From Acinetobacter ursingii DSM 16037 = CIP 107286 (GTDB taxonomy: Bacteria > Pseudomonadota > Gammaproteobacteria > Pseudomonadales > Moraxellaceae): a stretch of 64,000 nucleotides of DNA. A model generated the notes under the pieces. That model did not search any database, was not told where the DNA came from, and saw only the letters and a program-made list of their open reading frames with translations. The DNA lies in contig NZ_KB849716.1 in the NCBI RefSeq assembly GCF_000368825.1, forward strand, positions 11,223 through 75,222, read 5' to 3'. Shown piece by piece: positions 1-64,000 of the stretch (its first letter is position 1; every line of letters starts with the position of its first letter). The position numbers and the translations under genes were made by a program.

Positions 1-2
1 TA

Positions 3-203
3 AAGATACTTTTATGCAAATACGTTGGTCAAGTTATTGTGCCTCCAGATCTCTCATTTAAGCAAAACGTTAATCCAAAATCAGTAGCATCTATGTGATA
101 GCTCACTGAGATTGAACCTATACAACCAGAACAGCTTTATTGGTGGCAAACAGAGATTAACGAAGAAAAATATTCAGTTTATTTCAGACATTATTCATCT
201 TAA
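3..203 (+). pseudogene. Decayed or truncated ORF remnant at the left edge
   Basis: The frame starting at base 3 is open from the window edge for 31 codons, then hits two consecutive stops (TGA at 96, TAG at 99), and continues open in the same frame for 33 more codons to a TAA at 201. The downstream part is rich in charged and aromatic residues (EQLYWWQTEINEEKY). The pattern fits the 3' end of a gene with a nonsense mutation, or simply the tail of a gene that begins outside the window. I do not recognise the protein. Bases 204-318 hold nothing I can identify before the IS target site begins. Confidence 0.25.
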
Positions 204-326
204 AAGGTGTAAAAACTTACAGTATTGCTTGCCTGAAGGTAAAATAACAGCATTTAATTTAAGTTATTTTCGGTGTAGTAGATAGCTATTTTGATTATTG
301 TGGGATCAAAATTTATAACAATAATT

Positions 327-1644
327 GAGCCTGTAAATTATTTTGTGTAAGTTCTATTTTTTATAAATGATCTTTTAATCGATCATCGAACTGAATCGTA
401 AACCAATTCATTGCTAAACGCCAATTTTGAATTGGCATTGTCCATTTCTTAGCAGCATTGGTTGTTGCTAAGTAAATGACTTTTTTGACTGAATCATCTG
501 ACGAGAAGATCTTTCGCTTCTTGGTTGAATGGCGAATTACGCTATTCAACGATTCAATCGCATTGGTTGTATAAATCGCATGACGTATTTCAGCTGGATA
601 GCTAAATATTGTACGGATATTTTCCCAATTGGCTCTCCAGGATTCTCCAATTTTCGGATATTGATGATTCCATTGATCACAGAAGATATCTAGAGATTTT
701 AAGGCATTTTCTTCTGTACTTGCTTGATAGATCGCTTTTAGACCAGCTGTAACAGCCTTGTAGTCTTTCCAGCTTACAAATCTCAGGCTATTGCGTACAA
801 CATGCACGATACACAGCTGAATGTCCGTATGAGGATAAACAGAGGCAATGGCATCAGGAAAGCCTTTTAACCCATCTACACAGGCAACAAGAATGTCCTG
901 TACCCCTCGATTTTTGAGTTCTGTCATGACGGATAGCCAGAATTTGGCACCCTCTGTCTGAGCAATCCACATACCGAGTAATTCTTTTTGCCCATCCATA
1001 TTGATGCCCAAAGCAAGGTATACAGACTTGTTAATCACATTGGAGTGTTGACGGACTTTTACAACAATACAGTCGAGATAGACGACTGGATACAGACTAT
1101 CTAATGCTCTATTTTGCCACTCAGTCACTTGCTCAATCACAGCATCGGTCACTTTGCTTATAAGTGATGCTGAGACATCTGCATCGTACATTTCTTTGAA
1201 AAATGCGACAATTTCTCTATTGGTCATTCCTTTGGCATACAGGGAAAGAATTTGGTCATCCATACTGGTAATGCGTGTTTGATGTTTTTTGATAATTTGT
1301 GGCTCAAATGAACCTTCCCGATCACGTGGAATATCTAAAGCCAATTGCCCATCTTGAGTTGAAACAGTTTTTGAGCTAAAACCATTTCGGCTATTTGAGC
1401 CTTTTTTCGGCTGATGCTTTTCATAACCAAGATGATCTGAAAGCTCTGTATTGAGTGCAGTTTCGATCATGAACTTTTTAAATATGGCGGTCATTTGGTT
1501 TAAGTCTTCTGGTGTTTTTAGACCCTTAGCCAATTCAGCAGCCATACTTTTGATTGTTGCTTCATCCATGTGAAGTACCTTTTGTAATTATCCTCTGAAG
1601 GATAAATGAAAATTAAGTACTTACACAAAATTTAGAACAGTCCC
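327..1644 (-). mobile_element. IS256-family insertion sequence, 1318 bp, complete
   Basis: The element is bounded by imperfect inverted repeats. The left end reads GAGCCTGTAAATTATTTTGT at 327 and the inverse of the right end reads GGGACTGTTCTAAATTTTGT from 1644. About 18 of the first 25 positions match, including an uninterrupted inner block TTTTGTGTAAG. Identical 8-bp direct repeats flank it. It carries one intact transposase gene on the minus strand. The insertion lies upstream of the cysK promoter and leaves the -10 box intact about 55 bp away. I cannot name the exact ISfinder entry. Confidence 0.9.
361..1569 (-). CDS. IS256-family (mutator-type) transposase
   Basis: This is a 402-residue DDE transposase that catalyses cut-out/copy-out movement of the surrounding IS. 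The family fold is visible: an N-terminal region with an arginine-rich stretch (PRDREGSFEP, about residues 81-90), then a catalytic triad likely formed by D166 (YLDCIVVKVR), D232 (ACVDGLKGFPDA) and E339 (TTNAIESLN). The C-H motif region before E339 (CIVHVVRNS) is typical of IS256. The length equals that of full family members and there is no frameshift, so the element is probably active. The gene fills the IS, with its start near the right inverted repeat. Confidence 0.95.
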   Translation of the reverse strand: MDEATIKSMAAELAKGLKTPEDLNQMTAIFKKFMIETALNTELSDHLGYEKHQPKKGSNSRNGFSSKTVSTQDGQLALDIPRDREGSFEPQIIKKHQTRITSMDDQILSLYAKGMTNREIVAFFKEMYDADVSASLISKVTDAVIEQVTEWQNRALDSLYPVVYLDCIVVKVRQHSNVINKSVYLALGINMDGQKELLGMWIAQTEGAKFWLSVMTELKNRGVQDILVACVDGLKGFPDAIASVYPHTDIQLCIVHVVRNSLRFVSWKDYKAVTAGLKAIYQASTEENALKSLDIFCDQWNHQYPKIGESWRANWENIRTIFSYPAEIRHAIYTTNAIESLNSVIRHSTKKRKIFSSDDSVKKVIYLATTNAAKKWTMPIQNWRLAMNWFTIQFDDRLKDHL

Positions 1645-1672
1645 CAATAATTTTCTATAAATCTTAACGTTT

Positions 1673-1704
1673 TTGCTTTTCTCCTTAGCTGACAAGCCTA
1701 TAAT
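1673..1704 (+). promoter_or_regulatory. Putative sigma-70 promoter of cysK
   Basis: A consensus -10 box TATAAT lies at 1699-1704, about 36 bp before the cysK start. The -35 region is weak (TTGCTT at 1673 with a long 20-bp spacer). The IS right end at 1644 sits upstream of it, so transcription from this promoter need not be disrupted by the insertion. Assigned by eye only. Confidence 0.45.
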
Positions 1705-1740
1705 AATTCAGAATCATTCCAAATCTAATAAGGAAATAAC

Positions 1741-2739
1741 ATGTCTACCGATCAACAATTTAAAGCGCCTGCCAATTTAGGAATAGCGGTTTATCCTGAT
1801 AATGCAGAGGCGATTGGTAACACCCCATTAGTTCGCATTAATCGTATTATTCAGTCAGGCGCCACAGTATTGGCAAAAGTTGAAAGCCGTAACCCTGCAT
1901 TTTCAGTAAAATGCCGTATTGGTGCTGCTTTAATTGCAGATGCTGAAAAACGTGGTGTGTTGAAAGCTGGGATGCATATTGTTGAGCCGACCAGTGGAAA
2001 TACAGGTATTGCACTGGCGTTTGTAGCAGCCGCAAAAGGGTATCCAATTACACTGACCATGCCTGCAAGTATGAGTCTTGAGCGTCGTAAAGTGCTAAAA
2101 GCTTTTGGTGCAAATTTAGTGCTTACTGAACCAGCAAAAGGAATGAAAGGTGCTGTTGATGAAGCAGTACGTTTGGCGACTGAGCAACCTGATGTCTATT
2201 TCTTGCCTCAACAATTTGAAAACCCTGCCAACCCTAAAATTCACGAACAAACCACAGGGCCAGAGATTTGGGAAGCGACGGATGGAAATGTTGATATTTT
2301 AGTGGCAGGCGTGGGGACAGGTGGGACAATTTCTGGTATTTCACATTTCTTTGAAAATATCAAAAATAAACCAATTTATTCAGTTGCAGTTGAACCTGCG
2401 GAGTCACCGATTATTAGTCAAACCAAATGTGGTGAGAGCATTACACCTGCACCACATAAAATTCAGGGCATTGGCGCCAATTTTATTCCTAAAAATCTGG
2501 ACTTAAATATTGTTGATGAAGTGATGCCGATTACCAGTGAAGAGGCAATCGAATGGGCACGTAACTGTGCCACTAAAGAAGGAATTCTGGTGGGTATTTC
2601 AAGTGGCGCAGCTCTTGCTGCTGCTGCAAAAATTGCACAGCGTCCTGAAAATGACGGTAAAACCATTGTGGTAATTTTGCCTGATAGTGGTGAGCGCTAT
2701 TTGTCTTCTGTATTATTTGATGGTTTATTTGAAGAATAA
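1741..2739 (+). CDS. cysK: Cysteine synthase A (O-acetylserine sulfhydrylase)
   Basis: This cytosolic PLP enzyme makes L-cysteine from O-acetylserine and sulfide. The 332-residue protein shows the PLP lysine K57 in [11 protein letters not shown], the substrate loop TSGNTG at 84-89 and the phosphate-binding GTGGT at 192-196. The [11 protein letters not shown] form and the TMSxERRKxLKAxGA-like stretch match the CysK branch rather than CysM. The start ATG follows an AAGGAAATAAC ribosome site. The gene is monocistronic, with its own promoter and a terminator at 2810. Family length is normal and all key residues are present. An IS has landed just upstream of its promoter. Confidence 0.95.
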
Positions 2740-2809
2740 CTTATTCTCGGCAGATTTGATCTCGGGCGAGCTAGTGTTTTTTATAGCTTCAGTTAAATGA
2801 AGTTACTGA

Positions 2810-2850
2810 AAAGGAACTTAGAATATATTACATTCTAGGTTCCTTTTTTT
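2810..2850 (+). terminator. Rho-independent terminator of cysK
   Basis: AAAGGAACTTAGAAT pairs with ATTCTAGGTTCCTTT across a short AT loop (one mismatch in the stem), followed by a run of T. It lies between cysK and the convergent transglycosylase gene. Confidence 0.85.
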
Positions 2851-2904
2851 AAATAAAATGAAATTTCGACGATTAGTTAATCTCAAGTTGATTAGAACTT
2901 TTTA

Positions 2905-3495
2905 TTAGAGTTCTTTCTTTAAGGATTTTTCAAAACGTTTGACAGAGCGAGCATATTTTTTGGCTTTGTGACGTGTCCAAAAGCTAGACTTATATCCCGT
3001 TGGGCCAACATTATAATAAGCACTAGCTTTGAACCAACTTCCAGCCATTTCATTATAATGTCCTAAAATATAGGCACTGCATTGAATATTATTATATTCA
3101 TCGGCCAGATTACCAGGACAGGCTTGTCTCCAGTAACTTGGAATAATTTGAGCTAAACCTACAGCTCCGCCAGATGAACGTGCATAAGAATTGTAGTTTG
3201 ATTCCTGACGAATAGTGGCAGCAATCAGTAAGGGTGGAACTTCATAGCGATCAGCACTTTGGATAATCATTGGAGATAATCGATTTGCCGTAGATGGTGA
3301 AACAGCATAAGCTTTTTGTAATCCACTTGAGAGCTTATTTGAACGTTTTTCTAAAGAACCACTATTGGGGCCAAGTGTCGTACAACCTGTAAAAAAAAGA
3401 CCTAAACTACTTACAAGGAATAATTTAGAGAATGTAATTTTGTAGTTATCGAAAATCAGGCGATTAGCATTTATAAAAGTATCAAGCAATTGCAA
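2905..3495 (-). CDS. Lytic transglycosylase (SLT domain), probable lipoprotein
   Basis: This is a 196-residue protein that probably cleaves peptidoglycan at the MurNAc-GlcNAc bond from the outer-membrane inner leaflet. A hydrophobic stretch ends in a lipobox-like FTGC with the cysteine near residue 38. The SLT domain follows from about residue 75, with the likely catalytic glutamate in RQESNYN, then the family motifs GAVGLAQIIPSYW and AYYNVGPTGY. The n-region before the hydrophobic segment is unusually long (about 24 residues), so the true start may lie further in at an alternative codon; no other ATG precedes the lipobox. It stands alone between cysK and ybaK. The exact paralogue (MltC/Slt-like) is not determined. 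Confidence 0.8.
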   Translation of the reverse strand: MQLLDTFINANRLIFDNYKITFSKLFLVSSLGLFFTGCTTLGPNSGSLEKRSNKLSSGLQKAYAVSPSTANRLSPMIIQSADRYEVPPLLIAATIRQESNYNSYARSSGGAVGLAQIIPSYWRQACPGNLADEYNNIQCSAYILGHYNEMAGSWFKASAYYNVGPTGYKSSFWTRHKAKKYARSVKRFEKSLKKEL

Positions 3496-3679
3496 AACGA
3501 AGTACCATCAATAAATATTCAAGTTGAAAAATCTTAATTTGTCATTGCCATAGCGTCAACAAAAGTGATGTGACAATTTGCAAGGTGATCAAGATGTAAA
3601 TAGCCTAAGCAAGTTTGATTTTTTTCCTAGAAAAACTATTATAAAATTCAAACTTTGATGACATGCTTATATAAAGATT

Positions 3680-4147
3680 ATGACCCCAGCCTGTAAGTTA
3701 CTTAAAACCAATAAAATTGAATATAGTACGCATGAATACGAACATGATCCCAATGCTAAAAGTTTTGGTTTGGAAGCAGCAGAGAAACTAAATCTGGATG
3801 TGGAAGAAGTTTTTAAAACCTTGTTGGTTACCGATGATAAAAATCACTATGTCACAATTTTACCTGTCAATCATCAATTAAATTTAAAAAAAGTTGCGGC
3901 AGCATTGGGATGTAAAAAGTTACATATGGCAGATCCGAAAGATGCAGAACGACTGACTGGCTATCTAGTGGGAGGAATTAGTCCACTTGGTCAGAAAAAG
4001 CGTCTTAAAACTGTGATTGATGCTTCTGCTGAAATGAAAACAAAAATATATGTCAGTGGTGGAAAACGTGGTTTAGATATTGGAGTAGCGCCACAAGCGA
4101 TTGCAAAAATATTAGATGCTCAATTTGTTGATATTCTCGATCAATAA
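3680..4147 (+). CDS. ybaK: Cys-tRNA(Pro)/Cys-tRNA(Cys) deacylase, YbaK/EbsC family
   Basis: This trans-editing enzyme hydrolyses Cys-tRNA(Pro) mischarged by prolyl-tRNA synthetase. The 155-residue single-domain protein has the normal YbaK length. Characteristic blocks are [14 protein letters not shown] at the N terminus, EEVFKTLLV near residue 43, and [21 protein letters not shown] near residue 97, which contains the GGISPxG signature. It is monocistronic on the plus strand. Its 5' gap of about 180 bp to the divergent transglycosylase gene must hold both promoters, but no clear boxes stand out. Confidence 0.9.
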
Positions 4148-4267
4148 TTTTTGAAGAAAGATCAAGATAAGCCATTAATATTGTTTAGTTTAAATTTTAG
4201 GGTGGTTGTCATCCAATCGTCATTGAAGCCAGATATTTTAAGTCAAAATTTTTAATGACTGAATTCA

Positions 4268-5863
4268 ATGAAGACTAAGAACATATTGAAATTTTTAATG
4301 GCAGCGAGCGGAATACTCGTTTTAAGTGCCTGTAATGATCATGATGATAACGACAGCACGTCTGAGCATTCTGCAGCAGTAGAAACTTCAGCGTATGTTC
4401 AAACTAAAACACCTTATAAACCACAGCAAGATTTAAATAGCTATCAGAGTGCACCAACAGGATTTCAGCCTGTTTTCACCGAGCTGGTTGCCCGTCATGG
4501 TTCGCGTGGTCTATCTAGCATCAAGTACGATTTGGCGCTTTATAACCTATGGAAACAAGCCAAAGCTGATCATGCATTAACACCACTCGGTGAACAGCTT
4601 GGTGCTGATATTGAAGCAATGATGAAAGTCAATATCTTGTTGGGGTATGGCGTGTCTGGAATTCGTCAGTCTGGCTATGGCAATGAAAGCCAATTAGGTA
4701 TTGAGGAACATCGTGGAATTGCAGATCGTTTGTTACAGCGATTACCATCATTATTTAATACCTCAGTGTTAGGGCAAATGGATATTGCTGTACAAAGTTC
4801 TGGTGTAGATCGTGCAGTGGATAGCGCCAAATTCTTTACCAATGAATTGATCACCAAACGTCCAGATCTTAAAGAAAAAATTCGTCCAGTAAGTTATACG
4901 AGTTTAGATAGTAACAGTAATCCGTCGATTGACGATCAAGGGGTTGATCGCTTTTTACTTTATTTCCATAGTCTGGATAAAGCGACAGATTTGAGCCAAA
5001 TGAATTCACCCCTTAGACAAAGTATCTATGATGCTAGTCTGAAATATCAGGATTTTGAAGAAAATGATGTGAATTTAAAACAGAAATTACAAGAATTATT
5101 GAATAATAACAACGCTCAGCAAATTGCATTGAAAGTACTGACGCCATTGTTTAAAAATGAGTTTATTCAGAAATTAGGTAGCCAAGGCTATACTTTTAGT
5201 AATACTGGATCATTTACTGCAACAGCTTTAGATGGTACCCAATTTACTGAAAAAGGCAAAGGCAAAAACACTATAGCTAGTACCGTGGATGCAGCAGCTT
5301 ATCTCTATGAGCTGTATTCAATTGCACCCGGGATGAAAAAAGAATTAGGTAATACAGATTTTACAAAATATATGCCAATAGATGCTGCCAAATTTTATGC
5401 AGAATATAATGATGCACAGGATTTCTACCAAAAAGGTCCAAGCTTTACTGAGTCCAATCAAGTGACCAGCAATATTGCACAGGGACTTAAACAGGATTTC
5501 TTTGCTCAGGTAGATCAGGTTATCAATAAACAACAGCAACATAAAGCTGTGTTACGTTTTGCCCATGCCGAAATCATTATACCCCTTGCAACGACATTTG
5601 AATTAAAAGCAATGATGACACCTTTAGCCTTAAATCAAACCTATAGTTATAGTTCAAGCACTTGGCGTGGTGAGGATGTTTCACCTATGGCGGCCAATAT
5701 GCAATGGGATATTTATCAAAATGCACAAGGTTCTACTTTGGTCAAAATGTTGTATAACGAGAAAGAAACTTTATTTAAGTCAAGTTGTGATTATGCTCGT
5801 TATAACTCGACGAGTTTTTATTATGATTATCAAAAGCTTAAGCAGTGCTACAGTGTTAACTAA
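4268..5863 (+). CDS. Histidine-type phosphatase (phytase/acid phosphatase clan), lipoprotein
   Basis: The 531-residue exported protein probably hydrolyses phosphomonoesters at the cell surface or in the periplasm. The lipobox LSAC lies after a hydrophobic segment, with the acylated cysteine near residue 22, followed by an acidic low-complexity linker (NDHDDNDS). The histidine-phosphatase signature RHGSR appears near residue 76, and the distal HAE motif (RFAHAEIIIPL) near residue 433 replaces the more usual HD. This arrangement resembles multiple-inositol-polyphosphate phosphatases, where HAE is the norm. The substrate is unknown. Two closely spaced cysteines near the C terminus (SCDYAR, QCYSV) may form a disulfide. 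It is followed by a terminator at 5892. Confidence 0.8.
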   Translation: MKTKNILKFLMAASGILVLSACNDHDDNDSTSEHSAAVETSAYVQTKTPYKPQQDLNSYQSAPTGFQPVFTELVARHGSRGLSSIKYDLALYNLWKQAKADHALTPLGEQLGADIEAMMKVNILLGYGVSGIRQSGYGNESQLGIEEHRGIADRLLQRLPSLFNTSVLGQMDIAVQSSGVDRAVDSAKFFTNELITKRPDLKEKIRPVSYTSLDSNSNPSIDDQGVDRFLLYFHSLDKATDLSQMNSPLRQSIYDASLKYQDFEENDVNLKQKLQELLNNNNAQQIALKVLTPLFKNEFIQKLGSQGYTFSNTGSFTATALDGTQFTEKGKGKNTIASTVDAAAYLYELYSIAPGMKKELGNTDFTKYMPIDAAKFYAEYNDAQDFYQKGPSFTESNQVTSNIAQGLKQDFFAQVDQVINKQQQHKAVLRFAHAEIIIPLATTFELKAMMTPLALNQTYSYSSSTWRGEDVSPMAANMQWDIYQNAQGSTLVKMLYNEKETLFKSSCDYARYNSTSFYYDYQKLKQCYSVN

Positions 5864-5891
5864 CAGTATCTGATCACTGAAATTTTATTCG

Positions 5892-5930
5892 GGATATCAT
5901 TACAAAGTGAATGGTATCCTTAATTTTATT
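5892..5930 (+). terminator. Terminator after the histidine phosphatase gene
   Basis: GGATATCATT and AATGGTATCC form a 10-bp stem with one mismatched pair around an 8-base loop. A moderately T-rich tail (TTAATTTTATT) follows. Confidence 0.6.
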
Positions 5931-6110
5931 AATTTCATAATTCAAAATAAAAATCAAAAATTTAACGAATAAAATAAGCTTTCGTCGCACAATTATAAAA
6001 TGTTTGATTAAAAAACATTCAAAAATGTTTCATTTATTAAATAAGCCGTTATTCTGCACAGTTTTTGTATACCCTAAATATGTGAATTATAAATAAATAG
6101 AGGTAAATGG

Positions 6111-8252
6111 ATGCTGATTTTTCATGGTTCTGCTGTTCAAGCTGCACTTTTTGATATGGATGGAACAATGTTTGATACTGAACGATTACGGTTTCAAACA
6201 TTGAAACAGGCATCTCAAGAGCTGATTGGACAAGCATTTTCCGATGAATATTTAATGCAATGTTTAGGATTAAGTGCCAAAACAGCAGAACAACTGGCTC
6301 AACAACAATACGGTTTAGATATTCCATACCAGGAAATTCGCCAGCGTGCCGATCAACTTGAACTGGAAACGGTACGTAAAGAAGGCGTTCCTATTAAAAA
6401 AGGTCTGGTTCAGGTCTTAGAACGGTTAAGAAAATCTGGATTACGTATGGCTGTTGCAACATCTAGCCGCCGCGCAATAGCAGAAGAATATTTGATTAAT
6501 GCCAATGTATATAAATTCTTTGATGTGCTGGTTTGTGGTGATGAAGTTGAACATGGCAAACCACATCCTGAAATTTTTGAGAAAGCCGCAGAAAAATTAA
6601 ATCTGGACACTTCACAGTGCCTGATGTTCGAAGATTCTGAAAATGGAATCACATCTGCACATGCAGCAGGTGGCATGACCATTTTGCTCAAAGATATCAA
6701 AGCGCCAAATGACAATATGCTGTCTAAAGCCGATTTTTACTTTGAGACTATGTACGAGTGTTTAGAGGATTTAGATCAATATGTCCCTGCGATGGAGATG
6801 CCGATTTTACAGGAAGCATTTCCACAGACCTTGAATCAGCTAACAGTTGGGATTCACGGTTTTGGTGCAATTGGTGGCGGATACATTGCACAGATTTTAT
6901 CACATTGGGATGGGTATACGCGTCCGCAGCGCATTATTGCCTCAACGCGTAACAGTTTATATCGTGAAGCAGTCAATGCCTTTGGCACCTATTGTATTCG
7001 TTATGGCCAAGTTTCCTATGATGAACGAATTGAATATATGTCAGTGATTGATACAGACCATCAACAGCATATGCTGGATATGTATTTGGAATCATCTTTG
7101 ATCGCGCTGTGCCTGCCTGAACATGCGATTGCCAGCGAGGCAAAAATTATTGCGAAAGGACTCTATGCACGTTTTGCTTCACAAGCCATGCAAAATACAC
7201 GTCCACTCACTTTTTTGATTATTTTAAATAAAGTAGGAGCTAAAACCTTAGTATTAGCTCATATTCGGGAGCAATTGATCGAATTATCCAACGTGGAAAT
7301 TGCAGATCAGATTATGGGACAACATTATTTCTGTGATACGGTTGTCAACCGTATGGTATCTAAACTTTCTGAGCAAAATTTGTATCGACAGCTCAAAATT
7401 AAATATAATTTTTTTAAGCAATATCAGTCTGATGTTGAGGATGAAAATGTCGAAATTGAAGATACCAGCAAGCTTTCATCTGAGCAGGAACATCAAGCCT
7501 CTTTATATATTGATGATATGCGACGTAATTTTCAGCCGAGTCATATTTTGCAGACGATGGACCTGATTTTATTTAATAGTGAAACGGATATGCCGATCTA
7601 TGTCGAAAATAACAGCCCATTGTTGGCTAAAATGCGACAAATGATTGTGGTGGATAATATTGCCGATATTCAACTCATTAAAAATCGACTATGGAATGGC
7701 GTACATGCCATGTTGGCGTGGTATGCCTCGTTATTGGGACATGAAACTATTGGGATCGCAATGGGAGATGCGCGGGTACAGTCATTGGTTGAGCATTTAG
7801 TTCAAGAGATCAAGCAAGGACTTTGCGTCTGTTTGCCCAAAAGAGCGAAAGATTTGGATCGACTAGCCAAGAGCTTTGTATTGTCGTGTCAATATGCCTA
7901 CAAAGATCCGTGTCAGCGGGTGGCACGTGATCCTTTGCGCAAGCTGAATCATAATGAACGAGTTATGGGCTCTATTGCCAACAATCTTAAATTTGATCAA
8001 CCCATCGATAGTTTGTTATGGGGGGCAAGTTTGGGCTATTTTTATGCGATCGAGACGTTTGACATGAGTCTTGAAAATATCACCGAGCATTTGCAGTTAA
8101 ATATTGCCCAACTTGATTTAGATCATGCTCTAAAGAAAAAGATTGAGCAGAGCATACAGCAGCATCTTGATCAACTCATAGAATATCCTTCGTGTTTAAA
8201 ACAATTCAAAAGTTTTGCTTTGCCTGAAGAGATAAAGTCTTCATACGCTTAA
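6111..8252 (+). CDS. mtlD: Bifunctional mannitol-1-phosphate dehydrogenase/phosphatase
   Basis: This 713-residue fusion reduces fructose-6-phosphate to mannitol-1-phosphate and dephosphorylates it to mannitol, a compatible solute. The N-terminal HAD phosphatase domain (about 1-225) has the catalytic DxD at D15/D17 (FDMDGTMFDTE), the second motif VATSSRR near 120, and the motif-III lysine in GKPHPE near 150. The dehydrogenase domain starts with a Rossmann loop GIHGFGAIGGGY near residue 244 and continues to the end. Such a fused MtlD is established in A. baylyi, where salt induces it. The start has an AGAGG ribosome site. It is monocistronic, with a strong terminator directly after it. Confidence 0.9.
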   Translation: MLIFHGSAVQAALFDMDGTMFDTERLRFQTLKQASQELIGQAFSDEYLMQCLGLSAKTAEQLAQQQYGLDIPYQEIRQRADQLELETVRKEGVPIKKGLVQVLERLRKSGLRMAVATSSRRAIAEEYLINANVYKFFDVLVCGDEVEHGKPHPEIFEKAAEKLNLDTSQCLMFEDSENGITSAHAAGGMTILLKDIKAPNDNMLSKADFYFETMYECLEDLDQYVPAMEMPILQEAFPQTLNQLTVGIHGFGAIGGGYIAQILSHWDGYTRPQRIIASTRNSLYREAVNAFGTYCIRYGQVSYDERIEYMSVIDTDHQQHMLDMYLESSLIALCLPEHAIASEAKIIAKGLYARFASQAMQNTRPLTFLIILNKVGAKTLVLAHIREQLIELSNVEIADQIMGQHYFCDTVVNRMVSKLSEQNLYRQLKIKYNFFKQYQSDVEDENVEIEDTSKLSSEQEHQASLYIDDMRRNFQPSHILQTMDLILFNSETDMPIYVENNSPLLAKMRQMIVVDNIADIQLIKNRLWNGVHAMLAWYASLLGHETIGIAMGDARVQSLVEHLVQEIKQGLCVCLPKRAKDLDRLAKSFVLSCQYAYKDPCQRVARDPLRKLNHNERVMGSIANNLKFDQPIDSLLWGASLGYFYAIETFDMSLENITEHLQLNIAQLDLDHALKKKIEQSIQQHLDQLIEYPSCLKQFKSFALPEEIKSSYA

Positions 8253-8289
8253 CTCACGCGCAAAACTGATCTCATCATTTTAGTGATCC

Positions 8290-8338
8290 CACCAAAAATC
8301 ATGCTTTAATAAAGCATTCTGATTTTTGGTGTTTTTTC
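8290..8338 (+). terminator. Rho-independent terminator of mtlD
   Basis: ACCAAAAATCA pairs perfectly with TGATTTTTGGT, enclosing a smaller GCTTTA/TAAAGC hairpin, followed by GTTTTTTC. The next gene starts at the very end of its T tract, so that gene's promoter must lie within or beyond this element, or it relies on read-through. Confidence 0.85.
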
Positions 8339-8968
8339 TTGTATTTGAAGCCAAATGGTTGTGTCATTCCAACTTTACATCGTGATTATTCCGAATGGCA
8401 TCATGGACGTAGTATCTATGCACTTTGGTATATTTTAGTTGAGCGTGATCAATATACAGAATTGGTTGCAAAACTCGATCAATTACAAGCTTCTTTTTCA
8501 GATCTGCTATTGCCCAATTCGCAACGTCAATATCATATAACACTGTATATTTGTGGTTTTTTGACGGAGCAAAAGCCTGTTTATAATGATGATTTTTGTA
8601 TAGATTGGTTTGAGCAGCAACGCCGAAAACTTTTAAAACAAACTGCATTCCAACTGAATATCAGTAAATTAAATAGTTTTAGCAGTGCTTTATTTGCTGA
8701 TATTCGAGATGAAAAAAATTATCTCATTGATCTGCGACGAAACCTTCAACTCGATGAGCATCAGGAAATTGCAGCTTTGCAATATCATCCGCATATTACG
8801 CTTGGATTGTATCGCGATGCTTATTCCAGTCATGTGATTCTTGACCATATACGGCAATGCCCTGAGATTAATTTAAAAATAACCATCGATCAGCTTCATT
8901 TTGGCTATTATGATGCTCAACAATTACAAGGCCCTCTACATTCTCTTTATTGCTTACAACTGGATTGA
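8339..8968 (+). CDS. 2H phosphoesterase (2'-5' RNA ligase/LigT-like), first gene of the cob operon
   Basis: The 209-residue protein has two HxT motifs, HIT in QYHITLYICG (near residue 66) and HIT in YHPHITLGLYR (near residue 149). These are the paired active-site motifs of 2H phosphoesterases, which act on 2'-5' or cyclic phosphodiesters. The N-terminal YSEWHHGRSIYALWYI block belongs to a bacterial subgroup. No ATG precedes this block; the assigned start is TTG directly after the mtlD terminator with no clear ribosome site, so the start is uncertain. The stop is 3 bp from cobU, indicating cotranscription with cobalamin genes. Its substrate, and any link to cobinamide or alpha-ribazole phosphates, is unknown. 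Confidence 0.75.
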   Translation: MYLKPNGCVIPTLHRDYSEWHHGRSIYALWYILVERDQYTELVAKLDQLQASFSDLLLPNSQRQYHITLYICGFLTEQKPVYNDDFCIDWFEQQRRKLLKQTAFQLNISKLNSFSSALFADIRDEKNYLIDLRRNLQLDEHQEIAALQYHPHITLGLYRDAYSSHVILDHIRQCPEINLKITIDQLHFGYYDAQQLQGPLHSLYCLQLD

Positions 8969-8971
8969 TCT

Positions 8972-9505
8972 ATGATACATCTCATTTTAGGTGGCGCGCG
9001 TTCTGGTAAAAGTCGACATGCAGAGGCTATTGCCAAAGCGCTGTCTCATCCTGTGACTTATATTGCAACTGCGCGGCCACTGGATGATGAAATGCAACAG
9101 CGTATAGACCATCATCGTGGGCAACGACCGAGTGAATGGCGACTCATTGAAGAACCCGTTACATTGGCTCAGCAACTTAAGATGATTGATCAACCACAAC
9201 AGATCATTTTGATTGATTGTTTGACTTTATGGCTGTCCAATCTTCTATTGTTAGATGATTGCAATCCACAGTATAGCCAGCAAACTCAAGCATGCGAGGA
9301 CTTGCTTGAGCTCTTACCACGGCTTCAATCAGATATTATTTTAGTGAGTAATGAAACAGGTTTGGGTGTGGTGCCGATGGGGGAAATGACACGTCGTTTT
9401 GTTGATGAATCTGGACGGTTACATCAGCGTCTAGGAAAAATCGCAGATAAGGTCGAATTTTGTGTCGCAGGATTCCCAATGTTACTGAAAGGAGAAAAGT
9501 CATGA
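8972..9505 (+). CDS. cobU: Adenosylcobinamide kinase / adenosylcobinamide-phosphate guanylyltransferase
   Basis: CobU phosphorylates adenosylcobinamide and transfers GMP to give adenosylcobinamide-GDP in nucleotide-loop assembly of vitamin B12. The 177-residue protein opens with the P-loop GGARSGKS at residues 7-14, continues with YIATARPLDDEM and the HHRGQRPxxW motif that carries the guanylylated histidine, and ends with the VSNETGLGVVP block. The length is that of the family. It is the second gene of a tightly packed operon and overlaps cobT by ATGA. Confidence 0.93.
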   Translation: MIHLILGGARSGKSRHAEAIAKALSHPVTYIATARPLDDEMQQRIDHHRGQRPSEWRLIEEPVTLAQQLKMIDQPQQIILIDCLTLWLSNLLLLDDCNPQYSQQTQACEDLLELLPRLQSDIILVSNETGLGVVPMGEMTRRFVDESGRLHQRLGKIADKVEFCVAGFPMLLKGEKS

Positions 9506-10554
9506 GTTGGTGGGTAGAACCGGTTCAAGCCATCGATGAGCAAGCTAAACAATTTGCTAGGCAACGCCAGCAACAATTGACTAAGCCAACGGGTTCATTG
9601 GGTGATTTAGAGTTGATCGCCATACAACTGGCTGCATTACAAGGAACTACTCATCCACATGTGAATCAACCGTGGATCACTATTTTTGCAGGCGATCATG
9701 GGGTGATGCAAGAAAATATTTCGGCTTATCCGCAGGCAGTGACGCGACAAATGCTACAAAATTTTGCGACAGGTGGTGCATGTATCAGTGTAATCGCACG
9801 ACAATATGCTGCCAATTTACAGGTGATTGATTGTGGTACGGTGGGTGAGTCTTATTGTTATGAAGGTGTAGAAACGCATTGCATTCGTGCTGGAACCGCA
9901 AATTTTGCAATTGAAGCTGCAATGACTAAAGCTCAATGTCATCAGGCGATGAAATTAGGACGTGACAGTGTCGAGAAAGCCATGAGTGCGCAGGCCGACA
10001 TTTTCGTTGCGGGTGAAATGGGTATTGGCAATACCTGTTCAGCTTCAGCTTTGGCATGTTTATTACTCAATGAAGATGCAGAGCAATTGACAGGCATTGG
10101 TACAGGAATAGATGCGCAAAAGTTAAAATACAAAAAACAAGTGATCGATCGCGCTATCGCATTGCATCAACCTCATGTAAAAGAGGATGCTTTTAAAATA
10201 ATGACCGCAGTCGGTGGGTTAGAAATTGCTGCTATGACGGGAGCTTATATTCGCTGCGCACAGCTTGGTATGCCGATGGTGATTGATGGTTTTATCAGTT
10301 CGGTTGCAGCACTATGCGCTGTGCGTTTGAATCCCGATGCGCGAAACTGGATGTTGTTTGGACATCAATCTGCTGAATATGGACATTGTCGTGTTTTAGC
10401 TGAACTCAATGCACAGCCGATATTAAACTTAAATTTACGTTTAGGTGAAGGTAGTGGTGCAGGGGCAGCGTTAGGTGTCATTCAATTGGCCTGTGCCTTA
10501 CATAACCAAATGGCAACTTTTGCCGAAGCTTCAGTTTCAGGCGATCAGGTATAA
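9502..10554 (+). CDS. cobT: Nicotinate-nucleotide--dimethylbenzimidazole phosphoribosyltransferase
   Basis: CobT makes alpha-ribazole phosphate from nicotinate mononucleotide and dimethylbenzimidazole, the lower-ligand branch of B12 assembly. The chosen ATG at 9502 overlaps the cobU stop (ATGA) and follows GGAGAA at 9491, giving 350 residues, the usual length. A longer in-frame reading starting inside cobU lacks such support. Family blocks are LTKPTGSLGDLE near residue 28, FAGDHGV near 66, GEMGIGNTCSASAL near 165, and the C-terminal RLGEGSGAGAALG containing the expected catalytic glutamate near residue 315. Confidence 0.93.
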   Translation: MSWWVEPVQAIDEQAKQFARQRQQQLTKPTGSLGDLELIAIQLAALQGTTHPHVNQPWITIFAGDHGVMQENISAYPQAVTRQMLQNFATGGACISVIARQYAANLQVIDCGTVGESYCYEGVETHCIRAGTANFAIEAAMTKAQCHQAMKLGRDSVEKAMSAQADIFVAGEMGIGNTCSASALACLLLNEDAEQLTGIGTGIDAQKLKYKKQVIDRAIALHQPHVKEDAFKIMTAVGGLEIAAMTGAYIRCAQLGMPMVIDGFISSVAALCAVRLNPDARNWMLFGHQSAEYGHCRVLAELNAQPILNLNLRLGEGSGAGAALGVIQLACALHNQMATFAEASVSGDQV

Positions 10555-10560
10555 AACAAC

Positions 10561-11166
10561 ATGCAAAAAGTGTGGATCATTGATGTGTTACGTCATGGTG
10601 AAACGACATTGAGCCATACTTTACGTGGTCATCTGGACGATGCATTGACACAAACGGGTTGGCAGCAAATGCAGACCACGATTGAGCAAATGCAGCCCTC
10701 TGCATGGCAAGTGGTTTTTACTTCGCCCTTACAACGTTGTGCTGCATTTGCACAAAGGTTTGCAGCACAAACGAATCTGAATTGTAATATGGATGCAAAT
10801 TTTAAGGAAATGTATTTTGGAGATTGGGAAGGGATCAGTACAGCGCAGATCTATCAACAGTCACCTGAACTACTTACAAATTTTTGGCAGCAACCCACCC
10901 AATATACGGCTCCGAATGGCGAGAGTTTATTGGATTTTCAATCACGCATTCAACAAGGGTTATTCTTAGTCATTGAAAAGATGCAAATACAGCAACATGA
11001 GCATGCCTTATTGGTCACGCATGGTGGTGTAATCAAGTTATTGCGTTGTTTGGCGCAACACCAGCCATTGGATGATCTGCTGAAAATGCAGGCAAGTTTA
11101 GGGCAACTGTATCGCTTTAAAATCACTCTGGATGATCAGCAACAGTTACAGATATCCGAGGAATAA
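10561..11166 (+). CDS. cobC: Alpha-ribazole phosphatase / phosphoglycerate-mutase-like
   Basis: This 201-residue histidine phosphatase probably removes the phosphate from alpha-ribazole 5'-phosphate. The catalytic RHG is at residues 11-13 (VLRHGETTLS), the second arginine block is TSPLQRCAAFA, YFGDWEG follows at mid-length, and the distal histidine is in VTHGGVIK. It lies 6 bp after cobT and 3 bp before cobS, which supports the cobalamin role over a generic phosphatase. The sequence family alone cannot distinguish the two. Confidence 0.87.
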   Translation: MQKVWIIDVLRHGETTLSHTLRGHLDDALTQTGWQQMQTTIEQMQPSAWQVVFTSPLQRCAAFAQRFAAQTNLNCNMDANFKEMYFGDWEGISTAQIYQQSPELLTNFWQQPTQYTAPNGESLLDFQSRIQQGLFLVIEKMQIQQHEHALLVTHGGVIKLLRCLAQHQPLDDLLKMQASLGQLYRFKITLDDQQQLQISEE

Positions 11167-11169
11167 CGT

Positions 11170-11907
11170 ATGTTGCCATTCTGGATTGCCTTACAGTTTT
11201 TGACCGTGATTCCTATTCAATTATCACGGATACCCAATCAGACTGAAAATGCCCGATCTGTTTTATTTTATCCGTTGATTGGTTTAATGATCGGCCTAAT
11301 TTTATATGCTTTTGGCATATTATTGAGTCCTGTCCCATATCTTTTGAGCGCAAGTCTTATTTGGCTGATCTGGATTTGGCTAACGGGTGGACTGCATCTG
11401 GATGGTTTGGCAGATACTGCTGACGCATGGGTCGGTGGTTTCGGTGATAAACAACGTACTCTTGAGATTATGAAAGATCCAAGCTGCGGGCCGATTGGTG
11501 TGTTAAGTCTGATCGCAGTCTGTTTGCTTAAATGGGTCTGTATTTATATGTTACTAGAGCAACATTTAGCGCTATTTTTGATTGTTATACCGATGCTTGG
11601 GCGAGTTGTGCCATTAATTTTATTGCTCACCACACCCTATGTTCGTGAAAATGGTCTGGGACGGCACTTAGCTAAGGATTTACCTAAAAAAAGTGCTTGG
11701 CTGATAAGTTTGATGGTTTTACTCAGTTTGCTCTACTTGAAATTACAAGGTGTTTTAAGCTTACTTGTTTTTCTGACGGGATTGATTTATTTGCGACATC
11801 TTTTTATCAAACGTATTAATGGCATCACAGGCGATACCATCGGAGCAAGTATTGAACTACTAGAAACAACTTTATTACTCAGTTTTATTTTAAGCAGCTT
11901 TTATTGA
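11170..11907 (+). CDS. cobS: Adenosylcobinamide-GDP ribazoletransferase (cobalamin synthase)
   Basis: This integral membrane protein joins adenosylcobinamide-GDP and alpha-ribazole in the last step of cobalamin assembly. It has 245 residues and about six hydrophobic segments. Signature motifs are the N-terminal FWIALQFLTVIPI, the GGLHLDGLADTADAW aspartate-rich loop near residue 75, KDPSCGPIGV near residue 107, and GDTIGASIE near the C terminus. It is the last gene of the operon. Together with cobUTC it allows salvage of cobinamide; no corrin-ring genes are in the window. Confidence 0.93.
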   Translation: MLPFWIALQFLTVIPIQLSRIPNQTENARSVLFYPLIGLMIGLILYAFGILLSPVPYLLSASLIWLIWIWLTGGLHLDGLADTADAWVGGFGDKQRTLEIMKDPSCGPIGVLSLIAVCLLKWVCIYMLLEQHLALFLIVIPMLGRVVPLILLLTTPYVRENGLGRHLAKDLPKKSAWLISLMVLLSLLYLKLQGVLSLLVFLTGLIYLRHLFIKRINGITGDTIGASIELLETTLLLSFILSSFY

Positions 11908-11916
11908 TCAATGTTT

Positions 11917-12609
11917 TCAGGTCAGTAATTTAACAATAACGTGAACCAGAAAAGGGCCTGTAATGACCATAAAAATGCCTGCCAATACCATGGTTAAACT
12001 TGCAATGACACCTTCTTGCTTATTGCGCATATATGCTTTACTTGTACCAAAACCATGCGCAGCATTGCCCAGAGAAGCGCCGTTGGCCAAATAAGACTTG
12101 AGCTTTAATCCAGCTAAAATAAGATCACCAAAGATGATACCTACAATGCCAGTCAAAATGGTAAACAAAATCACCAATTCAACCGAACCGCCAATATGTT
12201 GCGTGAGCTCCATCGCAAAAGGCGTAGAAATCGAGCGAGACATGAGACTATAAGTGGTTTGCTGATCAAAATGAAACAAACGCGCCAGATAAAAAGCACT
12301 CAGCATACCTGCCGCCATCCCTACGATAATACCCATACAAATAGACAATGCATGCTGTTTAATGATATCGCGGTATTCATAAATCGGAATCGCAAATGCT
12401 ACTGTAGTTGGTCCTAACATCCACACGATCCAGTGATTATCTTGCATATAGGTGGTATAAGGCACATGGAAAATCATGAGTAGCGCCATAATCAAGCAAG
12501 GAACTAAAATTGCAGGTGCAAAAGGTAAATAAGGCAAACGACGATAAATGGGTTTGGCCAAGATATAACCGAAAAGTGTTCCAACAAAACATATCAAGGC
12601 AATATTCAT
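11917..12609 (-). CDS. LrgB/CidB family membrane protein
   Basis: This 230-residue polytopic inner-membrane protein is partner of the CidA/LrgA holin-like protein encoded just upstream, with which it overlaps by ATGA. Family features are the Pro-rich N terminus (PIYRRLPYLPFAPAILVP), the WMLGPTTVAFAIPIYEY segment near residue 65, and the SRSISTPFAMELTQHIGG region near 125. The pair is linked in other bacteria to control of murein hydrolase activity or export of small carboxylates. Which applies here is not shown by sequence. It is transcribed away from a divergent LysR gene and converges on cobS with no strong hairpin in the 9-bp gap. Confidence 0.88.
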   Translation of the reverse strand: MNIALICFVGTLFGYILAKPIYRRLPYLPFAPAILVPCLIMALLMIFHVPYTTYMQDNHWIVWMLGPTTVAFAIPIYEYRDIIKQHALSICMGIIVGMAAGMLSAFYLARLFHFDQQTTYSLMSRSISTPFAMELTQHIGGSVELVILFTILTGIVGIIFGDLILAGLKLKSYLANGASLGNAAHGFGTSKAYMRNKQEGVIASLTMVLAGIFMVITGPFLVHVIVKLLT

Positions 12610-13076
12610 GATTTTAGCTCATGTTGATGTAGCATTTTATCTTGGCTGCGTTGTTTGAGTCGTGATTCCAATTTAAAGCAAAAATGTACGGTATAGGCGG
12701 TGAATACCATGACACACAGAGTACCGAGCACAATTGCAGTTATTAATTGCCAGCCTTCAGCTATAAATAAACTTTTATAGTTGATCAGTCCCACGACACA
12801 AGGAATGAAAAACAGCACAAGTTCGGCTAGCATGAAATCCGAACCAGTTTTAATCCACTGTAATTTAAACACACCACTTACAAGCCCGATCAAAACTAGA
12901 AAAAGCCCAATAACGCCTGCTGAAACAGGCAGATTTAATGTTTGTTGCAAGAGTGATCCAATCCACCAGAAAATAAGTAATAAACCAATCTGGATGATCA
13001 CTTTGGCAAAATATGCAAGGCTGGAATAAGACAAGGGATCACCTATAAACTGTATGATGCGTTTGGAATAGAACAA
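12606..13076 (-). CDS. CidA/LrgA family holin-like protein
   Basis: The 156-residue protein has four hydrophobic segments, starting at about residue 18, in the pattern of CidA/LrgA. The motif LNLPVSAGVIGLFLVLIGL (near residue 47) and LAELVLFFIPCVVGLINY (near residue 84) match the family's PGSxxGxxLL and E-L-x-FFIPxxVG blocks. It is the first gene of the two-gene operon, overlapping the lrgB-type gene. The C-terminal tail is charged and cytoplasmic. The first 15 residues may be over-called, since TTG or GTG starts inside are possible. Confidence 0.87.
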   Translation of the reverse strand: MFYSKRIIQFIGDPLSYSSLAYFAKVIIQIGLLLIFWWIGSLLQQTLNLPVSAGVIGLFLVLIGLVSGVFKLQWIKTGSDFMLAELVLFFIPCVVGLINYKSLFIAEGWQLITAIVLGTLCVMVFTAYTVHFCFKLESRLKQRSQDKMLHQHELKS

Positions 13077-13147
13077 TTGTAAATGGAGTTGTTATGCCAT
13101 ATTATGAATAATAAAAAATTAATTATGCTTCTATGGAATGGTTGTAA

Positions 13148-14047
13148 GTGGATATTAAAACCCTAAAGATTTTTGTACAAATTGTACAAAGCCAAAGTTT
13201 TACTGCAGCAGCGGAGCAACTCTATATGACGCAGCCTACCGTCAGTAAAGCCATTGCTGCATTTGAACAGGAGTTAGCTACGACCTTATTTAAAAAAGGG
13301 GAAGCAGGGCGTAAACGTGAAGTGGAACTGACATATACGGGTCAGCAAATTTATCAACATGCGCTTACTATATTGGATGAACAAAAAAAAATTTATGAAA
13401 CATTAGAAGATATAAAACATTTAAAAAAAGGAAAATTGACTTTGGGTGTACCACCTTTAGGCTCGGTGTTGCTTACCTCACTGATCGCATCGTTTCATAA
13501 ACAATATCCTGATATTGAATTACAATTTATGGAAGTGGGATCAAATGCCATTTCAGAAGCAATTCTTAACCGAACCCTTGATGTAGGTGTGCTTTTAAGT
13601 AATCACAATCCTATTCTTGCAGAAATTCCGATCGTAGATTCATCTTTGTGTTTATTGTCCGCGAAACATTCGAGATGGAAAAATATACAAGAGGTGAGCT
13701 TAGCAGATTTAAAAGAAGAATCTTTTCTTTTATATGACGATAGTTTTACCTTGAATAACCTGATTATTCAGGCGGCGCAGGTGGAAGGATTTCAGCCAAA
13801 AATTGTATGTAAAAGTAGCCAATGGGATTTTATTGCCAAAATGGTTGAATTTTCGATGGGCATTGCGTTATTGCCACAAATCTATTGTGAGCAACTTGAT
13901 CAAAGCAAGTTTAATATTACGCCTTTAGCCAATACTTCTTTGCGTTGGACACTAAGTATGGCATGGAATACTTCTGTGCCGATGACCGCTGCGACTAAAG
14001 CATGGTTAAGTATTATTAAGGCACATCAAGATCAAATTCGTTTTTAG
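13148..14047 (+). CDS. LysR-family regulator, CidR-like
   Basis: This is a 299-residue transcription factor with an N-terminal winged helix (residues 1-60, AAEQLYMTQPTVSKAIAAFEQEL) and a C-terminal effector-binding domain from about residue 90. The start is GTG at 13148, since a stop codon lies in frame immediately before it. It is divergent from the cidA/lrgB pair with only 71 bp between them, the classic layout for a LysR protein controlling its neighbour. The effector is unknown; acetate or pyruvate overflow is the known signal for CidR in firmicutes. Confidence 0.85.
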   Translation: MDIKTLKIFVQIVQSQSFTAAAEQLYMTQPTVSKAIAAFEQELATTLFKKGEAGRKREVELTYTGQQIYQHALTILDEQKKIYETLEDIKHLKKGKLTLGVPPLGSVLLTSLIASFHKQYPDIELQFMEVGSNAISEAILNRTLDVGVLLSNHNPILAEIPIVDSSLCLLSAKHSRWKNIQEVSLADLKEESFLLYDDSFTLNNLIIQAAQVEGFQPKIVCKSSQWDFIAKMVEFSMGIALLPQIYCEQLDQSKFNITPLANTSLRWTLSMAWNTSVPMTAATKAWLSIIKAHQDQIRF

Positions 14048-14850
14048 TTAAGCCAGTTTTGGATAACATCAACGACTTGTTCTGGCTGTTTAATCCAAAC
14101 GCTATGCTGATTGCCTTGAAGACTTGGTCTTAAATCGAGCTGTTTAATTTGAGGATGACTATAATATTGAGTTAAGCCCATTAATGAGGACATTGGTGCC
14201 CATTCATCGCCCTTCATTTGAATAAAAAGAGCTTGGTTATCTGAAACATGAGTTGGCTTTAAAATATGATCATATGTTCCTGTCAGTCCAGTTTTACACC
14301 AATCCTGAATAAGAGATTTTGCTTCTTTATTGCCAAAGCCAACCTTTTTTCCTGGTAAATAACCGTAAATTTGAATGAGAAGACTAAAGACTGAGATTGC
14401 TTTTAAGATTTGAATCTTACCCTTTAAATCCCAATAATGTAGTCCAATATTGCCTGTTGCGATCCCAATCACTGTAACGTCATGTTGTTGGCTATACAAT
14501 GTAGCCAAATGCCCACCTAAACTATGTCCAAGTAGTACCACGTTTTGTTGTGAATGAGGTTGTGGGGCTAAGTTTATAAGTTGCGGAATAAAATCTTGCA
14601 ATAAATCTCTATATCCATAATCAAAGTGACTAGAAACTTTTGGGATATTTCTGCCACATCCGGGATAATCAGCTGCTATTGTATTAAATCCATTCGTATT
14701 TAAACCCCTGATCAGTTTTTGATATTTATCAATTTCAACACCGATAGCAGGAAGAATAACGATCGTTTTTGCATATTGATTGATGGTATTCACTTCTGCA
14801 TAAATCCCATCAAATTTTGGAAAGTGAATAAGCTTTTGAATACATTCCAT
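14044..14850 (-). CDS. Alpha/beta hydrolase
   Basis: This 268-residue single-domain hydrolase has the nucleophile elbow GHSLGG near residue 108, an oxyanion region around residues 31-40 (VILPAIGVEID), and a terminal histidine in GNQHSVWI. The fold resembles serine-aminopeptidase-like or lysophospholipase-like esterases; the substrate is unknown. It lies 5 bp downstream of the HD-domain gene and is almost certainly cotranscribed with it. Its 3' end overlaps the stop of the convergent LysR gene by 4 bp. Confidence 0.8.
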   Translation of the reverse strand: MECIQKLIHFPKFDGIYAEVNTINQYAKTIVILPAIGVEIDKYQKLIRGLNTNGFNTIAADYPGCGRNIPKVSSHFDYGYRDLLQDFIPQLINLAPQPHSQQNVVLLGHSLGGHLATLYSQQHDVTVIGIATGNIGLHYWDLKGKIQILKAISVFSLLIQIYGYLPGKKVGFGNKEAKSLIQDWCKTGLTGTYDHILKPTHVSDNQALFIQMKGDEWAPMSSLMGLTQYYSHPQIKQLDLRPSLQGNQHSVWIKQPEQVVDVIQNWLN

Positions 14851-14855
14851 ATATT

Positions 14856-15599
14856 TTATTCCTTAAATGGACTAAGTTGAATCAAGTTGCTGAGACCCAG
14901 TTTATTCAAAAACGCCGTTCTAGAATGTGGATGACGTTTTATTTCTTCTTGAATATATGCTTTAAAAGAAGTGTTAAATTTTTCACGAGGATAGTTTTCC
15001 AAACACTGTTTTTGGAATTGTTTATCAATGAGATGGAGTTCCGATCCAATCACATCACAGCTGGTTCCTTTTTGTAGCATGATCACTTCTTTAGGCTGAC
15101 TCATATCTGCAAAGCCATTCATATGCAAGCATATTGCATCAGCGATTAAATCAGTTTTTTCTTTAGGGTAATGGTGATACTTACAAAGTTGTTCAGCCTG
15201 CATTGCACTATTAAGAGTAAAACACTGACAATTCGAGGTTTTATGTTGATCAATTAAACCAATATCGTGCAAAAGGGTAGCCACTAAAAAAGCTTCATTG
15301 TCATATTGCCATCCATGAATTTGGCTAAAAGCGATTCCCCAAAAATAGCTCCGCCATGAATGATAAATTAAAGAGGTTTTTTTTGTTTCTTCAAGCTGTT
15401 CAATCGCTGCTTTGACTAAAGTACTGTCTGGTAAAATAATCTTGTTAAAATCAATAAAAATTGTTTCTCGTTGTTTCGGCAAGAGGTGTTGTAGTAAATG
15501 CTGCGTGGTTGGGATGAATGTTTTCTGTAGAAGATACAGCTTTTCTTTTAAAGTCATTTGACCACGTTTTTCTTGCGCCCAATGATACGATCCTAGCAT
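14856..15599 (-). CDS. HD-domain protein, putative hydrolase
   Basis: The 247-residue protein has one HD domain. The metal-binding histidine lies near residue 89 (HSWRSYFWG), HD is in ATLLHDIGLIDQH near 112, and a third histidine pattern lies near 160-165 (CLHMNGFA). The HSWRSYxWG motif recalls the cyanamide-hydratase-like subgroup of the HD family. The substrate is unknown. It is the first gene of a two-gene operon with the alpha/beta hydrolase. A 26-bp perfect palindrome lies 15 bp upstream of its start and is a likely operator. Confidence 0.75.
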   Translation of the reverse strand: MLGSYHWAQEKRGQMTLKEKLYLLQKTFIPTTQHLLQHLLPKQRETIFIDFNKIILPDSTLVKAAIEQLEETKKTSLIYHSWRSYFWGIAFSQIHGWQYDNEAFLVATLLHDIGLIDQHKTSNCQCFTLNSAMQAEQLCKYHHYPKEKTDLIADAICLHMNGFADMSQPKEVIMLQKGTSCDVIGSELHLIDKQFQKQCLENYPREKFNTSFKAYIQEEIKRHPHSRTAFLNKLGLSNLIQLSPFKE

Positions 15600-15614
15600 T
15601 ATAATAATTCCATT

Positions 15615-15640
15615 AAAATTAGAGTAATTACTCTAATTTT
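15615..15640. promoter_or_regulatory. 26-bp perfect palindrome, probable operator
   Basis: AAAATTAGAGTAA is followed directly by its exact inverse complement, centred between 15627 and 15628. It lies just upstream of the HD-domain gene start. Such uninterrupted palindromes with TTAGAGTAA-like arms are typical of dimeric MarR or TetR-type repressor sites. No regulator of that kind is encoded next to it. Confidence 0.6.
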
Positions 15641-15671
15641 TGCGGTGATTAAAATCAAGTCCATTCAGTCA

Positions 15672-15697
15672 TAAAAAAGCCCTGACAATTCAGGGCT
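15672..15697 (-). terminator. Rho-independent terminator of the NCS1 permease
   Basis: AGCCCTGA (15678-15685) and TCAGGGCT (15690-15697) form a perfect 8-bp stem with loop CAAT. On the minus strand it is followed by TTTTTTATG, a proper U tract. Confidence 0.9.
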
Positions 15698-15742
15698 CAG
15701 TTAAATTTTTATTTTGCTAATACAATTTTGTTATAGAACTCA

Positions 15743-17353
15743 TTATTTTTCCATCGTTTTACATAGTGAGCAGATCACGCCGTTATGCTGATGTGAATAC
15801 ATCACATCTGGACGTTCATAATCTTGATCACAAGCTACACACGCATACACAGTCGCAACAGGTGTACCTTCAGCGTCAAAACGCGGTTCATTGATTCCAT
15901 CATCATGCTTTTTAATATAATACTTACCCTTAGTCAGTAAGCCCATGAAAGGAGTAAGTACGAAACCAACGATCAAAGCAATCAGTGGGGAATAAGAAGA
16001 AAGGAAATCACCTAATAAACCGAAGAAAGCTGCAATCGATAAACCTGCTGCTGCACCAAAAGCCACCAAACCAACAGGATTAAAGTCATACAGCATTTCA
16101 CGGCGATATTCAGGCTGTTTAGGTGAAAGCTTTAATAAATATTTATTGATGGCAATATCCGTTGCAACGACAACGACCCAAGCGATTGCGAAGTTTGAGT
16201 AAAAGCCTAGAATTTTACCGAGTACCGCAAACATGTTGCCTTCCATGAGCGCAAGTGCAACAGCCAGATTGACTAATACAAATACAATACGACCCGGATA
16301 TTTTTTGCTGATACGAGTGTAAGCGCTTGTCCAAGCCAAAGAACCGGAATAGGCATTGGTCACGTTAATTTTAATTTGAGAGATCACCACCAAGATAACT
16401 GCCAATGCTAAAGCTAACCAGCCCGGTAACATGTCATGAAATGCCGCATTGAACTGTTGAACAGGCTCAGTCGCATTAATCCCTGGTAATTTGGTCAATA
16501 AGTAAAAACCTAAGAATGCACCAATAATTTGTTTAATCGCACCCAAGATGACCCAGCCTGGTCCAGCCGAAATGACTGCTGCCCACCAAGATTTACTATT
16601 TTCTTTAGTTTTGGCTGGCATAAAGCGTAAGTAGTCGATTTGTTCGCCAATTTGCATAATTAGCGATAAGCACACACCAGCACCGAGCATGATTGCTGCC
16701 ATATCCATAGGCGCATAACCGCTATTACCTGCATAAGTCGCAAAAGAACCAACCAGATTAGGTTCTTTATGAATCAAATAAGCCACGGGGCCAATCATCA
16801 AAATCAGCCAGATTGGAGTTGTCCAAACTTGTAACTTACTTAGGGCTTTCATGCCATAGATGACTAAAGGAATGACCATAATCGTGGAAATGAGATAGCC
16901 TGCCCATAATGGAATTCCCAGTCCAAGCAATAACCCTTGCGCCATAATGGAGCCTTCAAGCGCAAAAAAGATAAAGGTAAAGCTTGCAAAGATAATACTG
17001 GTAATGACTGAGCCAAAATATCCAAAACCTGCACCACGAGTGATCAGATCGAGGTCAATATTGTAGCGGGCAGCATAGTAGGCAAGAGGAATACCTGTGA
17101 TAAAGATAATAATAGCAGCGAATAAAATCGAATAAATCGCGTTGGTCGTGCCATAAGTCATTCCGATACTTGCACCAATAGAGAAATCTGCAAGATATGC
17201 AATACCACCAAGCGCCGTGATGGCGACTACTTTGGGACTCCAGCGACGAAAGCTATGCGGTGCATAACGTAATGTATAATCTTCAAGTGTTTCATTTGCT
17301 GCATTATTGGGTTTGGTTGCATCAAAAGAATCCGTTACTGATGTGTCGTGCAT
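15743..17353 (-). CDS. NCS1-family purine/pyrimidine-type permease with C-terminal Cys4 tail
   Basis: This is a 536-residue inner-membrane symporter of the NCS1 (nucleobase:cation) family with about 12 hydrophobic segments between residues 45 and 480. The family N-terminal motif region (RYAPHSFRRWSP) leads into TM1, and DLITRGAGFGYFGS near residue 100 is the conserved NCS1 loop. Candidate substrates are cytosine, purines or allantoin; sequence reading does not decide. Unusually, the last 40 residues hold two CxxC pairs (CVAC and CSLC) about 25 residues apart with intervening histidines, a zinc-ribbon-like or rubredoxin-like arrangement not part of the standard permease. It is monocistronic, with a terminator after it. 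Confidence 0.85.
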   Translation of the reverse strand: MHDTSVTDSFDATKPNNAANETLEDYTLRYAPHSFRRWSPKVVAITALGGIAYLADFSIGASIGMTYGTTNAIYSILFAAIIIFITGIPLAYYAARYNIDLDLITRGAGFGYFGSVITSIIFASFTFIFFALEGSIMAQGLLLGLGIPLWAGYLISTIMVIPLVIYGMKALSKLQVWTTPIWLILMIGPVAYLIHKEPNLVGSFATYAGNSGYAPMDMAAIMLGAGVCLSLIMQIGEQIDYLRFMPAKTKENSKSWWAAVISAGPGWVILGAIKQIIGAFLGFYLLTKLPGINATEPVQQFNAAFHDMLPGWLALALAVILVVISQIKINVTNAYSGSLAWTSAYTRISKKYPGRIVFVLVNLAVALALMEGNMFAVLGKILGFYSNFAIAWVVVVATDIAINKYLLKLSPKQPEYRREMLYDFNPVGLVAFGAAAGLSIAAFFGLLGDFLSSYSPLIALIVGFVLTPFMGLLTKGKYYIKKHDDGINEPRFDAEGTPVATVYACVACDQDYERPDVMYSHQHNGVICSLCKTMEK

Positions 17354-17573
17354 TCTTTATGACCTTATTTGAGTGGTAATATGGTGCATAAAGCAAGCAA
17401 TGTGCCAATCTCATTATCAATCTGATGAGCTGTAAGCAAAGAGTAGAATATGAATGGCTTAGACTGAATAGAATAAATAATCTATAAATCAGAAAAATGG
17501 TCGTCAAATAGACAATTTTCAAAATTATGCTAAGATAACTAGAAACGTATTTAATCCATACGGGAGATTAAGC

Positions 17574-17825
17574 ATGACAGCATTTGTTCCCATGAAAGCC
17601 AGTTTAAGAGAGGAAGAAATGATTCCGCATCTCGCTGTGGAGGCTTTTCGTCATGCTTTTTGTCAAGCTTCACAATCAGCTTCTGTAGTGTATGCCAAAG
17701 ACCAGTATTTGCTTAAGCAATCCTGTAATGGCGAGACACAAATCCTGAAAAATATTTCATCTTATTATACTGACATCGCCGTGTCAGAAACGACATTAAA
17801 ACGTAAGAAAAAAGTGGCATTCTAA
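17574..17825 (+). CDS. Small protein, candidate antitoxin partner of the Zeta-like kinase
   Basis: This 83-residue protein has no domain I recognise. It has a good ribosome site (GGGAG 7 bases before the ATG). The composition is mixed, with a very basic C-terminal end (LKRKKKVAF). It precedes a Zeta-toxin-like gene by 6 bp. Small proteins in this position are commonly the antitoxins of COG4185/Zeta kinases, so the role is inferred from context only. Confidence 0.6.
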   Translation: MTAFVPMKASLREEEMIPHLAVEAFRHAFCQASQSASVVYAKDQYLLKQSCNGETQILKNISSYYTDIAVSETTLKRKKKVAF

Positions 17826-17831
17826 TTTTTT

Positions 17832-18578
17832 ATGCCACAACCCAGAATAAGGATGTTTGCAGGTCCAAATGGATCGGGTAAAAGTACTATTAAAGATTAT
17901 TTATTACCGCGACATATTGGTGCGTATCTCAATGCCGATGAACTGGAAAAACAACTCGTTCAGGATCACTGTTTTTCATTGACAGATTTTCATGAAGCAC
18001 TTGAAAGTCAGCAACTTATCAATTTTCTAAAATCAAAAAAACGTAAAGTGAATCAGACAATGATGCCTTTACTTAATAGCAATCCGATTATTTTAGCAAA
18101 TGGAAAAATTGCTTTTGAAGCAAGTGAAATTGATTCATATCTAGCAGCAAGAATTATTGATTTTATTCGTATTCAATTTATTGAGTTAAAAATTAGCTTT
18201 ACCTTTGAAACAGTCATGTCGCATAGGAGTAAGGTTGAGTTTCTTCAACATGCTAAAGCACAGGGCTTCCGTACTTATCTTTATTATGTTTCTACTGTTG
18301 ATCCTGATATCAATATCAGTCGAGTACAGTATCGCGTGAGTCAAGGTGGTCACGATGTTCCAAGAGATAAAATTCGAACGCGCTATTTGAGAAGTATGGA
18401 TTTACTATTAGATGCAATAGATGCCTCAGATCGAGCCTATATATTTGATAATTCTTCTGATGGTACTCAAGCATCTTTTTTAGCTGAAATTGAAAAAGCA
18501 GAAACTTTAAAATTAAATAAGAACCTGCAACATTTCCCTAAATGGTTTGTAGATCGTGTACTTAAGGAATTTATGTAG
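17832..18578 (+). CDS. Zeta-toxin-like kinase (COG4185 predicted ATPase)
   Basis: This is a 248-residue P-loop protein. The Walker A motif is GPNGSGKST near residues 11-19, followed by YLNADELEKQL, SFTFETVMSHRSKVEF near 120-135, and the family block GGHDVPRDKIRTRYLRSM near 175. Zeta toxins phosphorylate UDP-N-acetylglucosamine and block peptidoglycan synthesis; the COG4185 branch is less well characterised and may have another substrate. There is no ribosome site in front of the ATG (only AATTTTTT), so translation probably depends on the upstream 83-residue gene, as in many toxin-antitoxin pairs. Confidence 0.8.
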   Translation: MPQPRIRMFAGPNGSGKSTIKDYLLPRHIGAYLNADELEKQLVQDHCFSLTDFHEALESQQLINFLKSKKRKVNQTMMPLLNSNPIILANGKIAFEASEIDSYLAARIIDFIRIQFIELKISFTFETVMSHRSKVEFLQHAKAQGFRTYLYYVSTVDPDINISRVQYRVSQGGHDVPRDKIRTRYLRSMDLLLDAIDASDRAYIFDNSSDGTQASFLAEIEKAETLKLNKNLQHFPKWFVDRVLKEFM

Positions 18579-18589
18579 TTAGATACGAT

Positions 18590-18630
18590 TTTAATCAATT
18601 GAAAAATGAGTCAAATGTGCATTGATTAAA
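18590..18630. repeat. Inverted repeat between the Zeta-like gene and the sulfur module
   Basis: TTTAATCAAT (18590-18599) and ATTGATTAAA (18621-18630) are exact inverse complements separated by 21 bp. No T tract follows, so it is either a weak terminator or an operator in front of the YeeE/YedE gene at 18678. It could serve an ArsR-type persulfide sensor such as BigR, but no such gene is visible nearby. Confidence 0.45.
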
Positions 18631-18677
18631 TTACGTAAAAATATATTATGTTTTTATATATTGTTTGAGCTAAAACC

Positions 18678-19097
18678 ATGCATAGTTTCTTGTTAGCTTT
18701 TTTGGGCGGCGTATTACTTGGAATAGCCATCGTTGGCTATTTGTATGTGAATGGTCGCATTGCAGGCATCAGCGGTTTACTTGCACAGGTGATAAATCCT
18801 AAAACAATAGCCAAAACACCTGCAATCTGGTTTTTACTTGGCTTATTGATTACGCCGTTCGTTGTTTCTTATTTTTATACACCACAGATTAAGATCAGTT
18901 CCAATCCTTATCAATTAATCATTGCGGGTTTATTGGTTGGTTTTGGTGCGCGTCTGGGGTCGGGTTGTACTAGTGGGCATGGAATCTGTGGAATAAGTCG
19001 TTTATCGAAACGTTCAATATTCGCAACAATCATATTTATGTTTGCAGGCTTTGTTACAGTTTATGTGATGCGTCATTTACTGGGAGGCCTATCATGA
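18678..19097 (+). CDS. YeeE/YedE-family sulfur transporter, first half
   Basis: This 139-residue membrane protein has about four hydrophobic segments and the hallmark cysteine motif [12 protein letters not shown] near residue 97-108. Family members (TsuA, PmpA/B) move thiosulfate or other sulfane-sulfur compounds across the inner membrane through cysteine relays. Here the transporter is split into two half-size genes, this one and the next, which overlap by 4 bp (ATGA). It is probably the entry or exit path for sulfane sulfur handled by the persulfide dioxygenase encoded downstream. Confidence 0.85.
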
Positions 19098-19504
19098 AAA
19101 ATATATTTGCTTTTTTATTTGGCTCTCTTTTCTCATTAGGTTTAATAATTTCAGGGATGTCTAATCCTGAAAAGGTTCTCGCTTTTTTAGATGTTCTTGG
19201 CGAATGGGATGCAAGTTTGGCATTTGTGATGATCGGTGCAATTCTAGTGGCATTTATTCCATTTCAAAGAGCGAAAAGACATCCAATAACATTATTTAAA
19301 GAGAAAATTGAGTTACCTCAGAATCATCAAATTGATCAAGATTTAATTTTTGGATCATTGATTTTTGGTATTGGGTGGGGGATAGCAGGAATTTGTCCTG
19401 CGCCCGCGTTAACCTTAATTGGACTCGGATATGCTCAGGCTCTATATTTTATTGGTGCAATGTTGATTGGCATGATACTTCATCGGAAAATAAGAGGTGT
19501 TTAA
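19094..19504 (+). CDS. YeeE/YedE-family sulfur transporter, second half (DUF6691-like)
   Basis: This 136-residue membrane protein is the second half of the split YeeE/YedE transporter. The N-terminal LFSLGLIISGMSNPEKVLAF block and the cysteine motif GIAGICPAPAL near residue 106 are characteristic. It overlaps the previous gene by ATGA and precedes the MBL gene by 5 bp, so the three form one operon. Confidence 0.85.
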   Translation: MKNIFAFLFGSLFSLGLIISGMSNPEKVLAFLDVLGEWDASLAFVMIGAILVAFIPFQRAKRHPITLFKEKIELPQNHQIDQDLIFGSLIFGIGWGIAGICPAPALTLIGLGYAQALYFIGAMLIGMILHRKIRGV

Positions 19505-19509
19505 AAAAT

Positions 19510-20388
19510 ATGAATACTCAGAAACCTTTGATTAAGAGTTTTTTTGATGAAGCGACTCATACTTTTACCTATGTGGTGAGTGATCCTGATACTAAACAAA
19601 GCGCGATTATTGATAGTGTACTGGATTATGATGCAGATTCGGCCACAACTTCTACTACTCAGGCAGATAAAGTCATTCACTATATCCATGAAAATAGCCT
19701 AAGTATAGAGTGGATTTTAGAAACTCACGTTCACGCCGATCATTTAACTGCTTCACAATATCTAAAAAATCAACTCGGCGGCAAAATCGCCATGAGTGAT
19801 AAAATATCTATTGTTCAGCAAACCTTTAGTCAAATTTACAATCTTGATATCAAATACTTTAACTTGCATCAGAGTTTTGATTACTTATTTGCAGACGGTG
19901 AACATTTCAGTATTGGTCATTTAGATGCGTATAACATCTCAACTCCAGGGCATACGCCCGCCTGTTTGAGCTATGTGATAGGGGATGCTGTATTTGTGGG
20001 GGATACACTGTTTATGCCAGATTATGGTACAGCACGTTGTGATTTTCCCAATGGAAGTGCAGCACAGCTTTATGATTCAGTTCAGCGATTATATGATTTG
20101 CCTGAAACCATACGGATGTTCTTGTGTCATGATTATTTACCAGAAACACGTGAATATTTTATCGGTGAAACTGATGTAAAGACACAAAAACAATTCAATA
20201 TTCATATTGATCAGACGACTGCAAAATTAGATTTTATTAAAATGCGAGAGGCTCGGGATGCTACACTTGCAATGCCTAAACTGATTTTGCCCGCTATTCA
20301 GGTCAATATGGATGCAGGAAAGTTTCCCTTGCCTGAATCGAATGGTCAATCTTATTTAAAGTTACCATTGAATTATTTTAAAGTCTGA
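19510..20388 (+). CDS. MBL-fold persulfide dioxygenase-like protein (Blh/ETHE1 group)
   Basis: The protein probably oxidises glutathione persulfide to sulfite with an iron centre, detoxifying sulfide. The ATG at 19510 gives 292 residues; an in-frame extension back to 19375 lies inside the preceding gene and is not credible. Metal ligands are in THVHADHLTA near residue 76 and TPGHTPACL near 144, followed by GDTLFMPDYGTARCDFPNGSA, a block diagnostic of the ETHE1/Blh group rather than glyoxalase II. The operon with split YeeE/YedE genes mirrors the bigR-blh cluster of plant-associated bacteria, but without the regulator. Confidence 0.87.
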   Translation: MNTQKPLIKSFFDEATHTFTYVVSDPDTKQSAIIDSVLDYDADSATTSTTQADKVIHYIHENSLSIEWILETHVHADHLTASQYLKNQLGGKIAMSDKISIVQQTFSQIYNLDIKYFNLHQSFDYLFADGEHFSIGHLDAYNISTPGHTPACLSYVIGDAVFVGDTLFMPDYGTARCDFPNGSAAQLYDSVQRLYDLPETIRMFLCHDYLPETREYFIGETDVKTQKQFNIHIDQTTAKLDFIKMREARDATLAMPKLILPAIQVNMDAGKFPLPESNGQSYLKLPLNYFKV

Positions 20389-20391
20389 GTC

Positions 20392-20751
20392 ATGTCAAAT
20401 TTAGAAGATCCCCGTGTATTACTTGCTGTTGAACGAACCTTATTGGCATGGAATAGAAGTAGCCTCGCTTTAATTGCATTTGGATTTTTAATCGAAAAAT
20501 CGACTTTGTTAATCCATCTGATTGATCCTGTTCGCTATCACGATAAGATTTTATTTAATCGCTGGCTTGGTGTGCTGGTGATCGTTTTGGGATTAATCAT
20601 TAGTATCTTATCGATTATTCAGTATCGAGTTGTATTGAAGTCACTTACGCCGTTAGAAATGATTGAAGGCTATCGAACCAATTTACCTATTGTATTAAGT
20701 TACTTCACGATACTTAGTGCGATTATGCTAATTATTTCTTTCTGGATGTAA
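20392..20751 (+). CDS. DUF202 (YidH-like) membrane protein
   Basis: This 119-residue protein has three hydrophobic segments and the family opening LLAVERTLLAWNRSSLALIAFGF, in which RTxLAWxRT/S is the DUF202 signature. Function is unknown. It begins 3 bp after the persulfide dioxygenase stop and is the last gene of the sulfur operon, which suggests an accessory role in that module. Confidence 0.8.
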   Translation: MSNLEDPRVLLAVERTLLAWNRSSLALIAFGFLIEKSTLLIHLIDPVRYHDKILFNRWLGVLVIVLGLIISILSIIQYRVVLKSLTPLEMIEGYRTNLPIVLSYFTILSAIMLIISFWM

Positions 20752-21082
20752 TTTTTAAGCATAGCCCCCTTGGGGACTATGCTTACCTAAAAAATGATAT
20801 AAAGCACTAATAATGATTAGTGTGCATATATAAGTCTGAAATCGTTCAAACTTATATATTTGGTTTGGTCGTATTTATGGATGACCATATTTTGAAACGT
20901 CAGCATATTTACTGATAACTGGTTTAAGTCAATTTCATACCGATGCAATATAGATGATGCACATTGCATAGGGTATGAAAAATGATTAAAGCTTCACATG
21001 AGCCGAATGTTACATCTTCGGATACAAATGACATGTTAGGGTATGAGAAGCGATTATAGCTTCGCAAGAATGACCCCAATAT
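20752..21082. repeat. Intergenic region with three hairpins and a tandem repeat
   Basis: This is a 331-bp gap without a gene. Three inverted repeats follow one another: AGCATAG.CCCC/GGGACTATGCT around 20759-20783, CACTAAT/ATTAGTG at 20805-20822, and ATATATAAGT/ACTTATATAT at 20826-20859. The first is the probable end of the sulfur operon although it lacks a T tract. The right part, from about 20955 onward, contains an imperfect direct repeat that copies the 3' end of the neighbouring ETF-QO gene (separate entry). Confidence 0.6.
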
Positions 21083-21098
21083 TTACATATTTGGATAG
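20971..21098. repeat. Imperfect tandem repeat including the 3' end of the ETF-QO gene
   Basis: GGGTATGAAAAATGATTAAA at 20971 and GGGTATGAGAAGCGATTATA at 21039 start two copies of a unit of about 68 bp. Read on the minus strand, each copy contains TATCC-AA-ATGTAA: in the right copy this is the last codons and stop of ETF-QO (YPNM-stop), and in the left copy it would read YPKM-stop. The similarity extends upstream of the GGGTATG on both sides. It looks like an old tandem duplication of the gene end with its trailer. Confidence 0.6.
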
Positions 21099-22795
21099 TT
21101 TGGACCACCACCACCTTCTGGCGTGACCCAAGTAATGTTCTGTGATGGATCTTTAATATCACAGGTTTTACAGTGCACGCAGTTAGCAGCATTGATCTGA
21201 AAACGTTTAGAACCATCATCATTTTCCATAATTTCATAAACACCCGCAGGGCAGTAGCGTTGAGCAGGTTCGTCCCATTTTGGTAAATTGATGTTTACAG
21301 GAATTGATGGATCAGTAAGTTTTAAATGCGCAGGTTGATTTTCTTCATGTACAGTATTGGAGATAAAGACCGAAGACAAACGATCAAAGGTTAATTTACC
21401 ATCTGGCTTTGGATAATCCGGCTTAAATGTTGCTGTATCCACCGTTTTTAGTACAGCAAAATCTTGTTTTAAATCATGTAAAGTAAAAGGAACTTTAAAG
21501 ACATTTTGATCAATAAAATTAAATGCACCACCAATCCACTGACCAAACTTATGCATGGCAGAACCAAAATTACGTGCTTGATATAACTCTTGTTTCAGCC
21601 AAGAATTGTCATATTTGTTCGTATAGTTAGTCAGTTCTTTATCAAAATGATCATCGCCTTCCACTACGCGAGCAATGGCTAAATCGCCACCTTTGGCAAC
21701 ACCCGCAGCAATCGCTTCAAATACAGCTTCTCCGCATAACATGCCAGATTTCATCGCCGTGTGTGAACCTTTGATTTTTGAAAAGTTTAAAAAGCCAGCA
21801 TCATCGCCAATTAAGCATCCGCCCGGAAATGTTAGTTTAGGCAGAGAATTAAAACCACCTTTAACGACCGCGCGCGCGCCATAGGAAATTCGCTTACCGC
21901 CTTCTAAAAATTGTTTAATCGTTGGATGAGTTTTCCAGCGCTGCATTTCCATAAATGGATACATATGTGGATTTTCATAAGATAAATCCACAATCAGACC
22001 TAAAGTGACTTGGTTATTCTCAGCGTGATATAACCACCAACCACCCGCAGTACCTGTTTCAGATAATGGCCAACCCGTACCATGCATCACTAAACCTGAT
22101 TTGTGTTTTTCAGGATCAATTTCCCATAATTCTTTGATACCAATACCGTAATGTTGCGGATCCACATCTTTGTCCAGATTAAATTTGCTAATTAAGCGCT
22201 TTCCTAAATGTCCACGACAGCCTTCAGCGAATAAGGTGTATTTAGCATGAAGCTCATAACCGGGTGTGAAATGAGGGGTAGGTTCGCCATCTTTAGCAAT
22301 CCCCATATCACCAGTCTGGATGCCTTTTACCGTACCATCTGGATGATAAAGAATTTCAGCAGCTGCAAAGCCTGGGAAAATAGAGACTTCGAGTTCTTCT
22401 GCCTTTTGACCTAGCCAACGCACCACATTTCCCAAAGAAACGACATAGTTTCCTTCGTTATGCATAGATTTTGGAACCATCCAATATGGAACTTTTTGTG
22501 CTTTTGTGTCAGATAGAAAAAAATAAGTTTCATCATCTGTAACAGGAACAGTTAATGGTGCGCCTTCTTGTTTCCAGTTTGGAAAGAGTTCATTGATCGC
22601 ACGTGGTTCAAGTACTGCACCTGAAAGAATGTGTGCACCTACTTCAGAGCCTTTTTCAACGACACAGACAGAAAGATCAGGCAGATTATTTTCAATGGCT
22701 AATTGACGGATTTTAATCGCAGCAGATAAACCCGCAGGGCCTGCACCAACGATGACAACATCAAATTCCATTGATTCTCGTTCAAAATTATCCAT
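21083..22795 (-). CDS. Electron transfer flavoprotein-ubiquinone oxidoreductase
   Basis: This membrane-associated FAD and 4Fe-4S protein passes electrons from reduced ETF to ubiquinone and so reoxidises the acyl-CoA dehydrogenases of this island. It has 570 residues. The FAD-binding GAGPAGLSAAIKI is near residue 17, GCLIGDDAGFLN near 318 is the second flavin motif, and the C-terminal cluster ligands are in CPAGVYEI near 513 and CVHCKTCDIKDP near 540. The C terminus GGGGPNYPNM is the normal family end. ETF subunit genes are not adjacent. A weak match to the island's palindrome lies upstream at 22813. Confidence 0.93.
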   Translation of the reverse strand: MDNFERESMEFDVVIVGAGPAGLSAAIKIRQLAIENNLPDLSVCVVEKGSEVGAHILSGAVLEPRAINELFPNWKQEGAPLTVPVTDDETYFFLSDTKAQKVPYWMVPKSMHNEGNYVVSLGNVVRWLGQKAEELEVSIFPGFAAAEILYHPDGTVKGIQTGDMGIAKDGEPTPHFTPGYELHAKYTLFAEGCRGHLGKRLISKFNLDKDVDPQHYGIGIKELWEIDPEKHKSGLVMHGTGWPLSETGTAGGWWLYHAENNQVTLGLIVDLSYENPHMYPFMEMQRWKTHPTIKQFLEGGKRISYGARAVVKGGFNSLPKLTFPGGCLIGDDAGFLNFSKIKGSHTAMKSGMLCGEAVFEAIAAGVAKGGDLAIARVVEGDDHFDKELTNYTNKYDNSWLKQELYQARNFGSAMHKFGQWIGGAFNFIDQNVFKVPFTLHDLKQDFAVLKTVDTATFKPDYPKPDGKLTFDRLSSVFISNTVHEENQPAHLKLTDPSIPVNINLPKWDEPAQRYCPAGVYEIMENDDGSKRFQINAANCVHCKTCDIKDPSQNITWVTPEGGGGPNYPNM

Positions 22796-22812
22796 AATAA
22801 AAAGAAATTTAG

Positions 22813-22827
22813 TTTCGCTTGTCGATA
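22813..22827. promoter_or_regulatory. Weak 6-3-6 palindrome upstream of ETF-QO
   Basis: TTTCGC-TTG-TCGATA, with 4 of 6 arm positions complementary, lies 18 bp upstream of the ETF-QO start. The left arm is the exact consensus of the recurrent island operator. This is a low-confidence member. Confidence 0.3.
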
Positions 22828-22869
22828 TTTTAATTTGTTATTTTTAATAAGACAAGGCTTTTTAATGAT

Positions 22870-22899
22870 AAAAAAAAGCCAGTAGGGCTAATACTGGCT
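22870..22899 (-). terminator. Terminator of the AAHS transporter at 22943
   Basis: AGCCAGTA and TACTGGCT form a perfect 8-bp stem with a 7-base loop. On the minus strand a run of eight T follows. Confidence 0.88.
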
Positions 22900-22942
22900 A
22901 TAAACTGAACTCGATTTAAATTGTTATTAATATCATGATTAA

Positions 22943-24184
22943 TTACGATTTTTGCGGATCAAACTGTTTCTCTTTAATAAACAGCGCTGGAATCACACCA
23001 CAAATGAAGTAAGCTGCGCCCATGACCACAAAACCAAGTCCAATAGAACCACCAGAAGCCAAGAAACCAATGGTTGCTGGAGCAATGGCTGCACCTAAAC
23101 GTCCTACGTTATAAGCACCACCAATGGCTGTACCACGAATTGCCGTTGGGAAGCTTTCAGTCATATAGGTTGCATTTACGCCGTATGGAATACCGTATAA
23201 AAAGCCAAAGATTACCAATAAATATAAAATGTTGTCTGGTGAGTTATAGAACACAATTAAAGGTAGGAAGATGGCTGTACCAATTGCACCAAATGCATAA
23301 GTAAAACGACGACCTAATTTATCTGCCATGAACCCAGCCAAAATTTTACCTAAAATCATGGCTGTATATGTACCAACCATATAGGCAGTCATTTCTTTAA
23401 ACTTCATCCCAAGTTCACTTTCAAGATATGATGGCATCCAGTTATTTACACCATAATAACCAAACTGCAAGAAGCCTGCGGTGAGTGCCCACAAGATAAA
23501 CATATTGCGGTTACGTTTATCCTGAAAAATCAGTTTAAATGCAGATTCTTTTGGCTGTTCATTATTTTGGATTGGTTGTAAGCGTGCTTGCTGCCATGCT
23601 GCTGGTTCAGGTACAAGAATTTGCATCAATACAGCCATGATCACAGGAATAATCGCAATAAAAAACAGCATGCGCCAGCCATGCTCAGGAATAATCCAGC
23701 CTGCAAGCAAGGTTGCTACGATATAGCCGACTGTCCAGCCTGCTTGTAATGTTCCCAAAACTGTAGTGCGGTAGCGTGTAGGCACATATTCAGCCATTAG
23801 CGTATTACAGGCAATATATAAAGAACCTAAGCCGAGCGAAGCAAAGAAACGTAAAATTCCAAACTGTAAAAAGCTGTGAGTTAAACCTAATCCACAGGTT
23901 AAGATTGAAAATGTCAGGATAGAAATAACGACGATACGAACACGCCCAAAACGGTCAGAGGCCCAACCGCCGAAAATCCCACCAACAGCCATACCTGCTA
24001 AGGTAAAACTTCCTAACATCCCCGCTTCGACTGAAGTTAATCCGAAATCTGCTTTAATACTATTTAAGCTATATGAAAGCAGCATCAGATCAGCACCATC
24101 AACCAACAGTGCTAAAAATGCAAATAGAAATGCAATTTTCCATGTATTTGGTCCAATTTTGGACGTCAGTTTGTTTGTGTTCAC
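22943..24184 (-). CDS. MFS transporter, aromatic acid:H+ symporter (AAHS) family
   Basis: This inner-membrane proton symporter has 12 predicted segments, probably for an organic acid. The GTG at 24184 is chosen over an upstream ATG because AAAGGA lies 6 bases before it and the resulting start resembles the paralogues; length is 413. AAHS hallmarks are LVDGADLMLLSYSL in TM1, GGWASDRFGRVR in the loop after TM2, and the TM7-8 loop. It is closely similar to the two tandem carriers at 36422 and 37801. It is divergent from the CaiB/BaiF CoA-transferase gene at 24546 and shares its operator region, which links import to CoA activation. Confidence 0.88.
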   Translation of the reverse strand: MNTNKLTSKIGPNTWKIAFLFAFLALLVDGADLMLLSYSLNSIKADFGLTSVEAGMLGSFTLAGMAVGGIFGGWASDRFGRVRIVVISILTFSILTCGLGLTHSFLQFGILRFFASLGLGSLYIACNTLMAEYVPTRYRTTVLGTLQAGWTVGYIVATLLAGWIIPEHGWRMLFFIAIIPVIMAVLMQILVPEPAAWQQARLQPIQNNEQPKESAFKLIFQDKRNRNMFILWALTAGFLQFGYYGVNNWMPSYLESELGMKFKEMTAYMVGTYTAMILGKILAGFMADKLGRRFTYAFGAIGTAIFLPLIVFYNSPDNILYLLVIFGFLYGIPYGVNATYMTESFPTAIRGTAIGGAYNVGRLGAAIAPATIGFLASGGSIGLGFVVMGAAYFICGVIPALFIKEKQFDPQKS

Positions 24185-24545
24185 AGCAGTTCCTTTACCA
24201 CAGAGGAGATTCCCAAAGCACAACACCGAGTTTTTAGCGATTTAAAAATCGGAAATTTATGTGGGAGATTTCTAAAATTTTTCGGATAGTAAAACAAAGA
24301 GTCAAATAAAACAATAATTATAAAAATAAGTATCGCACAGCGATATTTTATTATGTATATTAAATTTATGTTTTTTAATGAAAAATTTTGTGAAAAGCAA
24401 AAACTACGACTTTAGTCGTGAACTGCTCAGTATTTGCTATTACAGGTAATGGGTGTATATTAGTTATTTAATATCGCTATGCGAAACTTAATATTAATTT
24501 TTAATATTAATTCTTTTGCTGATTCTGATCGTTATAGGAAAAAAT
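24185..24545. promoter_or_regulatory. Divergent control region with two operator palindromes
   Basis: This 361-bp gap contains no gene. It holds the perfect 15-bp palindrome TATCGC-ACA-GCGATA at 24331-24345, a near-perfect one, TATCGC-TAT-GCGAAA, at 24472-24486, and a short hairpin ACGACT-TT-AGTCGT at 24406-24419. The geometry (6-3-6) is that of IclR-family operators. The region must carry promoters for both the MFS and CoA-transferase genes. Confidence 0.65.
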
Positions 24546-25763
24546 ATGGGTGCTCTAGAAGGATTTCGTGTTCTAGATTTAAGTCGGGTACTAGCAGGAC
24601 CATGGTGTGGTCAAATTTTGGCAGATTTGGGTGCTGAAGTCATTAAAGTCGAACGTCCTAAACGTGGCGATGATACGCGTGCATGGGGACCACCATGGAT
24701 GAAAGACGATGAAGGACGCGATACACACGAAGCAGCATATTATCAATCGACTAATCGTAATAAGCTTTCTGTCGCCATTGATATCGCAACCCCTGAAGGG
24801 CAGGAAGTGGTTCGGGCTTTGGCGCTTGAGTCAGATGTTGTGATTGAAAACTATAAGACCGGCTCATTAAAGAAATATGGTCTGGATTATGAAACTTTAT
24901 CTAAACTCAATCCAAAATTGATCTATTGTTCAATCACGGGTTTTGGGCAGACTGGTCCTCGTGCAGAAGAGCCGGGTTATGACTTTATCATTCAAGGCAT
25001 GGGCGGACTGATGTCCGTGACTGGTGAAAAAGATGACTTACCGGGTGGCGGACCACAAAAATTAGGTATTGCATTTTCCGATATTACAACAGGTTTGTAT
25101 TCTACAATTGCGATTCAGGCGGCTTTACTCAATCGAAATATTACAGGCTTGGGGCAATACATTGATATGGCATTGCTTGATGTGCAAATTGCAACATTGG
25201 CTAATCAAGGGATGAATTATCTTGCATCAGGTAAAGTGCCTGGTCGCTATGGTAATGCCCACGCCAATATCGTGCCTTATCAAGTGTTTAAAGCTTGCGA
25301 TCGCGATTTTATTATTGCCTGTGGTAATGACACACAATTTATTCAGCTCTGTCAGGCCATTGGTTTGCCAGAACTTCCGAATGATCCAAAATTTACTCGA
25401 AATGCGGATCGTATCAAGCATCGGGAAGATATCACCGATTTACTGTCAACACATTTTGCAAGCAAAACAGCTGATGAATGGGTTGCTGCAATTCATGCGG
25501 CAAAAGTCCCTGTTGGCGTGATTAATAACCTAGAGCAAGCATTTGAAGAACCACAAGTCGTGGAACGGAAAATGTTAGTCGATATGCCACATCCACAGCG
25601 TCAACATTTAAAAGTCATTGGTTCTCCAATCAAAATGTCACGGACACCTATTGAGTACAAACGTGCGCCACCGATGTTGGGACAACATACCGATGAAATA
25701 CTTTCAAGGATCTTGTCTAAATCAACACTGGATGAGTTAAAATCAAAAGGGATTGTAGAATAA
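24546..25763 (+). CDS. CaiB/BaiF family CoA-transferase (family III), copy 1
   Basis: The enzyme probably transfers CoA from a donor such as succinyl-CoA to a carboxylic acid. The ATG at 24546 follows TAGGAAAAAAT and gives 405 residues; an upstream ATG lacks a ribosome site. Family features are the N-terminal GFRVLDLSRVLAGPWCGQILADLGAEVIKVE-type nucleotide fold, GYDFIIQGMGGLMSVTGE near residue 144, and the probable catalytic aspartate in MALLDVQIATL near 210. It resembles the succinyl-CoA:dicarboxylate group (human SUGCT) in overall layout. It is a clear paralogue of the gene at 28258 and is followed by its own IclR regulator. Confidence 0.87.
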   Translation: MGALEGFRVLDLSRVLAGPWCGQILADLGAEVIKVERPKRGDDTRAWGPPWMKDDEGRDTHEAAYYQSTNRNKLSVAIDIATPEGQEVVRALALESDVVIENYKTGSLKKYGLDYETLSKLNPKLIYCSITGFGQTGPRAEEPGYDFIIQGMGGLMSVTGEKDDLPGGGPQKLGIAFSDITTGLYSTIAIQAALLNRNITGLGQYIDMALLDVQIATLANQGMNYLASGKVPGRYGNAHANIVPYQVFKACDRDFIIACGNDTQFIQLCQAIGLPELPNDPKFTRNADRIKHREDITDLLSTHFASKTADEWVAAIHAAKVPVGVINNLEQAFEEPQVVERKMLVDMPHPQRQHLKVIGSPIKMSRTPIEYKRAPPMLGQHTDEILSRILSKSTLDELKSKGIVE

Positions 25764-25848
25764 GATTACAAAAAGGCGGTAATAGCAAAAGAAGTAAACG
25801 TTTTTGTACATGCTTCTTTTGCTATTGATAGAATAAATAGATTATAAT

Positions 25849-25863
25849 TTTCGCATTGCGAAA
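25849..25863. promoter_or_regulatory. Perfect 15-bp operator palindrome upstream of IclR copy 1
   Basis: TTTCGC-ATT-GCGAAA is an exact 6-3-6 palindrome that starts 45 bp before the IclR gene at 25894. The position suggests autoregulation. It is the best match to the recurrent island motif. Confidence 0.65.
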
Positions 25864-25893
25864 CATTAATAGATTTGAGTGCGCTCTAATACC

Positions 25894-26739
25894 ATGACTG
25901 ATTTAAACGAAACCGAACAAACGGAAAAACTACTGGTTCCGCTACGCCATGAATTACTTCATCCTATTGAAGACATGCAAGAAGAGGACGATCGTCAGTT
26001 TATTACTGCGCTTGCACGTGGTTTAGAGCTTTTACGTTGCTTTTCAGCCAAACAGCCACATTTGGGTAATCAGGAATTATCACAAATGACGGGGCTACCC
26101 AAGCCAACGATTACGCGTTTGACCCATACATTGTCGCGTTTGGGTTATATTCGCCAAGTACCAAATTCAACTAAATTTCAATTATCTGTAGGTGTTTTGG
26201 CTTTTGGTTATTCGATGCTCGCCAATGTCTCAGTAAGATCTATTGCTCAGCCTTATATGAAAGAGTTGGCTGATTATGCGGGTGCTGCGGTGGCCATGTC
26301 GACGCGTGATCGTCTGAATATGATTTATCTGGATGTGGTGCAGGGCAAAGGTAATGTGACCATGCGTCGTCAGGTTGGAACCTATTTGCCCATTCACTTG
26401 AGTTCGATGGGTCGTGCTTGTCTAGCCGCAATGCCTGAAGATGAACGTGACTTTTTACTCAATGCAATTCGTCTTAAACATAAGGAAGACTGGATCAAGA
26501 TCAACCGTGATCTGGATAAAGCATTTAAAGACTATCAGGATTTTGGCTATTGCTTTTCTATGGGGGATTGGCATAAAGATGTGAATTCGGTCGCGGTGCC
26601 TTTATTGCATGAGCAACATGGTCTTTTAGTCTTTAACTGCGGCGGGCCAAGCTTTATTATGAAACGTGAAAAGCTAGAAGAAGATATCGCACCACGGTTA
26701 TTACACATGGTCAATAATATAAAAACTGAAATTGGTTAA
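25894..26739 (+). CDS. IclR-family transcriptional regulator, copy 1
   Basis: The 281-residue regulator has an N-terminal winged helix (about 35-95; QFITALARGLELLRCF then GNQELSQMTGLPKPTITRLTHTL) and a C-terminal GAF-like effector domain with AVAMSTRDRLNMIYLDVVQG and the SLGDW/SMGDW-like motif near 225. The ATG at 25894 is preferred; a GTG five codons earlier is also possible. It lies 130 bp after the CoA-transferase and has a perfect palindrome in its promoter. It is paralogous to the regulator at 29547. Both belong to the PcaU/PobR side of the family common in Acinetobacter catabolic clusters. Confidence 0.87.
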   Translation: MTDLNETEQTEKLLVPLRHELLHPIEDMQEEDDRQFITALARGLELLRCFSAKQPHLGNQELSQMTGLPKPTITRLTHTLSRLGYIRQVPNSTKFQLSVGVLAFGYSMLANVSVRSIAQPYMKELADYAGAAVAMSTRDRLNMIYLDVVQGKGNVTMRRQVGTYLPIHLSSMGRACLAAMPEDERDFLLNAIRLKHKEDWIKINRDLDKAFKDYQDFGYCFSMGDWHKDVNSVAVPLLHEQHGLLVFNCGGPSFIMKREKLEEDIAPRLLHMVNNIKTEIG

Positions 26740-26837
26740 TTTTATTTTTTATAGATTTCTTTGATCATTCCCTTTTATTTCTCTTTTGGGAGAAAATAAA
26801 GAAGGTTTAGATGATGATGAAAGAAATCAGATAGTTA

Positions 26838-26873
26838 ACCAGTAATACTCAAAATATTACTGGTTTTTATTTA
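26838..26873 (+). terminator. Terminator after IclR copy 1
   Basis: AACCAGTAATA and TATTACTGGTT form a perfect 11-bp stem with a 7-base loop, then TTTTATTT. It lies at the convergence with the minus-strand MFS gene and overlaps that gene's stop codon. Confidence 0.88.
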
Positions 26874-28048
26874 TCCATAATTGGGGAAAGTTTTGCATCT
26901 CGAAGACAACAATAAAGTGCTAAAATAGCAAAAATGATGCCTAATATACATACTCCATTCCAACCAAAATGCCGCCATGCATAGCTTCCAGCGGTTGTGC
27001 CAACTGCGCCACCTGTAAAATAGCCAGTCATATAAATTGCATTGAATCTTGATCTGAGTTGTTGATTAAGCTTAAACACGATGCTTTGATTGGTAACATG
27101 AACTGCTGAAAGACATGAATAAATTAAAATTGTCGCAATCACATAATAAACAAAAGAAAGTGGCAATAAAGTAAATAACAACCAACTTAAAATCAGACCA
27201 ATACCACAGCTAATTGAAATCTTATGAATATAACCCTGATCGATATATTTACCTGAAAAGTTGGCAATAAATGTCCCAATAATTCCCACAAAACCAAATA
27301 AACCAATGGTAAAGTCACTAAAAAAATAAGGTGCAGGAGCAAGTAAAAGCGACATTGTGGTAAAGGTCATGCTGATTCCTGCGAAGGTTAAAAAACCAAT
27401 GTAGGTTCGACGACGTAAACGTTGATTTTGTTTAAAAATAACAGGAATGGAACGAATGGTTTTCAAATAACTTTCGGACTGCGTAGCAGGAAAAGAACCG
27501 ATTTTATTATATAAAACAACTGCTATGATGAGTAATAAAAAGCCACTAATCTGATAGATAATATTCCATGCAAACAATGTTGACATTAGTCCTGATAAAG
27601 AACGTGCCAATAAAATACCAATCATTAAGCCGCTAATCAGAAAACCAACGACGCGACCACTGTGCTGAATAGGGACTAAACTTGCAGCCAGTGGTAATAA
27701 AAGTTGTGCAGAAACCGAAAATAAGCCTGTAATTAATGTACCAAACATGATCCAGCCAATATGGCTAGAAAATCCACTGATCAATAAACCCAAAGAGGCG
27801 AGCAGCATTAAGATAAATAATAGTCGCCTTTTCTCAAGGATATCTCCTAGAGGCATTAACAAAAGCAGTCCACTGGCATAAGCGATTTGCGCGAGTGTAG
27901 GTACCCATGCAACGGTTGTTTCTGAAAGATGTAATGCCACTGCCATCGAATGGATTAAAGGCTGACTAAAATAATTACTTCCTGAGCAAATACCAGCCGC
28001 AACTGCCATCAAAATAACGGTTGGTGTATAGATACTCGACGATTTCAT
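26867..28048 (-). CDS. MFS transporter, YnfM/drug-efflux-like, copy 1
   Basis: This 393-residue, 12-segment membrane protein has the opening VAAGICSGSNYFSQPLIHSMAVALHL, the loop PLGDILEKRRL after TM2, and NQSIVFKLNQQLRSRFNAIYMTGYF near residue 315. It is a paralogue of the carrier at 41894. Substrate and direction are unknown; placement between two CoA-transferase modules suggests an acid of the same pathway or an efflux valve. It is divergent from the CoA-transferase at 28258. Confidence 0.83.
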   Translation of the reverse strand: MKSSSIYTPTVILMAVAAGICSGSNYFSQPLIHSMAVALHLSETTVAWVPTLAQIAYASGLLLLMPLGDILEKRRLLFILMLLASLGLLISGFSSHIGWIMFGTLITGLFSVSAQLLLPLAASLVPIQHSGRVVGFLISGLMIGILLARSLSGLMSTLFAWNIIYQISGFLLLIIAVVLYNKIGSFPATQSESYLKTIRSIPVIFKQNQRLRRRTYIGFLTFAGISMTFTTMSLLLAPAPYFFSDFTIGLFGFVGIIGTFIANFSGKYIDQGYIHKISISCGIGLILSWLLFTLLPLSFVYYVIATILIYSCLSAVHVTNQSIVFKLNQQLRSRFNAIYMTGYFTGGAVGTTAGSYAWRHFGWNGVCILGIIFAILALYCCLRDAKLSPIMDK

Positions 28049-28151
28049 GCAGGTTCACTTGAATTTTTTTAGTGCAATTTTTGATTACACATAGAGGGAT
28101 TCAACAAGCTTAATGAAAAAACAAATTTTTTACAATAATAATAGAATTATA

Positions 28152-28166
28152 TTTTGCAATGCGATA
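28152..28166. promoter_or_regulatory. Operator-like palindrome upstream of CoA-transferase copy 2
   Basis: TTTTGC-AAT-GCGATA has 4 of 6 complementary arm positions and lies between the divergent MFS and CoA-transferase genes. The right arm is identical to an arm of the perfect site at 24331. Confidence 0.5.
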
Positions 28167-28257
28167 TTTTAATTTATTATAAAAAATCGAGTAAGACATA
28201 TTCAATTTACTCGATCTTGGGAATAGTTAAATTTAATCAACAATAATGAGGAAGAAT

Positions 28258-29481
28258 ATGAGTGCCTTAACAGGATTTAGGGTTCTGGACTTAAGTCGAA
28301 TCCTAGCTGGACCTTGGTGTAGCCAGATTTTGGCAGACTTGGGTGCAGAGGTCATCAAGATTGAAAAACCATTTCAGGGTGATGATACACGCATCTGGGG
28401 GCCTCCATTTCTTAAAAATGATAACGGTCAGGACACGGGTGAATCGGCTTATTATTTGTCTACAAATCGTGGTAAGCATTCGGTTGCCATTGATATGGCA
28501 ACTGCCGAAGGTCAAGCCCTGATTAAAAAAATGGTGCTAGAAAGTGACGTTTTAATTGAAAACTATAAAGCAGGTTCTCTTAAAAAATACGGACTTGACT
28601 ATGAAAGTTTAAGTCAGATTAATCCAAAACTCGTGTATTGCTCAATTACAGGTTTTGGACAAAAAGGCCCACGTGCAGCAGAACCCGGCTACGATTTTAT
28701 CATTCAAGGCATGGGTGGCATGATGAGTGTCACAGGCGAACGCGATGATTTGCCCGGTGGCGGGCCGCAAAAAGCAGGTTTGGCATTTGCTGACCTCACT
28801 ACAGGTTTATACGCTGCGATTGCGATTCAAGCGGCACTGTTATCACGTGTGACCACAGGTGAAGGGCAGCACATCGATATGGCACTACTCGATACGCAAG
28901 TCGCTTCACTTTCAGTCTTGGCGATGAATTATTTGACTTCTGCAAAAGTGCCGGGCCGTTTTGGTAATGCACATGCCAATATCGTGCCTTATCAAGTGTT
29001 TAAAGCCCAAGAGGGCGAATTTATTATTGCCTGCGGTAATGACCAGCAGTTTAAGGCTTTATGTGAAAGCATTGGTTTGCCTGAACTGTGCAAAGACCCG
29101 AAATTTGAAAAGAATAAAGGTCGTGTCACTCATCGCGAAGAAATCAGTGCCATTTTACAACAGCATTTTATGACACAACCTGCTCAAGCTTGGGTTGAGC
29201 GTATTCATGCGGTAAAAGTACCAGTAGGGATGATCAATAATTTGCAGCAGACTTTAGAAGAAGAACAGGTGGTTTTTCGGGAAATGGTCGTAAATATGCA
29301 GCATCCACTACGTTCCGATTATGTCTCGATTGGCTCACCCATCAAGCTTTCTAAAACACCAGTACAGTATGTTAAAACTCCGCCATATCTAGGAGAAGAT
29401 ACAGACTCTATTTTAGATCGGTTTTTAACGCCAACAGAGCTACAAGATTTAAAAGACAAGAAAGTGGTTCAACAAGGCTAA
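28258..29481 (+). CDS. CaiB/BaiF family CoA-transferase (family III), copy 2
   Basis: The 407-residue paralogue of the protein encoded at 24546 shares its layout from end to end: LSRILAGPWCSQILADLGAE at the N terminus, GYDFIIQGMGGMMSVTGE near 144, and catalytic aspartate in MALLDTQVASL near 210. The ATG at 28258 is chosen because GAGGAAG lies 5-6 bases before it; the ATG at 28246 overlaps that ribosome site. It probably activates a related acid. A terminator follows, and the adjacent IclR gene (29547) is convergent rather than codirectional, unlike copy 1. Confidence 0.87.
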   Translation: MSALTGFRVLDLSRILAGPWCSQILADLGAEVIKIEKPFQGDDTRIWGPPFLKNDNGQDTGESAYYLSTNRGKHSVAIDMATAEGQALIKKMVLESDVLIENYKAGSLKKYGLDYESLSQINPKLVYCSITGFGQKGPRAAEPGYDFIIQGMGGMMSVTGERDDLPGGGPQKAGLAFADLTTGLYAAIAIQAALLSRVTTGEGQHIDMALLDTQVASLSVLAMNYLTSAKVPGRFGNAHANIVPYQVFKAQEGEFIIACGNDQQFKALCESIGLPELCKDPKFEKNKGRVTHREEISAILQQHFMTQPAQAWVERIHAVKVPVGMINNLQQTLEEEQVVFREMVVNMQHPLRSDYVSIGSPIKLSKTPVQYVKTPPYLGEDTDSILDRFLTPTELQDLKDKKVVQQG

Positions 29482-29501
29482 GCCAGTACCATTAAAGCGA
29501 G

Positions 29502-29535
29502 AAGGAGCATTGATATCATCAATTGCTCCTTTTTT
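29502..29535 (+). terminator. Terminator of CoA-transferase copy 2
   Basis: AAGGAGCA and TGCTCCTT pair, with an inner TTGAT/ATCAA stem, followed by TTTTTGATG. It lies between convergent genes. Confidence 0.85.
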
Positions 29536-29546
29536 GATGATTTGAT

Positions 29547-30392
29547 TTATAAGCTTTCTGTTAATGCATCCTGAATGCTATTCACCATATATTTTAAACG
29601 CGGGCCGATCTCTTCAATGGTTTTTTCTGCACTTAATAGATAAGAGGGGGAACCACAGTTAAAAACATATAAACCGTGTTTGGAACTAATTAATGGTACA
29701 GCAACAGAATTAATACCTTGTTGCCATTCGCCTAAAGAAAGGCAATAACCATATTTGGCATATTGTTCAAAAGCCCGATCAAGCTGTTCCTGAATCTGTG
29801 GCCATTGTTCTGGTTCTCGTTTTTGTATGGCCTCTAAAATTAAATTCCGTTCGTATTCGGGCGTTGCCACCAAACAGGCTCGACCCATCGAGCTACTATA
29901 CAGCGGTAATGTTGAACCAATCGGACGACGTAAGGTGCTATTGGTTTGAACGACATCCAGATAAAGCATATTCAGACGATCGCGAGCTGCTAACGCTACA
30001 GGTGCTTGCGCATAAAGGCTCATTTCTTCCATAAAAGGATGTGCCGTAGTGCGAATGGTTAGATTTGATAATGCAGCATAACCCAAAGAAAGCACGCCAA
30101 TATCAAGCATATATTTGGGAGAATCAGGCATTTGTTTCAAATAGCCTAAGCTAACTAAAGTATTACAAATGCGGGCAATGGTCGGCTTAGGTAGGCCTGT
30201 CATTTTGGCTAATTCTAAATTACCTAAGACTTGATGTTGTAATGAGAAACAACGTAGTAGTTCTAAACCACGTGCTAAAGATGCAATAAATTGAGGATTA
30301 TTTTCACGATGAATATGAGAAATAGGATCTAGGCGAATTTCATCAAAATTGAGTGTTTTATCATTCTTTTTACTTTCAGCGTGTTGCGACAT
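29547..30392 (-). CDS. IclR-family transcriptional regulator, copy 2
   Basis: This 281-residue regulator is closely similar to the one at 25894. The helix-turn-helix block is GNLELAKMTGLPKPTIARICNTL near residues 60-82 and the effector domain holds APVALAARDRLNMLYLDVVQ and LSLGEWQQGINSVAVPL. Its promoter carries the palindrome TTTTGC-ATT-GTAAAA at 30438, consistent with autoregulation. It is downstream of the dcaF operon, separated from it by a 15-bp-stem hairpin. It may control the dca operons, CoA-transferase copy 2, or both. Confidence 0.87.
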   Translation of the reverse strand: MSQHAESKKNDKTLNFDEIRLDPISHIHRENNPQFIASLARGLELLRCFSLQHQVLGNLELAKMTGLPKPTIARICNTLVSLGYLKQMPDSPKYMLDIGVLSLGYAALSNLTIRTTAHPFMEEMSLYAQAPVALAARDRLNMLYLDVVQTNSTLRRPIGSTLPLYSSSMGRACLVATPEYERNLILEAIQKREPEQWPQIQEQLDRAFEQYAKYGYCLSLGEWQQGINSVAVPLISSKHGLYVFNCGSPSYLLSAEKTIEEIGPRLKYMVNSIQDALTESL

Positions 30393-30437
30393 TGAATTCT
30401 CAAATTAAAAAGGATCTCCTGATCATAGAGCATTTTA

Positions 30438-30452
30438 TTTTGCATTGTAAAA
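30438..30452. promoter_or_regulatory. Operator-like palindrome upstream of IclR copy 2
   Basis: TTTTGC-ATT-GTAAAA, with 5 of 6 arm positions complementary, lies 46 bp upstream of the minus-strand IclR start. This mirrors the position of the perfect site before IclR copy 1. Confidence 0.55.
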
Positions 30453-30455
30453 TGA

Positions 30456-30491
30456 ATCCATTCATCATAAACATGGTTATGATGAATGGAT
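30456..30491 (-). terminator. Strong hairpin after dcaF
   Basis: ATCCATTCATCATAA and TTATGATGAATGGAT form a perfect 15-bp stem with a 6-base loop. On the minus strand it is followed by TCATTTTAC, a weak T tract. It lies 12 bp after the dcaF stop and probably ends or protects the dcaECHF-type transcript. Confidence 0.75.
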
Positions 30492-30503
30492 ATGTTTTGA
30501 TGG

Positions 30504-31709
30504 TTAAGCGACGTTCTCAATGACCATTGCTAAACCTTGACCAACACCAATACATAGGCTGACAACAGCATATTTTTTATTACGACGCTGTAACTCACGT
30601 GCAACAGTCAATGCCAAACGCGCACCAGAAGCACCTAAAGGATGACCAACGGCGATTGCACCACCATTTGGATTGACACGTGGATCATTAAAGTCAACCC
30701 CTAGACCTTTTAAGCAAGATAAAACCTGTGAAGCAAACGCTTCATTGATTTCAATAATATCTAGGTCATCTAATGTTAAGCCTGCACGAGATACCGCTTT
30801 TTTAATTGCTTCAATCGGACCTGCACCCATGATGCGTGGTTCAACACCAGCCGCAGCCGCAGACAAAATTTTTGCCATTGGCTTAAGACCATATTTTTGA
30901 CCAGCAGCTTCTGAACCGATCAATACCGCAGCAGCACCATCATTAATGCCTGACGCATTACCAGCTGTGACTACACCACCTTCAAATAATGGTTTGAGCT
31001 TGGTTAAAGCTTCAACGGTTGAGCTTGGGCGAGGGTGTTCATCTTCAGTCACTTGTTTTGGCGGCAATTTCTTACCTTGAGAGACTTCAACAGCCGTGAT
31101 TTCACCTTCAAAAAAGCCTTCTTCTTTTGCTTTTTGGTATTTCGCTTGAGATTGAGCAGCAAATAAGTCAGCCTGTTCACGAGTAATGCCATATTCAACG
31201 GCGACATTATCACCTGTTTCAGGCATAGAATGACCGCCATACTGTGCCACGATCTTTTTATTCGGAAAACGTGAACCAATAGTGGTGTCATAGATTTTAG
31301 CATCGCGGCTATATGCACTTTCTGCTTTACCCATGACAAAAGGAGCGCGAGACATGCTTTCTACGCCACCCGCGACATATAAATCGCCTTCGCCACAAGT
31401 GATCGCGCGCGCAGAATCGATAATTGCACCTAAACCACTGGCACATAAACGATTGACCGTTTGACCCGGCACAGTCACAGGTAAGCCTGCTAATAATGCA
31501 GCATGACGTGCCACGTTACGGCTGTCTTCACCGGCCTGATTGGTATCACCAAAAATGACATCTTCAATATCGGCACCCGGTACGCCTGTTTTTTCAATCA
31601 AACGCTGAATGACCAAGCCAGCTAAGTCATCTGGACGAATCGAAGCAAGTTCACCTGCATGGCGACCAAATGGAGTACGTAAACCATCGTAAATATATGC
31701 GTTTAACAT
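30504..31709 (-). CDS. dcaF: 3-oxoadipyl-CoA/acyl-CoA thiolase of the dca cluster
   Basis: The 401-residue thiolase cleaves 3-oxoacyl-CoA dicarboxylate intermediates with CoA. The nucleophilic cysteine is in NRLCASGLGAI near residue 90, the active-site histidine in [20 protein letters not shown] near 357, and the second cysteine in SLCIGVGQG near 387. Length and motifs match PcaF/PaaJ-type beta-ketoadipyl-CoA thiolases, and pcaF at 53439 is a clear paralogue. It is the last gene of a leftward operon with dcaH, an SDR gene and dcaE, as described for ADP1. Confidence 0.85.
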   Translation of the reverse strand: MLNAYIYDGLRTPFGRHAGELASIRPDDLAGLVIQRLIEKTGVPGADIEDVIFGDTNQAGEDSRNVARHAALLAGLPVTVPGQTVNRLCASGLGAIIDSARAITCGEGDLYVAGGVESMSRAPFVMGKAESAYSRDAKIYDTTIGSRFPNKKIVAQYGGHSMPETGDNVAVEYGITREQADLFAAQSQAKYQKAKEEGFFEGEITAVEVSQGKKLPPKQVTEDEHPRPSSTVEALTKLKPLFEGGVVTAGNASGINDGAAAVLIGSEAAGQKYGLKPMAKILSAAAAGVEPRIMGAGPIEAIKKAVSRAGLTLDDLDIIEINEAFASQVLSCLKGLGVDFNDPRVNPNGGAIAVGHPLGASGARLALTVARELQRRNKKYAVVSLCIGVGQGLAMVIENVA

Positions 31710-31730
31710 GGAGTAAATTCCCTTTTTAAA

Positions 31731-33248
31731 TTAAGCAGTAAAAGTAAGTGGAAGATTCAGTGCGACACGGCGTTGTAACCACGGGCTAGGGCGATAACGC
31801 GGATCGTAAGTTAATTCGGAAATGCGATTTAGGATCAGTAAAATTTTATCTGAACCGAGTACGTCACCCCATTCGATTGGGCCGTACGGATAACCCAAAC
31901 CTAGACGAACAGCAGCGTTGATGTCGTCGACCGTTGCAATATTTTGTTGTGCAATGTCACAACCTAAATTAATCACCATCGCCAATACGCGTTGCGCAAC
32001 AAAACCTGTGCTTTCAGCAATCATGCTGACTAATGCACCATCAAGGTTGAATATTGAATGCACGGCCTGAACATAATCGGCTTGGGTGGCAAGTGAAGGC
32101 ATCAAGGTACGATGTTTTTCAATGCCATACAGCATATCAATCGCGACACTATGCGCAGGGTTTACATTGAAACGTTTCACTGCATGTGTGGTATCTTCAC
32201 CATAACAAGCCAATAAACATAAGCTGTCTGCTTGAGGTGTCGTTCCAGTATCCAGTTGAATATTTTGTGCAGTGAGATAGGCTTCAAGCAATTTTTTGTC
32301 AGCTGCAAAATCAGCTGCAATCCATACAGTCGGATAGCGATCTAAACGTTCAACCACTTTGGCAGGTATTTCACCTGTTTTGCTTCCTGTACGATAGTCA
32401 TAAAAACCCTGACCAACTTTGCGACCTAATTGTTTGGCTTCGAGCATTTGTTTGGTAAGTGGACTTGGACGATAACGTGCTTCTTCGTAATATTGATGAT
32501 AGATTGATTCCATCACAGGATGTGAAACATCAAGTCCTGTTAAATCCATCAGTTCAAAAGGACCCATTCTGAAACCCACACCATCACGTAAGATTCGGTC
32601 AATCTCGCTAATGTCTGTGACATTTTCATTTAAAATTTTTAAAGCTTCTGTGCCATAAGCACGACCCGCATGATTAATAATAAATCCTGGAGTATCTTTT
32701 GCCACCACTGGGCGATGACCAAATACACGAGAAAGCTGATTCAGCGTTTCCACATATTTTGGATCTGTTTTTAAACCTTGAATCACTTCAACCACTTTCA
32801 TCAGTGGAACAGGATTGAAGAAGTGATAGCCAATCACACGTTCAGGATGCCGACAATTTGCAGCAATCGCAGTAATTGAAAGTGATGAAGTGTTTGAAGC
32901 CAAAATTGTGGTTTCTGGGACAATCGCTTCAAGTTGATCCATCAAAGATTGTTTAATATCTAAACGCTCAATAATGGCTTCAACGATCAAATCACAGCTT
33001 TTTAAATCACTAAGTTCATGGGCAATCAAAAGATTTGCATTGGCTGCATCAGCTTGTTCAGCTGTGATTTTGTTTTTATCAAGTAGCTTTTGAAAGGTCG
33101 CTGCCAATTTTTCTTTGGCTTGCTGTGCTGCACCAGCTTTGGCATCGTACAAATAAGTGGTGTGACCCGATTGGGCTGCAATCTGGGCAATACCACTACC
33201 CATAACACCGACACCAATAATGGCAATAGTTTTGATCTGTTGTGTCAT
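31731..33248 (-). CDS. dcaH: 3-hydroxyacyl-CoA dehydrogenase (PaaH-like) of the dca cluster
   Basis: The 505-residue enzyme oxidises 3-hydroxyacyl-CoA to 3-oxoacyl-CoA with NAD+. The Rossmann loop GVGVMGSGIAQIAAQSGH is near residue 12, the catalytic histidine is in GYHFFNPVPLMKVVEV near 141, and RDGVGFRMGPFELMDLTGLDV is near 230. A second C-terminal 3HCDH domain (about 400-500, LGLGYPYGPIEWGDVLG) makes it the long PaaH type used for dicarboxyl-CoA esters. It lies 21 bp upstream of the thiolase gene in the same operon. Confidence 0.87.
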   Translation of the reverse strand: MTQQIKTIAIIGVGVMGSGIAQIAAQSGHTTYLYDAKAGAAQQAKEKLAATFQKLLDKNKITAEQADAANANLLIAHELSDLKSCDLIVEAIIERLDIKQSLMDQLEAIVPETTILASNTSSLSITAIAANCRHPERVIGYHFFNPVPLMKVVEVIQGLKTDPKYVETLNQLSRVFGHRPVVAKDTPGFIINHAGRAYGTEALKILNENVTDISEIDRILRDGVGFRMGPFELMDLTGLDVSHPVMESIYHQYYEEARYRPSPLTKQMLEAKQLGRKVGQGFYDYRTGSKTGEIPAKVVERLDRYPTVWIAADFAADKKLLEAYLTAQNIQLDTGTTPQADSLCLLACYGEDTTHAVKRFNVNPAHSVAIDMLYGIEKHRTLMPSLATQADYVQAVHSIFNLDGALVSMIAESTGFVAQRVLAMVINLGCDIAQQNIATVDDINAAVRLGLGYPYGPIEWGDVLGSDKILLILNRISELTYDPRYRPSPWLQRRVALNLPLTFTA

Positions 33249-33299
33249 GATAACTGTCCTAAGATACTGTAATCATTTAAAAAATAAAGATATAAAAAA

Positions 33300-34061
33300 T
33301 TAGGTTAATCGCTGTTTATCGCCATCTATCGGTAATATTTGCCCAGAGATGGAACTCGCACTATCCGATGCGAGAAAAACGCATAAATCTGCGATATGTT
33401 TAGGATTGACAAATTGTTTAAGGGATTGATTGGCAAGTGCGTTTTGAGTCACTTCTTCAAGAGAAATATTCATGGCATCTGCACGAGCTTGTAATACACG
33501 TTGCACACGTTCACCATCGACTGCACCGGGAAGAACTGCATTGACACGAATATCAAAGGCACCCAGTTCCATCGAAAGCGTTTTAGTAAAACCAATGATT
33601 CCCCATTTTGAAGTCGAATAGGCCAGTCTAAATGGATAACCCATTCGTCCTGCAATCGAGGAAAGATTGATAATGACACCTGAATTGGATTGCTTGAGAT
33701 AAGGGATCGCCAATTTCGTCATCATAAAGGTACTGTTCAGGTTTAAATTTAAAACCTGTGTCCAGTCTTCAAAACTCAGTTCATCTGCTGCCACGGTAGG
33801 GCCAGAAATTCCTGTGTTATTTACTAAAATATCTAATCCGCCTAACGCTTGCATGGCAGTTTCAAACATGGGTTGAATTGCATTCATTTGACCCAGATCA
33901 CAATACGCAATCTGTAGTTGAGGATAATCCTGTTTGAATTGCTGCAAGCTTTGTTGATTGATATCACATACAAAAACGTCATCGCCTTGTTTTAAAAAGG
34001 CTTCTGCGATACATCGACCAATCCCGGAACCACCAGCACTAATAAATACTTTACGCGCCAT
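33300..34061 (-). CDS. Short-chain dehydrogenase (SDR), probably dcaC by position
   Basis: This 253-residue NAD(P)-dependent oxidoreductase has the cofactor loop SAGGSGIGRCIAEAF near the N terminus, NNTGISGP near residue 85, catalytic Ser in NLSSIAGRMG near 135 and YSTSKWG near 150 (YxxxK). The second ATG is chosen because GAGGAA lies 9 bases before it, whereas the first ATG abuts that site. Within the dca operon it may act on a hydroxy-acyl intermediate or epimer. NNTG in place of the usual NNAG is a minor deviation. The ADP1 order dcaECHF would make this dcaC, but I am not sure of that gene's annotated function. Confidence 0.75.
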   Translation of the reverse strand: MARKVFISAGGSGIGRCIAEAFLKQGDDVFVCDINQQSLQQFKQDYPQLQIAYCDLGQMNAIQPMFETAMQALGGLDILVNNTGISGPTVAADELSFEDWTQVLNLNLNSTFMMTKLAIPYLKQSNSGVIINLSSIAGRMGYPFRLAYSTSKWGIIGFTKTLSMELGAFDIRVNAVLPGAVDGERVQRVLQARADAMNISLEEVTQNALANQSLKQFVNPKHIADLCVFLASDSASSISGQILPIDGDKQRLT

Positions 34062-34095
34062 CAATTTCATTTCCTCAATATTCGACTGTAAAGAC

Positions 34096-34884
34096 CTATT
34101 TGCCTTGATAAGAAGGTTTGCGTTTTTCTATAAAAGCATTGATCCCTTCGTTTTTGTCTTCAGTAGAAAATAATAATTGGAAAGATTTACGTTCTAAGGT
34201 TAAGCCAGCATTTAATGGCACATCTTCACTCATCAGCGCAACTTCTTTAATTTGCTGCAATGCGATCGGTGGCATTTTGGCAAGACTTTGCGCCATTTTG
34301 ATAGCAGTAGGAATGGTTTGGTCATCTTCGGTCACTTGAGAGACTAGACCCATGATATAGGCTTCTTCTGCTGGAACCATGGCACCTGTCATAATCATGC
34401 GCATCGCATGGAATTTTCCAACCGCACGGAACAGACGCTGTGTACCACCAGCACCTGGCATTAAACCGACTTTAATTTCAGGCTGACCGAAAATGGCACC
34501 TTTACCTGCAATAATAATGTCGCTGTGCATGGCAAGTTCACAACCACCACCAAGAGCATAGCCATTCACAGCCGCAATAACAGGTTTTGGACATTGAGAA
34601 ATCGCGTTCCAATAACGTTCTGTACGGCGTAGCATCATGTCAGTTGAACCAGCTGTTGCCATCTCTTTTAAATCTGCACCAGCTGCAAACACTTCATCAC
34701 CACCTGTAAGAACAATGGCGTGAATATCGTCATTAAAGCTAAGTTCACTAAATGCCTGTGCAAGCTGTTTGCGCACTTCTGTGTTTAACGCATTTTTTGA
34801 TTCAGGGCGGTTGATTTTGACGATTGCTATTTTTTCAATTGAATAATCGATTTCGACGAAATTATCCTTGTTCATATCTGTCAT
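34096..34884 (-). CDS. dcaE: Enoyl-CoA hydratase of the dca cluster
   Basis: The 262-residue crotonase-fold enzyme hydrates trans-2-enoyl-CoA dicarboxylates. The ATG at 34884 is preferred over one 20 codons upstream because AAAGGATG lies just before it. The oxyanion-hole segment is AAGADLKEMA near residue 65, and the two catalytic glutamates are expected in GGGCELAMHSDI (near 110) and GQPEIKVGLMPGAGGTQRL (near 130). It is the first gene of the leftward dca operon and is divergent from dcaA across a 317-bp control region. Confidence 0.86.
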   Translation of the reverse strand: MTDMNKDNFVEIDYSIEKIAIVKINRPESKNALNTEVRKQLAQAFSELSFNDDIHAIVLTGGDEVFAAGADLKEMATAGSTDMMLRRTERYWNAISQCPKPVIAAVNGYALGGGCELAMHSDIIIAGKGAIFGQPEIKVGLMPGAGGTQRLFRAVGKFHAMRMIMTGAMVPAEEAYIMGLVSQVTEDDQTIPTAIKMAQSLAKMPPIALQQIKEVALMSEDVPLNAGLTLERKSFQLLFSTEDKNEGINAFIEKRKPSYQGK

Positions 34885-35201
34885 TTTTACATCCTTTGTT
34901 TCGCATATCAAAACTATATTCCTCATATAATGCTTAATCGACAAAAATTTTCAAGTGTTTTTTATGACATTAATTGATTGAACTTTTTGATAAATCAGTA
35001 AATGCCTGAAAAATAAAGCCTAGATGATACATAATTTCGTTTAACGAAATTTATTTTTAAAAAAGTATTGAAAAAATGGTTTTAATTCTCGTAGTATGAA
35101 ATTAATTTAATGCAGAACTAGATTTTGTGAAACTTTGTGTGCTGACTAATTTGCAAAATAGTTGGTATCAATAGCGAAATATATGAAATGGGAGATCACT
35201 C
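34885..35201. promoter_or_regulatory. dcaE-dcaA divergent control region
   Basis: This 317-bp gap contains no gene. AATTTCGT-TTA-ACGAAATT at 35033-35051 is a perfect palindrome with 8-bp arms around a 3-bp centre, and TTTCGC-ATA-TCAAAA at 34899-34913 is a weaker copy next to the dcaE start. Half sites (GCGAAAT near 35173, TTTGCAAAA near 35150) sit closer to dcaA. The arrangement suggests coordinated control of both dca operons by an IclR-type protein. Confidence 0.65.
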
Positions 35202-36356
35202 ATGATCCGCGATGAAGGAATGTTGCAACAATTACTCTCGACGATTCGGGATTTTGTCAAAAATGAATTGATTCCAAGAGAACATGAAGTTGCTGAAAAT
35301 GACCGTATTCCTGAAGATATTGTTCAGCAAATGCGTGAACTGGGCTTATTCGGTTTGACCATTCCAGAAGAATACGGCGGTTTAGGTATCACGATGGAAG
35401 AGGAAGTCAATGTTGCCTTTGAATTGGGTCATACTTCTCCTGCATTTCGTTCGTTAATTGGTACAAATAACGGCATTGGTTCAAGTGGTCTGATCATTGA
35501 TGGTACTGAAGAGCAGAAACAAAAATATTTACCGCGTTATGCAAGCGGCGAAATTATTGGTTCTTTCTGTCTGACTGAACCAGAAGCGGGTTCTGATGCG
35601 GCATCTTTAAAAACAACTGCGGTAAAAGATGGCGATTTCTACGTTTTAAATGGTACTAAACGTTTTATTACCAATGCACCGCATGCTGCGACTTTTACAG
35701 TGATGGCACGTACTAATCCTGAAATTAAAGGTGCAAGTGGTATTTCTGCATTTTTGGTTGAAGCCAATACCCCAGGAATTACGCTCGGTAAAATTGATAA
35801 AAAAATGGGACAAAAAGGATCACATACTTGTGATGTGATTTTTGAAAACTGTCGTGTACCTGCTTCTGCATTAATCGGTGGGGTAGAAGGCGTAGGTTTC
35901 AAAACTGCAATGAAAGTTTTGGATAAAGGTCGTCTACACATTGGTGCATATAGCGTTGGTGTGGCAGAACGTATGCTGGATGATGCACTTCGTTATGCAG
36001 TAGAGCGTAAACAATTTGGTCAACCGATTGCAAACTTCCAATTGATTCAAGCCATGCTTGCAGACTCTAAAGCTGAAATCTATGCAGCCAAATGTATGGT
36101 TTTAGATGCTGCGCGTCGTCGTGATGAAGGTCAAAACATTAGCACTGAAGCATCTTGCGCAAAAATGTTTGCTACTGAAATGTGTGGTCGTGTAGCAGAT
36201 CGCTGCGTACAGATTCATGGTGGCGTGGGTTATATCAGCGAATATTCAATTGAACGTTTTTATCGTGACGTTCGCTTGTTCCGTCTTTATGAAGGAACAA
36301 CTCAAGTTCAACAAATCATTATTGCTAAAAATATGATTAAGGAAGTGACTGCTTAA
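35202..36356 (+). CDS. dcaA: Acyl-CoA dehydrogenase of the dca cluster
   Basis: The 384-residue FAD enzyme introduces the 2,3 double bond in dicarboxyl-CoA and passes electrons to ETF. Family blocks are FGLTIPEEYGGLG near residue 50, FCLTEPEAGSDAASLKT near 125, KRFITNAPHA near 150, the FAD-binding VQIHGGVGYISEYSIERFYRD near 345, and RLYEGTTQVQQ near 368. The start follows GGGAGATCACTC. It is the first gene of the rightward dca operon, but a strong terminator lies directly after it. Confidence 0.88.
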   Translation: MIRDEGMLQQLLSTIRDFVKNELIPREHEVAENDRIPEDIVQQMRELGLFGLTIPEEYGGLGITMEEEVNVAFELGHTSPAFRSLIGTNNGIGSSGLIIDGTEEQKQKYLPRYASGEIIGSFCLTEPEAGSDAASLKTTAVKDGDFYVLNGTKRFITNAPHAATFTVMARTNPEIKGASGISAFLVEANTPGITLGKIDKKMGQKGSHTCDVIFENCRVPASALIGGVEGVGFKTAMKVLDKGRLHIGAYSVGVAERMLDDALRYAVERKQFGQPIANFQLIQAMLADSKAEIYAAKCMVLDAARRRDEGQNISTEASCAKMFATEMCGRVADRCVQIHGGVGYISEYSIERFYRDVRLFRLYEGTTQVQQIIIAKNMIKEVTA

Positions 36357-36372
36357 CTTCTGATCTTATATG

Positions 36373-36405
36373 ACATGAGGCAATTGGATGCCTCATGTGT
36401 TTTTT
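36373..36405 (+). terminator. Terminator between dcaA and the first AAHS carrier
   Basis: ACATGAGGCA and TGCCTCATGT form a perfect 10-bp stem with a 6-base loop, followed by GTTTTTTG. It ends about 17 bp before the next start codon, inside what would otherwise be one operon, so downstream genes depend on read-through or on another promoter. Confidence 0.88.
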
Positions 36406-36421
36406 GTCTGAGGAAATAGAC

Positions 36422-37702
36422 ATGACAACAGATACAATTACATCAAGTAATACAATACAGGCGATTCAAACGCCTAAAAAAATTTGGATTACTGCATTTA
36501 TATTTGCTTTTCTTGCTTTGCTCTGTGACGGTGCTGACTTAGGATTTTTAGCATTAAGTTTGACCAGTCTTAAAACAGAGTTTCATCTTACTGGGGTTCA
36601 AGCCGGGACATTAGGTAGTTTAACTTTATTCGGTTCTGCAATCGGGGGATTGATCGGGGGATGGGCGTGTGACCGTTTTGGGCGCGTACGTATCATCGTA
36701 TTCTTTATTGCTTACTCTTCAATTTTGACCTGTGCTTTAGGCTTTACTCATTCCTTTGAACAATTTGCGCTGGTGCGTGTTTTTGGTTCAATGGGCTTGG
36801 GCGCACTGTATATTGCCTGTAACGTTTTGATGTCTGAAATGGTACCGACCCGACATCGTACGACGGTTCTTGCAGCCTTAATGACAGGTTATACATTAGG
36901 TTCATTACTTGCGACTTTATTGGCTGGGCATATTATTCCAGATCATGGCTGGCGTTATCTTTATTGGTTAGCGATTACACCTATTGTTTTGTCTTTCTTT
37001 ATGTATTTCATGGTGCCTGAACCAGAATCATGGAAAAAATCGCGTCAACTTCGTGCAGCACAAACCGAAGGCGGTATGAAAGCGGTTAAGCGTGAAAATC
37101 CATATCGTGAAATCTTTAAAGAAAAGAAACACGGCATCATGTTTTTGCTTTGGGTGGTGAGTACAGGTGCATTGCAGTTTGGCTATTACGGTGTCAGTAA
37201 CTGGTTACCAGCATATCTTGAATCTGAACTCGGTATCAAATTCAAAGAAATGGCCATGTATATGGTGGGCACATTCATCATTATGATTTTTGCCAAAATC
37301 ATTGCAGGTATGATTGCAGATCGTTTAGGGCGTCGTGCTGTATTTGCTTTTGGAACCATTGGGACTGCTTTATTTATCCCAGTCATTGTTTATCTCAATA
37401 CGCCTACAAACATTCTTTGGTTAATGCTGTTCTTTGGTTTCCTTTACGGAATTCCTTATGCCATCAATGCAACTTATATGACGGAAAGTTTTCCAACGTC
37501 GATTCGTGGTACAGCAGTAGGTGGTGCATACAATGTTGGTAAAGTACTTTCTATTTTCTCTCCATTAACTATCGGTTATTTATCTCAAAGCGGCTCAATT
37601 GGTTTGGGGCTGTTGGTGATGGCCGCTGCATATTTTATCTGTGGTGTGATTCCACTGTTATTCATTAAAGACAGACTATTTAATCCACAAAAAGCGGATT
37701 AA
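36422..37702 (+). CDS. AAHS-family MFS transporter, tandem copy A (dcaK-like)
   Basis: The 426-residue proton symporter has 12 segments. The ATG at 36422 follows GAGGAAATAGAC. AAHS motifs are LLCDGADLGFLALSLTSLK in TM1, GGWACDRFGRVRII after TM2, and ADRLGRRAVFAFG in the TM8-9 loop. ADP1 has a single dcaK at this place; here two similar genes lie in tandem and I cannot say which is the orthologue. It is expected to import a dicarboxylate or related acid. Confidence 0.85.
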   Translation: MTTDTITSSNTIQAIQTPKKIWITAFIFAFLALLCDGADLGFLALSLTSLKTEFHLTGVQAGTLGSLTLFGSAIGGLIGGWACDRFGRVRIIVFFIAYSSILTCALGFTHSFEQFALVRVFGSMGLGALYIACNVLMSEMVPTRHRTTVLAALMTGYTLGSLLATLLAGHIIPDHGWRYLYWLAITPIVLSFFMYFMVPEPESWKKSRQLRAAQTEGGMKAVKRENPYREIFKEKKHGIMFLLWVVSTGALQFGYYGVSNWLPAYLESELGIKFKEMAMYMVGTFIIMIFAKIIAGMIADRLGRRAVFAFGTIGTALFIPVIVYLNTPTNILWLMLFFGFLYGIPYAINATYMTESFPTSIRGTAVGGAYNVGKVLSIFSPLTIGYLSQSGSIGLGLLVMAAAYFICGVIPLLFIKDRLFNPQKAD

Positions 37703-37712
37703 TGGTGCTATT

Positions 37713-37738
37713 CAGACTGGTGATGGATCACCAGTCTG
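37713..37738. repeat. Hairpin between the tandem AAHS genes
   Basis: CAGACTGGTGAT and ATCACCAGTCTG form a perfect 12-bp inverted repeat with a 2-base centre. The downstream T content is low (TATTTAAAA). It may be a weak terminator or a transcript-processing or stability element. Confidence 0.7.
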
Positions 37739-37800
37739 TATTTAAAAATATTCAATATTTAAAAGTACAACAAATTCATCTAAATGAAATAGGTGGCAAT

Positions 37801-39075
37801 ATGAAAATGGAAGTTTTGGGTTTTGAGAAAGATACGGTGATTCAGACGCCAAAAAAAGTCTGGATGACTGCGTTTATATTTTGTTTTTTGGTGTTGCTGT
37901 GTGACGGAGCAGATATTGGGATTTTAGCTTTTACACTAACAAGTTTGAAAGCAGAGTTTGGTTTAACCAGTGTACAGGCAGGAGCACTCGGGAGCTGGTC
38001 TATTTTTGGAATGGCGATTGGTGGTTTGATTGGTGGATGGGCAAGTGATCGCTTTGGACGTGTACGCGTCATTGTCATTGCAACAGCGATGTTTGCCATT
38101 CTTTCTGCATGTACGGGTTTGGCGCAGTCTTATGAACAGATTGTTATTTTAAGAACCATTACCTGTCTGGGTTTAGGATCACTGTATATTGCATGTAATA
38201 CGCTTATGTCGGAACTGGTCCCGACTAAATATAGAACCACTGTTCTGGCAACGCTCATGACTGGTTATACCTTAGGTTCATTGGTCATCACGGCTTTATC
38301 TGGATGGATTATTCCTGAGTTTGGCTGGCGAATGCTGTATTTCATTACCATTATTCCAATTGTATTTTCCATTTTGATGTTCTTTCTTGTTCCAGAGCCT
38401 GCCTCATGGAAAAAAGCACGTGCACTCAAGTTGGCAAACCCGCAAGCAGGTAAAGCACAAAAACTCGAAAATCCTTATGTCGCATTATTTAAAGATAAAC
38501 AACACGGCAAGATGTTGATGTTATGGACATTTAGTTCTGGATTTTTATTGTTCGGTTATTTTGGCGTAAGTAACTGGCTGCCTTCATATTTAGAAGCAGA
38601 ATTGGGAATCAAGTTTAAAGAAATGGCAATTTATATGATTGGGACTTTCCTGACCATGATGTTTGCCAAAGTGATCGCTGGTTTTGTCGCAGACAGAATT
38701 GGCCGTCGAATTGTATTTGCATTTGGAACAATGGGGACTGCGCTATTTATTCCAGTCGTTGTTTATTTCCATACGGCTGAAAATATTGGCTGGTTAATGC
38801 TAATTTTTGGATTTTTATACGGGATTCCTTATGCCATCAATGCCACCTATTTAACTGAAAGTTTTCCGACTTCAATTCGGGGAACTGCGGTAGGTGGTGC
38901 ATTTAATATTGGAAGAATTGGTGCAATTTTTGCCCCGATCGCCATTGGTTATTTGGCAACCCATAACTCGATTGGTGCAGGTTTGTTGTTAATGGGAGTG
39001 GCCTACTTTTTATGTGGTTTGATTCCAACCTTATTTATCAAAGACAGATTATACGATCCGCAAAAGGCTGAGTAA
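37801..39075 (+). CDS. AAHS-family MFS transporter, tandem copy B (dcaK-like)
   Basis: The 424-residue protein is homologous along its whole length to copy A and to the carrier at 22943. The ATG at 37801 is chosen because AGGTGG lies 5 bases before it; an upstream reading from 37702 runs through the intergenic hairpin. Motifs are LLCDGADIGILAFTLTSLK, GGWASDRFGRVRVIV and ADRIGRRIVFAFG. It is followed by the CoA-transferase genes dcaIJ after 51 bp. Confidence 0.85.
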   Translation: MKMEVLGFEKDTVIQTPKKVWMTAFIFCFLVLLCDGADIGILAFTLTSLKAEFGLTSVQAGALGSWSIFGMAIGGLIGGWASDRFGRVRVIVIATAMFAILSACTGLAQSYEQIVILRTITCLGLGSLYIACNTLMSELVPTKYRTTVLATLMTGYTLGSLVITALSGWIIPEFGWRMLYFITIIPIVFSILMFFLVPEPASWKKARALKLANPQAGKAQKLENPYVALFKDKQHGKMLMLWTFSSGFLLFGYFGVSNWLPSYLEAELGIKFKEMAIYMIGTFLTMMFAKVIAGFVADRIGRRIVFAFGTMGTALFIPVVVYFHTAENIGWLMLIFGFLYGIPYAINATYLTESFPTSIRGTAVGGAFNIGRIGAIFAPIAIGYLATHNSIGAGLLLMGVAYFLCGLIPTLFIKDRLYDPQKAE

Positions 39076-39126
39076 TGAATAGTTTACAAAAAGCTTTGTA
39101 AATGAAGACAGAAGGAATGAATTGAT

Positions 39127-39798
39127 ATGATTAATAAGATCACCAGTGATATTGAATCGGTCTTAAGAACGATTCCTGATGGTGCAACCATCATGACCAG
39201 TGGATTTGGTACTACTGGTCAACCAGAAGCTTTACTGGAAGCGCTTATTGATATTGCACCAAGAGAGCTGACCATTATCAATAATAATGCGTCTTCGGGT
39301 CCAAACGGTTTAACCAAATTATTTACGGCTGGACTGGTTAAAAAACTGGTTTGTTCGTTTCCAAAGTCTGTAAGTTCAACAGTTTTTCCTGACTTATATC
39401 GTGCTGGAAAAATTGAACTAGAACTTGTTCCACAGGGCAATCTGGCTTGCCGTATTCAGGCCGCAGGTGCAGGACTTGGGGCAGTATTTACTCCAACAGC
39501 TTACGGTACAAAGATTGCTGAAGGTAAAGAAACAAGAACCATCAATGGTAAAAACTATGTATTGGAATATCCATTACATGCCGATTTTGCTTTTATTTAT
39601 GCGGACAAAGCCGATCGTTGGGGCAACCTGATTTATCGTAAAGCCGCGCGTAATTTTGGTCCAATTATGGCAAAAGCTGCAACGACCACGATTGTACAGG
39701 TCAATGATGTCGTGGAGCTGGGTAGTCTTGATCCTGAATGCATCATCACTCCAGGAATATTTGTACAGCACGTTGTCAAAGTAGGAGATATCAAATGA
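39127..39798 (+). CDS. dcaI: 3-oxoacid CoA-transferase subunit A of the dca cluster
   Basis: The 223-residue alpha subunit of a family I CoA-transferase probably activates adipate-type dicarboxylates with succinyl-CoA. The CoA-transferase I signature near the N terminus is SGFGTTGQPEALLEAL, with VPQGNLACRIQAAGAGLG near residue 103 and DRWGNLIYRKAARNFGPIMAKAA near 163. It overlaps the beta subunit by ATGA. It is a paralogue of pcaI at 52076. Confidence 0.87.
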   Translation: MINKITSDIESVLRTIPDGATIMTSGFGTTGQPEALLEALIDIAPRELTIINNNASSGPNGLTKLFTAGLVKKLVCSFPKSVSSTVFPDLYRAGKIELELVPQGNLACRIQAAGAGLGAVFTPTAYGTKIAEGKETRTINGKNYVLEYPLHADFAFIYADKADRWGNLIYRKAARNFGPIMAKAATTTIVQVNDVVELGSLDPECIITPGIFVQHVVKVGDIK

Positions 39799-40445
39799 CC
39801 ATTCAAAAAAGAAGTCGTGAAGAAATTGCGGTAATTATCGCAAAAGATATTCCTGATGGTTCCTATGTAAATTTGGGGATTGGATTGCCGACCAATGTTG
39901 CCAAACATTTGCCTAAAGACAAGGAAATCTTTCTACATTCTGAAAATGGAGTATTGGCATTTGGCCCACCGCCAGCACCAGGTGAAGAAGATCCAGATTT
40001 AGTCAATGCGGGTAAAGAACTGGTAACTTTATTACCAGGTGGTTGTTTTATGCATCATGGTGATTCATTCGACATTATGCGTGGCGGACATTTGGATATC
40101 TGTGTATTGGGTGCATTTCAGGTTGCATTGAATGGTGATCTGGCGAATTGGCATACAGGTCGAGAAGATGATATCCCTGCGGTTGGTGGCGCAATGGATT
40201 TGGCAGTTGGTGCAAAACGTATTTTTGTTTATATGGAGCACACCACTAAAAAAGGTGAAGCCAAAATTGTGAATCAATTGAGTTATCCAATCACTGGAGA
40301 GCAATGTGTTGATCGAATTTACACTGATCTATGCATTATTGACTTAAAAGGTGGACAAGCACATGTGATTGAAATGGTTGAAGGTTTAACTTTTGATGAG
40401 TTGCAGGCTGTAACAGAATGTCCACTTGTGGATGCTCGAATTTAA
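39795..40445 (+). CDS. dcaJ: 3-oxoacid CoA-transferase subunit B of the dca cluster
   Basis: The 216-residue beta subunit carries the catalytic glutamate of family I CoA-transferases in the motif LHSENGVLAFGPPPAPGEEDP near residue 47 (SENG). VNLGIGLPT near 26 is the glycine-rich loop. The ATG at 39795 overlaps the stop of dcaI; a longer reading back to 39738 lies within dcaI. It is a paralogue of pcaJ. Confidence 0.87.
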   Translation: MTIQKRSREEIAVIIAKDIPDGSYVNLGIGLPTNVAKHLPKDKEIFLHSENGVLAFGPPPAPGEEDPDLVNAGKELVTLLPGGCFMHHGDSFDIMRGGHLDICVLGAFQVALNGDLANWHTGREDDIPAVGGAMDLAVGAKRIFVYMEHTTKKGEAKIVNQLSYPITGEQCVDRIYTDLCIIDLKGGQAHVIEMVEGLTFDELQAVTECPLVDARI

Positions 40446-40470
40446 ATTTTACTTTAGTACTTCAAAATAG

Positions 40471-40510
40471 CTTGTATATGAAAATTCGGATGTTCAGGGG
40501 CATATACAAG
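40471..40510. repeat. Inverted repeat between dcaJ and dcaP
   Basis: CTTGTATATG (40471-40480) and CATATACAAG (40501-40510) are exact inverse complements with a 20-bp spacer. It lies 26 bp after the dcaJ stop and 34 bp before the dcaP start. It may be a hairpin that sets the relative amount of porin message, or a regulator site. Confidence 0.6.
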
Positions 40511-40544
40511 TTGATTGATTAATCTCTATCTTTAAGGAATAAAG

Positions 40545-41873
40545 ATGAAAAAACTTATTTTAGCTGCGGCTTGTGCCACGGCTTCTGGGGCGCTTTTTGC
40601 AAATTCTGTAGAAAGTACGACTGAGCAACGAATAAATGCGCTTGAAGCAGAATTACAGCGTTTAAAAACTGAGCTTGAGCTGCAAAAAACCAATCAGCAA
40701 AAAATATTGGCTACCAATGCCGAATTAGCTGAGAAAAAAACCGTGCAATCTTCTGATTCTTCAGCAAAAACAGATAAGGCCATTCCACCTTCATGGGTTA
40801 CTTGGACTGATAATGTTAAGGTCTACGGAATTGCACGTTTAGATGCGGCTGTTGATTTTCAATCCTCACCAGATACGGGGGGGCGTACAACAAGCAGTAT
40901 TTATAAAGCACCTTTTGAAAATGATAAACGTGCCAATCATCCGCGTTCAGATGCGATGATTAATGCCAGCCGTTTAGGTGTTTACTTCACTAGCCCAGAT
41001 AAAAAAGTGACGGGTAATATTGAAGCCGATTTCTTTGATAGCTCGACAATGGGAACTGGCGATGGCAAGTTCCGTATTCGACATGCGTTCTTTACTTATA
41101 AAGACTGGACGTTTGGTCAGACTTGGTCACTGATGTCAAATATGGAAACCCGTACAGAATCAGTCGACTATACCCAATTTATGGGAACCTCATATACACG
41201 TTTGCCACAAGTACGCTATGACTGGAAAATTGATAACAATCATGATTTAAAAGTTGCACTTGAATATACAAGCTCACGGGTTTCTGCTTTTCCATCTTTA
41301 ACAGGACGATATACCTATAAAGAAGGTCCGTTGCTTGTGCTTGCCCAAGGTTTCGTCAACGAAAAATCAGTCGATGTCGGCAGAGATGATGTTAAAAAAG
41401 TCAGTTGGGGAGCTGGTGGTGGTTTGAAATATCAAATTACGCCAAAACAGTCCTTACAGGCAAACTATCAGCATATTGTTGGTGATCAGAAATTTATGCC
41501 ATATACCACTCAAAATGGTTTGGCCAATGCTGCAAGCTTAAATGCATCAGGCGATTTCTCATTAAATAAAGACAAAACTGATTTGGTGATGAATACACTG
41601 GATTCATTTAATATTGGTTATACCTATAAGTTTAATGAGCAATGGCGTACCAACTGGTCTGCTTCAATCTTTAAATATGATGACAGTAGTGACTATGCTG
41701 AATTAAATCAGGATGCCAATGATCGTTTAACCGATTATGCAGCTAACTTATTTTATAGTCCAACAGCGCAAATGGATTTTGGTGTGGAATATCATCTAGG
41801 TGAGCGCAAAGTATTTGATGGCAGAACGGCTGACATTTCGCGTGTCAACTTTGTATCGATGTATAAATTTTAA
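40545..41873 (+). CDS. dcaP: DcaP-type trimeric outer-membrane porin
   Basis: The 442-residue porin is expected to carry dicarboxylic acids across the outer membrane. The signal peptide (MKKLILAAACATASGALFA) is followed by a predicted coiled coil (about 25-65, EQRINALEAELQRLKTELEL) characteristic of DcaP, then a 16-strand-type barrel ending in the aromatic residue F (FVSMYKF). Rich alternating aromatic/polar strands such as GVEYHLGERKVF are visible. It is the last gene of the rightward dca operon. Confidence 0.92.
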   Translation: MKKLILAAACATASGALFANSVESTTEQRINALEAELQRLKTELELQKTNQQKILATNAELAEKKTVQSSDSSAKTDKAIPPSWVTWTDNVKVYGIARLDAAVDFQSSPDTGGRTTSSIYKAPFENDKRANHPRSDAMINASRLGVYFTSPDKKVTGNIEADFFDSSTMGTGDGKFRIRHAFFTYKDWTFGQTWSLMSNMETRTESVDYTQFMGTSYTRLPQVRYDWKIDNNHDLKVALEYTSSRVSAFPSLTGRYTYKEGPLLVLAQGFVNEKSVDVGRDDVKKVSWGAGGGLKYQITPKQSLQANYQHIVGDQKFMPYTTQNGLANAASLNASGDFSLNKDKTDLVMNTLDSFNIGYTYKFNEQWRTNWSASIFKYDDSSDYAELNQDANDRLTDYAANLFYSPTAQMDFGVEYHLGERKVFDGRTADISRVNFVSMYKF

Positions 41874-41893
41874 AATCAGCATTTGAGTAAAAA

Positions 41894-43114
41894 ATGTCTA
41901 ACATGATTCAATCCAGTACAGAACATATGGATATGTCTAAAAGTCTGGTATTTATACTTGCAATGACTTGCGGTATTTGTGCTGGATCGAATTATTATAA
42001 TCAACCACTGATTTATTCAATCGCAGATGCTCTGGGAGTCAATCCAGATCAAGCCGCACTGGTGATCGTAATTGGTCAACTGTCTTATGCGCTAGGTTTG
42101 TTTGTATTGGTTCCTATGGGAGATTTTTTTGAAAAAAGGTCATATATTGTTTTACTGATGATCTGTACAGGTTTGGCTCAAATGGGGCTTTCTTTTAGCC
42201 CCAATTTGACGACTTTGTATAGCTTGACCTTTCTTTCCACATTCTTTTCAGTTTCTACTCAGGTTCTCGTTCCATTTGCCGCAGGTCTAGCAACACCTCA
42301 AAAAAGCCCACAAGTCGTGGGAACCTTGATGAGTGGCTTGTTCATGGGAATTTTGTTAGCCCGTTCGATTGCAGGACTGATTTCGACGATCTGGACGTGG
42401 CATGCTGTTTATTTATTAAGTGGTTTTATTATTCTTCTGTTTGCCTCGATTGTCTGGTTTAAACTTCCAGTTGCTAAAAAGACAGTCAAATTAAAGGTCT
42501 GGCAAATCTACGCATCATTATTTACTTTAGCAGTTCATGAACCACATCTCATACGTCGCGGATTAGTGGGCGGTATTGGTTTTGGTATTTTGGCGCTGAT
42601 TTTTACCACCATGACATTCTTACTGGCCAATGCACCTTATCATTTTAATGACTTTCAAATAGGACTCTTTGGAATAGTTGGTCTGGCAGGAGTATTTGCA
42701 ACACCGTGGGCAGGTAAAAAAATTGCACATCAGCAGGAAAATATCACGGCTCTGATTAGTCTGAGTTTGCTTATTCTGGCTTGGATTCCCTTATTTTTTG
42801 CGCAGAAATTTTTGATCTTATATGCAGTTGGTGTGATTTTAGCCTACTTTGGCTTATCTGCTTTACATGTACTTAATCAAAATCTGGTCTATCGTATTTC
42901 TGCACAAGCACGATCTCGAATTAATTCAATTTATATGACCCTGTATTTTGGTGGAGCAGCATTAGGTTCTTTTATTGCAGTTTATACATGGAAACATTCT
43001 GGTTGGATTGCCTGTGCCAGTATTGGTTTGGGCATGGCAATTATTAGCTTTGTAATTGATCGTTATGATTTTTATAAAATGAGACAACCTCATGACAGAA
43101 GATTAAGTCACTAA
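41894..43114 (+). CDS. MFS transporter, YnfM/drug-efflux-like, copy 2
   Basis: This 406-residue, 12-segment carrier is paralogous to the one at 26867. Matching blocks are TCGICAGSNYYNQPLIYSIADALG at the N terminus, VPMGDFFEKRSYI after TM2, and NQNLVYRISAQARSRINSIYMTLYF near residue 318. It lies 20 bp after dcaP and may be cotranscribed. The last codons form the left arm of a bidirectional terminator. The substrate is unknown. Confidence 0.83.
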   Translation: MSNMIQSSTEHMDMSKSLVFILAMTCGICAGSNYYNQPLIYSIADALGVNPDQAALVIVIGQLSYALGLFVLVPMGDFFEKRSYIVLLMICTGLAQMGLSFSPNLTTLYSLTFLSTFFSVSTQVLVPFAAGLATPQKSPQVVGTLMSGLFMGILLARSIAGLISTIWTWHAVYLLSGFIILLFASIVWFKLPVAKKTVKLKVWQIYASLFTLAVHEPHLIRRGLVGGIGFGILALIFTTMTFLLANAPYHFNDFQIGLFGIVGLAGVFATPWAGKKIAHQQENITALISLSLLILAWIPLFFAQKFLILYAVGVILAYFGLSALHVLNQNLVYRISAQARSRINSIYMTLYFGGAALGSFIAVYTWKHSGWIACASIGLGMAIISFVIDRYDFYKMRQPHDRRLSH

Positions 43115-43127
43115 GACTTAATCTTCT
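43097..43127. terminator. Bidirectional terminator overlapping the MFS stop codon
   Basis: AGAAGATTAAGTC and GACTTAATCTTCT form a perfect 13-bp stem with loop ACTAA, which contains the TAA stop of the MFS gene. It serves the convergent MFS and thioesterase genes. No strong T tract follows on either side. Confidence 0.75.
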
Positions 43128-43133
43128 AAGGGT

Positions 43134-43556
43134 TTATTTGCGGATGATCATAAATGTCGCTGAAGCAAATGCATAAATTTTTCCATTGTCATCCACAATT
43201 TTACCTTCAGTGGTAATGATATTTCGACCTGCATTAATCAATTCACCATGCGCATAGTAAGCCGTATCTGTTTGCATTGGCCGAATCATTTTGACATTTA
43301 AATCAATCGTTCCGTAACCAACATTGGCTTCAAGTACGGAATGCGCTGCACCGCCCGTTGCTGTATCTAACGCAGTCGCGCAAAAACCACCATGTACACC
43401 CCCTTGAACATTTAAATGAGTGTTATTGGGTGTCACTTTATAGATCACTTTACCTTTTGAGGCTTCAATCAACTGCATGGGAAGCGTTTGTGCCATTGGG
43501 GAAGACGATACTTCGCCATTTTTGAGTGCGGTTAAAAACTCTAAACCTGTTTGCAT
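43134..43556 (-). CDS. PaaI-family hotdog thioesterase
   Basis: This 140-residue acyl-CoA thioesterase has the family motif GGVHGGFCATALDTATGGAAHS near residues 50-71, with the conserved HGG and the aspartate expected to act in catalysis. It probably releases CoA from dead-end intermediates of the neighbouring pathways. It has its own promoter region facing the large acyl-CoA dehydrogenase gene. Confidence 0.85.
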   Translation of the reverse strand: MQTGLEFLTALKNGEVSSSPMAQTLPMQLIEASKGKVIYKVTPNNTHLNVQGGVHGGFCATALDTATGGAAHSVLEANVGYGTIDLNVKMIRPMQTDTAYYAHGELINAGRNIITTEGKIVDDNGKIYAFASATFMIIRK

Positions 43557-43885
43557 GATTCATCCTTGCTGTAAAACATGAAAAATACCTTACTATAAAA
43601 ATAGGATTTTCGGAATAAAATTTTGCATAACAAAAATTAAATTTCTATTAAATAAATAGGTTTAATTTAAAAAATTCATAACATTTTGTATTTTATTATT
43701 TAATTATATTTAAATTTATTTTTGGACTAAGAACCATGAAAAATTAAAGTCAATAAAATTGAAATTTGCAGAAATAAATTTTGCAATATGGAATTATTTT
43801 AGATATTTTTAACCTATGAGGAGAATAAATTTTGAGAAACTTAAAACATGCTTTTAAGTTGAATAGAAAATCAAGGAAATAGGAT
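43557..43885. promoter_or_regulatory. Very AT-rich divergent control region
   Basis: This 329-bp gap contains no gene. TTTTGC-ATA-ACAAAA at 43621-43635 matches the recurrent 6-3-6 palindrome with 5 of 6 arm positions complementary. A second TTTTGCAAT at about 43780 looks like a half site. Runs of A/T from 43630 to 43730 may be bent DNA. Confidence 0.5.
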
Positions 43886-45688
43886 ATGCCTGTATATAAA
43901 GCCCCACAGCGTGATATGCAATTCGTTTTACACGAGATGTTAGAAGTTGAAGAAAACTATCAACAGTTTCCAAAATATGCAGATCAATTTAGTCGCGATT
44001 TGATCAATCAGTATTTAGAAGCCGCAGCCGATTTTTGTGAAAATGAAATTGCTCCGATCAACCAAAGTGGTGATCATGAAGGCTGTCATTTTGAACACGG
44101 CAAAGTCACCACGCCAAAAGGTTTTAAAGAAGCCTATCAGAAATATGTCGAATTAGGTTTTACCTCACTGACGGCTGATCCAGTTTATGGGGGGCAGGGT
44201 ATGCCTACTTTGTTGCGGATCGCTATTTCTGAAATGTTATGCGCGTCGAACTGGTCGTGGGCAATGTATCAGGGACTTTCACATGGTGCGATGCGGACAT
44301 TGGAGCATCATGGAACTGAACAACAAAAGCAAACTTTCTTGACCAAATTGATAGCAGGAATCTGGACAGGCACCATGTGTTTAACCGAATCGCATGCAGG
44401 TTCAGATTTAGGTTTGATTCGGACTAAGGCAGAACCTCAGGCAGATGGCAGTTACGCGATCACAGGCGAGAAAATCTTTATCTCAGCAGGTGAGCACGAT
44501 CTGGCTGAAAATATTGTGCATATTGTTCTGGCTCGTTTGCCTAATGCACCATTAGGGACCAAAGGCATTACGTTATTTATTGTGCCCAAGTTTAATGTTG
44601 ATGACTCCGGTAACATTCAAGATCGTAATCAGGTGGTGTGTAGCGCGATTGAACACAAAATGGGAATTCATGGCAATGCGACCTGCGTGATGAATTTCGA
44701 TGCGGCCAAAGGTTATCTGATTGGCCCTGAAAATCGTGGTTTAAATTGCATGTTTACCTTTATGAATACTGCGCGTATTGGTACAGCAGTACAAGGCTTG
44801 GCAGCATCTGAAATTGCTTTTCAAGGGGCGCTCGGCTATGCCAAAGAACGTTTAGCCATGCGCGCACTCACAGGCGCTAAACAACCTGCGCAAAATGCAG
44901 ATCCAATTATTGTACATCCCGCTGTGCGTAGTATGTTGATGACCCAAAAAGCATTTGCTGAAGGTGGACGTGCCTTGGCATATTTTCTGGCACAACACGC
45001 AGATATTGTTGAAAGCTCAAGCAATGAAGCGCAAAAAAAATTATCAGATGAATTACTGGCATTTTTGACACCGATTGCCAAAGCATTTTTAACTGAATCA
45101 GGCAATGAATCTGCCAAACATGGTGTTCAGATTTTTGGTGGTCATGGTTTTATAGTTGAACATGGCATGGAACAAATTGTTCGAGATGCACGTATTTCTA
45201 CGCTTTATGAAGGCACCACAGAAATTCAGTCACTCGATTTACTGGCGCGTAAAGTACTCAAATCAGAAAGCAAGTTGCTTAAAAACATGACTGATTTAAT
45301 TGATCAGTTTGTTGAGGAAAATCAGTCCAATTCAAGTTTAAAAACTTATCTGGATCAATTGTCTAAACTTAAAAACGAATGGCAGGAGATTACCAAGCAT
45401 ATTGCAGTTAAAGCACAGCATAATCCAGAGGAAATCGGAGCAGCCTCAGTCGATTATTTATATTACTCAAGTTATATCGTTTTTGCCTATTTGTGGGCGC
45501 GTATGGCAAAAGTTGCGCAACAAAAACTGGATCAAGGCACCACTGAACAGAAGTTCTATCAGGCTAAACTTAAAACTGCACAATTCTTTTATGACAAGTT
45601 ATTAAATCGAACTCAGCAGCATGCAGCCTCGATTAAAACGGGCGCTGAATCAGTGATGGCGCTAGATGCAGAAGATTTCTTTTTTTAA
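43886..45688 (+). CDS. Large acyl-CoA dehydrogenase (600 aa, DmdC-like branch)
   Basis: This FAD enzyme belongs to the roughly 600-residue acyl-CoA dehydrogenase branch that carries an extra C-terminal helical domain. The opening MPVYKAPQRDMQFVLHEMLE is typical of that branch, which includes 3-methylmercaptopropionyl-CoA dehydrogenase (DmdC) but also many enzymes of unknown substrate. Core motifs are MCLTESHAGSDLGLIRTKA near residue 172, GEKIFISAGEHD near 202, QIFGGHGFIVEHGMEQIVRDARI near 417, and LYEGTTEIQSLDL near 445. It starts a four-gene operon. I cannot assign the substrate. Confidence 0.85.
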   Translation: MPVYKAPQRDMQFVLHEMLEVEENYQQFPKYADQFSRDLINQYLEAAADFCENEIAPINQSGDHEGCHFEHGKVTTPKGFKEAYQKYVELGFTSLTADPVYGGQGMPTLLRIAISEMLCASNWSWAMYQGLSHGAMRTLEHHGTEQQKQTFLTKLIAGIWTGTMCLTESHAGSDLGLIRTKAEPQADGSYAITGEKIFISAGEHDLAENIVHIVLARLPNAPLGTKGITLFIVPKFNVDDSGNIQDRNQVVCSAIEHKMGIHGNATCVMNFDAAKGYLIGPENRGLNCMFTFMNTARIGTAVQGLAASEIAFQGALGYAKERLAMRALTGAKQPAQNADPIIVHPAVRSMLMTQKAFAEGGRALAYFLAQHADIVESSSNEAQKKLSDELLAFLTPIAKAFLTESGNESAKHGVQIFGGHGFIVEHGMEQIVRDARISTLYEGTTEIQSLDLLARKVLKSESKLLKNMTDLIDQFVEENQSNSSLKTYLDQLSKLKNEWQEITKHIAVKAQHNPEEIGAASVDYLYYSSYIVFAYLWARMAKVAQQKLDQGTTEQKFYQAKLKTAQFFYDKLLNRTQQHAASIKTGAESVMALDAEDFFF

Positions 45689-45748
45689 TCAATGATAAAC
45701 GAGGAGAAGGCGAACATAAAACCATCTCCTCAAACAAGAGTATTGAAT

Positions 45749-46537
45749 ATGGATTTTCAACATATTTTGACACATGTCGAGCAACGTGTTGCCTATTTAA
45801 CGCTGAATCGACCTGAAGTGCTCAATAGTTTTAATGAACAGATGCATCAGGAAGTGGCTCAGATTTTGGCCGAATGGGAAACCTCTGAACAGATCAAAGT
45901 GATTGTGATTTCAGGTATGGGCAAAGGCTTTTGTGCAGGGCAAGATTTATCTGCGCGAAAACCTGAAGTCATCGAAGATCCCAACTATGATGCTGGTGCA
46001 TCTTTAGATCGTTATTACAATCCTTTGATTTTAAAAATTGCCAATATGCCTAAAGTGGTTGTTGCAGCAGTCAATGGCGTTGCGGCTGGTGCTGGTGCCA
46101 ATATAGCATTGGCATGCGATATTGTGGTTGCCAAGCAGTCCGCTTCATTTATACAGTCATTTTCTAAAGTAGGTTTAATTCCTGATGCAGGTGGGACTTG
46201 GATTTTACCGCGTTTGGTGGGTCATGCCAGAGCAAAAGCGCTGATGTTGCTTGGAAATAAACTATCGGTCGATAAGGCCTTAGAATGGGGCATGATTTGG
46301 GAGGTTTATCCAGATGATGCTTTTCAGCAGCAAGTCAATGCATTGGCTGAGACTTTAGCGATGCAACCTTCGTCATTCATGAAACTCATTAAAAAAGCCT
46401 TAAATCTTTCGCAGCAAAACGCCCTACAACAACAGCTTGATCTTGAGCGAGATTTGCAACGTGAGGCAGGCAAATCATCAAATTATAAAGAAGGCGTGCA
46501 GGCATTTATGCAAAAACGTCAGCCCAACTTCGATTAA
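45749..46537 (+). CDS. Enoyl-CoA hydratase/isomerase, PaaG-like
   Basis: This 262-residue crotonase-fold protein is clearly similar to PaaG: an opening like MDFQHILTHVEQRVAYLTLNRP, the oxyanion block GFCAGQDLSARK, RYYNPLILKIANMPK, and GVAAGAGANIALACDIVVAK followed by SFSKVGLIPDAGGTWILPRL. The PaaG similarity begins exactly at the ATG at 45749, so this start is chosen over the ATG at 45692, although the stronger GAGGAGAAGG lies before neither at ideal spacing. It is probably a ring-acyl or enoyl-CoA isomerase/hydratase for the operon substrate; no other paa genes are present. Confidence 0.82.
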   Translation: MDFQHILTHVEQRVAYLTLNRPEVLNSFNEQMHQEVAQILAEWETSEQIKVIVISGMGKGFCAGQDLSARKPEVIEDPNYDAGASLDRYYNPLILKIANMPKVVVAAVNGVAAGAGANIALACDIVVAKQSASFIQSFSKVGLIPDAGGTWILPRLVGHARAKALMLLGNKLSVDKALEWGMIWEVYPDDAFQQQVNALAETLAMQPSSFMKLIKKALNLSQQNALQQQLDLERDLQREAGKSSNYKEGVQAFMQKRQPNFD

Positions 46538-46582
46538 ACTTAAAACGATTTGTGACACCCAATACATGCAAAGGATGCAATC

Positions 46583-47341
46583 ATGTCAAGTTTACAACAA
46601 CAAGTTTCAGCCAATGAATGGGCTGCCAGATGTCAATTAGCAGCTTTATATCGTTTAATTGCGTATTATCGCATGACCGATTTAATCGACACCCATATTA
46701 GTTTACGTGTACCCGATGAGGAAGGTCATTTTTTAATTAACCAATATGGTATTCCTTTTGAAAAAATGACGGCGTCTCATTTAGTAAAAATCGACTATAA
46801 CGGCAATATTATCGATGAACATGATCAGGGAAAAATGGTCAATGTGGCAGGATTTGTCATTCATTCAGCCATTCATTCGGCACGTCAAGATTTACATTGT
46901 GTCATTCATACCCATACCGCTGATGGAATTGCGGTATCTGCACAAAAGCAGGGATTATTGCCGATCTCGCAACATGCCTTAAAGTTTTATAACAAAATCA
47001 GCTATCACGACTATGAAGGCGTTGCCTTGTTAACCGAAGAGCGCGAACGTTTAGTTCAGGATTTTGGGCAAAATCGTGTCATGATTTTGCGTAATCATGG
47101 TTTGTTGGCAGCAGGTGATAGTGTGCAGCGAGCTTTCCATGAAATTTACTTTTTAGAACGCGCTTGTCAGGCACAAATCAAAGCACTAGCTGGTGGTTGT
47201 GAGTTAAATATTCCGAGTCAACAGGTTTGTGAACATACTTCAGCACAATTTGAATCCAAAGGCATTGAGCGAATTATTGCAAATGCATGGCATGCTGCAT
47301 TGTCATTGATTGAACAACAAAAAGAGGAATACTGTTCATGA
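46583..47341 (+). CDS. Class II aldolase/adducin-family protein
   Basis: This 252-residue protein has the class II aldolase fold. Expected metal ligands are the histidines in VIHTHTADGIAVS near residue 113-115 and ILRNHGLLAAG near 175. The start follows AAAGGATGCAATC. The family includes fuculose-phosphate aldolase, epimerases and decarboxylases; the exact reaction is not evident. It overlaps the next gene by ATGA, coupling it to a 2-hydroxyacid dehydrogenase. Confidence 0.8.
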   Translation: MSSLQQQVSANEWAARCQLAALYRLIAYYRMTDLIDTHISLRVPDEEGHFLINQYGIPFEKMTASHLVKIDYNGNIIDEHDQGKMVNVAGFVIHSAIHSARQDLHCVIHTHTADGIAVSAQKQGLLPISQHALKFYNKISYHDYEGVALLTEERERLVQDFGQNRVMILRNHGLLAAGDSVQRAFHEIYFLERACQAQIKALAGGCELNIPSQQVCEHTSAQFESKGIERIIANAWHAALSLIEQQKEEYCS

Positions 47342-48261
47342 TCGTGATTGCAACCACTGTTCCCAAAGTACAAAAATGGCTTGAAGATGCATTGGCTGAA
47401 TATGCACCGCAAGAGGCTTATTGTCTGGCACATAGCGAACAAGCTCAACAGGCAACTACCGCAATTTCGTGGTTTCCAGATCTGGATTATCTGGAAACAT
47501 TGCCAAATCTAAAGCTGATTCATTCTATGGCGGCGGGTGTTGAGCATTTAAATCTAAAACGCATAGGTGACCGTTATGCGGTATGCCGTGTCGTCGATGA
47601 ATCTCATCAAAAAGGCATGTACGATTATTTGCAATGGTGCGTGCTGTACTATCAGCGTTTTTTTGATGTTTTGATCGCTCAGCAACTACAGCAACGCTGG
47701 AAACAACCGCCACAAAAAACCAGTGCAGATGTCAAAATCGGCATTATGGGCTTAGGGCAAATGGGCGGTTATATTGCTGAAAAATTTGCAAAGCTAGGTT
47801 ATCAGGTTTCAGGTTGGTCGCGTAGTTTAAAGCAAATTGAAGGGGTAACTTGCTTTGCAGGTGATGCACAAAGACAGGATTTTCTTGCTCAAAGTGAAAT
47901 TTTGATTAACTTGCTTCCTTTGACTGAAGATAATGTTGGTCTATTAAATACTGAATTGTTTCAACAGCTTCCTAAAGGAGCCTGTATAATTAATTGTGGT
48001 CGTGGACAACATCTAAACGAACAGGATTTAATTGCAGCACTGGATTCAGAGCAATTACGTGGTGCAATTTTAGATGTATTTGCAAAAGAACCTTTGGCAC
48101 AAGATCACGTTTTTTGGCAACATCCTAAAGTGTTGGTTACGCCCCATGTTGCTTCACACGCACCTTGGTCGGCTGTCATTGGACAAATTCTTGAAAATGA
48201 TCATCGTGTGCAGCAGGGCTTAGCTTTAGTCAATGAAGTGAATGTCATGAAAGGCTATTAA
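47338..48261 (+). CDS. D-isomer 2-hydroxyacid dehydrogenase (GhrA-like)
   Basis: The 307-residue NAD(P)-dependent enzyme reduces 2-oxoacids such as glyoxylate or hydroxypyruvate, or oxidises the hydroxyacid. The cofactor loop GIMGLGQMGGYIAEKF is near residue 137, the catalytic arginine is in NCGRGQHLNEQDL near 220, the glutamate in DVFAKEPL near 250, and the histidine in VTPHVASHAPW near 272. It resembles GhrA. It is the last gene of the operon, followed by a strong convergent terminator. Confidence 0.85.
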   Translation: MIVIATTVPKVQKWLEDALAEYAPQEAYCLAHSEQAQQATTAISWFPDLDYLETLPNLKLIHSMAAGVEHLNLKRIGDRYAVCRVVDESHQKGMYDYLQWCVLYYQRFFDVLIAQQLQQRWKQPPQKTSADVKIGIMGLGQMGGYIAEKFAKLGYQVSGWSRSLKQIEGVTCFAGDAQRQDFLAQSEILINLLPLTEDNVGLLNTELFQQLPKGACIINCGRGQHLNEQDLIAALDSEQLRGAILDVFAKEPLAQDHVFWQHPKVLVTPHVASHAPWSAVIGQILENDHRVQQGLALVNEVNVMKGY

Positions 48262-48281
48262 ATTTGGCTGTTATCACAATG

Positions 48282-48314
48282 AAATAAGATGAATGTTAAG
48301 CATTCATCTTATTT
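48282..48314. terminator. Bidirectional terminator
   Basis: AAATAAGATGAATG and CATTCATCTTATTT form a perfect 14-bp stem with a 5-base loop between convergent genes. The A/T-rich outer ends supply T residues in both directions. Confidence 0.8.
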
Positions 48315-48333
48315 AAGAGCCATTTTACAAGCT

Positions 48334-49227
48334 TTATGTCATTTCCACGGTTTTAGATTGCGCTAAAATATCTGTAGCTTGTTCAATAAAATGTTTGAGA
48401 TTACCACTCCAGCTTTGTGGTTTATTGGCGATGAGATACGTATTAATTTCACCAATTTGCTCATCGATATCAAAAAACTGTAGCGTATCTTTATAGGATG
48501 ACTTTTCAATATATGAACGTGGCAATATGGCGTAACCCATACCCAAATGCACACAACTTAAGATGGCATCCAGATTGCCCATTTCAGTGAGTTGTGACGG
48601 GGGTAAATCATAACCCTGTAAAAAAGACTCAATGCTTTTTCGATAAAAACAACCCTGACGGATCGCAAGAAAAGGCGTATTTAATAAAACCTTCTTATCT
48701 GGAAATGCATGGACTTCTTTAGGACAAATCAAAACTAAATGTTCCGTCCATGCCAGAAGATTATAAAAATCAGGCAGCACTTGCGAACTGGCAATAAAAG
48801 CACAGTCAAGATCGCCCTTATAAACGCGGTCAATCAATTCACGTGTTGTACCCGTATTTAAGTGAAGTCTTAATTCAGGCAGTTGTGAAAGTACGTCTTT
48901 AAATAACTGGGGTAGACGCGTTGCAGCAGTGGTTTCCATACTCCCAATTTTTAATGGAACGTCATGGCATAATGTTTGATCAGAAAAATGAAATTTAGCT
49001 TGTTGATGTAGCTCAATCATTTGCTCTGCATAATGGCGTAACTGTTGACCTGCACTGGTGGGGCGAATCGGAGATTGACGCGACAATAATTCGCAGTTTA
49101 ATTCATCTTCAAGCTTTTTTATATGATTAGTAATATTCGATTGCACCGTATGCAAATGCGTTGCTGCATGGGAAAAACTACCACATTCCACGACTTTTAA
49201 AAAAATTTCCAAAGACTTTAATTGCAT
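48334..49227 (-). CDS. LysR-family regulator
   Basis: The 297-residue regulator has an N-terminal helix-turn-helix (residues 1-60; SFSHAATHLHTVQSNITNHIKKLEDEL) and an effector domain from about residue 90. It is divergent from the YbfB-type MFS gene and the 144-bp gap holds a LysR-type box TATCT-N7-AGATA at 49278. It probably controls that transporter and itself. The effector is unknown. Confidence 0.86.
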   Translation of the reverse strand: MQLKSLEIFLKVVECGSFSHAATHLHTVQSNITNHIKKLEDELNCELLSRQSPIRPTSAGQQLRHYAEQMIELHQQAKFHFSDQTLCHDVPLKIGSMETTAATRLPQLFKDVLSQLPELRLHLNTGTTRELIDRVYKGDLDCAFIASSQVLPDFYNLLAWTEHLVLICPKEVHAFPDKKVLLNTPFLAIRQGCFYRKSIESFLQGYDLPPSQLTEMGNLDAILSCVHLGMGYAILPRSYIEKSSYKDTLQFFDIDEQIGEINTYLIANKPQSWSGNLKHFIEQATDILAQSKTVEMT

Positions 49228-49277
49228 TATTTTTCTCTCAGAGTTTCATCTCAAAACTTAAACTATCGCAAAAATAC

Positions 49278-49294
49278 TATCTCAAAATAAGATA
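49278..49294. promoter_or_regulatory. LysR-type binding box
   Basis: TATCT-CAAAATA-AGATA contains ATC-N9-GAT, the T-N11-A form recognised by LysR proteins. It lies 51 bp from the lysR start and 78 bp from the MFS start. Confidence 0.55.
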
Positions 49295-49371
49295 CTAGCT
49301 ATCACTATAAATCATTTTACCAGATATAAATAATCCGCTTTAATCTATTTAACTTAAACAGAGATTGGTCA

Positions 49372-50568
49372 ATGCAAAATACATCCAGATTGTTTTGGGT
49401 GGCATTTCTATCAACGTGCCTAGGGATTGGGTTGTTTAGATTTTCATATACCTCCTTGATGCCACTTTTAGTTGAACAAAAATGGTTTACTGCATCATTT
49501 GCCAGTTATTTAAGTAGTGCAAATTTATTGGGCTATCTCATCGGGGCATTATTGGCCCATGCTGCCTCGCGTTATATCCAAGATAAAAAATTAATTAGTA
49601 TCAGTGCATTTCTAGGCTCTTTAAGCCTTTTACTTTGTGCAATTCATGGTTTACCTGAGTTTTTATATATTGTTTTTCGATTATTTTCAGGAATTGCAGG
49701 TGCGACTTTAATGGTGCTTGCCCCAAGCTACGCGCTAAGACGGGTAGAGCCTGAAATACGACAGCGGCTCAGTATGGTGGCATTTAGTGGGATAGGAGCG
49801 GGGGTAGTGATTTCAACATTTATTGTGCCTTATGCTGCCAAAATCAATGTTGGATTAGGATGGTTATTTCTGGGTGTTCTAAGCTTGATCTTTAGTTTTG
49901 TCATTTTTATTGGTTTACAAGGGCAACAAAAGACGTTACAGACTCAGCAGACATACCAGTCAGGCATTTCTTTAGCACCCAAATACGTTCAAATGGCTGG
50001 GCTAATCATTGCTGCTTACGCTTTAAGTGCAATTGCCTATATTCCACATAGTTTGTTTTGGATCGATTTTATACAACATGAATTACATCAAAGTGTTCAA
50101 TTTGCCAATCAGCAGTGGGCATTTTATGGAATAGGCTCGATGTTAGGAGCAGTATTTGCTTTTTATTGCAGTAAACATTGGCAGATTTCGGGTGCTTTAT
50201 GGCGTTGTTATTTACTTTATAGCCTTGCCATTTTTATTCCAGTTTATTTTCACCATTTTTATAGCTTAGCACTTTCTTCTTTTTTAACAGGTTTATTAAA
50301 TCCTGCTGTGGTTTCCCTTAGTTCAAGTGCTTTATTGAACATATTAGGTACTCAAAATCACCAATCCGCATGGAGTATTGCAACCGCAGCATTTGCAACG
50401 GCACAGCTTGTAGGTGGTTTGCTGATTAGCTTTTTACATACAAGTGGTGTCATTTACCCACATTTGTTTTTTCTTGGCGCAATGATGATGAGCCTTGGCT
50501 TTGTGTGTAGCGTATGTTTTTACATGATTCAGAAACTAAATTCGAGTCAACTGAAGGGGGAAGGTTAA
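49372..50568 (+). CDS. YbfB/YjiJ-family MFS transporter
   Basis: This 398-residue, 12-segment carrier opens with FWVAFLSTCLGIGLFRFSYTSLMPLLVE, in which GIGxxRFxYTxLxPxL is the YbfB/YjiJ signature. It has no known substrate. The TAA stop shares its last base with the ATG of a 46-residue membrane protein, so the two are translationally coupled. Confidence 0.85.
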   Translation: MQNTSRLFWVAFLSTCLGIGLFRFSYTSLMPLLVEQKWFTASFASYLSSANLLGYLIGALLAHAASRYIQDKKLISISAFLGSLSLLLCAIHGLPEFLYIVFRLFSGIAGATLMVLAPSYALRRVEPEIRQRLSMVAFSGIGAGVVISTFIVPYAAKINVGLGWLFLGVLSLIFSFVIFIGLQGQQKTLQTQQTYQSGISLAPKYVQMAGLIIAAYALSAIAYIPHSLFWIDFIQHELHQSVQFANQQWAFYGIGSMLGAVFAFYCSKHWQISGALWRCYLLYSLAIFIPVYFHHFYSLALSSFLTGLLNPAVVSLSSSALLNILGTQNHQSAWSIATAAFATAQLVGGLLISFLHTSGVIYPHLFFLGAMMMSLGFVCSVCFYMIQKLNSSQLKGEG

Positions 50569-50708
50569 TGCATTATTTTCTAGGAACTTTACGTATCATT
50601 GTAATATTAGTCATTGCGATGATCTTTCTTATCGCTTTAACAGCATGGGATGATTTTTTTGCCCCTCAACGCCATTTTAGCAATCATCTCGAACATTTTA
50701 TGCAATAA
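50568..50708 (+). CDS. Small single-pass membrane protein coupled to the MFS gene
   Basis: This 46-residue ORF starts within the MFS stop codon (TAATG) after a strong GGGGGAAGG site. One hydrophobic segment (about residues 7-26, LRIIVILVIAMIFLIALTAW) is followed by a short polar tail with two histidines. Automatic annotation could easily miss it. The coupling suggests a small subunit or stabiliser of the transporter, an inference from context. Confidence 0.6.
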   Translation: MHYFLGTLRIIVILVIAMIFLIALTAWDDFFAPQRHFSNHLEHFMQ

Positions 50709-50735
50709 AAATGCACATGTAAGATATGTAAATAA

Positions 50736-50780
50736 TGAATCTTCATTTTGCCTAGAGTGTCGGTATTAAATGAAGATTCA
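50736..50780. terminator. Hairpin after the YbfB/small-protein operon
   Basis: TGAATCTTCATTT and AAATGAAGATTCA are exact inverse complements with a 19-base loop. No T tract follows. It probably marks the 3' end of the transcript. Confidence 0.55.
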
Positions 50781-50919
50781 CATAAACTATCTAAATGTAT
50801 TTCATCGCTTGAATGTTATAGACTGATCCATACTCAAGCAGAAGTTAATCAATTTAGAACATTTGTGTATTTTTTCTAATCGAAACCATAGCCGCAATAT
50901 TTTCTAGAGAAATACAAGA

Positions 50920-50934
50920 GTTCGATGATCGAAC
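50920..50934. promoter_or_regulatory. PcaU-like palindrome beyond the 3' end of pcaU
   Basis: GTTCGATGATCGAAC is a perfect palindrome whose GTTCGA/TCGAAC arms and spacing equal those of the main pcaU-pcaI operator. It lies 19 bp past the pcaU stop. Function is unknown; it may be an auxiliary operator. Confidence 0.45.
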
Positions 50935-50953
50935 GATAAGTTTAAAATTTGAA

Positions 50954-51808
50954 TTATAAAATATTGCGTAACTCTCTGGCTGTTTCCTGTAATAAAGGCA
51001 AAATATGCTGGACTAAGTATTCTTTAGTGGTTCGCATCGTGGGAGAAACAATATTAAGCGCAGCGACAACACGCGACTGTTGTCCATAAATAGGTACAGC
51101 TAAGGCATGCACACCCAGCTCATGTTCTTCACAGGAATAACACCAGCCTTGTTCTTTAATTTCACATAAAAGTTTTAAAAAATCCTGATTATTGGTATGC
51201 GTATATTTGGTTAGGCGTTGTAGTGGATGTTGTGATAACCATTCCTGTTGTTCATGATCATCTAGATAGGCTAAAAGAATTTTTCCTGCTGAGGTTGCAT
51301 GTGCAGGCAAGCGATTTCCCAAATGTAGACCATAGGGATTTACCCGATCTGTTTGTTGGTGTGCAGCACTTCTGGCAATGGTAATCGCCTCGTAGCCATC
51401 AAGTACCATGACCGAATAGATGAGAGAAGTTTGTGTTGTCAATAAGTTAAGTAAAGGCTGAGAAATTTTTGGAAGATGTGCACCACCAAGATAAGAGCCT
51501 GAAAATTTTAATATTTTAGGTGTTAAGTAAAAGTAATGCCCATCGGATTCAAGATAACCGAGATACTCTAAAGTAAGTAAATGGCGTCGTGCAGCTGCCC
51601 GAGTCATCCCTGTTTTTTCAGCTGCCATGGTAATATTTAATCGGTGGCGATCCGTACCAAAACTGTCTAAAATCGCCATGCCTTTACCAATTCCAGCAAC
51701 AAAATCTTCATGACGAATCGTTTTTTTGTTACTTGAATTGTGAAGAATTTTTTCTTCTTTCTCTATTTTTTTATCCATATCTACTGACATTCCTAGCATT
51801 TGATACAT
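50954..51808 (-). CDS. pcaU: IclR-family activator of the pca genes
   Basis: PcaU activates the pca-qui operon with protocatechuate and represses itself. The protein of up to 284 residues has a winged helix (about 38-100; NITMAAEKTGMTRAAARRHLLTLEYLGYL) and an effector domain with NPYGLHLGNRLPAHATSAGKILLA near 158 and CYSCEEHELGVHALAVPIYG near 220. It is divergent from pcaI with the three-repeat operator between them, the ADP1 arrangement. The start is uncertain: an internal ATG at 51778 follows AGGA and would give 274 residues. It is less similar to the two IclR paralogues of the dca region than they are to each other. Confidence 0.88.
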   Translation of the reverse strand: MYQMLGMSVDMDKKIEKEEKILHNSSNKKTIRHEDFVAGIGKGMAILDSFGTDRHRLNITMAAEKTGMTRAAARRHLLTLEYLGYLESDGHYFYLTPKILKFSGSYLGGAHLPKISQPLLNLLTTQTSLIYSVMVLDGYEAITIARSAAHQQTDRVNPYGLHLGNRLPAHATSAGKILLAYLDDHEQQEWLSQHPLQRLTKYTHTNNQDFLKLLCEIKEQGWCYSCEEHELGVHALAVPIYGQQSRVVAALNIVSPTMRTTKEYLVQHILPLLQETARELRNIL

Positions 51809-51860
51809 TCGTCATATTGATTTGCATACTATAACGCTAAAGCCGACCAGATAAATCAGG

Positions 51861-51903
51861 TTTTGTTCGATAGTCGAACAAATGATTTAATCACCGAACA
51901 AAA
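51861..51903. promoter_or_regulatory. PcaU operator, three 10-bp repeats
   Basis: TTTTGTTCGA (51861-51870) and TCGAACAAAT (51874-51883) form a palindrome with a 3-bp centre. After exactly 10 bp a third repeat, CCGAACAAAA (51894-51903), follows in direct orientation. This spacing matches the PcaU site described in A. baylyi. It lies 53 bp from pcaU and 172 bp from pcaI. Confidence 0.85.
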
Positions 51904-52075
51904 CCTACTAAACTGGTCTGGAACTCAAACAAAAAATTATAAAAAATGATCAGACAAGGGAATCCTACCGAATGACTAAGGAATAGTATTTGAACTTGCA
52001 TGAAATGTTCTTCCTTAGCCATGTCCTAGTTTTCCACCTTTCTAATTTTGCTTGATGCACAATGGAGTTATCTAA

Positions 52076-52762
52076 ATGATAGATAAAAGTGCAGCGACCC
52101 TCGCGGAAGCGCTCTCCCAGATTAAAGACGGTGCCACCATTTTAATTGGCGGCTTTGGTACAGCAGGTCAACCCGCTGAACTGATTGATGGTTTAATCGA
52201 ACTTGGACTGAAAGACCTCACCATCGTCAGCAACAATGCAGGCAATGGCGACTACGGTCTTGCCAAGCTACTCAAAACTGGCGCAGTCAAAAAAATCATC
52301 TGCTCATTCCCACGTCAAGCCGACTCATACGTGTTTGATGAACTGTATCGTGCAGGCAAAATCGAACTGGAAATCGTACCACAGGGCAATCTGGCTTGCC
52401 GTATGCAAGCCGCAGGCATGGGACTTGGTCCAATCTACACCCCAACAGGTTTTGGTACATTGTTGGCTGAGGGTAAACCGACCCTTCAATATGACGGCAA
52501 AGACTACGTTTTAGAAAATCCAATCAAAGCCGACTTTGCCCTGATTAAAGCGCATAAAGGCGACCGCTGGGGCAATCTGGTCTATCGCAAATCTGCACGA
52601 AACTTTGGCCCAATTATGGCGATGGCTGCCGATGTAACCATTGCCCAAGTCAGTGAAGTGGTTGAACTCGGTGAGCTTGATCAAGAAGTAGTCGTGACCC
52701 CAGGCATCTTTGTACAACACGTGGTACAGGTACAGCCTGCACCCGCACCTGTTTCAGCATAA
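52076..52762 (+). CDS. pcaI: 3-oxoadipate CoA-transferase subunit A
   Basis: The 228-residue alpha subunit of the succinyl-CoA:3-oxoadipate CoA-transferase acts near the end of the protocatechuate pathway. GGFGTAGQPAELIDGL near residue 24, VPQGNLACRMQAAGMGLG near 102 and DRWGNLVYRKSARNFGPIMAMAA near 162 are the family blocks. It has a short Pro/Ala-rich tail (VQPAPAPVSA). It is the first gene of the supraoperon. The codon use in pcaIJF is more C/G-rich than in neighbouring genes. Confidence 0.93.
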   Translation: MIDKSAATLAEALSQIKDGATILIGGFGTAGQPAELIDGLIELGLKDLTIVSNNAGNGDYGLAKLLKTGAVKKIICSFPRQADSYVFDELYRAGKIELEIVPQGNLACRMQAAGMGLGPIYTPTGFGTLLAEGKPTLQYDGKDYVLENPIKADFALIKAHKGDRWGNLVYRKSARNFGPIMAMAADVTIAQVSEVVELGELDQEVVVTPGIFVQHVVQVQPAPAPVSA

Positions 52763-52772
52763 GGAGAACGAC

Positions 52773-53426
52773 ATGAGTTATCAAAAACTAAGCCGTGACC
52801 AGATTGCACAGCGTGTGGCACAAGACATTCCCGAAGGTTCATATGTCAATCTTGGTATTGGATTACCGACCAAAATTGCCAGCTACCTGCCTGCGGACAA
52901 AGATGTATTCCTACATTCAGAAAATGGCTTACTGGCATTTGGCCCACCACCCGCAAAAGGTGAAGAAGATCCAGAACTGATCAATGCCGGTAAAGAATAC
53001 GTGACCATGCTCAAAGGTGGTTGTTTCTTCCATCATGGTGATTCATTCGCGATGATGCGTGGTGGACATCTCGATATTTGTGTATTAGGTGCCTTCCAGA
53101 TTGCCGCTAATGGCGACCTTGCCAACTGGCATACCGGTGCACCTGATGCAATTCCATCGGTAGGTGGAGCGATGGACTTGGCCGTCGGTGCAAAGAAAGT
53201 CTTTGTGACCACGGATCACGTGACTAAAAAAGGCGAACCGAAGATTGTTGCAGAACTGACTTATCCTGCCACAGGGCAAAAATGTGTAGATCGCATCTAC
53301 ACCGATTTATGCATTATTGATGTGACACCAGAAGGTCTGAAAGTGACTGAGAAAGTAGAAGGTTTAAGCTTTGACGAATTACAAAGCTTGACGGGTGCAA
53401 CGCTGATTGATGCGACACAGGGATAA
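52773..53426 (+). CDS. pcaJ: 3-oxoadipate CoA-transferase subunit B
   Basis: The 217-residue beta subunit holds the catalytic glutamate in LHSENGLLAFGPPPAKGEEDP near residue 47. The ATG at 52773 follows AAGGAGAACGAC; a longer reading overlaps pcaI and is rejected. It shows the same order and spacing as pcaI-pcaJ in ADP1, with pcaF 12 bp downstream. Confidence 0.93.
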   Translation: MSYQKLSRDQIAQRVAQDIPEGSYVNLGIGLPTKIASYLPADKDVFLHSENGLLAFGPPPAKGEEDPELINAGKEYVTMLKGGCFFHHGDSFAMMRGGHLDICVLGAFQIAANGDLANWHTGAPDAIPSVGGAMDLAVGAKKVFVTTDHVTKKGEPKIVAELTYPATGQKCVDRIYTDLCIIDVTPEGLKVTEKVEGLSFDELQSLTGATLIDATQG

Positions 53427-53438
53427 GGATAACTGAAT

Positions 53439-54644
53439 ATGAAAAATGCATACATCGTTGATGCAATCCGTACCCCATTTGGTCGTTACGCAGGTGGTTT
53501 AGCACCAGTTCGCACTGATGACTTGGGTGCTGTACCAATTACTGCATTGATGCAACGCAACCCAAGCGTGAACTGGCAACAAGTCGATGACGTGATTTAT
53601 GGTTGTGCCAATCAGGCAGGCGAAGACAACCGCAACGTGGGACGAATGTCCGCACTGCTTGCAGGTTTACCCGTTGAAGTCCCTGCAACCACAGTGAATC
53701 GTTTATGTGGATCATCACTGGATGCGATTGCGATGGCAGCACGTGCGATTAAAGCGGGTGAAGCTAACTTAATCATTGCAGGTGGTGTCGAAAGCATGAG
53801 TCGCGCACCGTATGTGATGGGTAAATCAGAAGGTGCATTTGGTCGTAGCCAAAAGATTGAAGACACCACCATGGGCTGGCGGTTCATCAATCCAAAGCTG
53901 AAAGCCATGTATGGTGTCGACAGCATGCCACAAACGGCTGAAAACGTGGCAGAGCAGTTTGATATCAACCGTGAAGATCAAGACCAGTTTGCTTATAGCA
54001 GTCAACAACGCACGGCAGCAGCACAAGCCAAAGGCTATTTTGCCAAAGAAATCGTGCCTGTCACGATCCCGCAGCGCAAAGGCGATCCGATCATCATCGA
54101 TACCGATGAGCATCCACGTGCATCGACCACTTTAGAAGCTTTAGCCAAACTTAAAGGCGTGGTTAAAGCAGACGGTACAGTGACTGCGGGCAATGCATCT
54201 GGCATTAATGATGGTGCAGCGGCATTACTCATTGCTTCTGATGAAGCGATTGCACAATACCAGCTAAAACCCCGTGCCAAGATCATTGCAGCAACCACAG
54301 TGGGTATTGAACCACGGATTATGGGTTTTGCACCTGCGTCTGCGATTAAAAAACTATTGAAGCGAGCTAATTTGACTATTGATCAGATGGATGTGATTGA
54401 GCTGAATGAAGCCTTTGCAGCGCAAGCTTTAGCCTGTACCCGTGATTTAGGTCTACAAGACGATGATGTACGAGTGAATCCAAATGGCGGTGCGATTGCA
54501 TTGGGTCATCCATTGGGTGCATCTGGAGCACGGCTGGTCACGACAGCACTGAATCAACTTGAACAAACAGGCGGTACGTATGCGTTATGTTCAATGTGTA
54601 TTGGTGTAGGTCAGGGTATTGCCTTGATTATTGAGCGGGTTTAA
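53439..54644 (+). CDS. pcaF: 3-oxoadipyl-CoA thiolase
   Basis: The 401-residue thiolase splits 3-oxoadipyl-CoA into succinyl-CoA and acetyl-CoA. The nucleophile is in [11 protein letters not shown] near residue 90, the histidine in [17 protein letters not shown] near 359, and the second cysteine in SMCIGVGQG near 387. Length equals PcaF of other Acinetobacter. It is paralogous to dcaF at 30504. Confidence 0.93.
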
Positions 54645-54655
54645 GGAAAGTCATC

Positions 54656-56011
54656 ATGAGCCAGTTATATGCCAGCTTGTTTTACCAAAAAGAGGTGACT
54701 GAAATTTTCAGTGACCGTACTTTAGTGTCATATATGGTTGAAGCTGAAGTAGCACTGGCGCAAGCACAGGCACAGGTTGGGGTGATTCCTCAATCTGCTG
54801 CTGATGTGATTGAGCGTACTGCAAAAACAGCATTGGAACACATTGATTTTGATGCTTTGGCAACCGCAACAGGTTTGGCAGGAAATATTGCCATTCCATT
54901 TGTAAAACAGTTGACTGCCATCGTCAAACAAGCGGATGAAGATGCTGCGCGATATGTACATTGGGGTGCAACCAGTCAGGATATTTTAGATACAGCCTGT
55001 ATTTTGCAATGTCGTGCTGCTTTAGCCATTGTACAAAATCAAGTTCAGCAGTGTTATGACACTGCTTTGTCTCAAGCACAATCTTATCGTTATCAAGTGA
55101 TGATGGGTCGCACATGGTTGCAACAGGCTTTACCGATTACTTTAGGTCATAAATTGGCACGTTGGGCTTCTGCTTTTAAACGTGATCTGGATCGTATAGA
55201 TGCCATGAAAGCACGTGTTTTAACCGCGCAACTGGGTGGTGCTGTAGGTTCATTGGCTTCATTGCAGAATCAAGGCTCAATGGTTGTCGATGCTTTTGCA
55301 CATCAATTACAGCTAAATGCAGCCGCTTGTACTTGGCATGGTGAACGCGATCGTATCGTTGAAATCGCAAGTGTACTTGGCATGATTACGGGCAGCGTAG
55401 GCAAAATGGCGCGTGACTGGTCACTCATGATGCAGACTGAAATTGCAGAAGTTTTTGAGCCTACTGCGACAGGTCGCGGTGGTTCATCAACTATGCCACA
55501 TAAGCGTAATCCAGTCGCAGCGGCATCTGTATTGGCAGCAGCAAATCGTGTGCCAGCACTGATGTCGAGCATTTATCAAAGTATGGTGCAAGAGCATGAG
55601 CGCGGCTTAGGTAGTTGGCATGCAGAATGGTTGTGTTTACCTGAAATTTTTCAACTCACCGCAGGTGCATTAGAGCGCACTTTGGATGTGTTACAAGGCA
55701 TGGAAGTCAATACGGATAACATGCAACGTAATATCGAGTGTACCCATGGGCTGGTTATGGCAGAAGCGGTGATGATGGCATTGGCACCGCATATGGGGCG
55801 TCTTAATGCGCATCATGTGGTGGAAGCTGCATGCAAAAAAGCAGTTGCAGAACAGACACATTTAAAAGATGTAATTTCAAACATTGAAGACGTGAAGCAA
55901 TATTTTAATGCCTCACAACTTGATGAAATTTTTAAACCTGAGTCATATCTGGGCAATATTCAAGACCAGATCGACGCAGTATTGCAGGAAGCAAAAGGAG
56001 TGGCAAAGTGA
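54656..56011 (+). CDS. pcaB: 3-carboxy-cis,cis-muconate cycloisomerase
   Basis: The 451-residue enzyme of the fumarase/aspartase superfamily lactonises carboxymuconate. The superfamily signature GGSSTMPHKRNPV near residue 275 is intact, and HWGATSQDILDT near 101 and GRTWLQQALPITLGHKLA near 144 are the other two conserved regions. It overlaps pcaD by 4 bp (GTGA). Confidence 0.93.
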   Translation: MSQLYASLFYQKEVTEIFSDRTLVSYMVEAEVALAQAQAQVGVIPQSAADVIERTAKTALEHIDFDALATATGLAGNIAIPFVKQLTAIVKQADEDAARYVHWGATSQDILDTACILQCRAALAIVQNQVQQCYDTALSQAQSYRYQVMMGRTWLQQALPITLGHKLARWASAFKRDLDRIDAMKARVLTAQLGGAVGSLASLQNQGSMVVDAFAHQLQLNAAACTWHGERDRIVEIASVLGMITGSVGKMARDWSLMMQTEIAEVFEPTATGRGGSSTMPHKRNPVAAASVLAAANRVPALMSSIYQSMVQEHERGLGSWHAEWLCLPEIFQLTAGALERTLDVLQGMEVNTDNMQRNIECTHGLVMAEAVMMALAPHMGRLNAHHVVEAACKKAVAEQTHLKDVISNIEDVKQYFNASQLDEIFKPESYLGNIQDQIDAVLQEAKGVAK

Positions 56012-56808
56012 GCGAACACGACAGCATCATGATGACCAATCGTCAAGGCAAAACATTATCTGTCCAGATCAATGGGCCTGAAAATGCACCTGCAATCGTA
56101 TTTTCAAACTCATTGGGTACAGATCATGGGATGTGGCAACCGCAAGTTGCTGCATTAAAAAGCCAGTATCGAGTTGTAACTTATGACACCCGTGGTCATG
56201 GTCAAAGTGATGTCATTGAAAATACAACACTACAAAATCTGGGTGAAGATGTCATCGATATTTTGGATGCACTCAACATTGAAAAAGCACATTTTTGCGG
56301 TATTTCAATGGGCGGTATGACTGCACTCTGGTTGGGTATTCATCAATCTCAACGCTTTAATAGCATTACTGTGGCGAATTCTGCTGCCAAAATTTGGACA
56401 GTCGAGGGTTGGAATGCACGTGCAGATACAGTTGAAGTAAACGGCTTGGCTGATTTGGTCGCATCCACACATACGCGTTGGTTTAGCGATAAGTTCGATT
56501 ATCAAAATAATGATTTGGCACAACAAACCATTCAGAGTCTGGCCAATACACCAGCTCAAGGTTATGCCAATGCCTGTCGTGCTTTGGCAAAGGCGGATGT
56601 ACGTGAACAACTTGCATCGATTGCGATTCCAACTTTGATTATTGCAGGAACTGCTGACCCTGTAACTACAGTTGCAGATGGTAAATTTATGCAACAGCAC
56701 ATCAAAGAAAGTCAGCTTTATATCATTGAAGCTTCTCATCTTTCCAATATTGAACAACCTGAAGCCTTTACTCAAGTCTTCAGTCAATTTATTGAGTCTA
56801 TTCAGTAG
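56008..56808 (+). CDS. pcaD: 3-oxoadipate enol-lactonase
   Basis: The 266-residue alpha/beta hydrolase opens the enol-lactone to 3-oxoadipate. The nucleophile elbow is in CGISMGGMTALWLG near residue 97, the acid in IAGTADPVT near 213, and the histidine in IEASHLSNIEQPEAF near 243. The start is GTG within the pcaB stop (GTGA), after AAAGGAGTGG. A short gap then leads to pcaK. Confidence 0.92.
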   Translation: MSEHDSIMMTNRQGKTLSVQINGPENAPAIVFSNSLGTDHGMWQPQVAALKSQYRVVTYDTRGHGQSDVIENTTLQNLGEDVIDILDALNIEKAHFCGISMGGMTALWLGIHQSQRFNSITVANSAAKIWTVEGWNARADTVEVNGLADLVASTHTRWFSDKFDYQNNDLAQQTIQSLANTPAQGYANACRALAKADVREQLASIAIPTLIIAGTADPVTTVADGKFMQQHIKESQLYIIEASHLSNIEQPEAFTQVFSQFIESIQ

Positions 56809-56848
56809 TTTAGATATTTAAAAGGACTTTAGGCCTTAGGAGGCAAAT

Positions 56849-58204
56849 ATGGCGTCTCAGGATTACGCTACTTCAAAAACGAGTTTAGATGCACAGGCAC
56901 TGATCAATGATGCTCCTTTAAGTAAGTATCAGTGGTTGATCGCCATTGTTTGTTTTCTCATTGTTTTTGTTGATGGTATTGATACTGCTGCAATGGGTTT
57001 TATTGCACCTGCATTGGCTCAGGATTGGGGTGTTGATCGTTCTCAACTTGGCCCTGTGATGAGTGCTGCATTGGGCGGGATGATTATCGGTGCGCTGGTT
57101 TCTGGCCCAACCGCTGACCGTTTTGGTCGAAAAATCGTTTTGTCTGTTTCCATGCTGATTTTTGGTGGTTTTACGCTGGCTTGTGCTTATTCAACCAATC
57201 TGGATAGTTTGGTGATTTTCCGCTTTTTGACGGGTATTGGTCTTGGTGCAGCCATGCCAAATGCCACCACATTATTTTCTGAGTATTGCCCAGCGCGCGT
57301 GCGTTCACTTTTAGTGACCTGCATGTTTTGTGGTTATAACTTGGGCATGGCAATGGGTGGTTTCATTAGTAGCTGGCTGATTCCAGCCCATGGTTGGCAT
57401 AGCCTATTTTTATTAGGTGGCTGGGCGCCTCTAATCTTAATGCTTCTGGTGATTTTCTGTCTGCCTGAATCTTATCGCTTCTTAATTGTAAAAGGCGGCA
57501 ATAACGAAAAAGTACGTCAGATTTTGACACGTATTGCGCCACAGCAAGTACAAGGCGTCACTGAATTTCATGTGCCTGAAGAAAAAGCCAATGTAGGTGA
57601 TAAAAAAGGCGTGTTCGGCATGCTGTTTTCACCAAAATATGTCAAAGGTACTGTTTTACTTTGGCTGACTTACTTCATGGGTTTGGTTGTTATTTACCTG
57701 TTGACCAGTTGGTTGCCAACACTTATGCGTGAAACGGGCGCATCGCTTGAACGCGCAGCATTTATCGGTGGTTTATTCCAGTTTGGTGGTGTGCTCAGTG
57801 CTTTGTTTATTGGTTGGGCAATGGATCGTTTCAATCCAAACCGTATCATCGCTGGCTTTTATTTAGCTGCTGGTATTTTTGCCCTAATTGTCGGTCAAAG
57901 TTTATCTAATCCGACTTTACTTGCTGTCTTTGTTCTGTGTGCAGGTATTGCGGTCAATGGTGCGCAATCTTCTATGCCTGTACTGAGTGCGCGTTTTTAT
58001 CCAACCCAATGTCGTGCGACAGGTGTCGCTTGGATGTCAGGTATTGGTCGTTTTGGCGCGGTTTTTGGTGCATGGATTGGTGCGGTTTTGTTAGGTAATA
58101 ACTGGTCATTTACCATGATCCTAAGCATGTTGTTTATTCCTGCTGCCGCTGCCGCTGTCGCAATCTTTGTTAAATCTGTTGTTGCACATACGGATGCAAC
58201 TTGA
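56849..58204 (+). CDS. pcaK: 4-hydroxybenzoate/protocatechuate MFS transporter
   Basis: This 451-residue AAHS-family proton symporter has 12 segments. Its motifs are VFVDGIDTAAMGFIAPAL in TM1, GPTADRFGRKIVL after TM2 and GWAMDRFNPNRIIAGF in the central loop. It imports protocatechuate or 4-hydroxybenzoate, including protocatechuate formed in the periplasm by QuiC. The start follows TTAGGAGGCAAAT, the strongest ribosome site in the cluster. Confidence 0.93.
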   Translation: MASQDYATSKTSLDAQALINDAPLSKYQWLIAIVCFLIVFVDGIDTAAMGFIAPALAQDWGVDRSQLGPVMSAALGGMIIGALVSGPTADRFGRKIVLSVSMLIFGGFTLACAYSTNLDSLVIFRFLTGIGLGAAMPNATTLFSEYCPARVRSLLVTCMFCGYNLGMAMGGFISSWLIPAHGWHSLFLLGGWAPLILMLLVIFCLPESYRFLIVKGGNNEKVRQILTRIAPQQVQGVTEFHVPEEKANVGDKKGVFGMLFSPKYVKGTVLLWLTYFMGLVVIYLLTSWLPTLMRETGASLERAAFIGGLFQFGGVLSALFIGWAMDRFNPNRIIAGFYLAAGIFALIVGQSLSNPTLLAVFVLCAGIAVNGAQSSMPVLSARFYPTQCRATGVAWMSGIGRFGAVFGAWIGAVLLGNNWSFTMILSMLFIPAAAAAVAIFVKSVVAHTDAT

Positions 58205-58219
58205 TCTGAGGTTTCTCTA

Positions 58220-58624
58220 ATGAATGATGAACAACGTTATAAACAAGGACTTGAAGTCCGCACTGAAGTTCTAGGTGAAAAGCACGTCAACCGTTCACTT
58301 GAGAACCTGAATGACTTCAACTCAGATTTTCAAAATTTTATTAGTCGTTATGCATGGGGCGAGGTCTGGTCTCGTCCAGGTCTACCACGTCATACACGCA
58401 GTCTGGTTACGATGGGTATTTTGCTTGCGTTAGGACGTGAAGCAGAGCTGCGTATGCATATTCGTGCTTGTTTCAACAACGGCGTAACTAAAGATGAACT
58501 TAAGGAATTATTCCTTCATTCATCACTTTACGCAGGCTTACCCGCAGCAAATGCCGCCATGCATATGGCAGAAGAAGTTTTTGTAGAGCTAGGGATTGGC
58601 TCAGACCAAGACGGTCAACAGTAA
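58220..58624 (+). CDS. pcaC: 4-carboxymuconolactone decarboxylase
   Basis: This 134-residue protein of the CMD/AhpD fold decarboxylates carboxymuconolactone to 3-oxoadipate enol-lactone. It shows EVWSRPGLPRHTRSLVTMGILLALGREAEL near the middle and the C-terminal LHSSLYAGLPAANAAMHMAEE block. It lies 15 bp after pcaK and 36 bp before pcaH. Confidence 0.92.
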   Translation: MNDEQRYKQGLEVRTEVLGEKHVNRSLENLNDFNSDFQNFISRYAWGEVWSRPGLPRHTRSLVTMGILLALGREAELRMHIRACFNNGVTKDELKELFLHSSLYAGLPAANAAMHMAEEVFVELGIGSDQDGQQ

Positions 58625-58648
58625 CGGTTCAAGGATTTTACTTTTTAA

Positions 58649-59386
<738 letters not shown>

Positions 59387-59403
59387 TGGATGGAGTAAAT
59401 AAC

Positions 59404-60033
59404 ATGAATGGTTGGAATTTTCAGGAACTCAAAGAAACCCCATCTCAAACAGGTGGTCCATACGTACATATTGGTCTTTTACCTAAACAAGCCAATATCG
59501 AAGTGTTTGAACACAATCTGGATAACAATCTTGTGCAGGAAAATACACAAGGTGAATGTATCCGTTTGGAAGGTCAGGTATTTGATGGTCTAGGTTTACC
59601 GCTACGCGATGTTTTAATTGAAATCTGGCAAGCAGATGCGAAGGGCGTATATCCAAGTCAGGCTGATTCTCAAGACAAACAAGCCGATCCAAACTTTTTG
59701 GGTTGGGGGCGCACAGGTGCTGATTTTAATACAGGCTTTTGGAGTTTCAATACCATTAAGCCGGGTGCTGTTCCGGGTCGTAAAGGCTCCACTCAGGCAC
59801 CGCATATTGCACTGATTATTTTTGCACGTGGCATCAACATCGGTCTAAACACGCGTGTTTATTTTGATGATGAAGCAGAAGCCAATGCCAAAGATCCAGT
59901 ATTGAATAGCATTGAATGGGCGACTCGTCGTCAAACGCTGATTGCTAAACGTGAAGAGCGTGATGGTGAAATCGTATACCGTTTTGACATCCGAATTCAG
60001 GGTGAAGATGAAACTGTCTTTTTTGATATTTAA
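59404..60033 (+). CDS. pcaG: Protocatechuate 3,4-dioxygenase alpha subunit
   Basis: This 209-residue subunit partners PcaH in an (alpha-beta) oligomer that opens the ring of protocatechuate to 3-carboxymuconate. Blocks are TPSQTGGPYVHIGL, EIWQADAKGVYPSQ and GFWSFNTIKPGAVPG; it lacks the full iron-ligand set, as alpha subunits do. The ATG at 59404 matches the known N terminus (MNGWNFQELKETPSQ); an ATG at 59386 overlapping the pcaH stop is less likely. Confidence 0.94.
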   Translation: MNGWNFQELKETPSQTGGPYVHIGLLPKQANIEVFEHNLDNNLVQENTQGECIRLEGQVFDGLGLPLRDVLIEIWQADAKGVYPSQADSQDKQADPNFLGWGRTGADFNTGFWSFNTIKPGAVPGRKGSTQAPHIALIIFARGINIGLNTRVYFDDEAEANAKDPVLNSIEWATRRQTLIAKREERDGEIVYRFDIRIQGEDETVFFDI

Positions 60034-60043
60034 TGATGGAATC

Positions 60044-60068
60044 AACTGTACGTTTTTGGCGTACAGTT
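60044..60068. repeat. Hairpin between pcaG and quiB
   Basis: AACTGTACG and CGTACAGTT form a perfect 9-bp stem with a 7-base loop. There is no T tract. It lies at the pca/qui boundary of the supraoperon. Confidence 0.7.
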
Positions 60069-60092
60069 CTCTTGGTTTACAAGGAAACGTAA

Positions 60093-60962
60093 ATGTTCAA
60101 TACCAATAAACTCGTTAAACAACTTTGCATCAGTGGTGCATTATTCATGTCTATGCCTTTTGCATCAGTTCATGCTGTAGAAGCAACGACAGCGCCTGCA
60201 CATGCATCCTATATTGTAAAAAATCTTAATATTGGTGAATTACCTGTTAAAACCATTGTGCCGATTACGGCAAAAACCAAAGAACAGGCAATCGCACAAG
60301 CTAAAGTAATTGCAGCCAACAAAGATGCAGATATTGCAGAATTTCGTATTGACTTGCTTGAATTTGCAAGCGATAGCAAACAAGTGATTGCCTTAGGTCA
60401 AGAACTGAACCAGATTTTAAAAGACAAGCCTTTACTTACCACCATCCGTACTGCGAATGAAGGCGGAAAGTTGCAAGTAACGGATCAAGACTATGAAAAG
60501 ATCTATAGTGAATATCTGAAAAAACCGTTTATGCAATTGCTGGACATTGAGATGTTCCGTGATCCAGCAGCGGTTGCCAAATTGACCAAGCTTGCACACC
60601 AGAAAAAAGTACTGGTTGTGATGTCAAACCACGACTTTGACAAAACACCAAGTGAGCAGGAAATTGTCAGCCGATTGCTGAAACAGGATCAAATGGGTGC
60701 TGATATTTTAAAAATTGCGGTAATGCCAAAATCCAAGCAAAACGTATTTACCTTGATGAATGCCACCTTGAAAGTCAGTGAGCAAAGTAAAAAGCCGCTT
60801 TTAACCATGTCGATGGGGCGTTTAGGCACGATTTCCCGTATTGCAACTGCCAATATGGGCGGAAGTTTAAGCTTCGGCATGATTGGAGAGGCTTCAGCAC
60901 CGGGACAAATTGATGTCACTCAACTCAAACAATTCCTTAAAACGGTTCAACCTACACCTTAA
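60093..60962 (+). CDS. quiB: Catabolic 3-dehydroquinate dehydratase, type I, exported
   Basis: The 289-residue enzyme dehydrates 3-dehydroquinate to 3-dehydroshikimate. A signal peptide (about 1-29, ending SVHA) directs it to the periplasm, unlike the biosynthetic enzyme. Type I catalytic residues are the Schiff-base lysine in GADILKIAVMPKS near residue 209 and the histidine in VVMSNHDFDKTP near 178; EFRIDLLEF near 86 and TTIRTANEGGKL near 110 complete the family pattern. Confidence 0.92.
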   Translation: MFNTNKLVKQLCISGALFMSMPFASVHAVEATTAPAHASYIVKNLNIGELPVKTIVPITAKTKEQAIAQAKVIAANKDADIAEFRIDLLEFASDSKQVIALGQELNQILKDKPLLTTIRTANEGGKLQVTDQDYEKIYSEYLKKPFMQLLDIEMFRDPAAVAKLTKLAHQKKVLVVMSNHDFDKTPSEQEIVSRLLKQDQMGADILKIAVMPKSKQNVFTLMNATLKVSEQSKKPLLTMSMGRLGTISRIATANMGGSLSFGMIGEASAPGQIDVTQLKQFLKTVQPTP

Positions 60963-60980
60963 CAAGACAGGGAACATGTC

Positions 60981-62441
60981 ATGAAATTAACTTCTTTACG
61001 CCTATCTTTATTGGCGCTGGGCTTGGTAACTTCTGGTTTTGCAGCGGCAGAAACTTATGTCGTTGATCGTTATCAGGATGACAATGAAAAAGGTTCTTTG
61101 CGCTGGGCGATTGAACAATCCAACGCTAACGCAGCTCAGGAAAATCAAATCCTGATTCAAGCGGTGGGTAAAGCCCCTTATGTGATTAAAGTTAACCAAC
61201 CATTACCACCGATCAAGTCCTCTGTAAAAATTATAGGGACAGAGTGGGATAAAACGGGTGAGTTTATCGCCATTGATGGTTCAAACTACATTAAAGGTGA
61301 AGGTGCTAAAGCTTGTCCTGGGGCAAATCCTGAACAGTATGGTACCAATGTTCGTACAATGACTTTACCCGGTCTGGTTCTACAAGACGTGAATGGGGTA
61401 ACTCTTAAAGGTCTGGATGTTCACCGCTTCTGTATTGGTGTTTTAGTGAATCGTTCAAGTAACAACCTGATTCAGCATAACCGCATCAGTAATAACTATG
61501 GTGGAGCGGGTGTCATGATCACAGGTGATGATGGAAAGGGCAATCCGACTTCAACCACGACCAACAATAATAAAGTGCTAGACAATCAATTTATCGACAA
61601 TGGCGATGGATTAGAGCTCACACGTGGCGCAGCATTTAACCTGATTGCCAATAACCTATTTACTTCCACCAAAGCCAATCCTGAGCCATCACAAGGGATT
61701 GAAATCCTTTGGGGTAACGACAATGCCGTTGTAGGAAATAAATTTGAAAACTATTCCGATGGTTTGCAAATTAACTGGGGCAAGCGTAACTACATTGCGT
61801 ATAACGAATTGACCAATAACTCATTAGGATTCAATCTGACAGGTGATGGCAATATCTTTGACAGCAATAAAGTACATGGCAATCGTATCGGTATCGCGAT
61901 CCGTTCTGAAAAAGATGCCAATGCACGTACGACTTTGACCAAAAACCAGATTTGGGATAACGGCAAAGACATTAAACGTTGTGAAGCAGGGGGTTCCTGT
62001 GTTCCGAATCAGCGTCTTGGTGCGATCGTTTTTGGCGTTCCTGCACTTGAACACGAAGGCTTTGTTGGTTCGCGTGGTGGCGGTGTGGTGATTGAGCCCG
62101 CAAAACTACAAAAAACCTGTACGCAGCCGAATCAACAAAACTGTAATGCTATTCCAAATCAGGGCATTCAGGCACCTAAACTTACGCTCAATAAAAAACA
62201 GTTGAGCATTGAAGTTAAAGGAACACCAAACCAGCGTTATCACGTTGAATTTTTTGGAAATCGCAATGCTTCTTCATCTGAGGCTGAGCAATATCTGGGT
62301 TCAATGGTGGTAATGACAAATGCACAAGGTGTTGCAAAAGCTAACTGGACACCAAAAACGGTAATGCCTTCTATTACAGCCAATGTCACGGATCATTTGG
62401 GTGCAACATCTGAATTAAGTCCTGCGGTTCAGCTCAAATAA
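60981..62441 (+). CDS. quiC: 3-dehydroshikimate dehydratase, exported beta-helix type
   Basis: The 486-residue enzyme converts 3-dehydroshikimate to protocatechuate. The signal peptide (MKLTSLRLSLLALGLVTSGF, cleaved after AAA) makes it periplasmic. The body from residue 60 to about 350 shows right-handed parallel beta-helix repeats such as NNLIQHNRISNNYGGAGVMITGDD and GNDNAVVGNKFENYSDGLQINWG. It is unrelated to the TIM-barrel AsbF/QutC-type enzymes. It lies 18 bp after quiB. Confidence 0.92.
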   Translation: MKLTSLRLSLLALGLVTSGFAAAETYVVDRYQDDNEKGSLRWAIEQSNANAAQENQILIQAVGKAPYVIKVNQPLPPIKSSVKIIGTEWDKTGEFIAIDGSNYIKGEGAKACPGANPEQYGTNVRTMTLPGLVLQDVNGVTLKGLDVHRFCIGVLVNRSSNNLIQHNRISNNYGGAGVMITGDDGKGNPTSTTTNNNKVLDNQFIDNGDGLELTRGAAFNLIANNLFTSTKANPEPSQGIEILWGNDNAVVGNKFENYSDGLQINWGKRNYIAYNELTNNSLGFNLTGDGNIFDSNKVHGNRIGIAIRSEKDANARTTLTKNQIWDNGKDIKRCEAGGSCVPNQRLGAIVFGVPALEHEGFVGSRGGGVVIEPAKLQKTCTQPNQQNCNAIPNQGIQAPKLTLNKKQLSIEVKGTPNQRYHVEFFGNRNASSSEAEQYLGSMVVMTNAQGVAKANWTPKTVMPSITANVTDHLGATSELSPAVQLK

Positions 62442-62459
62442 CAAAATTAAGGATAAAGC

Positions 62460-62482
62460 GGTGTCTTCGCTTTGAAGACACC
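62460..62482. repeat. Hairpin between quiC and quiX
   Basis: GGTGTCTTC and GAAGACACC form a perfect 9-bp stem with loop GCTTT. There is no T tract, so it is unlikely to terminate efficiently. Confidence 0.7.
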
Positions 62483-62502
62483 CAGATTAGAAAGGAAAGG
62501 AT

Positions 62503-63822
62503 ATGCATCATTTTTTTAAATTGGGTTTGATTTCAACAGCAGTATTAAGCAGTCAGATTGCACTGGCGAATGAGTTTTGGTCGCAAGATCGCCAATGGTT
62601 ATTGGGGGATTGGGGCGGTGAACGTCAGCAACTCGAAAACAAAGGTTATAAATTTACAGCGTCGATTATGAGTCAGGCTGCGACCAATCTTGATGGTGGT
62701 TACAATGACAGTAATACCCTTGAAAATGCGGGGCAGCTTACTTTAGGTGCAAATTTTGATTTAAATAAAATTGCGGGTTGGGAAGATACGACTGCGGCGA
62801 TCATGATTACCAAACGTGACGGGAATGCCTTAACACTTGAGCGCATTAAAGATCCACGTTCAAGCGCCTTAGGGAATAGTCAGGAAATTTACGGACGCGG
62901 AAAAATCTGGCGCTTAACTCAGGCATGGATCAAAAAAGGTTTTGATGACAATACCGTTCAAGTCAAAATTGGTCGTATGGGCATGTCAGATGATTTCAAC
63001 AGCTCACAATGCGAATTTCAAAATCTTTTACTTTGTGGTGGGCAGCTTGGAAAATCGATTGGTTCGATCTGGTACAACTGGCCAGTGGGACTTTGGGGCG
63101 CAAATGTAAAATACCAATTTGCACCTGAATGGACGTTGGGTCTGGGTGTATATGAGGTCAATCCTGATAATGTCAAAACCCAATCAAATAGCGATGGCTT
63201 TAATCTTGATATGAATAATGTCAAAGGTGCAACCATTCCAGTGGAATTAGCATGGAAACCTAAACTTCGTGCATTTAACGGTTTGCCAGGCGAATACAAG
63301 ATAGGGGCTTTGTACTCAACCGCAGATGCCAATGATGTGGGTACAGCAGGTAAAGAGTATAGTGGCAAGCACAGCTTCTGGATTAATACACAACAGCAGT
63401 TAACTCAGCGTGAAAATGATCCAAAACGTGGCTTATTTTTGAGCTTTAATGGTGTCCTCAACGATAAAGCGACAACAACGGTACAAAGTACCCAGCAAAT
63501 TGCTGTTTGGTACAAAGGTGTTTTCGATAGCCGTCCAAACGATTCGATTGGTTTTGGTTTAGCCAACTATTTGGTGAATGATCGTGCCCGTGATCGTCAA
63601 ATCGCAACTAACGAAAGTCGTGGCTATTATGAATATGATGCATTTGCAACCAACTATATTCCAATTCAACGTGACGAACTCAATGTTGAACTAAATTATA
63701 CCTACCAATGGTCGCCAGCCGTAATGCTACGCCCAAATATCCAATATATCCATCAACCTGCGGGTGTCAAAGAGGTCGATGATGCGTGGGTTGCAGGTTT
63801 AACTATGCGTTTAAATTTCTAA
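62503..63822 (+). CDS. quiX: OprB-type outer-membrane porin of the quinate cluster
   Basis: The 439-residue porin probably admits quinate or shikimate. The signal peptide ends near residue 22 (SQIALA), followed by the OprB-family opening RQWLLGDWGGERQQLENKGYKF. The C terminus GLTMRLNF ends in phenylalanine, as outer-membrane barrels do. It is the last complete gene in the window. quiA is expected next. Confidence 0.88.
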   Translation: MHHFFKLGLISTAVLSSQIALANEFWSQDRQWLLGDWGGERQQLENKGYKFTASIMSQAATNLDGGYNDSNTLENAGQLTLGANFDLNKIAGWEDTTAAIMITKRDGNALTLERIKDPRSSALGNSQEIYGRGKIWRLTQAWIKKGFDDNTVQVKIGRMGMSDDFNSSQCEFQNLLLCGGQLGKSIGSIWYNWPVGLWGANVKYQFAPEWTLGLGVYEVNPDNVKTQSNSDGFNLDMNNVKGATIPVELAWKPKLRAFNGLPGEYKIGALYSTADANDVGTAGKEYSGKHSFWINTQQQLTQRENDPKRGLFLSFNGVLNDKATTTVQSTQQIAVWYKGVFDSRPNDSIGFGLANYLVNDRARDRQIATNESRGYYEYDAFATNYIPIQRDELNVELNYTYQWSPAVMLRPNIQYIHQPAGVKEVDDAWVAGLTMRLNF

Positions 63823-63896
63823 CAATATCGAGATTTTAATAAAAAATATTGATTAAAATATAAGCATGATATTGTTGGATTTAAGCATTATTCGAA

Positions 63897-63926
63897 CAGC
63901 TAAAGTGGCAAAAACCACTTTAGCTG
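63897..63926. repeat. Hairpin downstream of quiX
   Basis: CAGCTAAAGTGG and CCACTTTAGCTG form a perfect 12-bp stem with loop CAAAAA. It is followed by AATGTGTTTATAC, not a T run. It lies between quiX and the expected quiA start beyond the window. Confidence 0.75.
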
Positions 63927-63989
63927 AATGTGTTTATACATAACAGTGACGATCTGAGGTTGTTCGCAGATTTTCATTGTTATGATAAG

Positions 63990-64000
63990 TGGAGAAAGAT
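63990..64000 (+). promoter_or_regulatory. Ribosome-site-like sequence at the right edge
   Basis: GTGGAGAAAGAT ends the window. GGAG a few bases before the edge would suit a start codon just outside, where quiA (PQQ-dependent quinate/shikimate dehydrogenase) is expected from the ADP1 gene order. Confidence 0.3.

Follow-up and report, generated by a model that had tools for sequence, protein, structure and literature searches.

A recurring four-gene set in the Acinetobacter dca-pca island may combine a long-chain acyl-CoA oxidation pair with a separately inherited acid-shortening unit

What chemistry could connect an acyl-CoA dehydrogenase, a PaaG-like protein, an annotated class II aldolase and a GhrA-like dehydrogenase whose genes lie side by side in a catabolic island? 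In the window, the whole 64,000-nucleotide stretch of Acinetobacter ursingii DNA analysed here, the four genes run in one direction (+ strand) through the Acinetobacter dca-pca island. The dcaP porin gene (40545-41873, +; PF19577) is the left anchor of the site, and the gene of a PcaR/PcaU/PobR-type IclR regulator, pcaU by position (50954-51808, -; TIGR02431, 329 bits against a cut-off of 285), is the right one. The set comprises ACAD, a putative FadE1-type acyl-CoA dehydrogenase paralogous to housekeeping FadE1 (43886-45688, 600 aa); ECH, a candidate PaaG-type enoyl-CoA isomerase (45749-46537, with the frame readable from 45692; 281 aa as listed); ALD, a class II aldolase/adducin-like three-His metal enzyme that is probably no aldolase (46583-47341, 252 aa); and GHR, a GhrA-like D-2-hydroxyacid dehydrogenase (47338-48261, 307 aa). 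Translation of ECH probably starts at 45749 (residue 20 of the listed frame) rather than at 45692, since stop codons break the upstream stretch in G095 and G076, both close relatives, and the alignment of many homologues begins no earlier than about residue 18-20. With this start, gaps of 60 nt and 45 nt separate ECH from ACAD and ALD, and the last 4 nt of ALD (ATGA, 47338-47341) are also the first 4 nt of GHR; the close, partly overlapping arrangement described in the earlier note was confirmed. A hotdog-fold thioesterase gene, HOTDOG (43134-43556, -; TIGR00369, 60 bits against a cut-off of 37), is the divergent neighbour of ACAD. Downstream, a LysR-family regulator gene (48334-49227, -) is convergent with the operon and divergent from the gene of a YbfB-type MFS transporter (49372-50568, +; PF06779), so this LysR may serve the transporter rather than the operon.

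The signals at the two ends of the set differ in strength. The ACAD leader contains a 9-bp inverted repeat, AACTTAAAA-catgc-TTTTAAGTT (43838-43860, no strand assigned), and the palindrome that had been called operator-like is thus present. Its operator role found no support, because the sequence is not conserved (3 of the 20 ACAD leaders compared, the window included) and leader folding is weak (mean z = -0.68 across the 20 leaders); roughly 13 of the 17 other leaders have a different small hairpin at that place, as judged by eye. A promoter scan of 42000-50000 detected no sigma-70-like site on the + strand in the ACAD leader, and its 12 matches were fewer than the mean of 23.8 in shuffled sequences. 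At the 3' end, where the GHR and LysR genes converge, lies a perfect 14-bp hairpin (48282-48314, no strand assigned; arms 48282-48295 and 48301-48314) with a folding energy of -23.3 kcal/mol (z -5.9). The strong terminator proposed there is borne out as a terminator-like structure, which escaped the consensus terminator scan because convergent genes flank it and it has no separate T-tract.

The search for co-occurrence that the earlier note had suggested gave a clear answer: all four genes occur together in 19 of 149 Acinetobacter genomes, in two gene orders. In the A. lwoffii lineage, genes for a thioesterase, ALD, GHR, a PaaG-like protein and ACAD adjoin dca-like genes and follow another order, and the A. 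courvalinii locus L076 carries ECH. HOTDOG travels with the four-gene set: of the 27 loci compared, 18 have it next to ACAD or ALD. Judged by gene order and conservation, the four genes are an operon-like, conserved and recurring set next to catabolic genes. The composition of the dcaP-pcaU site varies by species: it may hold ACAD without the other three, ACAD with ECH, ACAD with ALD and GHR, or all four. Behind ACAD, either pcaU follows at once or the slot is filled by ECH alone, ALD-GHR, ECH-ALD-GHR or a gene of 267-284 aa, the one checked example of which is a TesB-like thioesterase. The ALD-GHR pair is also found in places that lack the ACAD or ECH of the operon. These subsets argue against a strictly obligatory four-step route.

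For ACAD, the best PDB matches were 8pns and 8pu5 (830 and 827 bits), versus 619 and 616 bits for 8r1e and 8png. In an alignment, Gly130, Ala296, Gln303 and the catalytic Glu442 matched Gly129, Ala295, Gln302 and Glu441 of P. aeruginosa FadE1 (P. aeruginosa numbering), residues listed for long-chain selectivity and catalysis in the available part of PMC11890623. By this comparison, ACAD is a FadE1-type paralogue that carries the long-chain selectivity residues. FastTree phylogenies with midpoint or single-outgroup rooting were built from 41 (ACAD), 33 (ECH), 76 (ALD) and 49 (GHR) distinct sequences, and the operon ACADs of both gene-order lineages formed one clade separate from the Acinetobacter housekeeping FadE1 (support 0.999). 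DMSP demethylation by DmdC and DmdD was considered and rejected, as ACAD is closer to FadE1 (830 bits) than to the DmdC structure 6ijc (574 bits), and ECH is of the isomerase type.

ECH exceeded the cut-off of the PaaG model TIGR02280 (360.3 bits against 345.15) and scored 300 bits against the PaaG structure 4fzw. Asn and Phe occupy the columns of the two hydratase glutamates, catalytic in crotonase, and an Asp is found within the motif IPDAGG; in the same alignment, a hydratase encoded at 34096-34944 of the window has both glutamates. Because both are replaced, ECH looks like an isomerase rather than a hydratase. A role in phenylacetate degradation was also rejected: no match to paaA (TIGR02156) was found in the host genome, so ECH hardly belongs to that pathway. 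The earlier note had envisaged that an acyl-CoA is dehydrogenated, hydrated and then cleaved by the aldolase, giving GHR a 2-oxo acid or glyoxylate to reduce. The family names, the gene order and the joint recurrence of the four genes in two arrangements speak for such a route, yet its hydration step would fall to a protein lacking both crotonase glutamates.

The cleavage step fares no better. In an alignment with E. coli FucA, ALD keeps the metal-binding His triad (H109/H111/H172) and Gly44, whereas Asn29, Thr43, Ser71, Ser72, Glu73, Tyr113 and Gly132 of the active site, as listed in the accessible text of PMC5216522, are all replaced. Among 17 ALD relatives chosen for alignment, all have the triad, and all have Gly in the column of the catalytic Glu73. 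The "class II aldolase" is, on these residues, probably not an aldolase, and with ALD-GHR also standing apart from the operon ACAD and ECH, we regard the route by aldol cleavage as improbable.

ALD matched the family model PRK07044 with 346 bits. In the profile search, TqaM scored 140, NovR 118 and pyruvic oxime dioxygenase (POD; 8il8) 95 bits, versus at most 48 bits for FucA-type aldolases, so that the closest characterised relatives of ALD, as far as profiles tell, are O2-dependent iron enzymes. Two scores weaken this link: the uncharacterised 3ocr scores far higher, with TqaM and NovR at only ~35-42% of its bits, and adducin, a cytoskeletal protein, also ranks above them. Read off an alignment, TqaM and ALD agree at H38, G90, H94, H109, H111, Q130 and H172 and differ at Tyr55 and Ala89 (ALD residues). 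The predicted structure of ALD was too poor for a fold comparison (mean pLDDT 63). According to the portions available of the respective papers, TqaM oxidatively decarboxylates a 2R-hydroxy acid (PMC11880133), NovR/CloR uses an iron bound by three His for two oxidative decarboxylations that depend on O2 (PMC13111500), and the Fe(II) enzyme POD, likewise of the 3-His type, has lost the FucA residues as well (PMC5216522, PMC11841055). The same fold includes oxygen-independent decarboxylases such as 2z7b, the Mn(II) enzyme HMPDdc (PMC11841055, as far as available), and ALD might instead be a metal-dependent lyase or decarboxylase that acts non-oxidatively on an acid of the 2-hydroxy or beta-keto type, while GHR serves as its partner reductase. 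An RraA-like gene near ALD-GHR on pKP121-2 would fit such an enzyme. With 41 bits for 2z7b and 50 bits for the model of 3,4-dihydroxyphthalate decarboxylase, however, such decarboxylases rank far behind TqaM, NovR and POD, and we consider the non-oxidative alternative rather unlikely.

GHR had 4n18 as its best PDB match (304 bits) and reached 203.7 bits against the GhrA model PRK15469, below the cut-off of 403; R222, E251 and H270 were invariant in seven aligned homologues. Its genetic tie to ALD is close. GHR lies directly behind ALD for 26 of 30 GHR homologues (≥50% identity) in the 149 Acinetobacter genomes. At thresholds of ≥66% identity for ALD and ≥50% for GHR, 27 of these genomes have both, 13 ALD alone, 1 GHR alone and 108 neither, a co-occurrence far above chance (Fisher p 8.5e-19, kinship ignored). 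These counts mostly exclude weaker matches, which are the only ALD matches (<66%) in 15 of 55 ALD-bearing genomes and the only GHR matches (<50%) in 3 of 31 GHR-bearing ones. Since GHR of ≥50% identity is missing from 13 of the 40 genomes in which a close ALD occurs, ALD does not need GHR. Outside the genus, a search of 368 gammaproteobacterial genomes gave a GHR homologue at E ≤ 1e-55 in 14. The region was taken from 13 of them; GHR was recovered in 10 of the regions (the other three being L117-L119), and ALD was beside it in one of the 10 (L113). Adjacency of ALD and GHR was found in four loci outside Acinetobacter (L113, L143, L145 and L146), and the two-gene unit occurs in other clusters, some of them in Klebsiella and Paraburkholderia. 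The identities of the partners do not run in parallel (ALD 41 and GHR 51 in L113; ALD 66 and GHR 43 on pKP121-2), so partners may have been exchanged in the past. Other ALD-GHR clusters carry carbamoylase-like, deacetylase-fold or agmatinase-family hydrolases, and the substrate may therefore be polar or differ from cluster to cluster.

The presence of the pair in other clusters, together with the variable slot behind ACAD, would also be expected if the two halves shared only a transcript, with ACAD-ECH serving fatty-acid oxidation and ALD-GHR an unrelated acid in an island that collects cassettes. Against this stand the five gene types that the A. lwoffii lineage holds beside dca-like genes in another order and the single ACAD clade of both lineages; we hold this explanation, too, to be on the unlikely side.

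Building on the gene content, conservation, active-site residues and kinship described above, we propose a mechanism in which metal, O2 use, reaction direction, substrate, step order and co-transcription are inferred. The operon would consist of two joined units, a long-chain acyl-CoA oxidation pair and a separately inherited unit that shortens a 2-hydroxy or 2-oxo acid by oxidative decarboxylation, a reading to which we assign a probability of roughly 40%. ACAD and ECH would provide accessory oxidation of long-chain fatty acyl-CoA, ACAD as a FadE1-type dehydrogenase and ECH as an isomerase of the PaaG type acting on Delta3/Delta2 double bonds; the hotdog thioesterase stands beside them. In the two-gene module, GHR would interconvert a 2-oxo acid and a (2R)-hydroxy acid. 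ALD, with its three-histidine class II aldolase fold, would most likely use Fe(II) and O2, given its kinship with TqaM and NovR, to decarboxylate this acid oxidatively and so shorten it by one carbon. The product, as such or as its CoA ester, would then pass to the ACAD step or to the beta-oxidation encoded by the adjacent dca genes. Small acids are the known substrates of GhrA-like enzymes, a point that fits badly with a long-chain ACAD and speaks against the two-unit reading. A wider version, doubtful at present, is that ALD-GHR is a mobile alpha-oxidation module of at least four bacterial catabolic clusters, in which GHR makes or consumes the (2R)-hydroxy acid and the iron oxygenase ALD removes one carbon with O2, and which here would feed 2-hydroxy or 2-oxo acids to beta-oxidation.

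To our knowledge, the Fe/O2 members of this fold all belong to natural-product synthesis or to heterotrophic nitrification; the proposal, if true, would give the fold of these enzymes a bacterial catabolic role. Many genes in genomes are labelled "class II aldolase/adducin family", a label that would be wrong for the ALD branch, and Acinetobacter islands would contain an unrecognised acid-shortening step. The authors of the POD studies suggest, in the sections available (PMC5216522, PMC11841055), that such genes of no assigned function may be oxygenases, for which the recurring pair of ALD and a dehydrogenase offers a compact, testable case.

Compared with known systems, the operon lies directly behind dcaP, in the same island as dicarboxylic-acid (dca) catabolism, and its four genes are additional to that system; the accessible parts of PMC4213383 and PMC12338516 mention none of them. 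No description of the operon was found in the mostly non-subscription literature, available in part, on the gene combination, Fe/O2 class II aldolase-like enzymes, FadE and the dca/pca/qui island, so the suspicion of an undescribed catabolic route stands as regards a conserved set matching no described pathway found, but not as regards its proposed chemistry. ACAD resembles P. aeruginosa FadE1 (PA0506) in length, catalytic Glu and long-chain selectivity residues and differs in its separate clade and its place beside dca genes. Like PaaG of the phenylacetate catabolon, ECH scores above the PaaG cut-off and has the same residues in place of the hydratase glutamates; unlike it, ECH falls into a separate clade (0.998), distinct from that of Acinetobacter PaaG (0.996), in a host genome with no paaA match. 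GHR shares family and the conserved Arg, Glu and His with the glyoxylate/hydroxypyruvate reductase GhrA, yet its 204 bits are half of the 403 set for the curated model, and it is genetically tied to ALD. By sequence, ALD shares fold family and His triad with TqaM, NovR/CloR and POD, and the loss of the FucA catalytic Glu with TqaM (alignment) and POD (PMC5216522, available part). Those enzymes act in natural-product synthesis or nitrification, whereas the ALD gene is paired with that of a dehydrogenase in catabolic islands.

The four genes lie inside a dca-pca island of a 3.54-Mb Acinetobacter genome (G000, contig 7). The left side of the island encodes 3-oxoadipyl-CoA thiolase, enzymes for dehydrogenation and hydration of acyl-CoA esters (acyl-CoA dehydrogenase, enoyl-CoA hydratase and 3-hydroxyacyl-CoA dehydrogenase) and CoA-transferase, followed by dcaP (40545-41873), an MFS gene and a hotdog thioesterase gene on the minus strand. 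The plus-strand set comprises a FadE1-type acyl-CoA dehydrogenase gene (ACAD, 43886-45688), a PaaG-like gene (ECH, 45749-46537, the more likely start), a gene named class II aldolase (ALD, 46583-47341) and a GhrA-like D-2-hydroxyacid dehydrogenase gene (GHR, 47338-48261); a LysR gene, an MFS gene, a pcaU-type regulator gene (50954-51808, minus strand) and the pca genes come after it. The close or overlapping arrangement described in an earlier note was borne out, with ALD and GHR sharing 4 nt, and the strong terminator placed downstream corresponds to a perfect 14-bp hairpin closing the four-gene unit. The operator-like palindrome reported upstream is present but not conserved. Between positions of about -50 and -20, the ACAD leader may form a small hairpin in most of 20 species loci (window 43826-43885; L071-L078, L093 and L133-L142), mostly differing in sequence and with a mean z of no more than -0.68 in size. 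Elsewhere in the window are tandem related, dcaK-like MFS transporter genes (36395-37702 and 37702-39075), found in one or two copies in the other species' stretches viewed, and a transposase-like ORF of 402 aa, recognized by eye, near the left edge (361-1569).

Conservation was searched in 149 Acinetobacter genomes. Matches were found in 55 for ALD and 31 for GHR (both E <= 1e-30), in 82 for the PaaG-like protein (E <= 1e-50, ordinary PaaG included) and in 141 for ACAD (E <= 1e-150, housekeeping FadE1 included). The nearest named loci for GHR were those of Acinetobacter sp. WU_MDCI_Axc73, A. guerrae, A. ihumii and sp. S54. ALD was immediately upstream on the same strand at 26 of 30 GHR places (at least 50% identity), and GHR directly followed 26 of the 43 ALD places with at least 66% identity, which were spread over 40 genomes. 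A lone ALD copy (82% identity) without an adjoining GHR was observed in another Acinetobacter (L034 of G016, 11675-12463), behind genes that we take to resemble a paa operon. In Acinetobacter sp. A47 the GHR match falls in two pieces (L093, 10001-10920), which suggests a disrupted gene in this assembly.

The co-occurrence of all four genes, suggested as a check, was found by our own count in 19 of the 149 genomes, in two orders. Six genomes carry the window order, a divergent thioesterase followed by ACAD, ECH, ALD and GHR; 13 carry the A. lwoffii order, in which the thioesterase is followed by ALD, GHR, ECH, one more gene, ACAD and further genes. The 13 include G033 (L061, L085), where ECH is matched incompletely or as two fragments, and G025 (L087), whose ACAD reaches the contig end. 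The further genes, typed in L063 alone, encode nitronate-monooxygenase-family, alpha/beta hydrolase and flavin monooxygenase-like proteins; the next gene is presumably acyl-CoA ligase-like, judging from the protein start. ACADs from both orders formed one clade separate from housekeeping FadE1 (support 0.999), and the ECH tree as drawn kept the two ECH groups apart.

The slot downstream of ACAD is variable, because its gene content differs across loci. Among 22 genomes with ACAD at 77% identity or more, ALD-GHR lies downstream in eight, with ECH present in six and absent in two. In 10 inspected of the 14 remaining loci, ACAD is followed directly by a pcaU-type gene (two), by ECH alone (one) or by a gene of 267-284 aa (seven), one of which was typed as a TesB-like thioesterase. 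ALD-GHR also occurs in other clusters. One in Acinetobacter contains a transporter gene, presumably of the MHS type, and genes for two hydrolases, one M20 carbamoylase-like and one with the histone-deacetylase fold; the pair was also found in Paraburkholderia sp. PGU19. It shares a cluster with transporter genes and a 2OG-Fe oxygenase gene in a K. pneumoniae record (L145) that is labelled a plasmid yet is 5.4 Mb long, and likewise in locus L113 of another genome, together with an agmatinase-family gene; the L113 oxygenase is closest to 9ovh, deposited as an ethylene/succinate-forming enzyme. On the K. pneumoniae plasmid pKP121-2 (L143), the pair is accompanied by MFS, Zn-dependent hydrolase, RraA, RidA and LysR genes. 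IS elements flank this cluster, the heat-shock genes hsp20/clpK are close by, and the plasmid is typed as conjugative, a setting indicating that the module has moved. ACAD loci without the partners and ALD-GHR in other clusters speak against the four-step acyl-CoA route of the earlier note if it is meant as obligatory.

The closest solved structures to ACAD were the pair 8pns/8pu5, assigned to FadE1 because 8pu5 has Ala at the catalytic Glu. According to PMC11890623, the tunnel of FadE1 has Gly129 and Ala295, with Gln302 beside them, and the enzyme also has Glu441; FadE2 carries Met130, Glu296 and Gln303. ACAD has the FadE1-like Gly130, Ala296, Gln303 and Glu442, residues from which a long-chain acyl-CoA is predicted as the substrate that it should take. 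ECH scored above the PaaG model cut-off and has Asn and Phe at both glutamate columns of the window hydratase (34096-34944) and Asp in IPDAGG; Asn, Phe and Asp are also found in another Acinetobacter's PaaG and in the A. lwoffii-type protein. These residues predict that ECH acts as a double-bond isomerase. GHR belongs to a GhrA-like family at half of the GhrA cut-off score, matches 4n18 best among structures, and retains the conserved Arg, Glu and His.

The class II aldolase name of ALD is based on fold. Aligned with E. coli FucA, ALD retains H92, H94, H155, H77 and G44 (FucA positions), and N29, T43, S71, S72, E73, Y113 and G132 are all substituted; the Glu73 column is Gly in all 17 chosen relatives. 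A profile built from these 17 scored highest against 3ocr, an uncharacterised protein (336 bits), and adducins (233 and 186), followed by 4xxf (162), TqaM (140), 9n43 (128) and NovR (118), with 4xxf, deposited as a fuculose-1-phosphate aldolase, and 9n43 known here by deposited names alone. Lower were 8il8 (95 bits), which is pyruvic oxime dioxygenase (POD; PMC11841055), two entries named just Aldolase (95 and 88) and FucA-type aldolases (at most 48).

The most economical reading is GHR redox chemistry combined with O2-dependent C1 removal by ALD. GHR would set the 2-oxo/2-hydroxy state of an acid and ALD would remove C1 using O2, and 2-hydroxy or 2-oxo acids could thereby enter beta-oxidation, given the adjoining long-chain ACAD, isomerase, thioesterase and dca genes. 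We infer every chemical step of this scheme. The substrate is its weakest link, because the hints diverge: small acids from a GhrA-like enzyme, long chains from ACAD and polar solutes from the other clusters that contain ALD-GHR; the ACAD-ECH and ALD-GHR halves may meet only at a shorter acid used by the dca genes, or not at all. No description of the operon or the ALD-GHR pair was found among the titles and abstracts from literature searches on the gene combination, Fe/O2 class II aldolase-like enzymes, FadE and the dca/pca/qui island. The protein families are already known. The Fe/O2 enzymes with an ALD-like fold are reported to act on a 2R-hydroxy acid (TqaM; PMC11880133), on a 2-oxo acid followed by a mandelate (NovR/CloR; PMC13111500), and on pyruvic oxime (POD; PMC5216522, PMC11841055).
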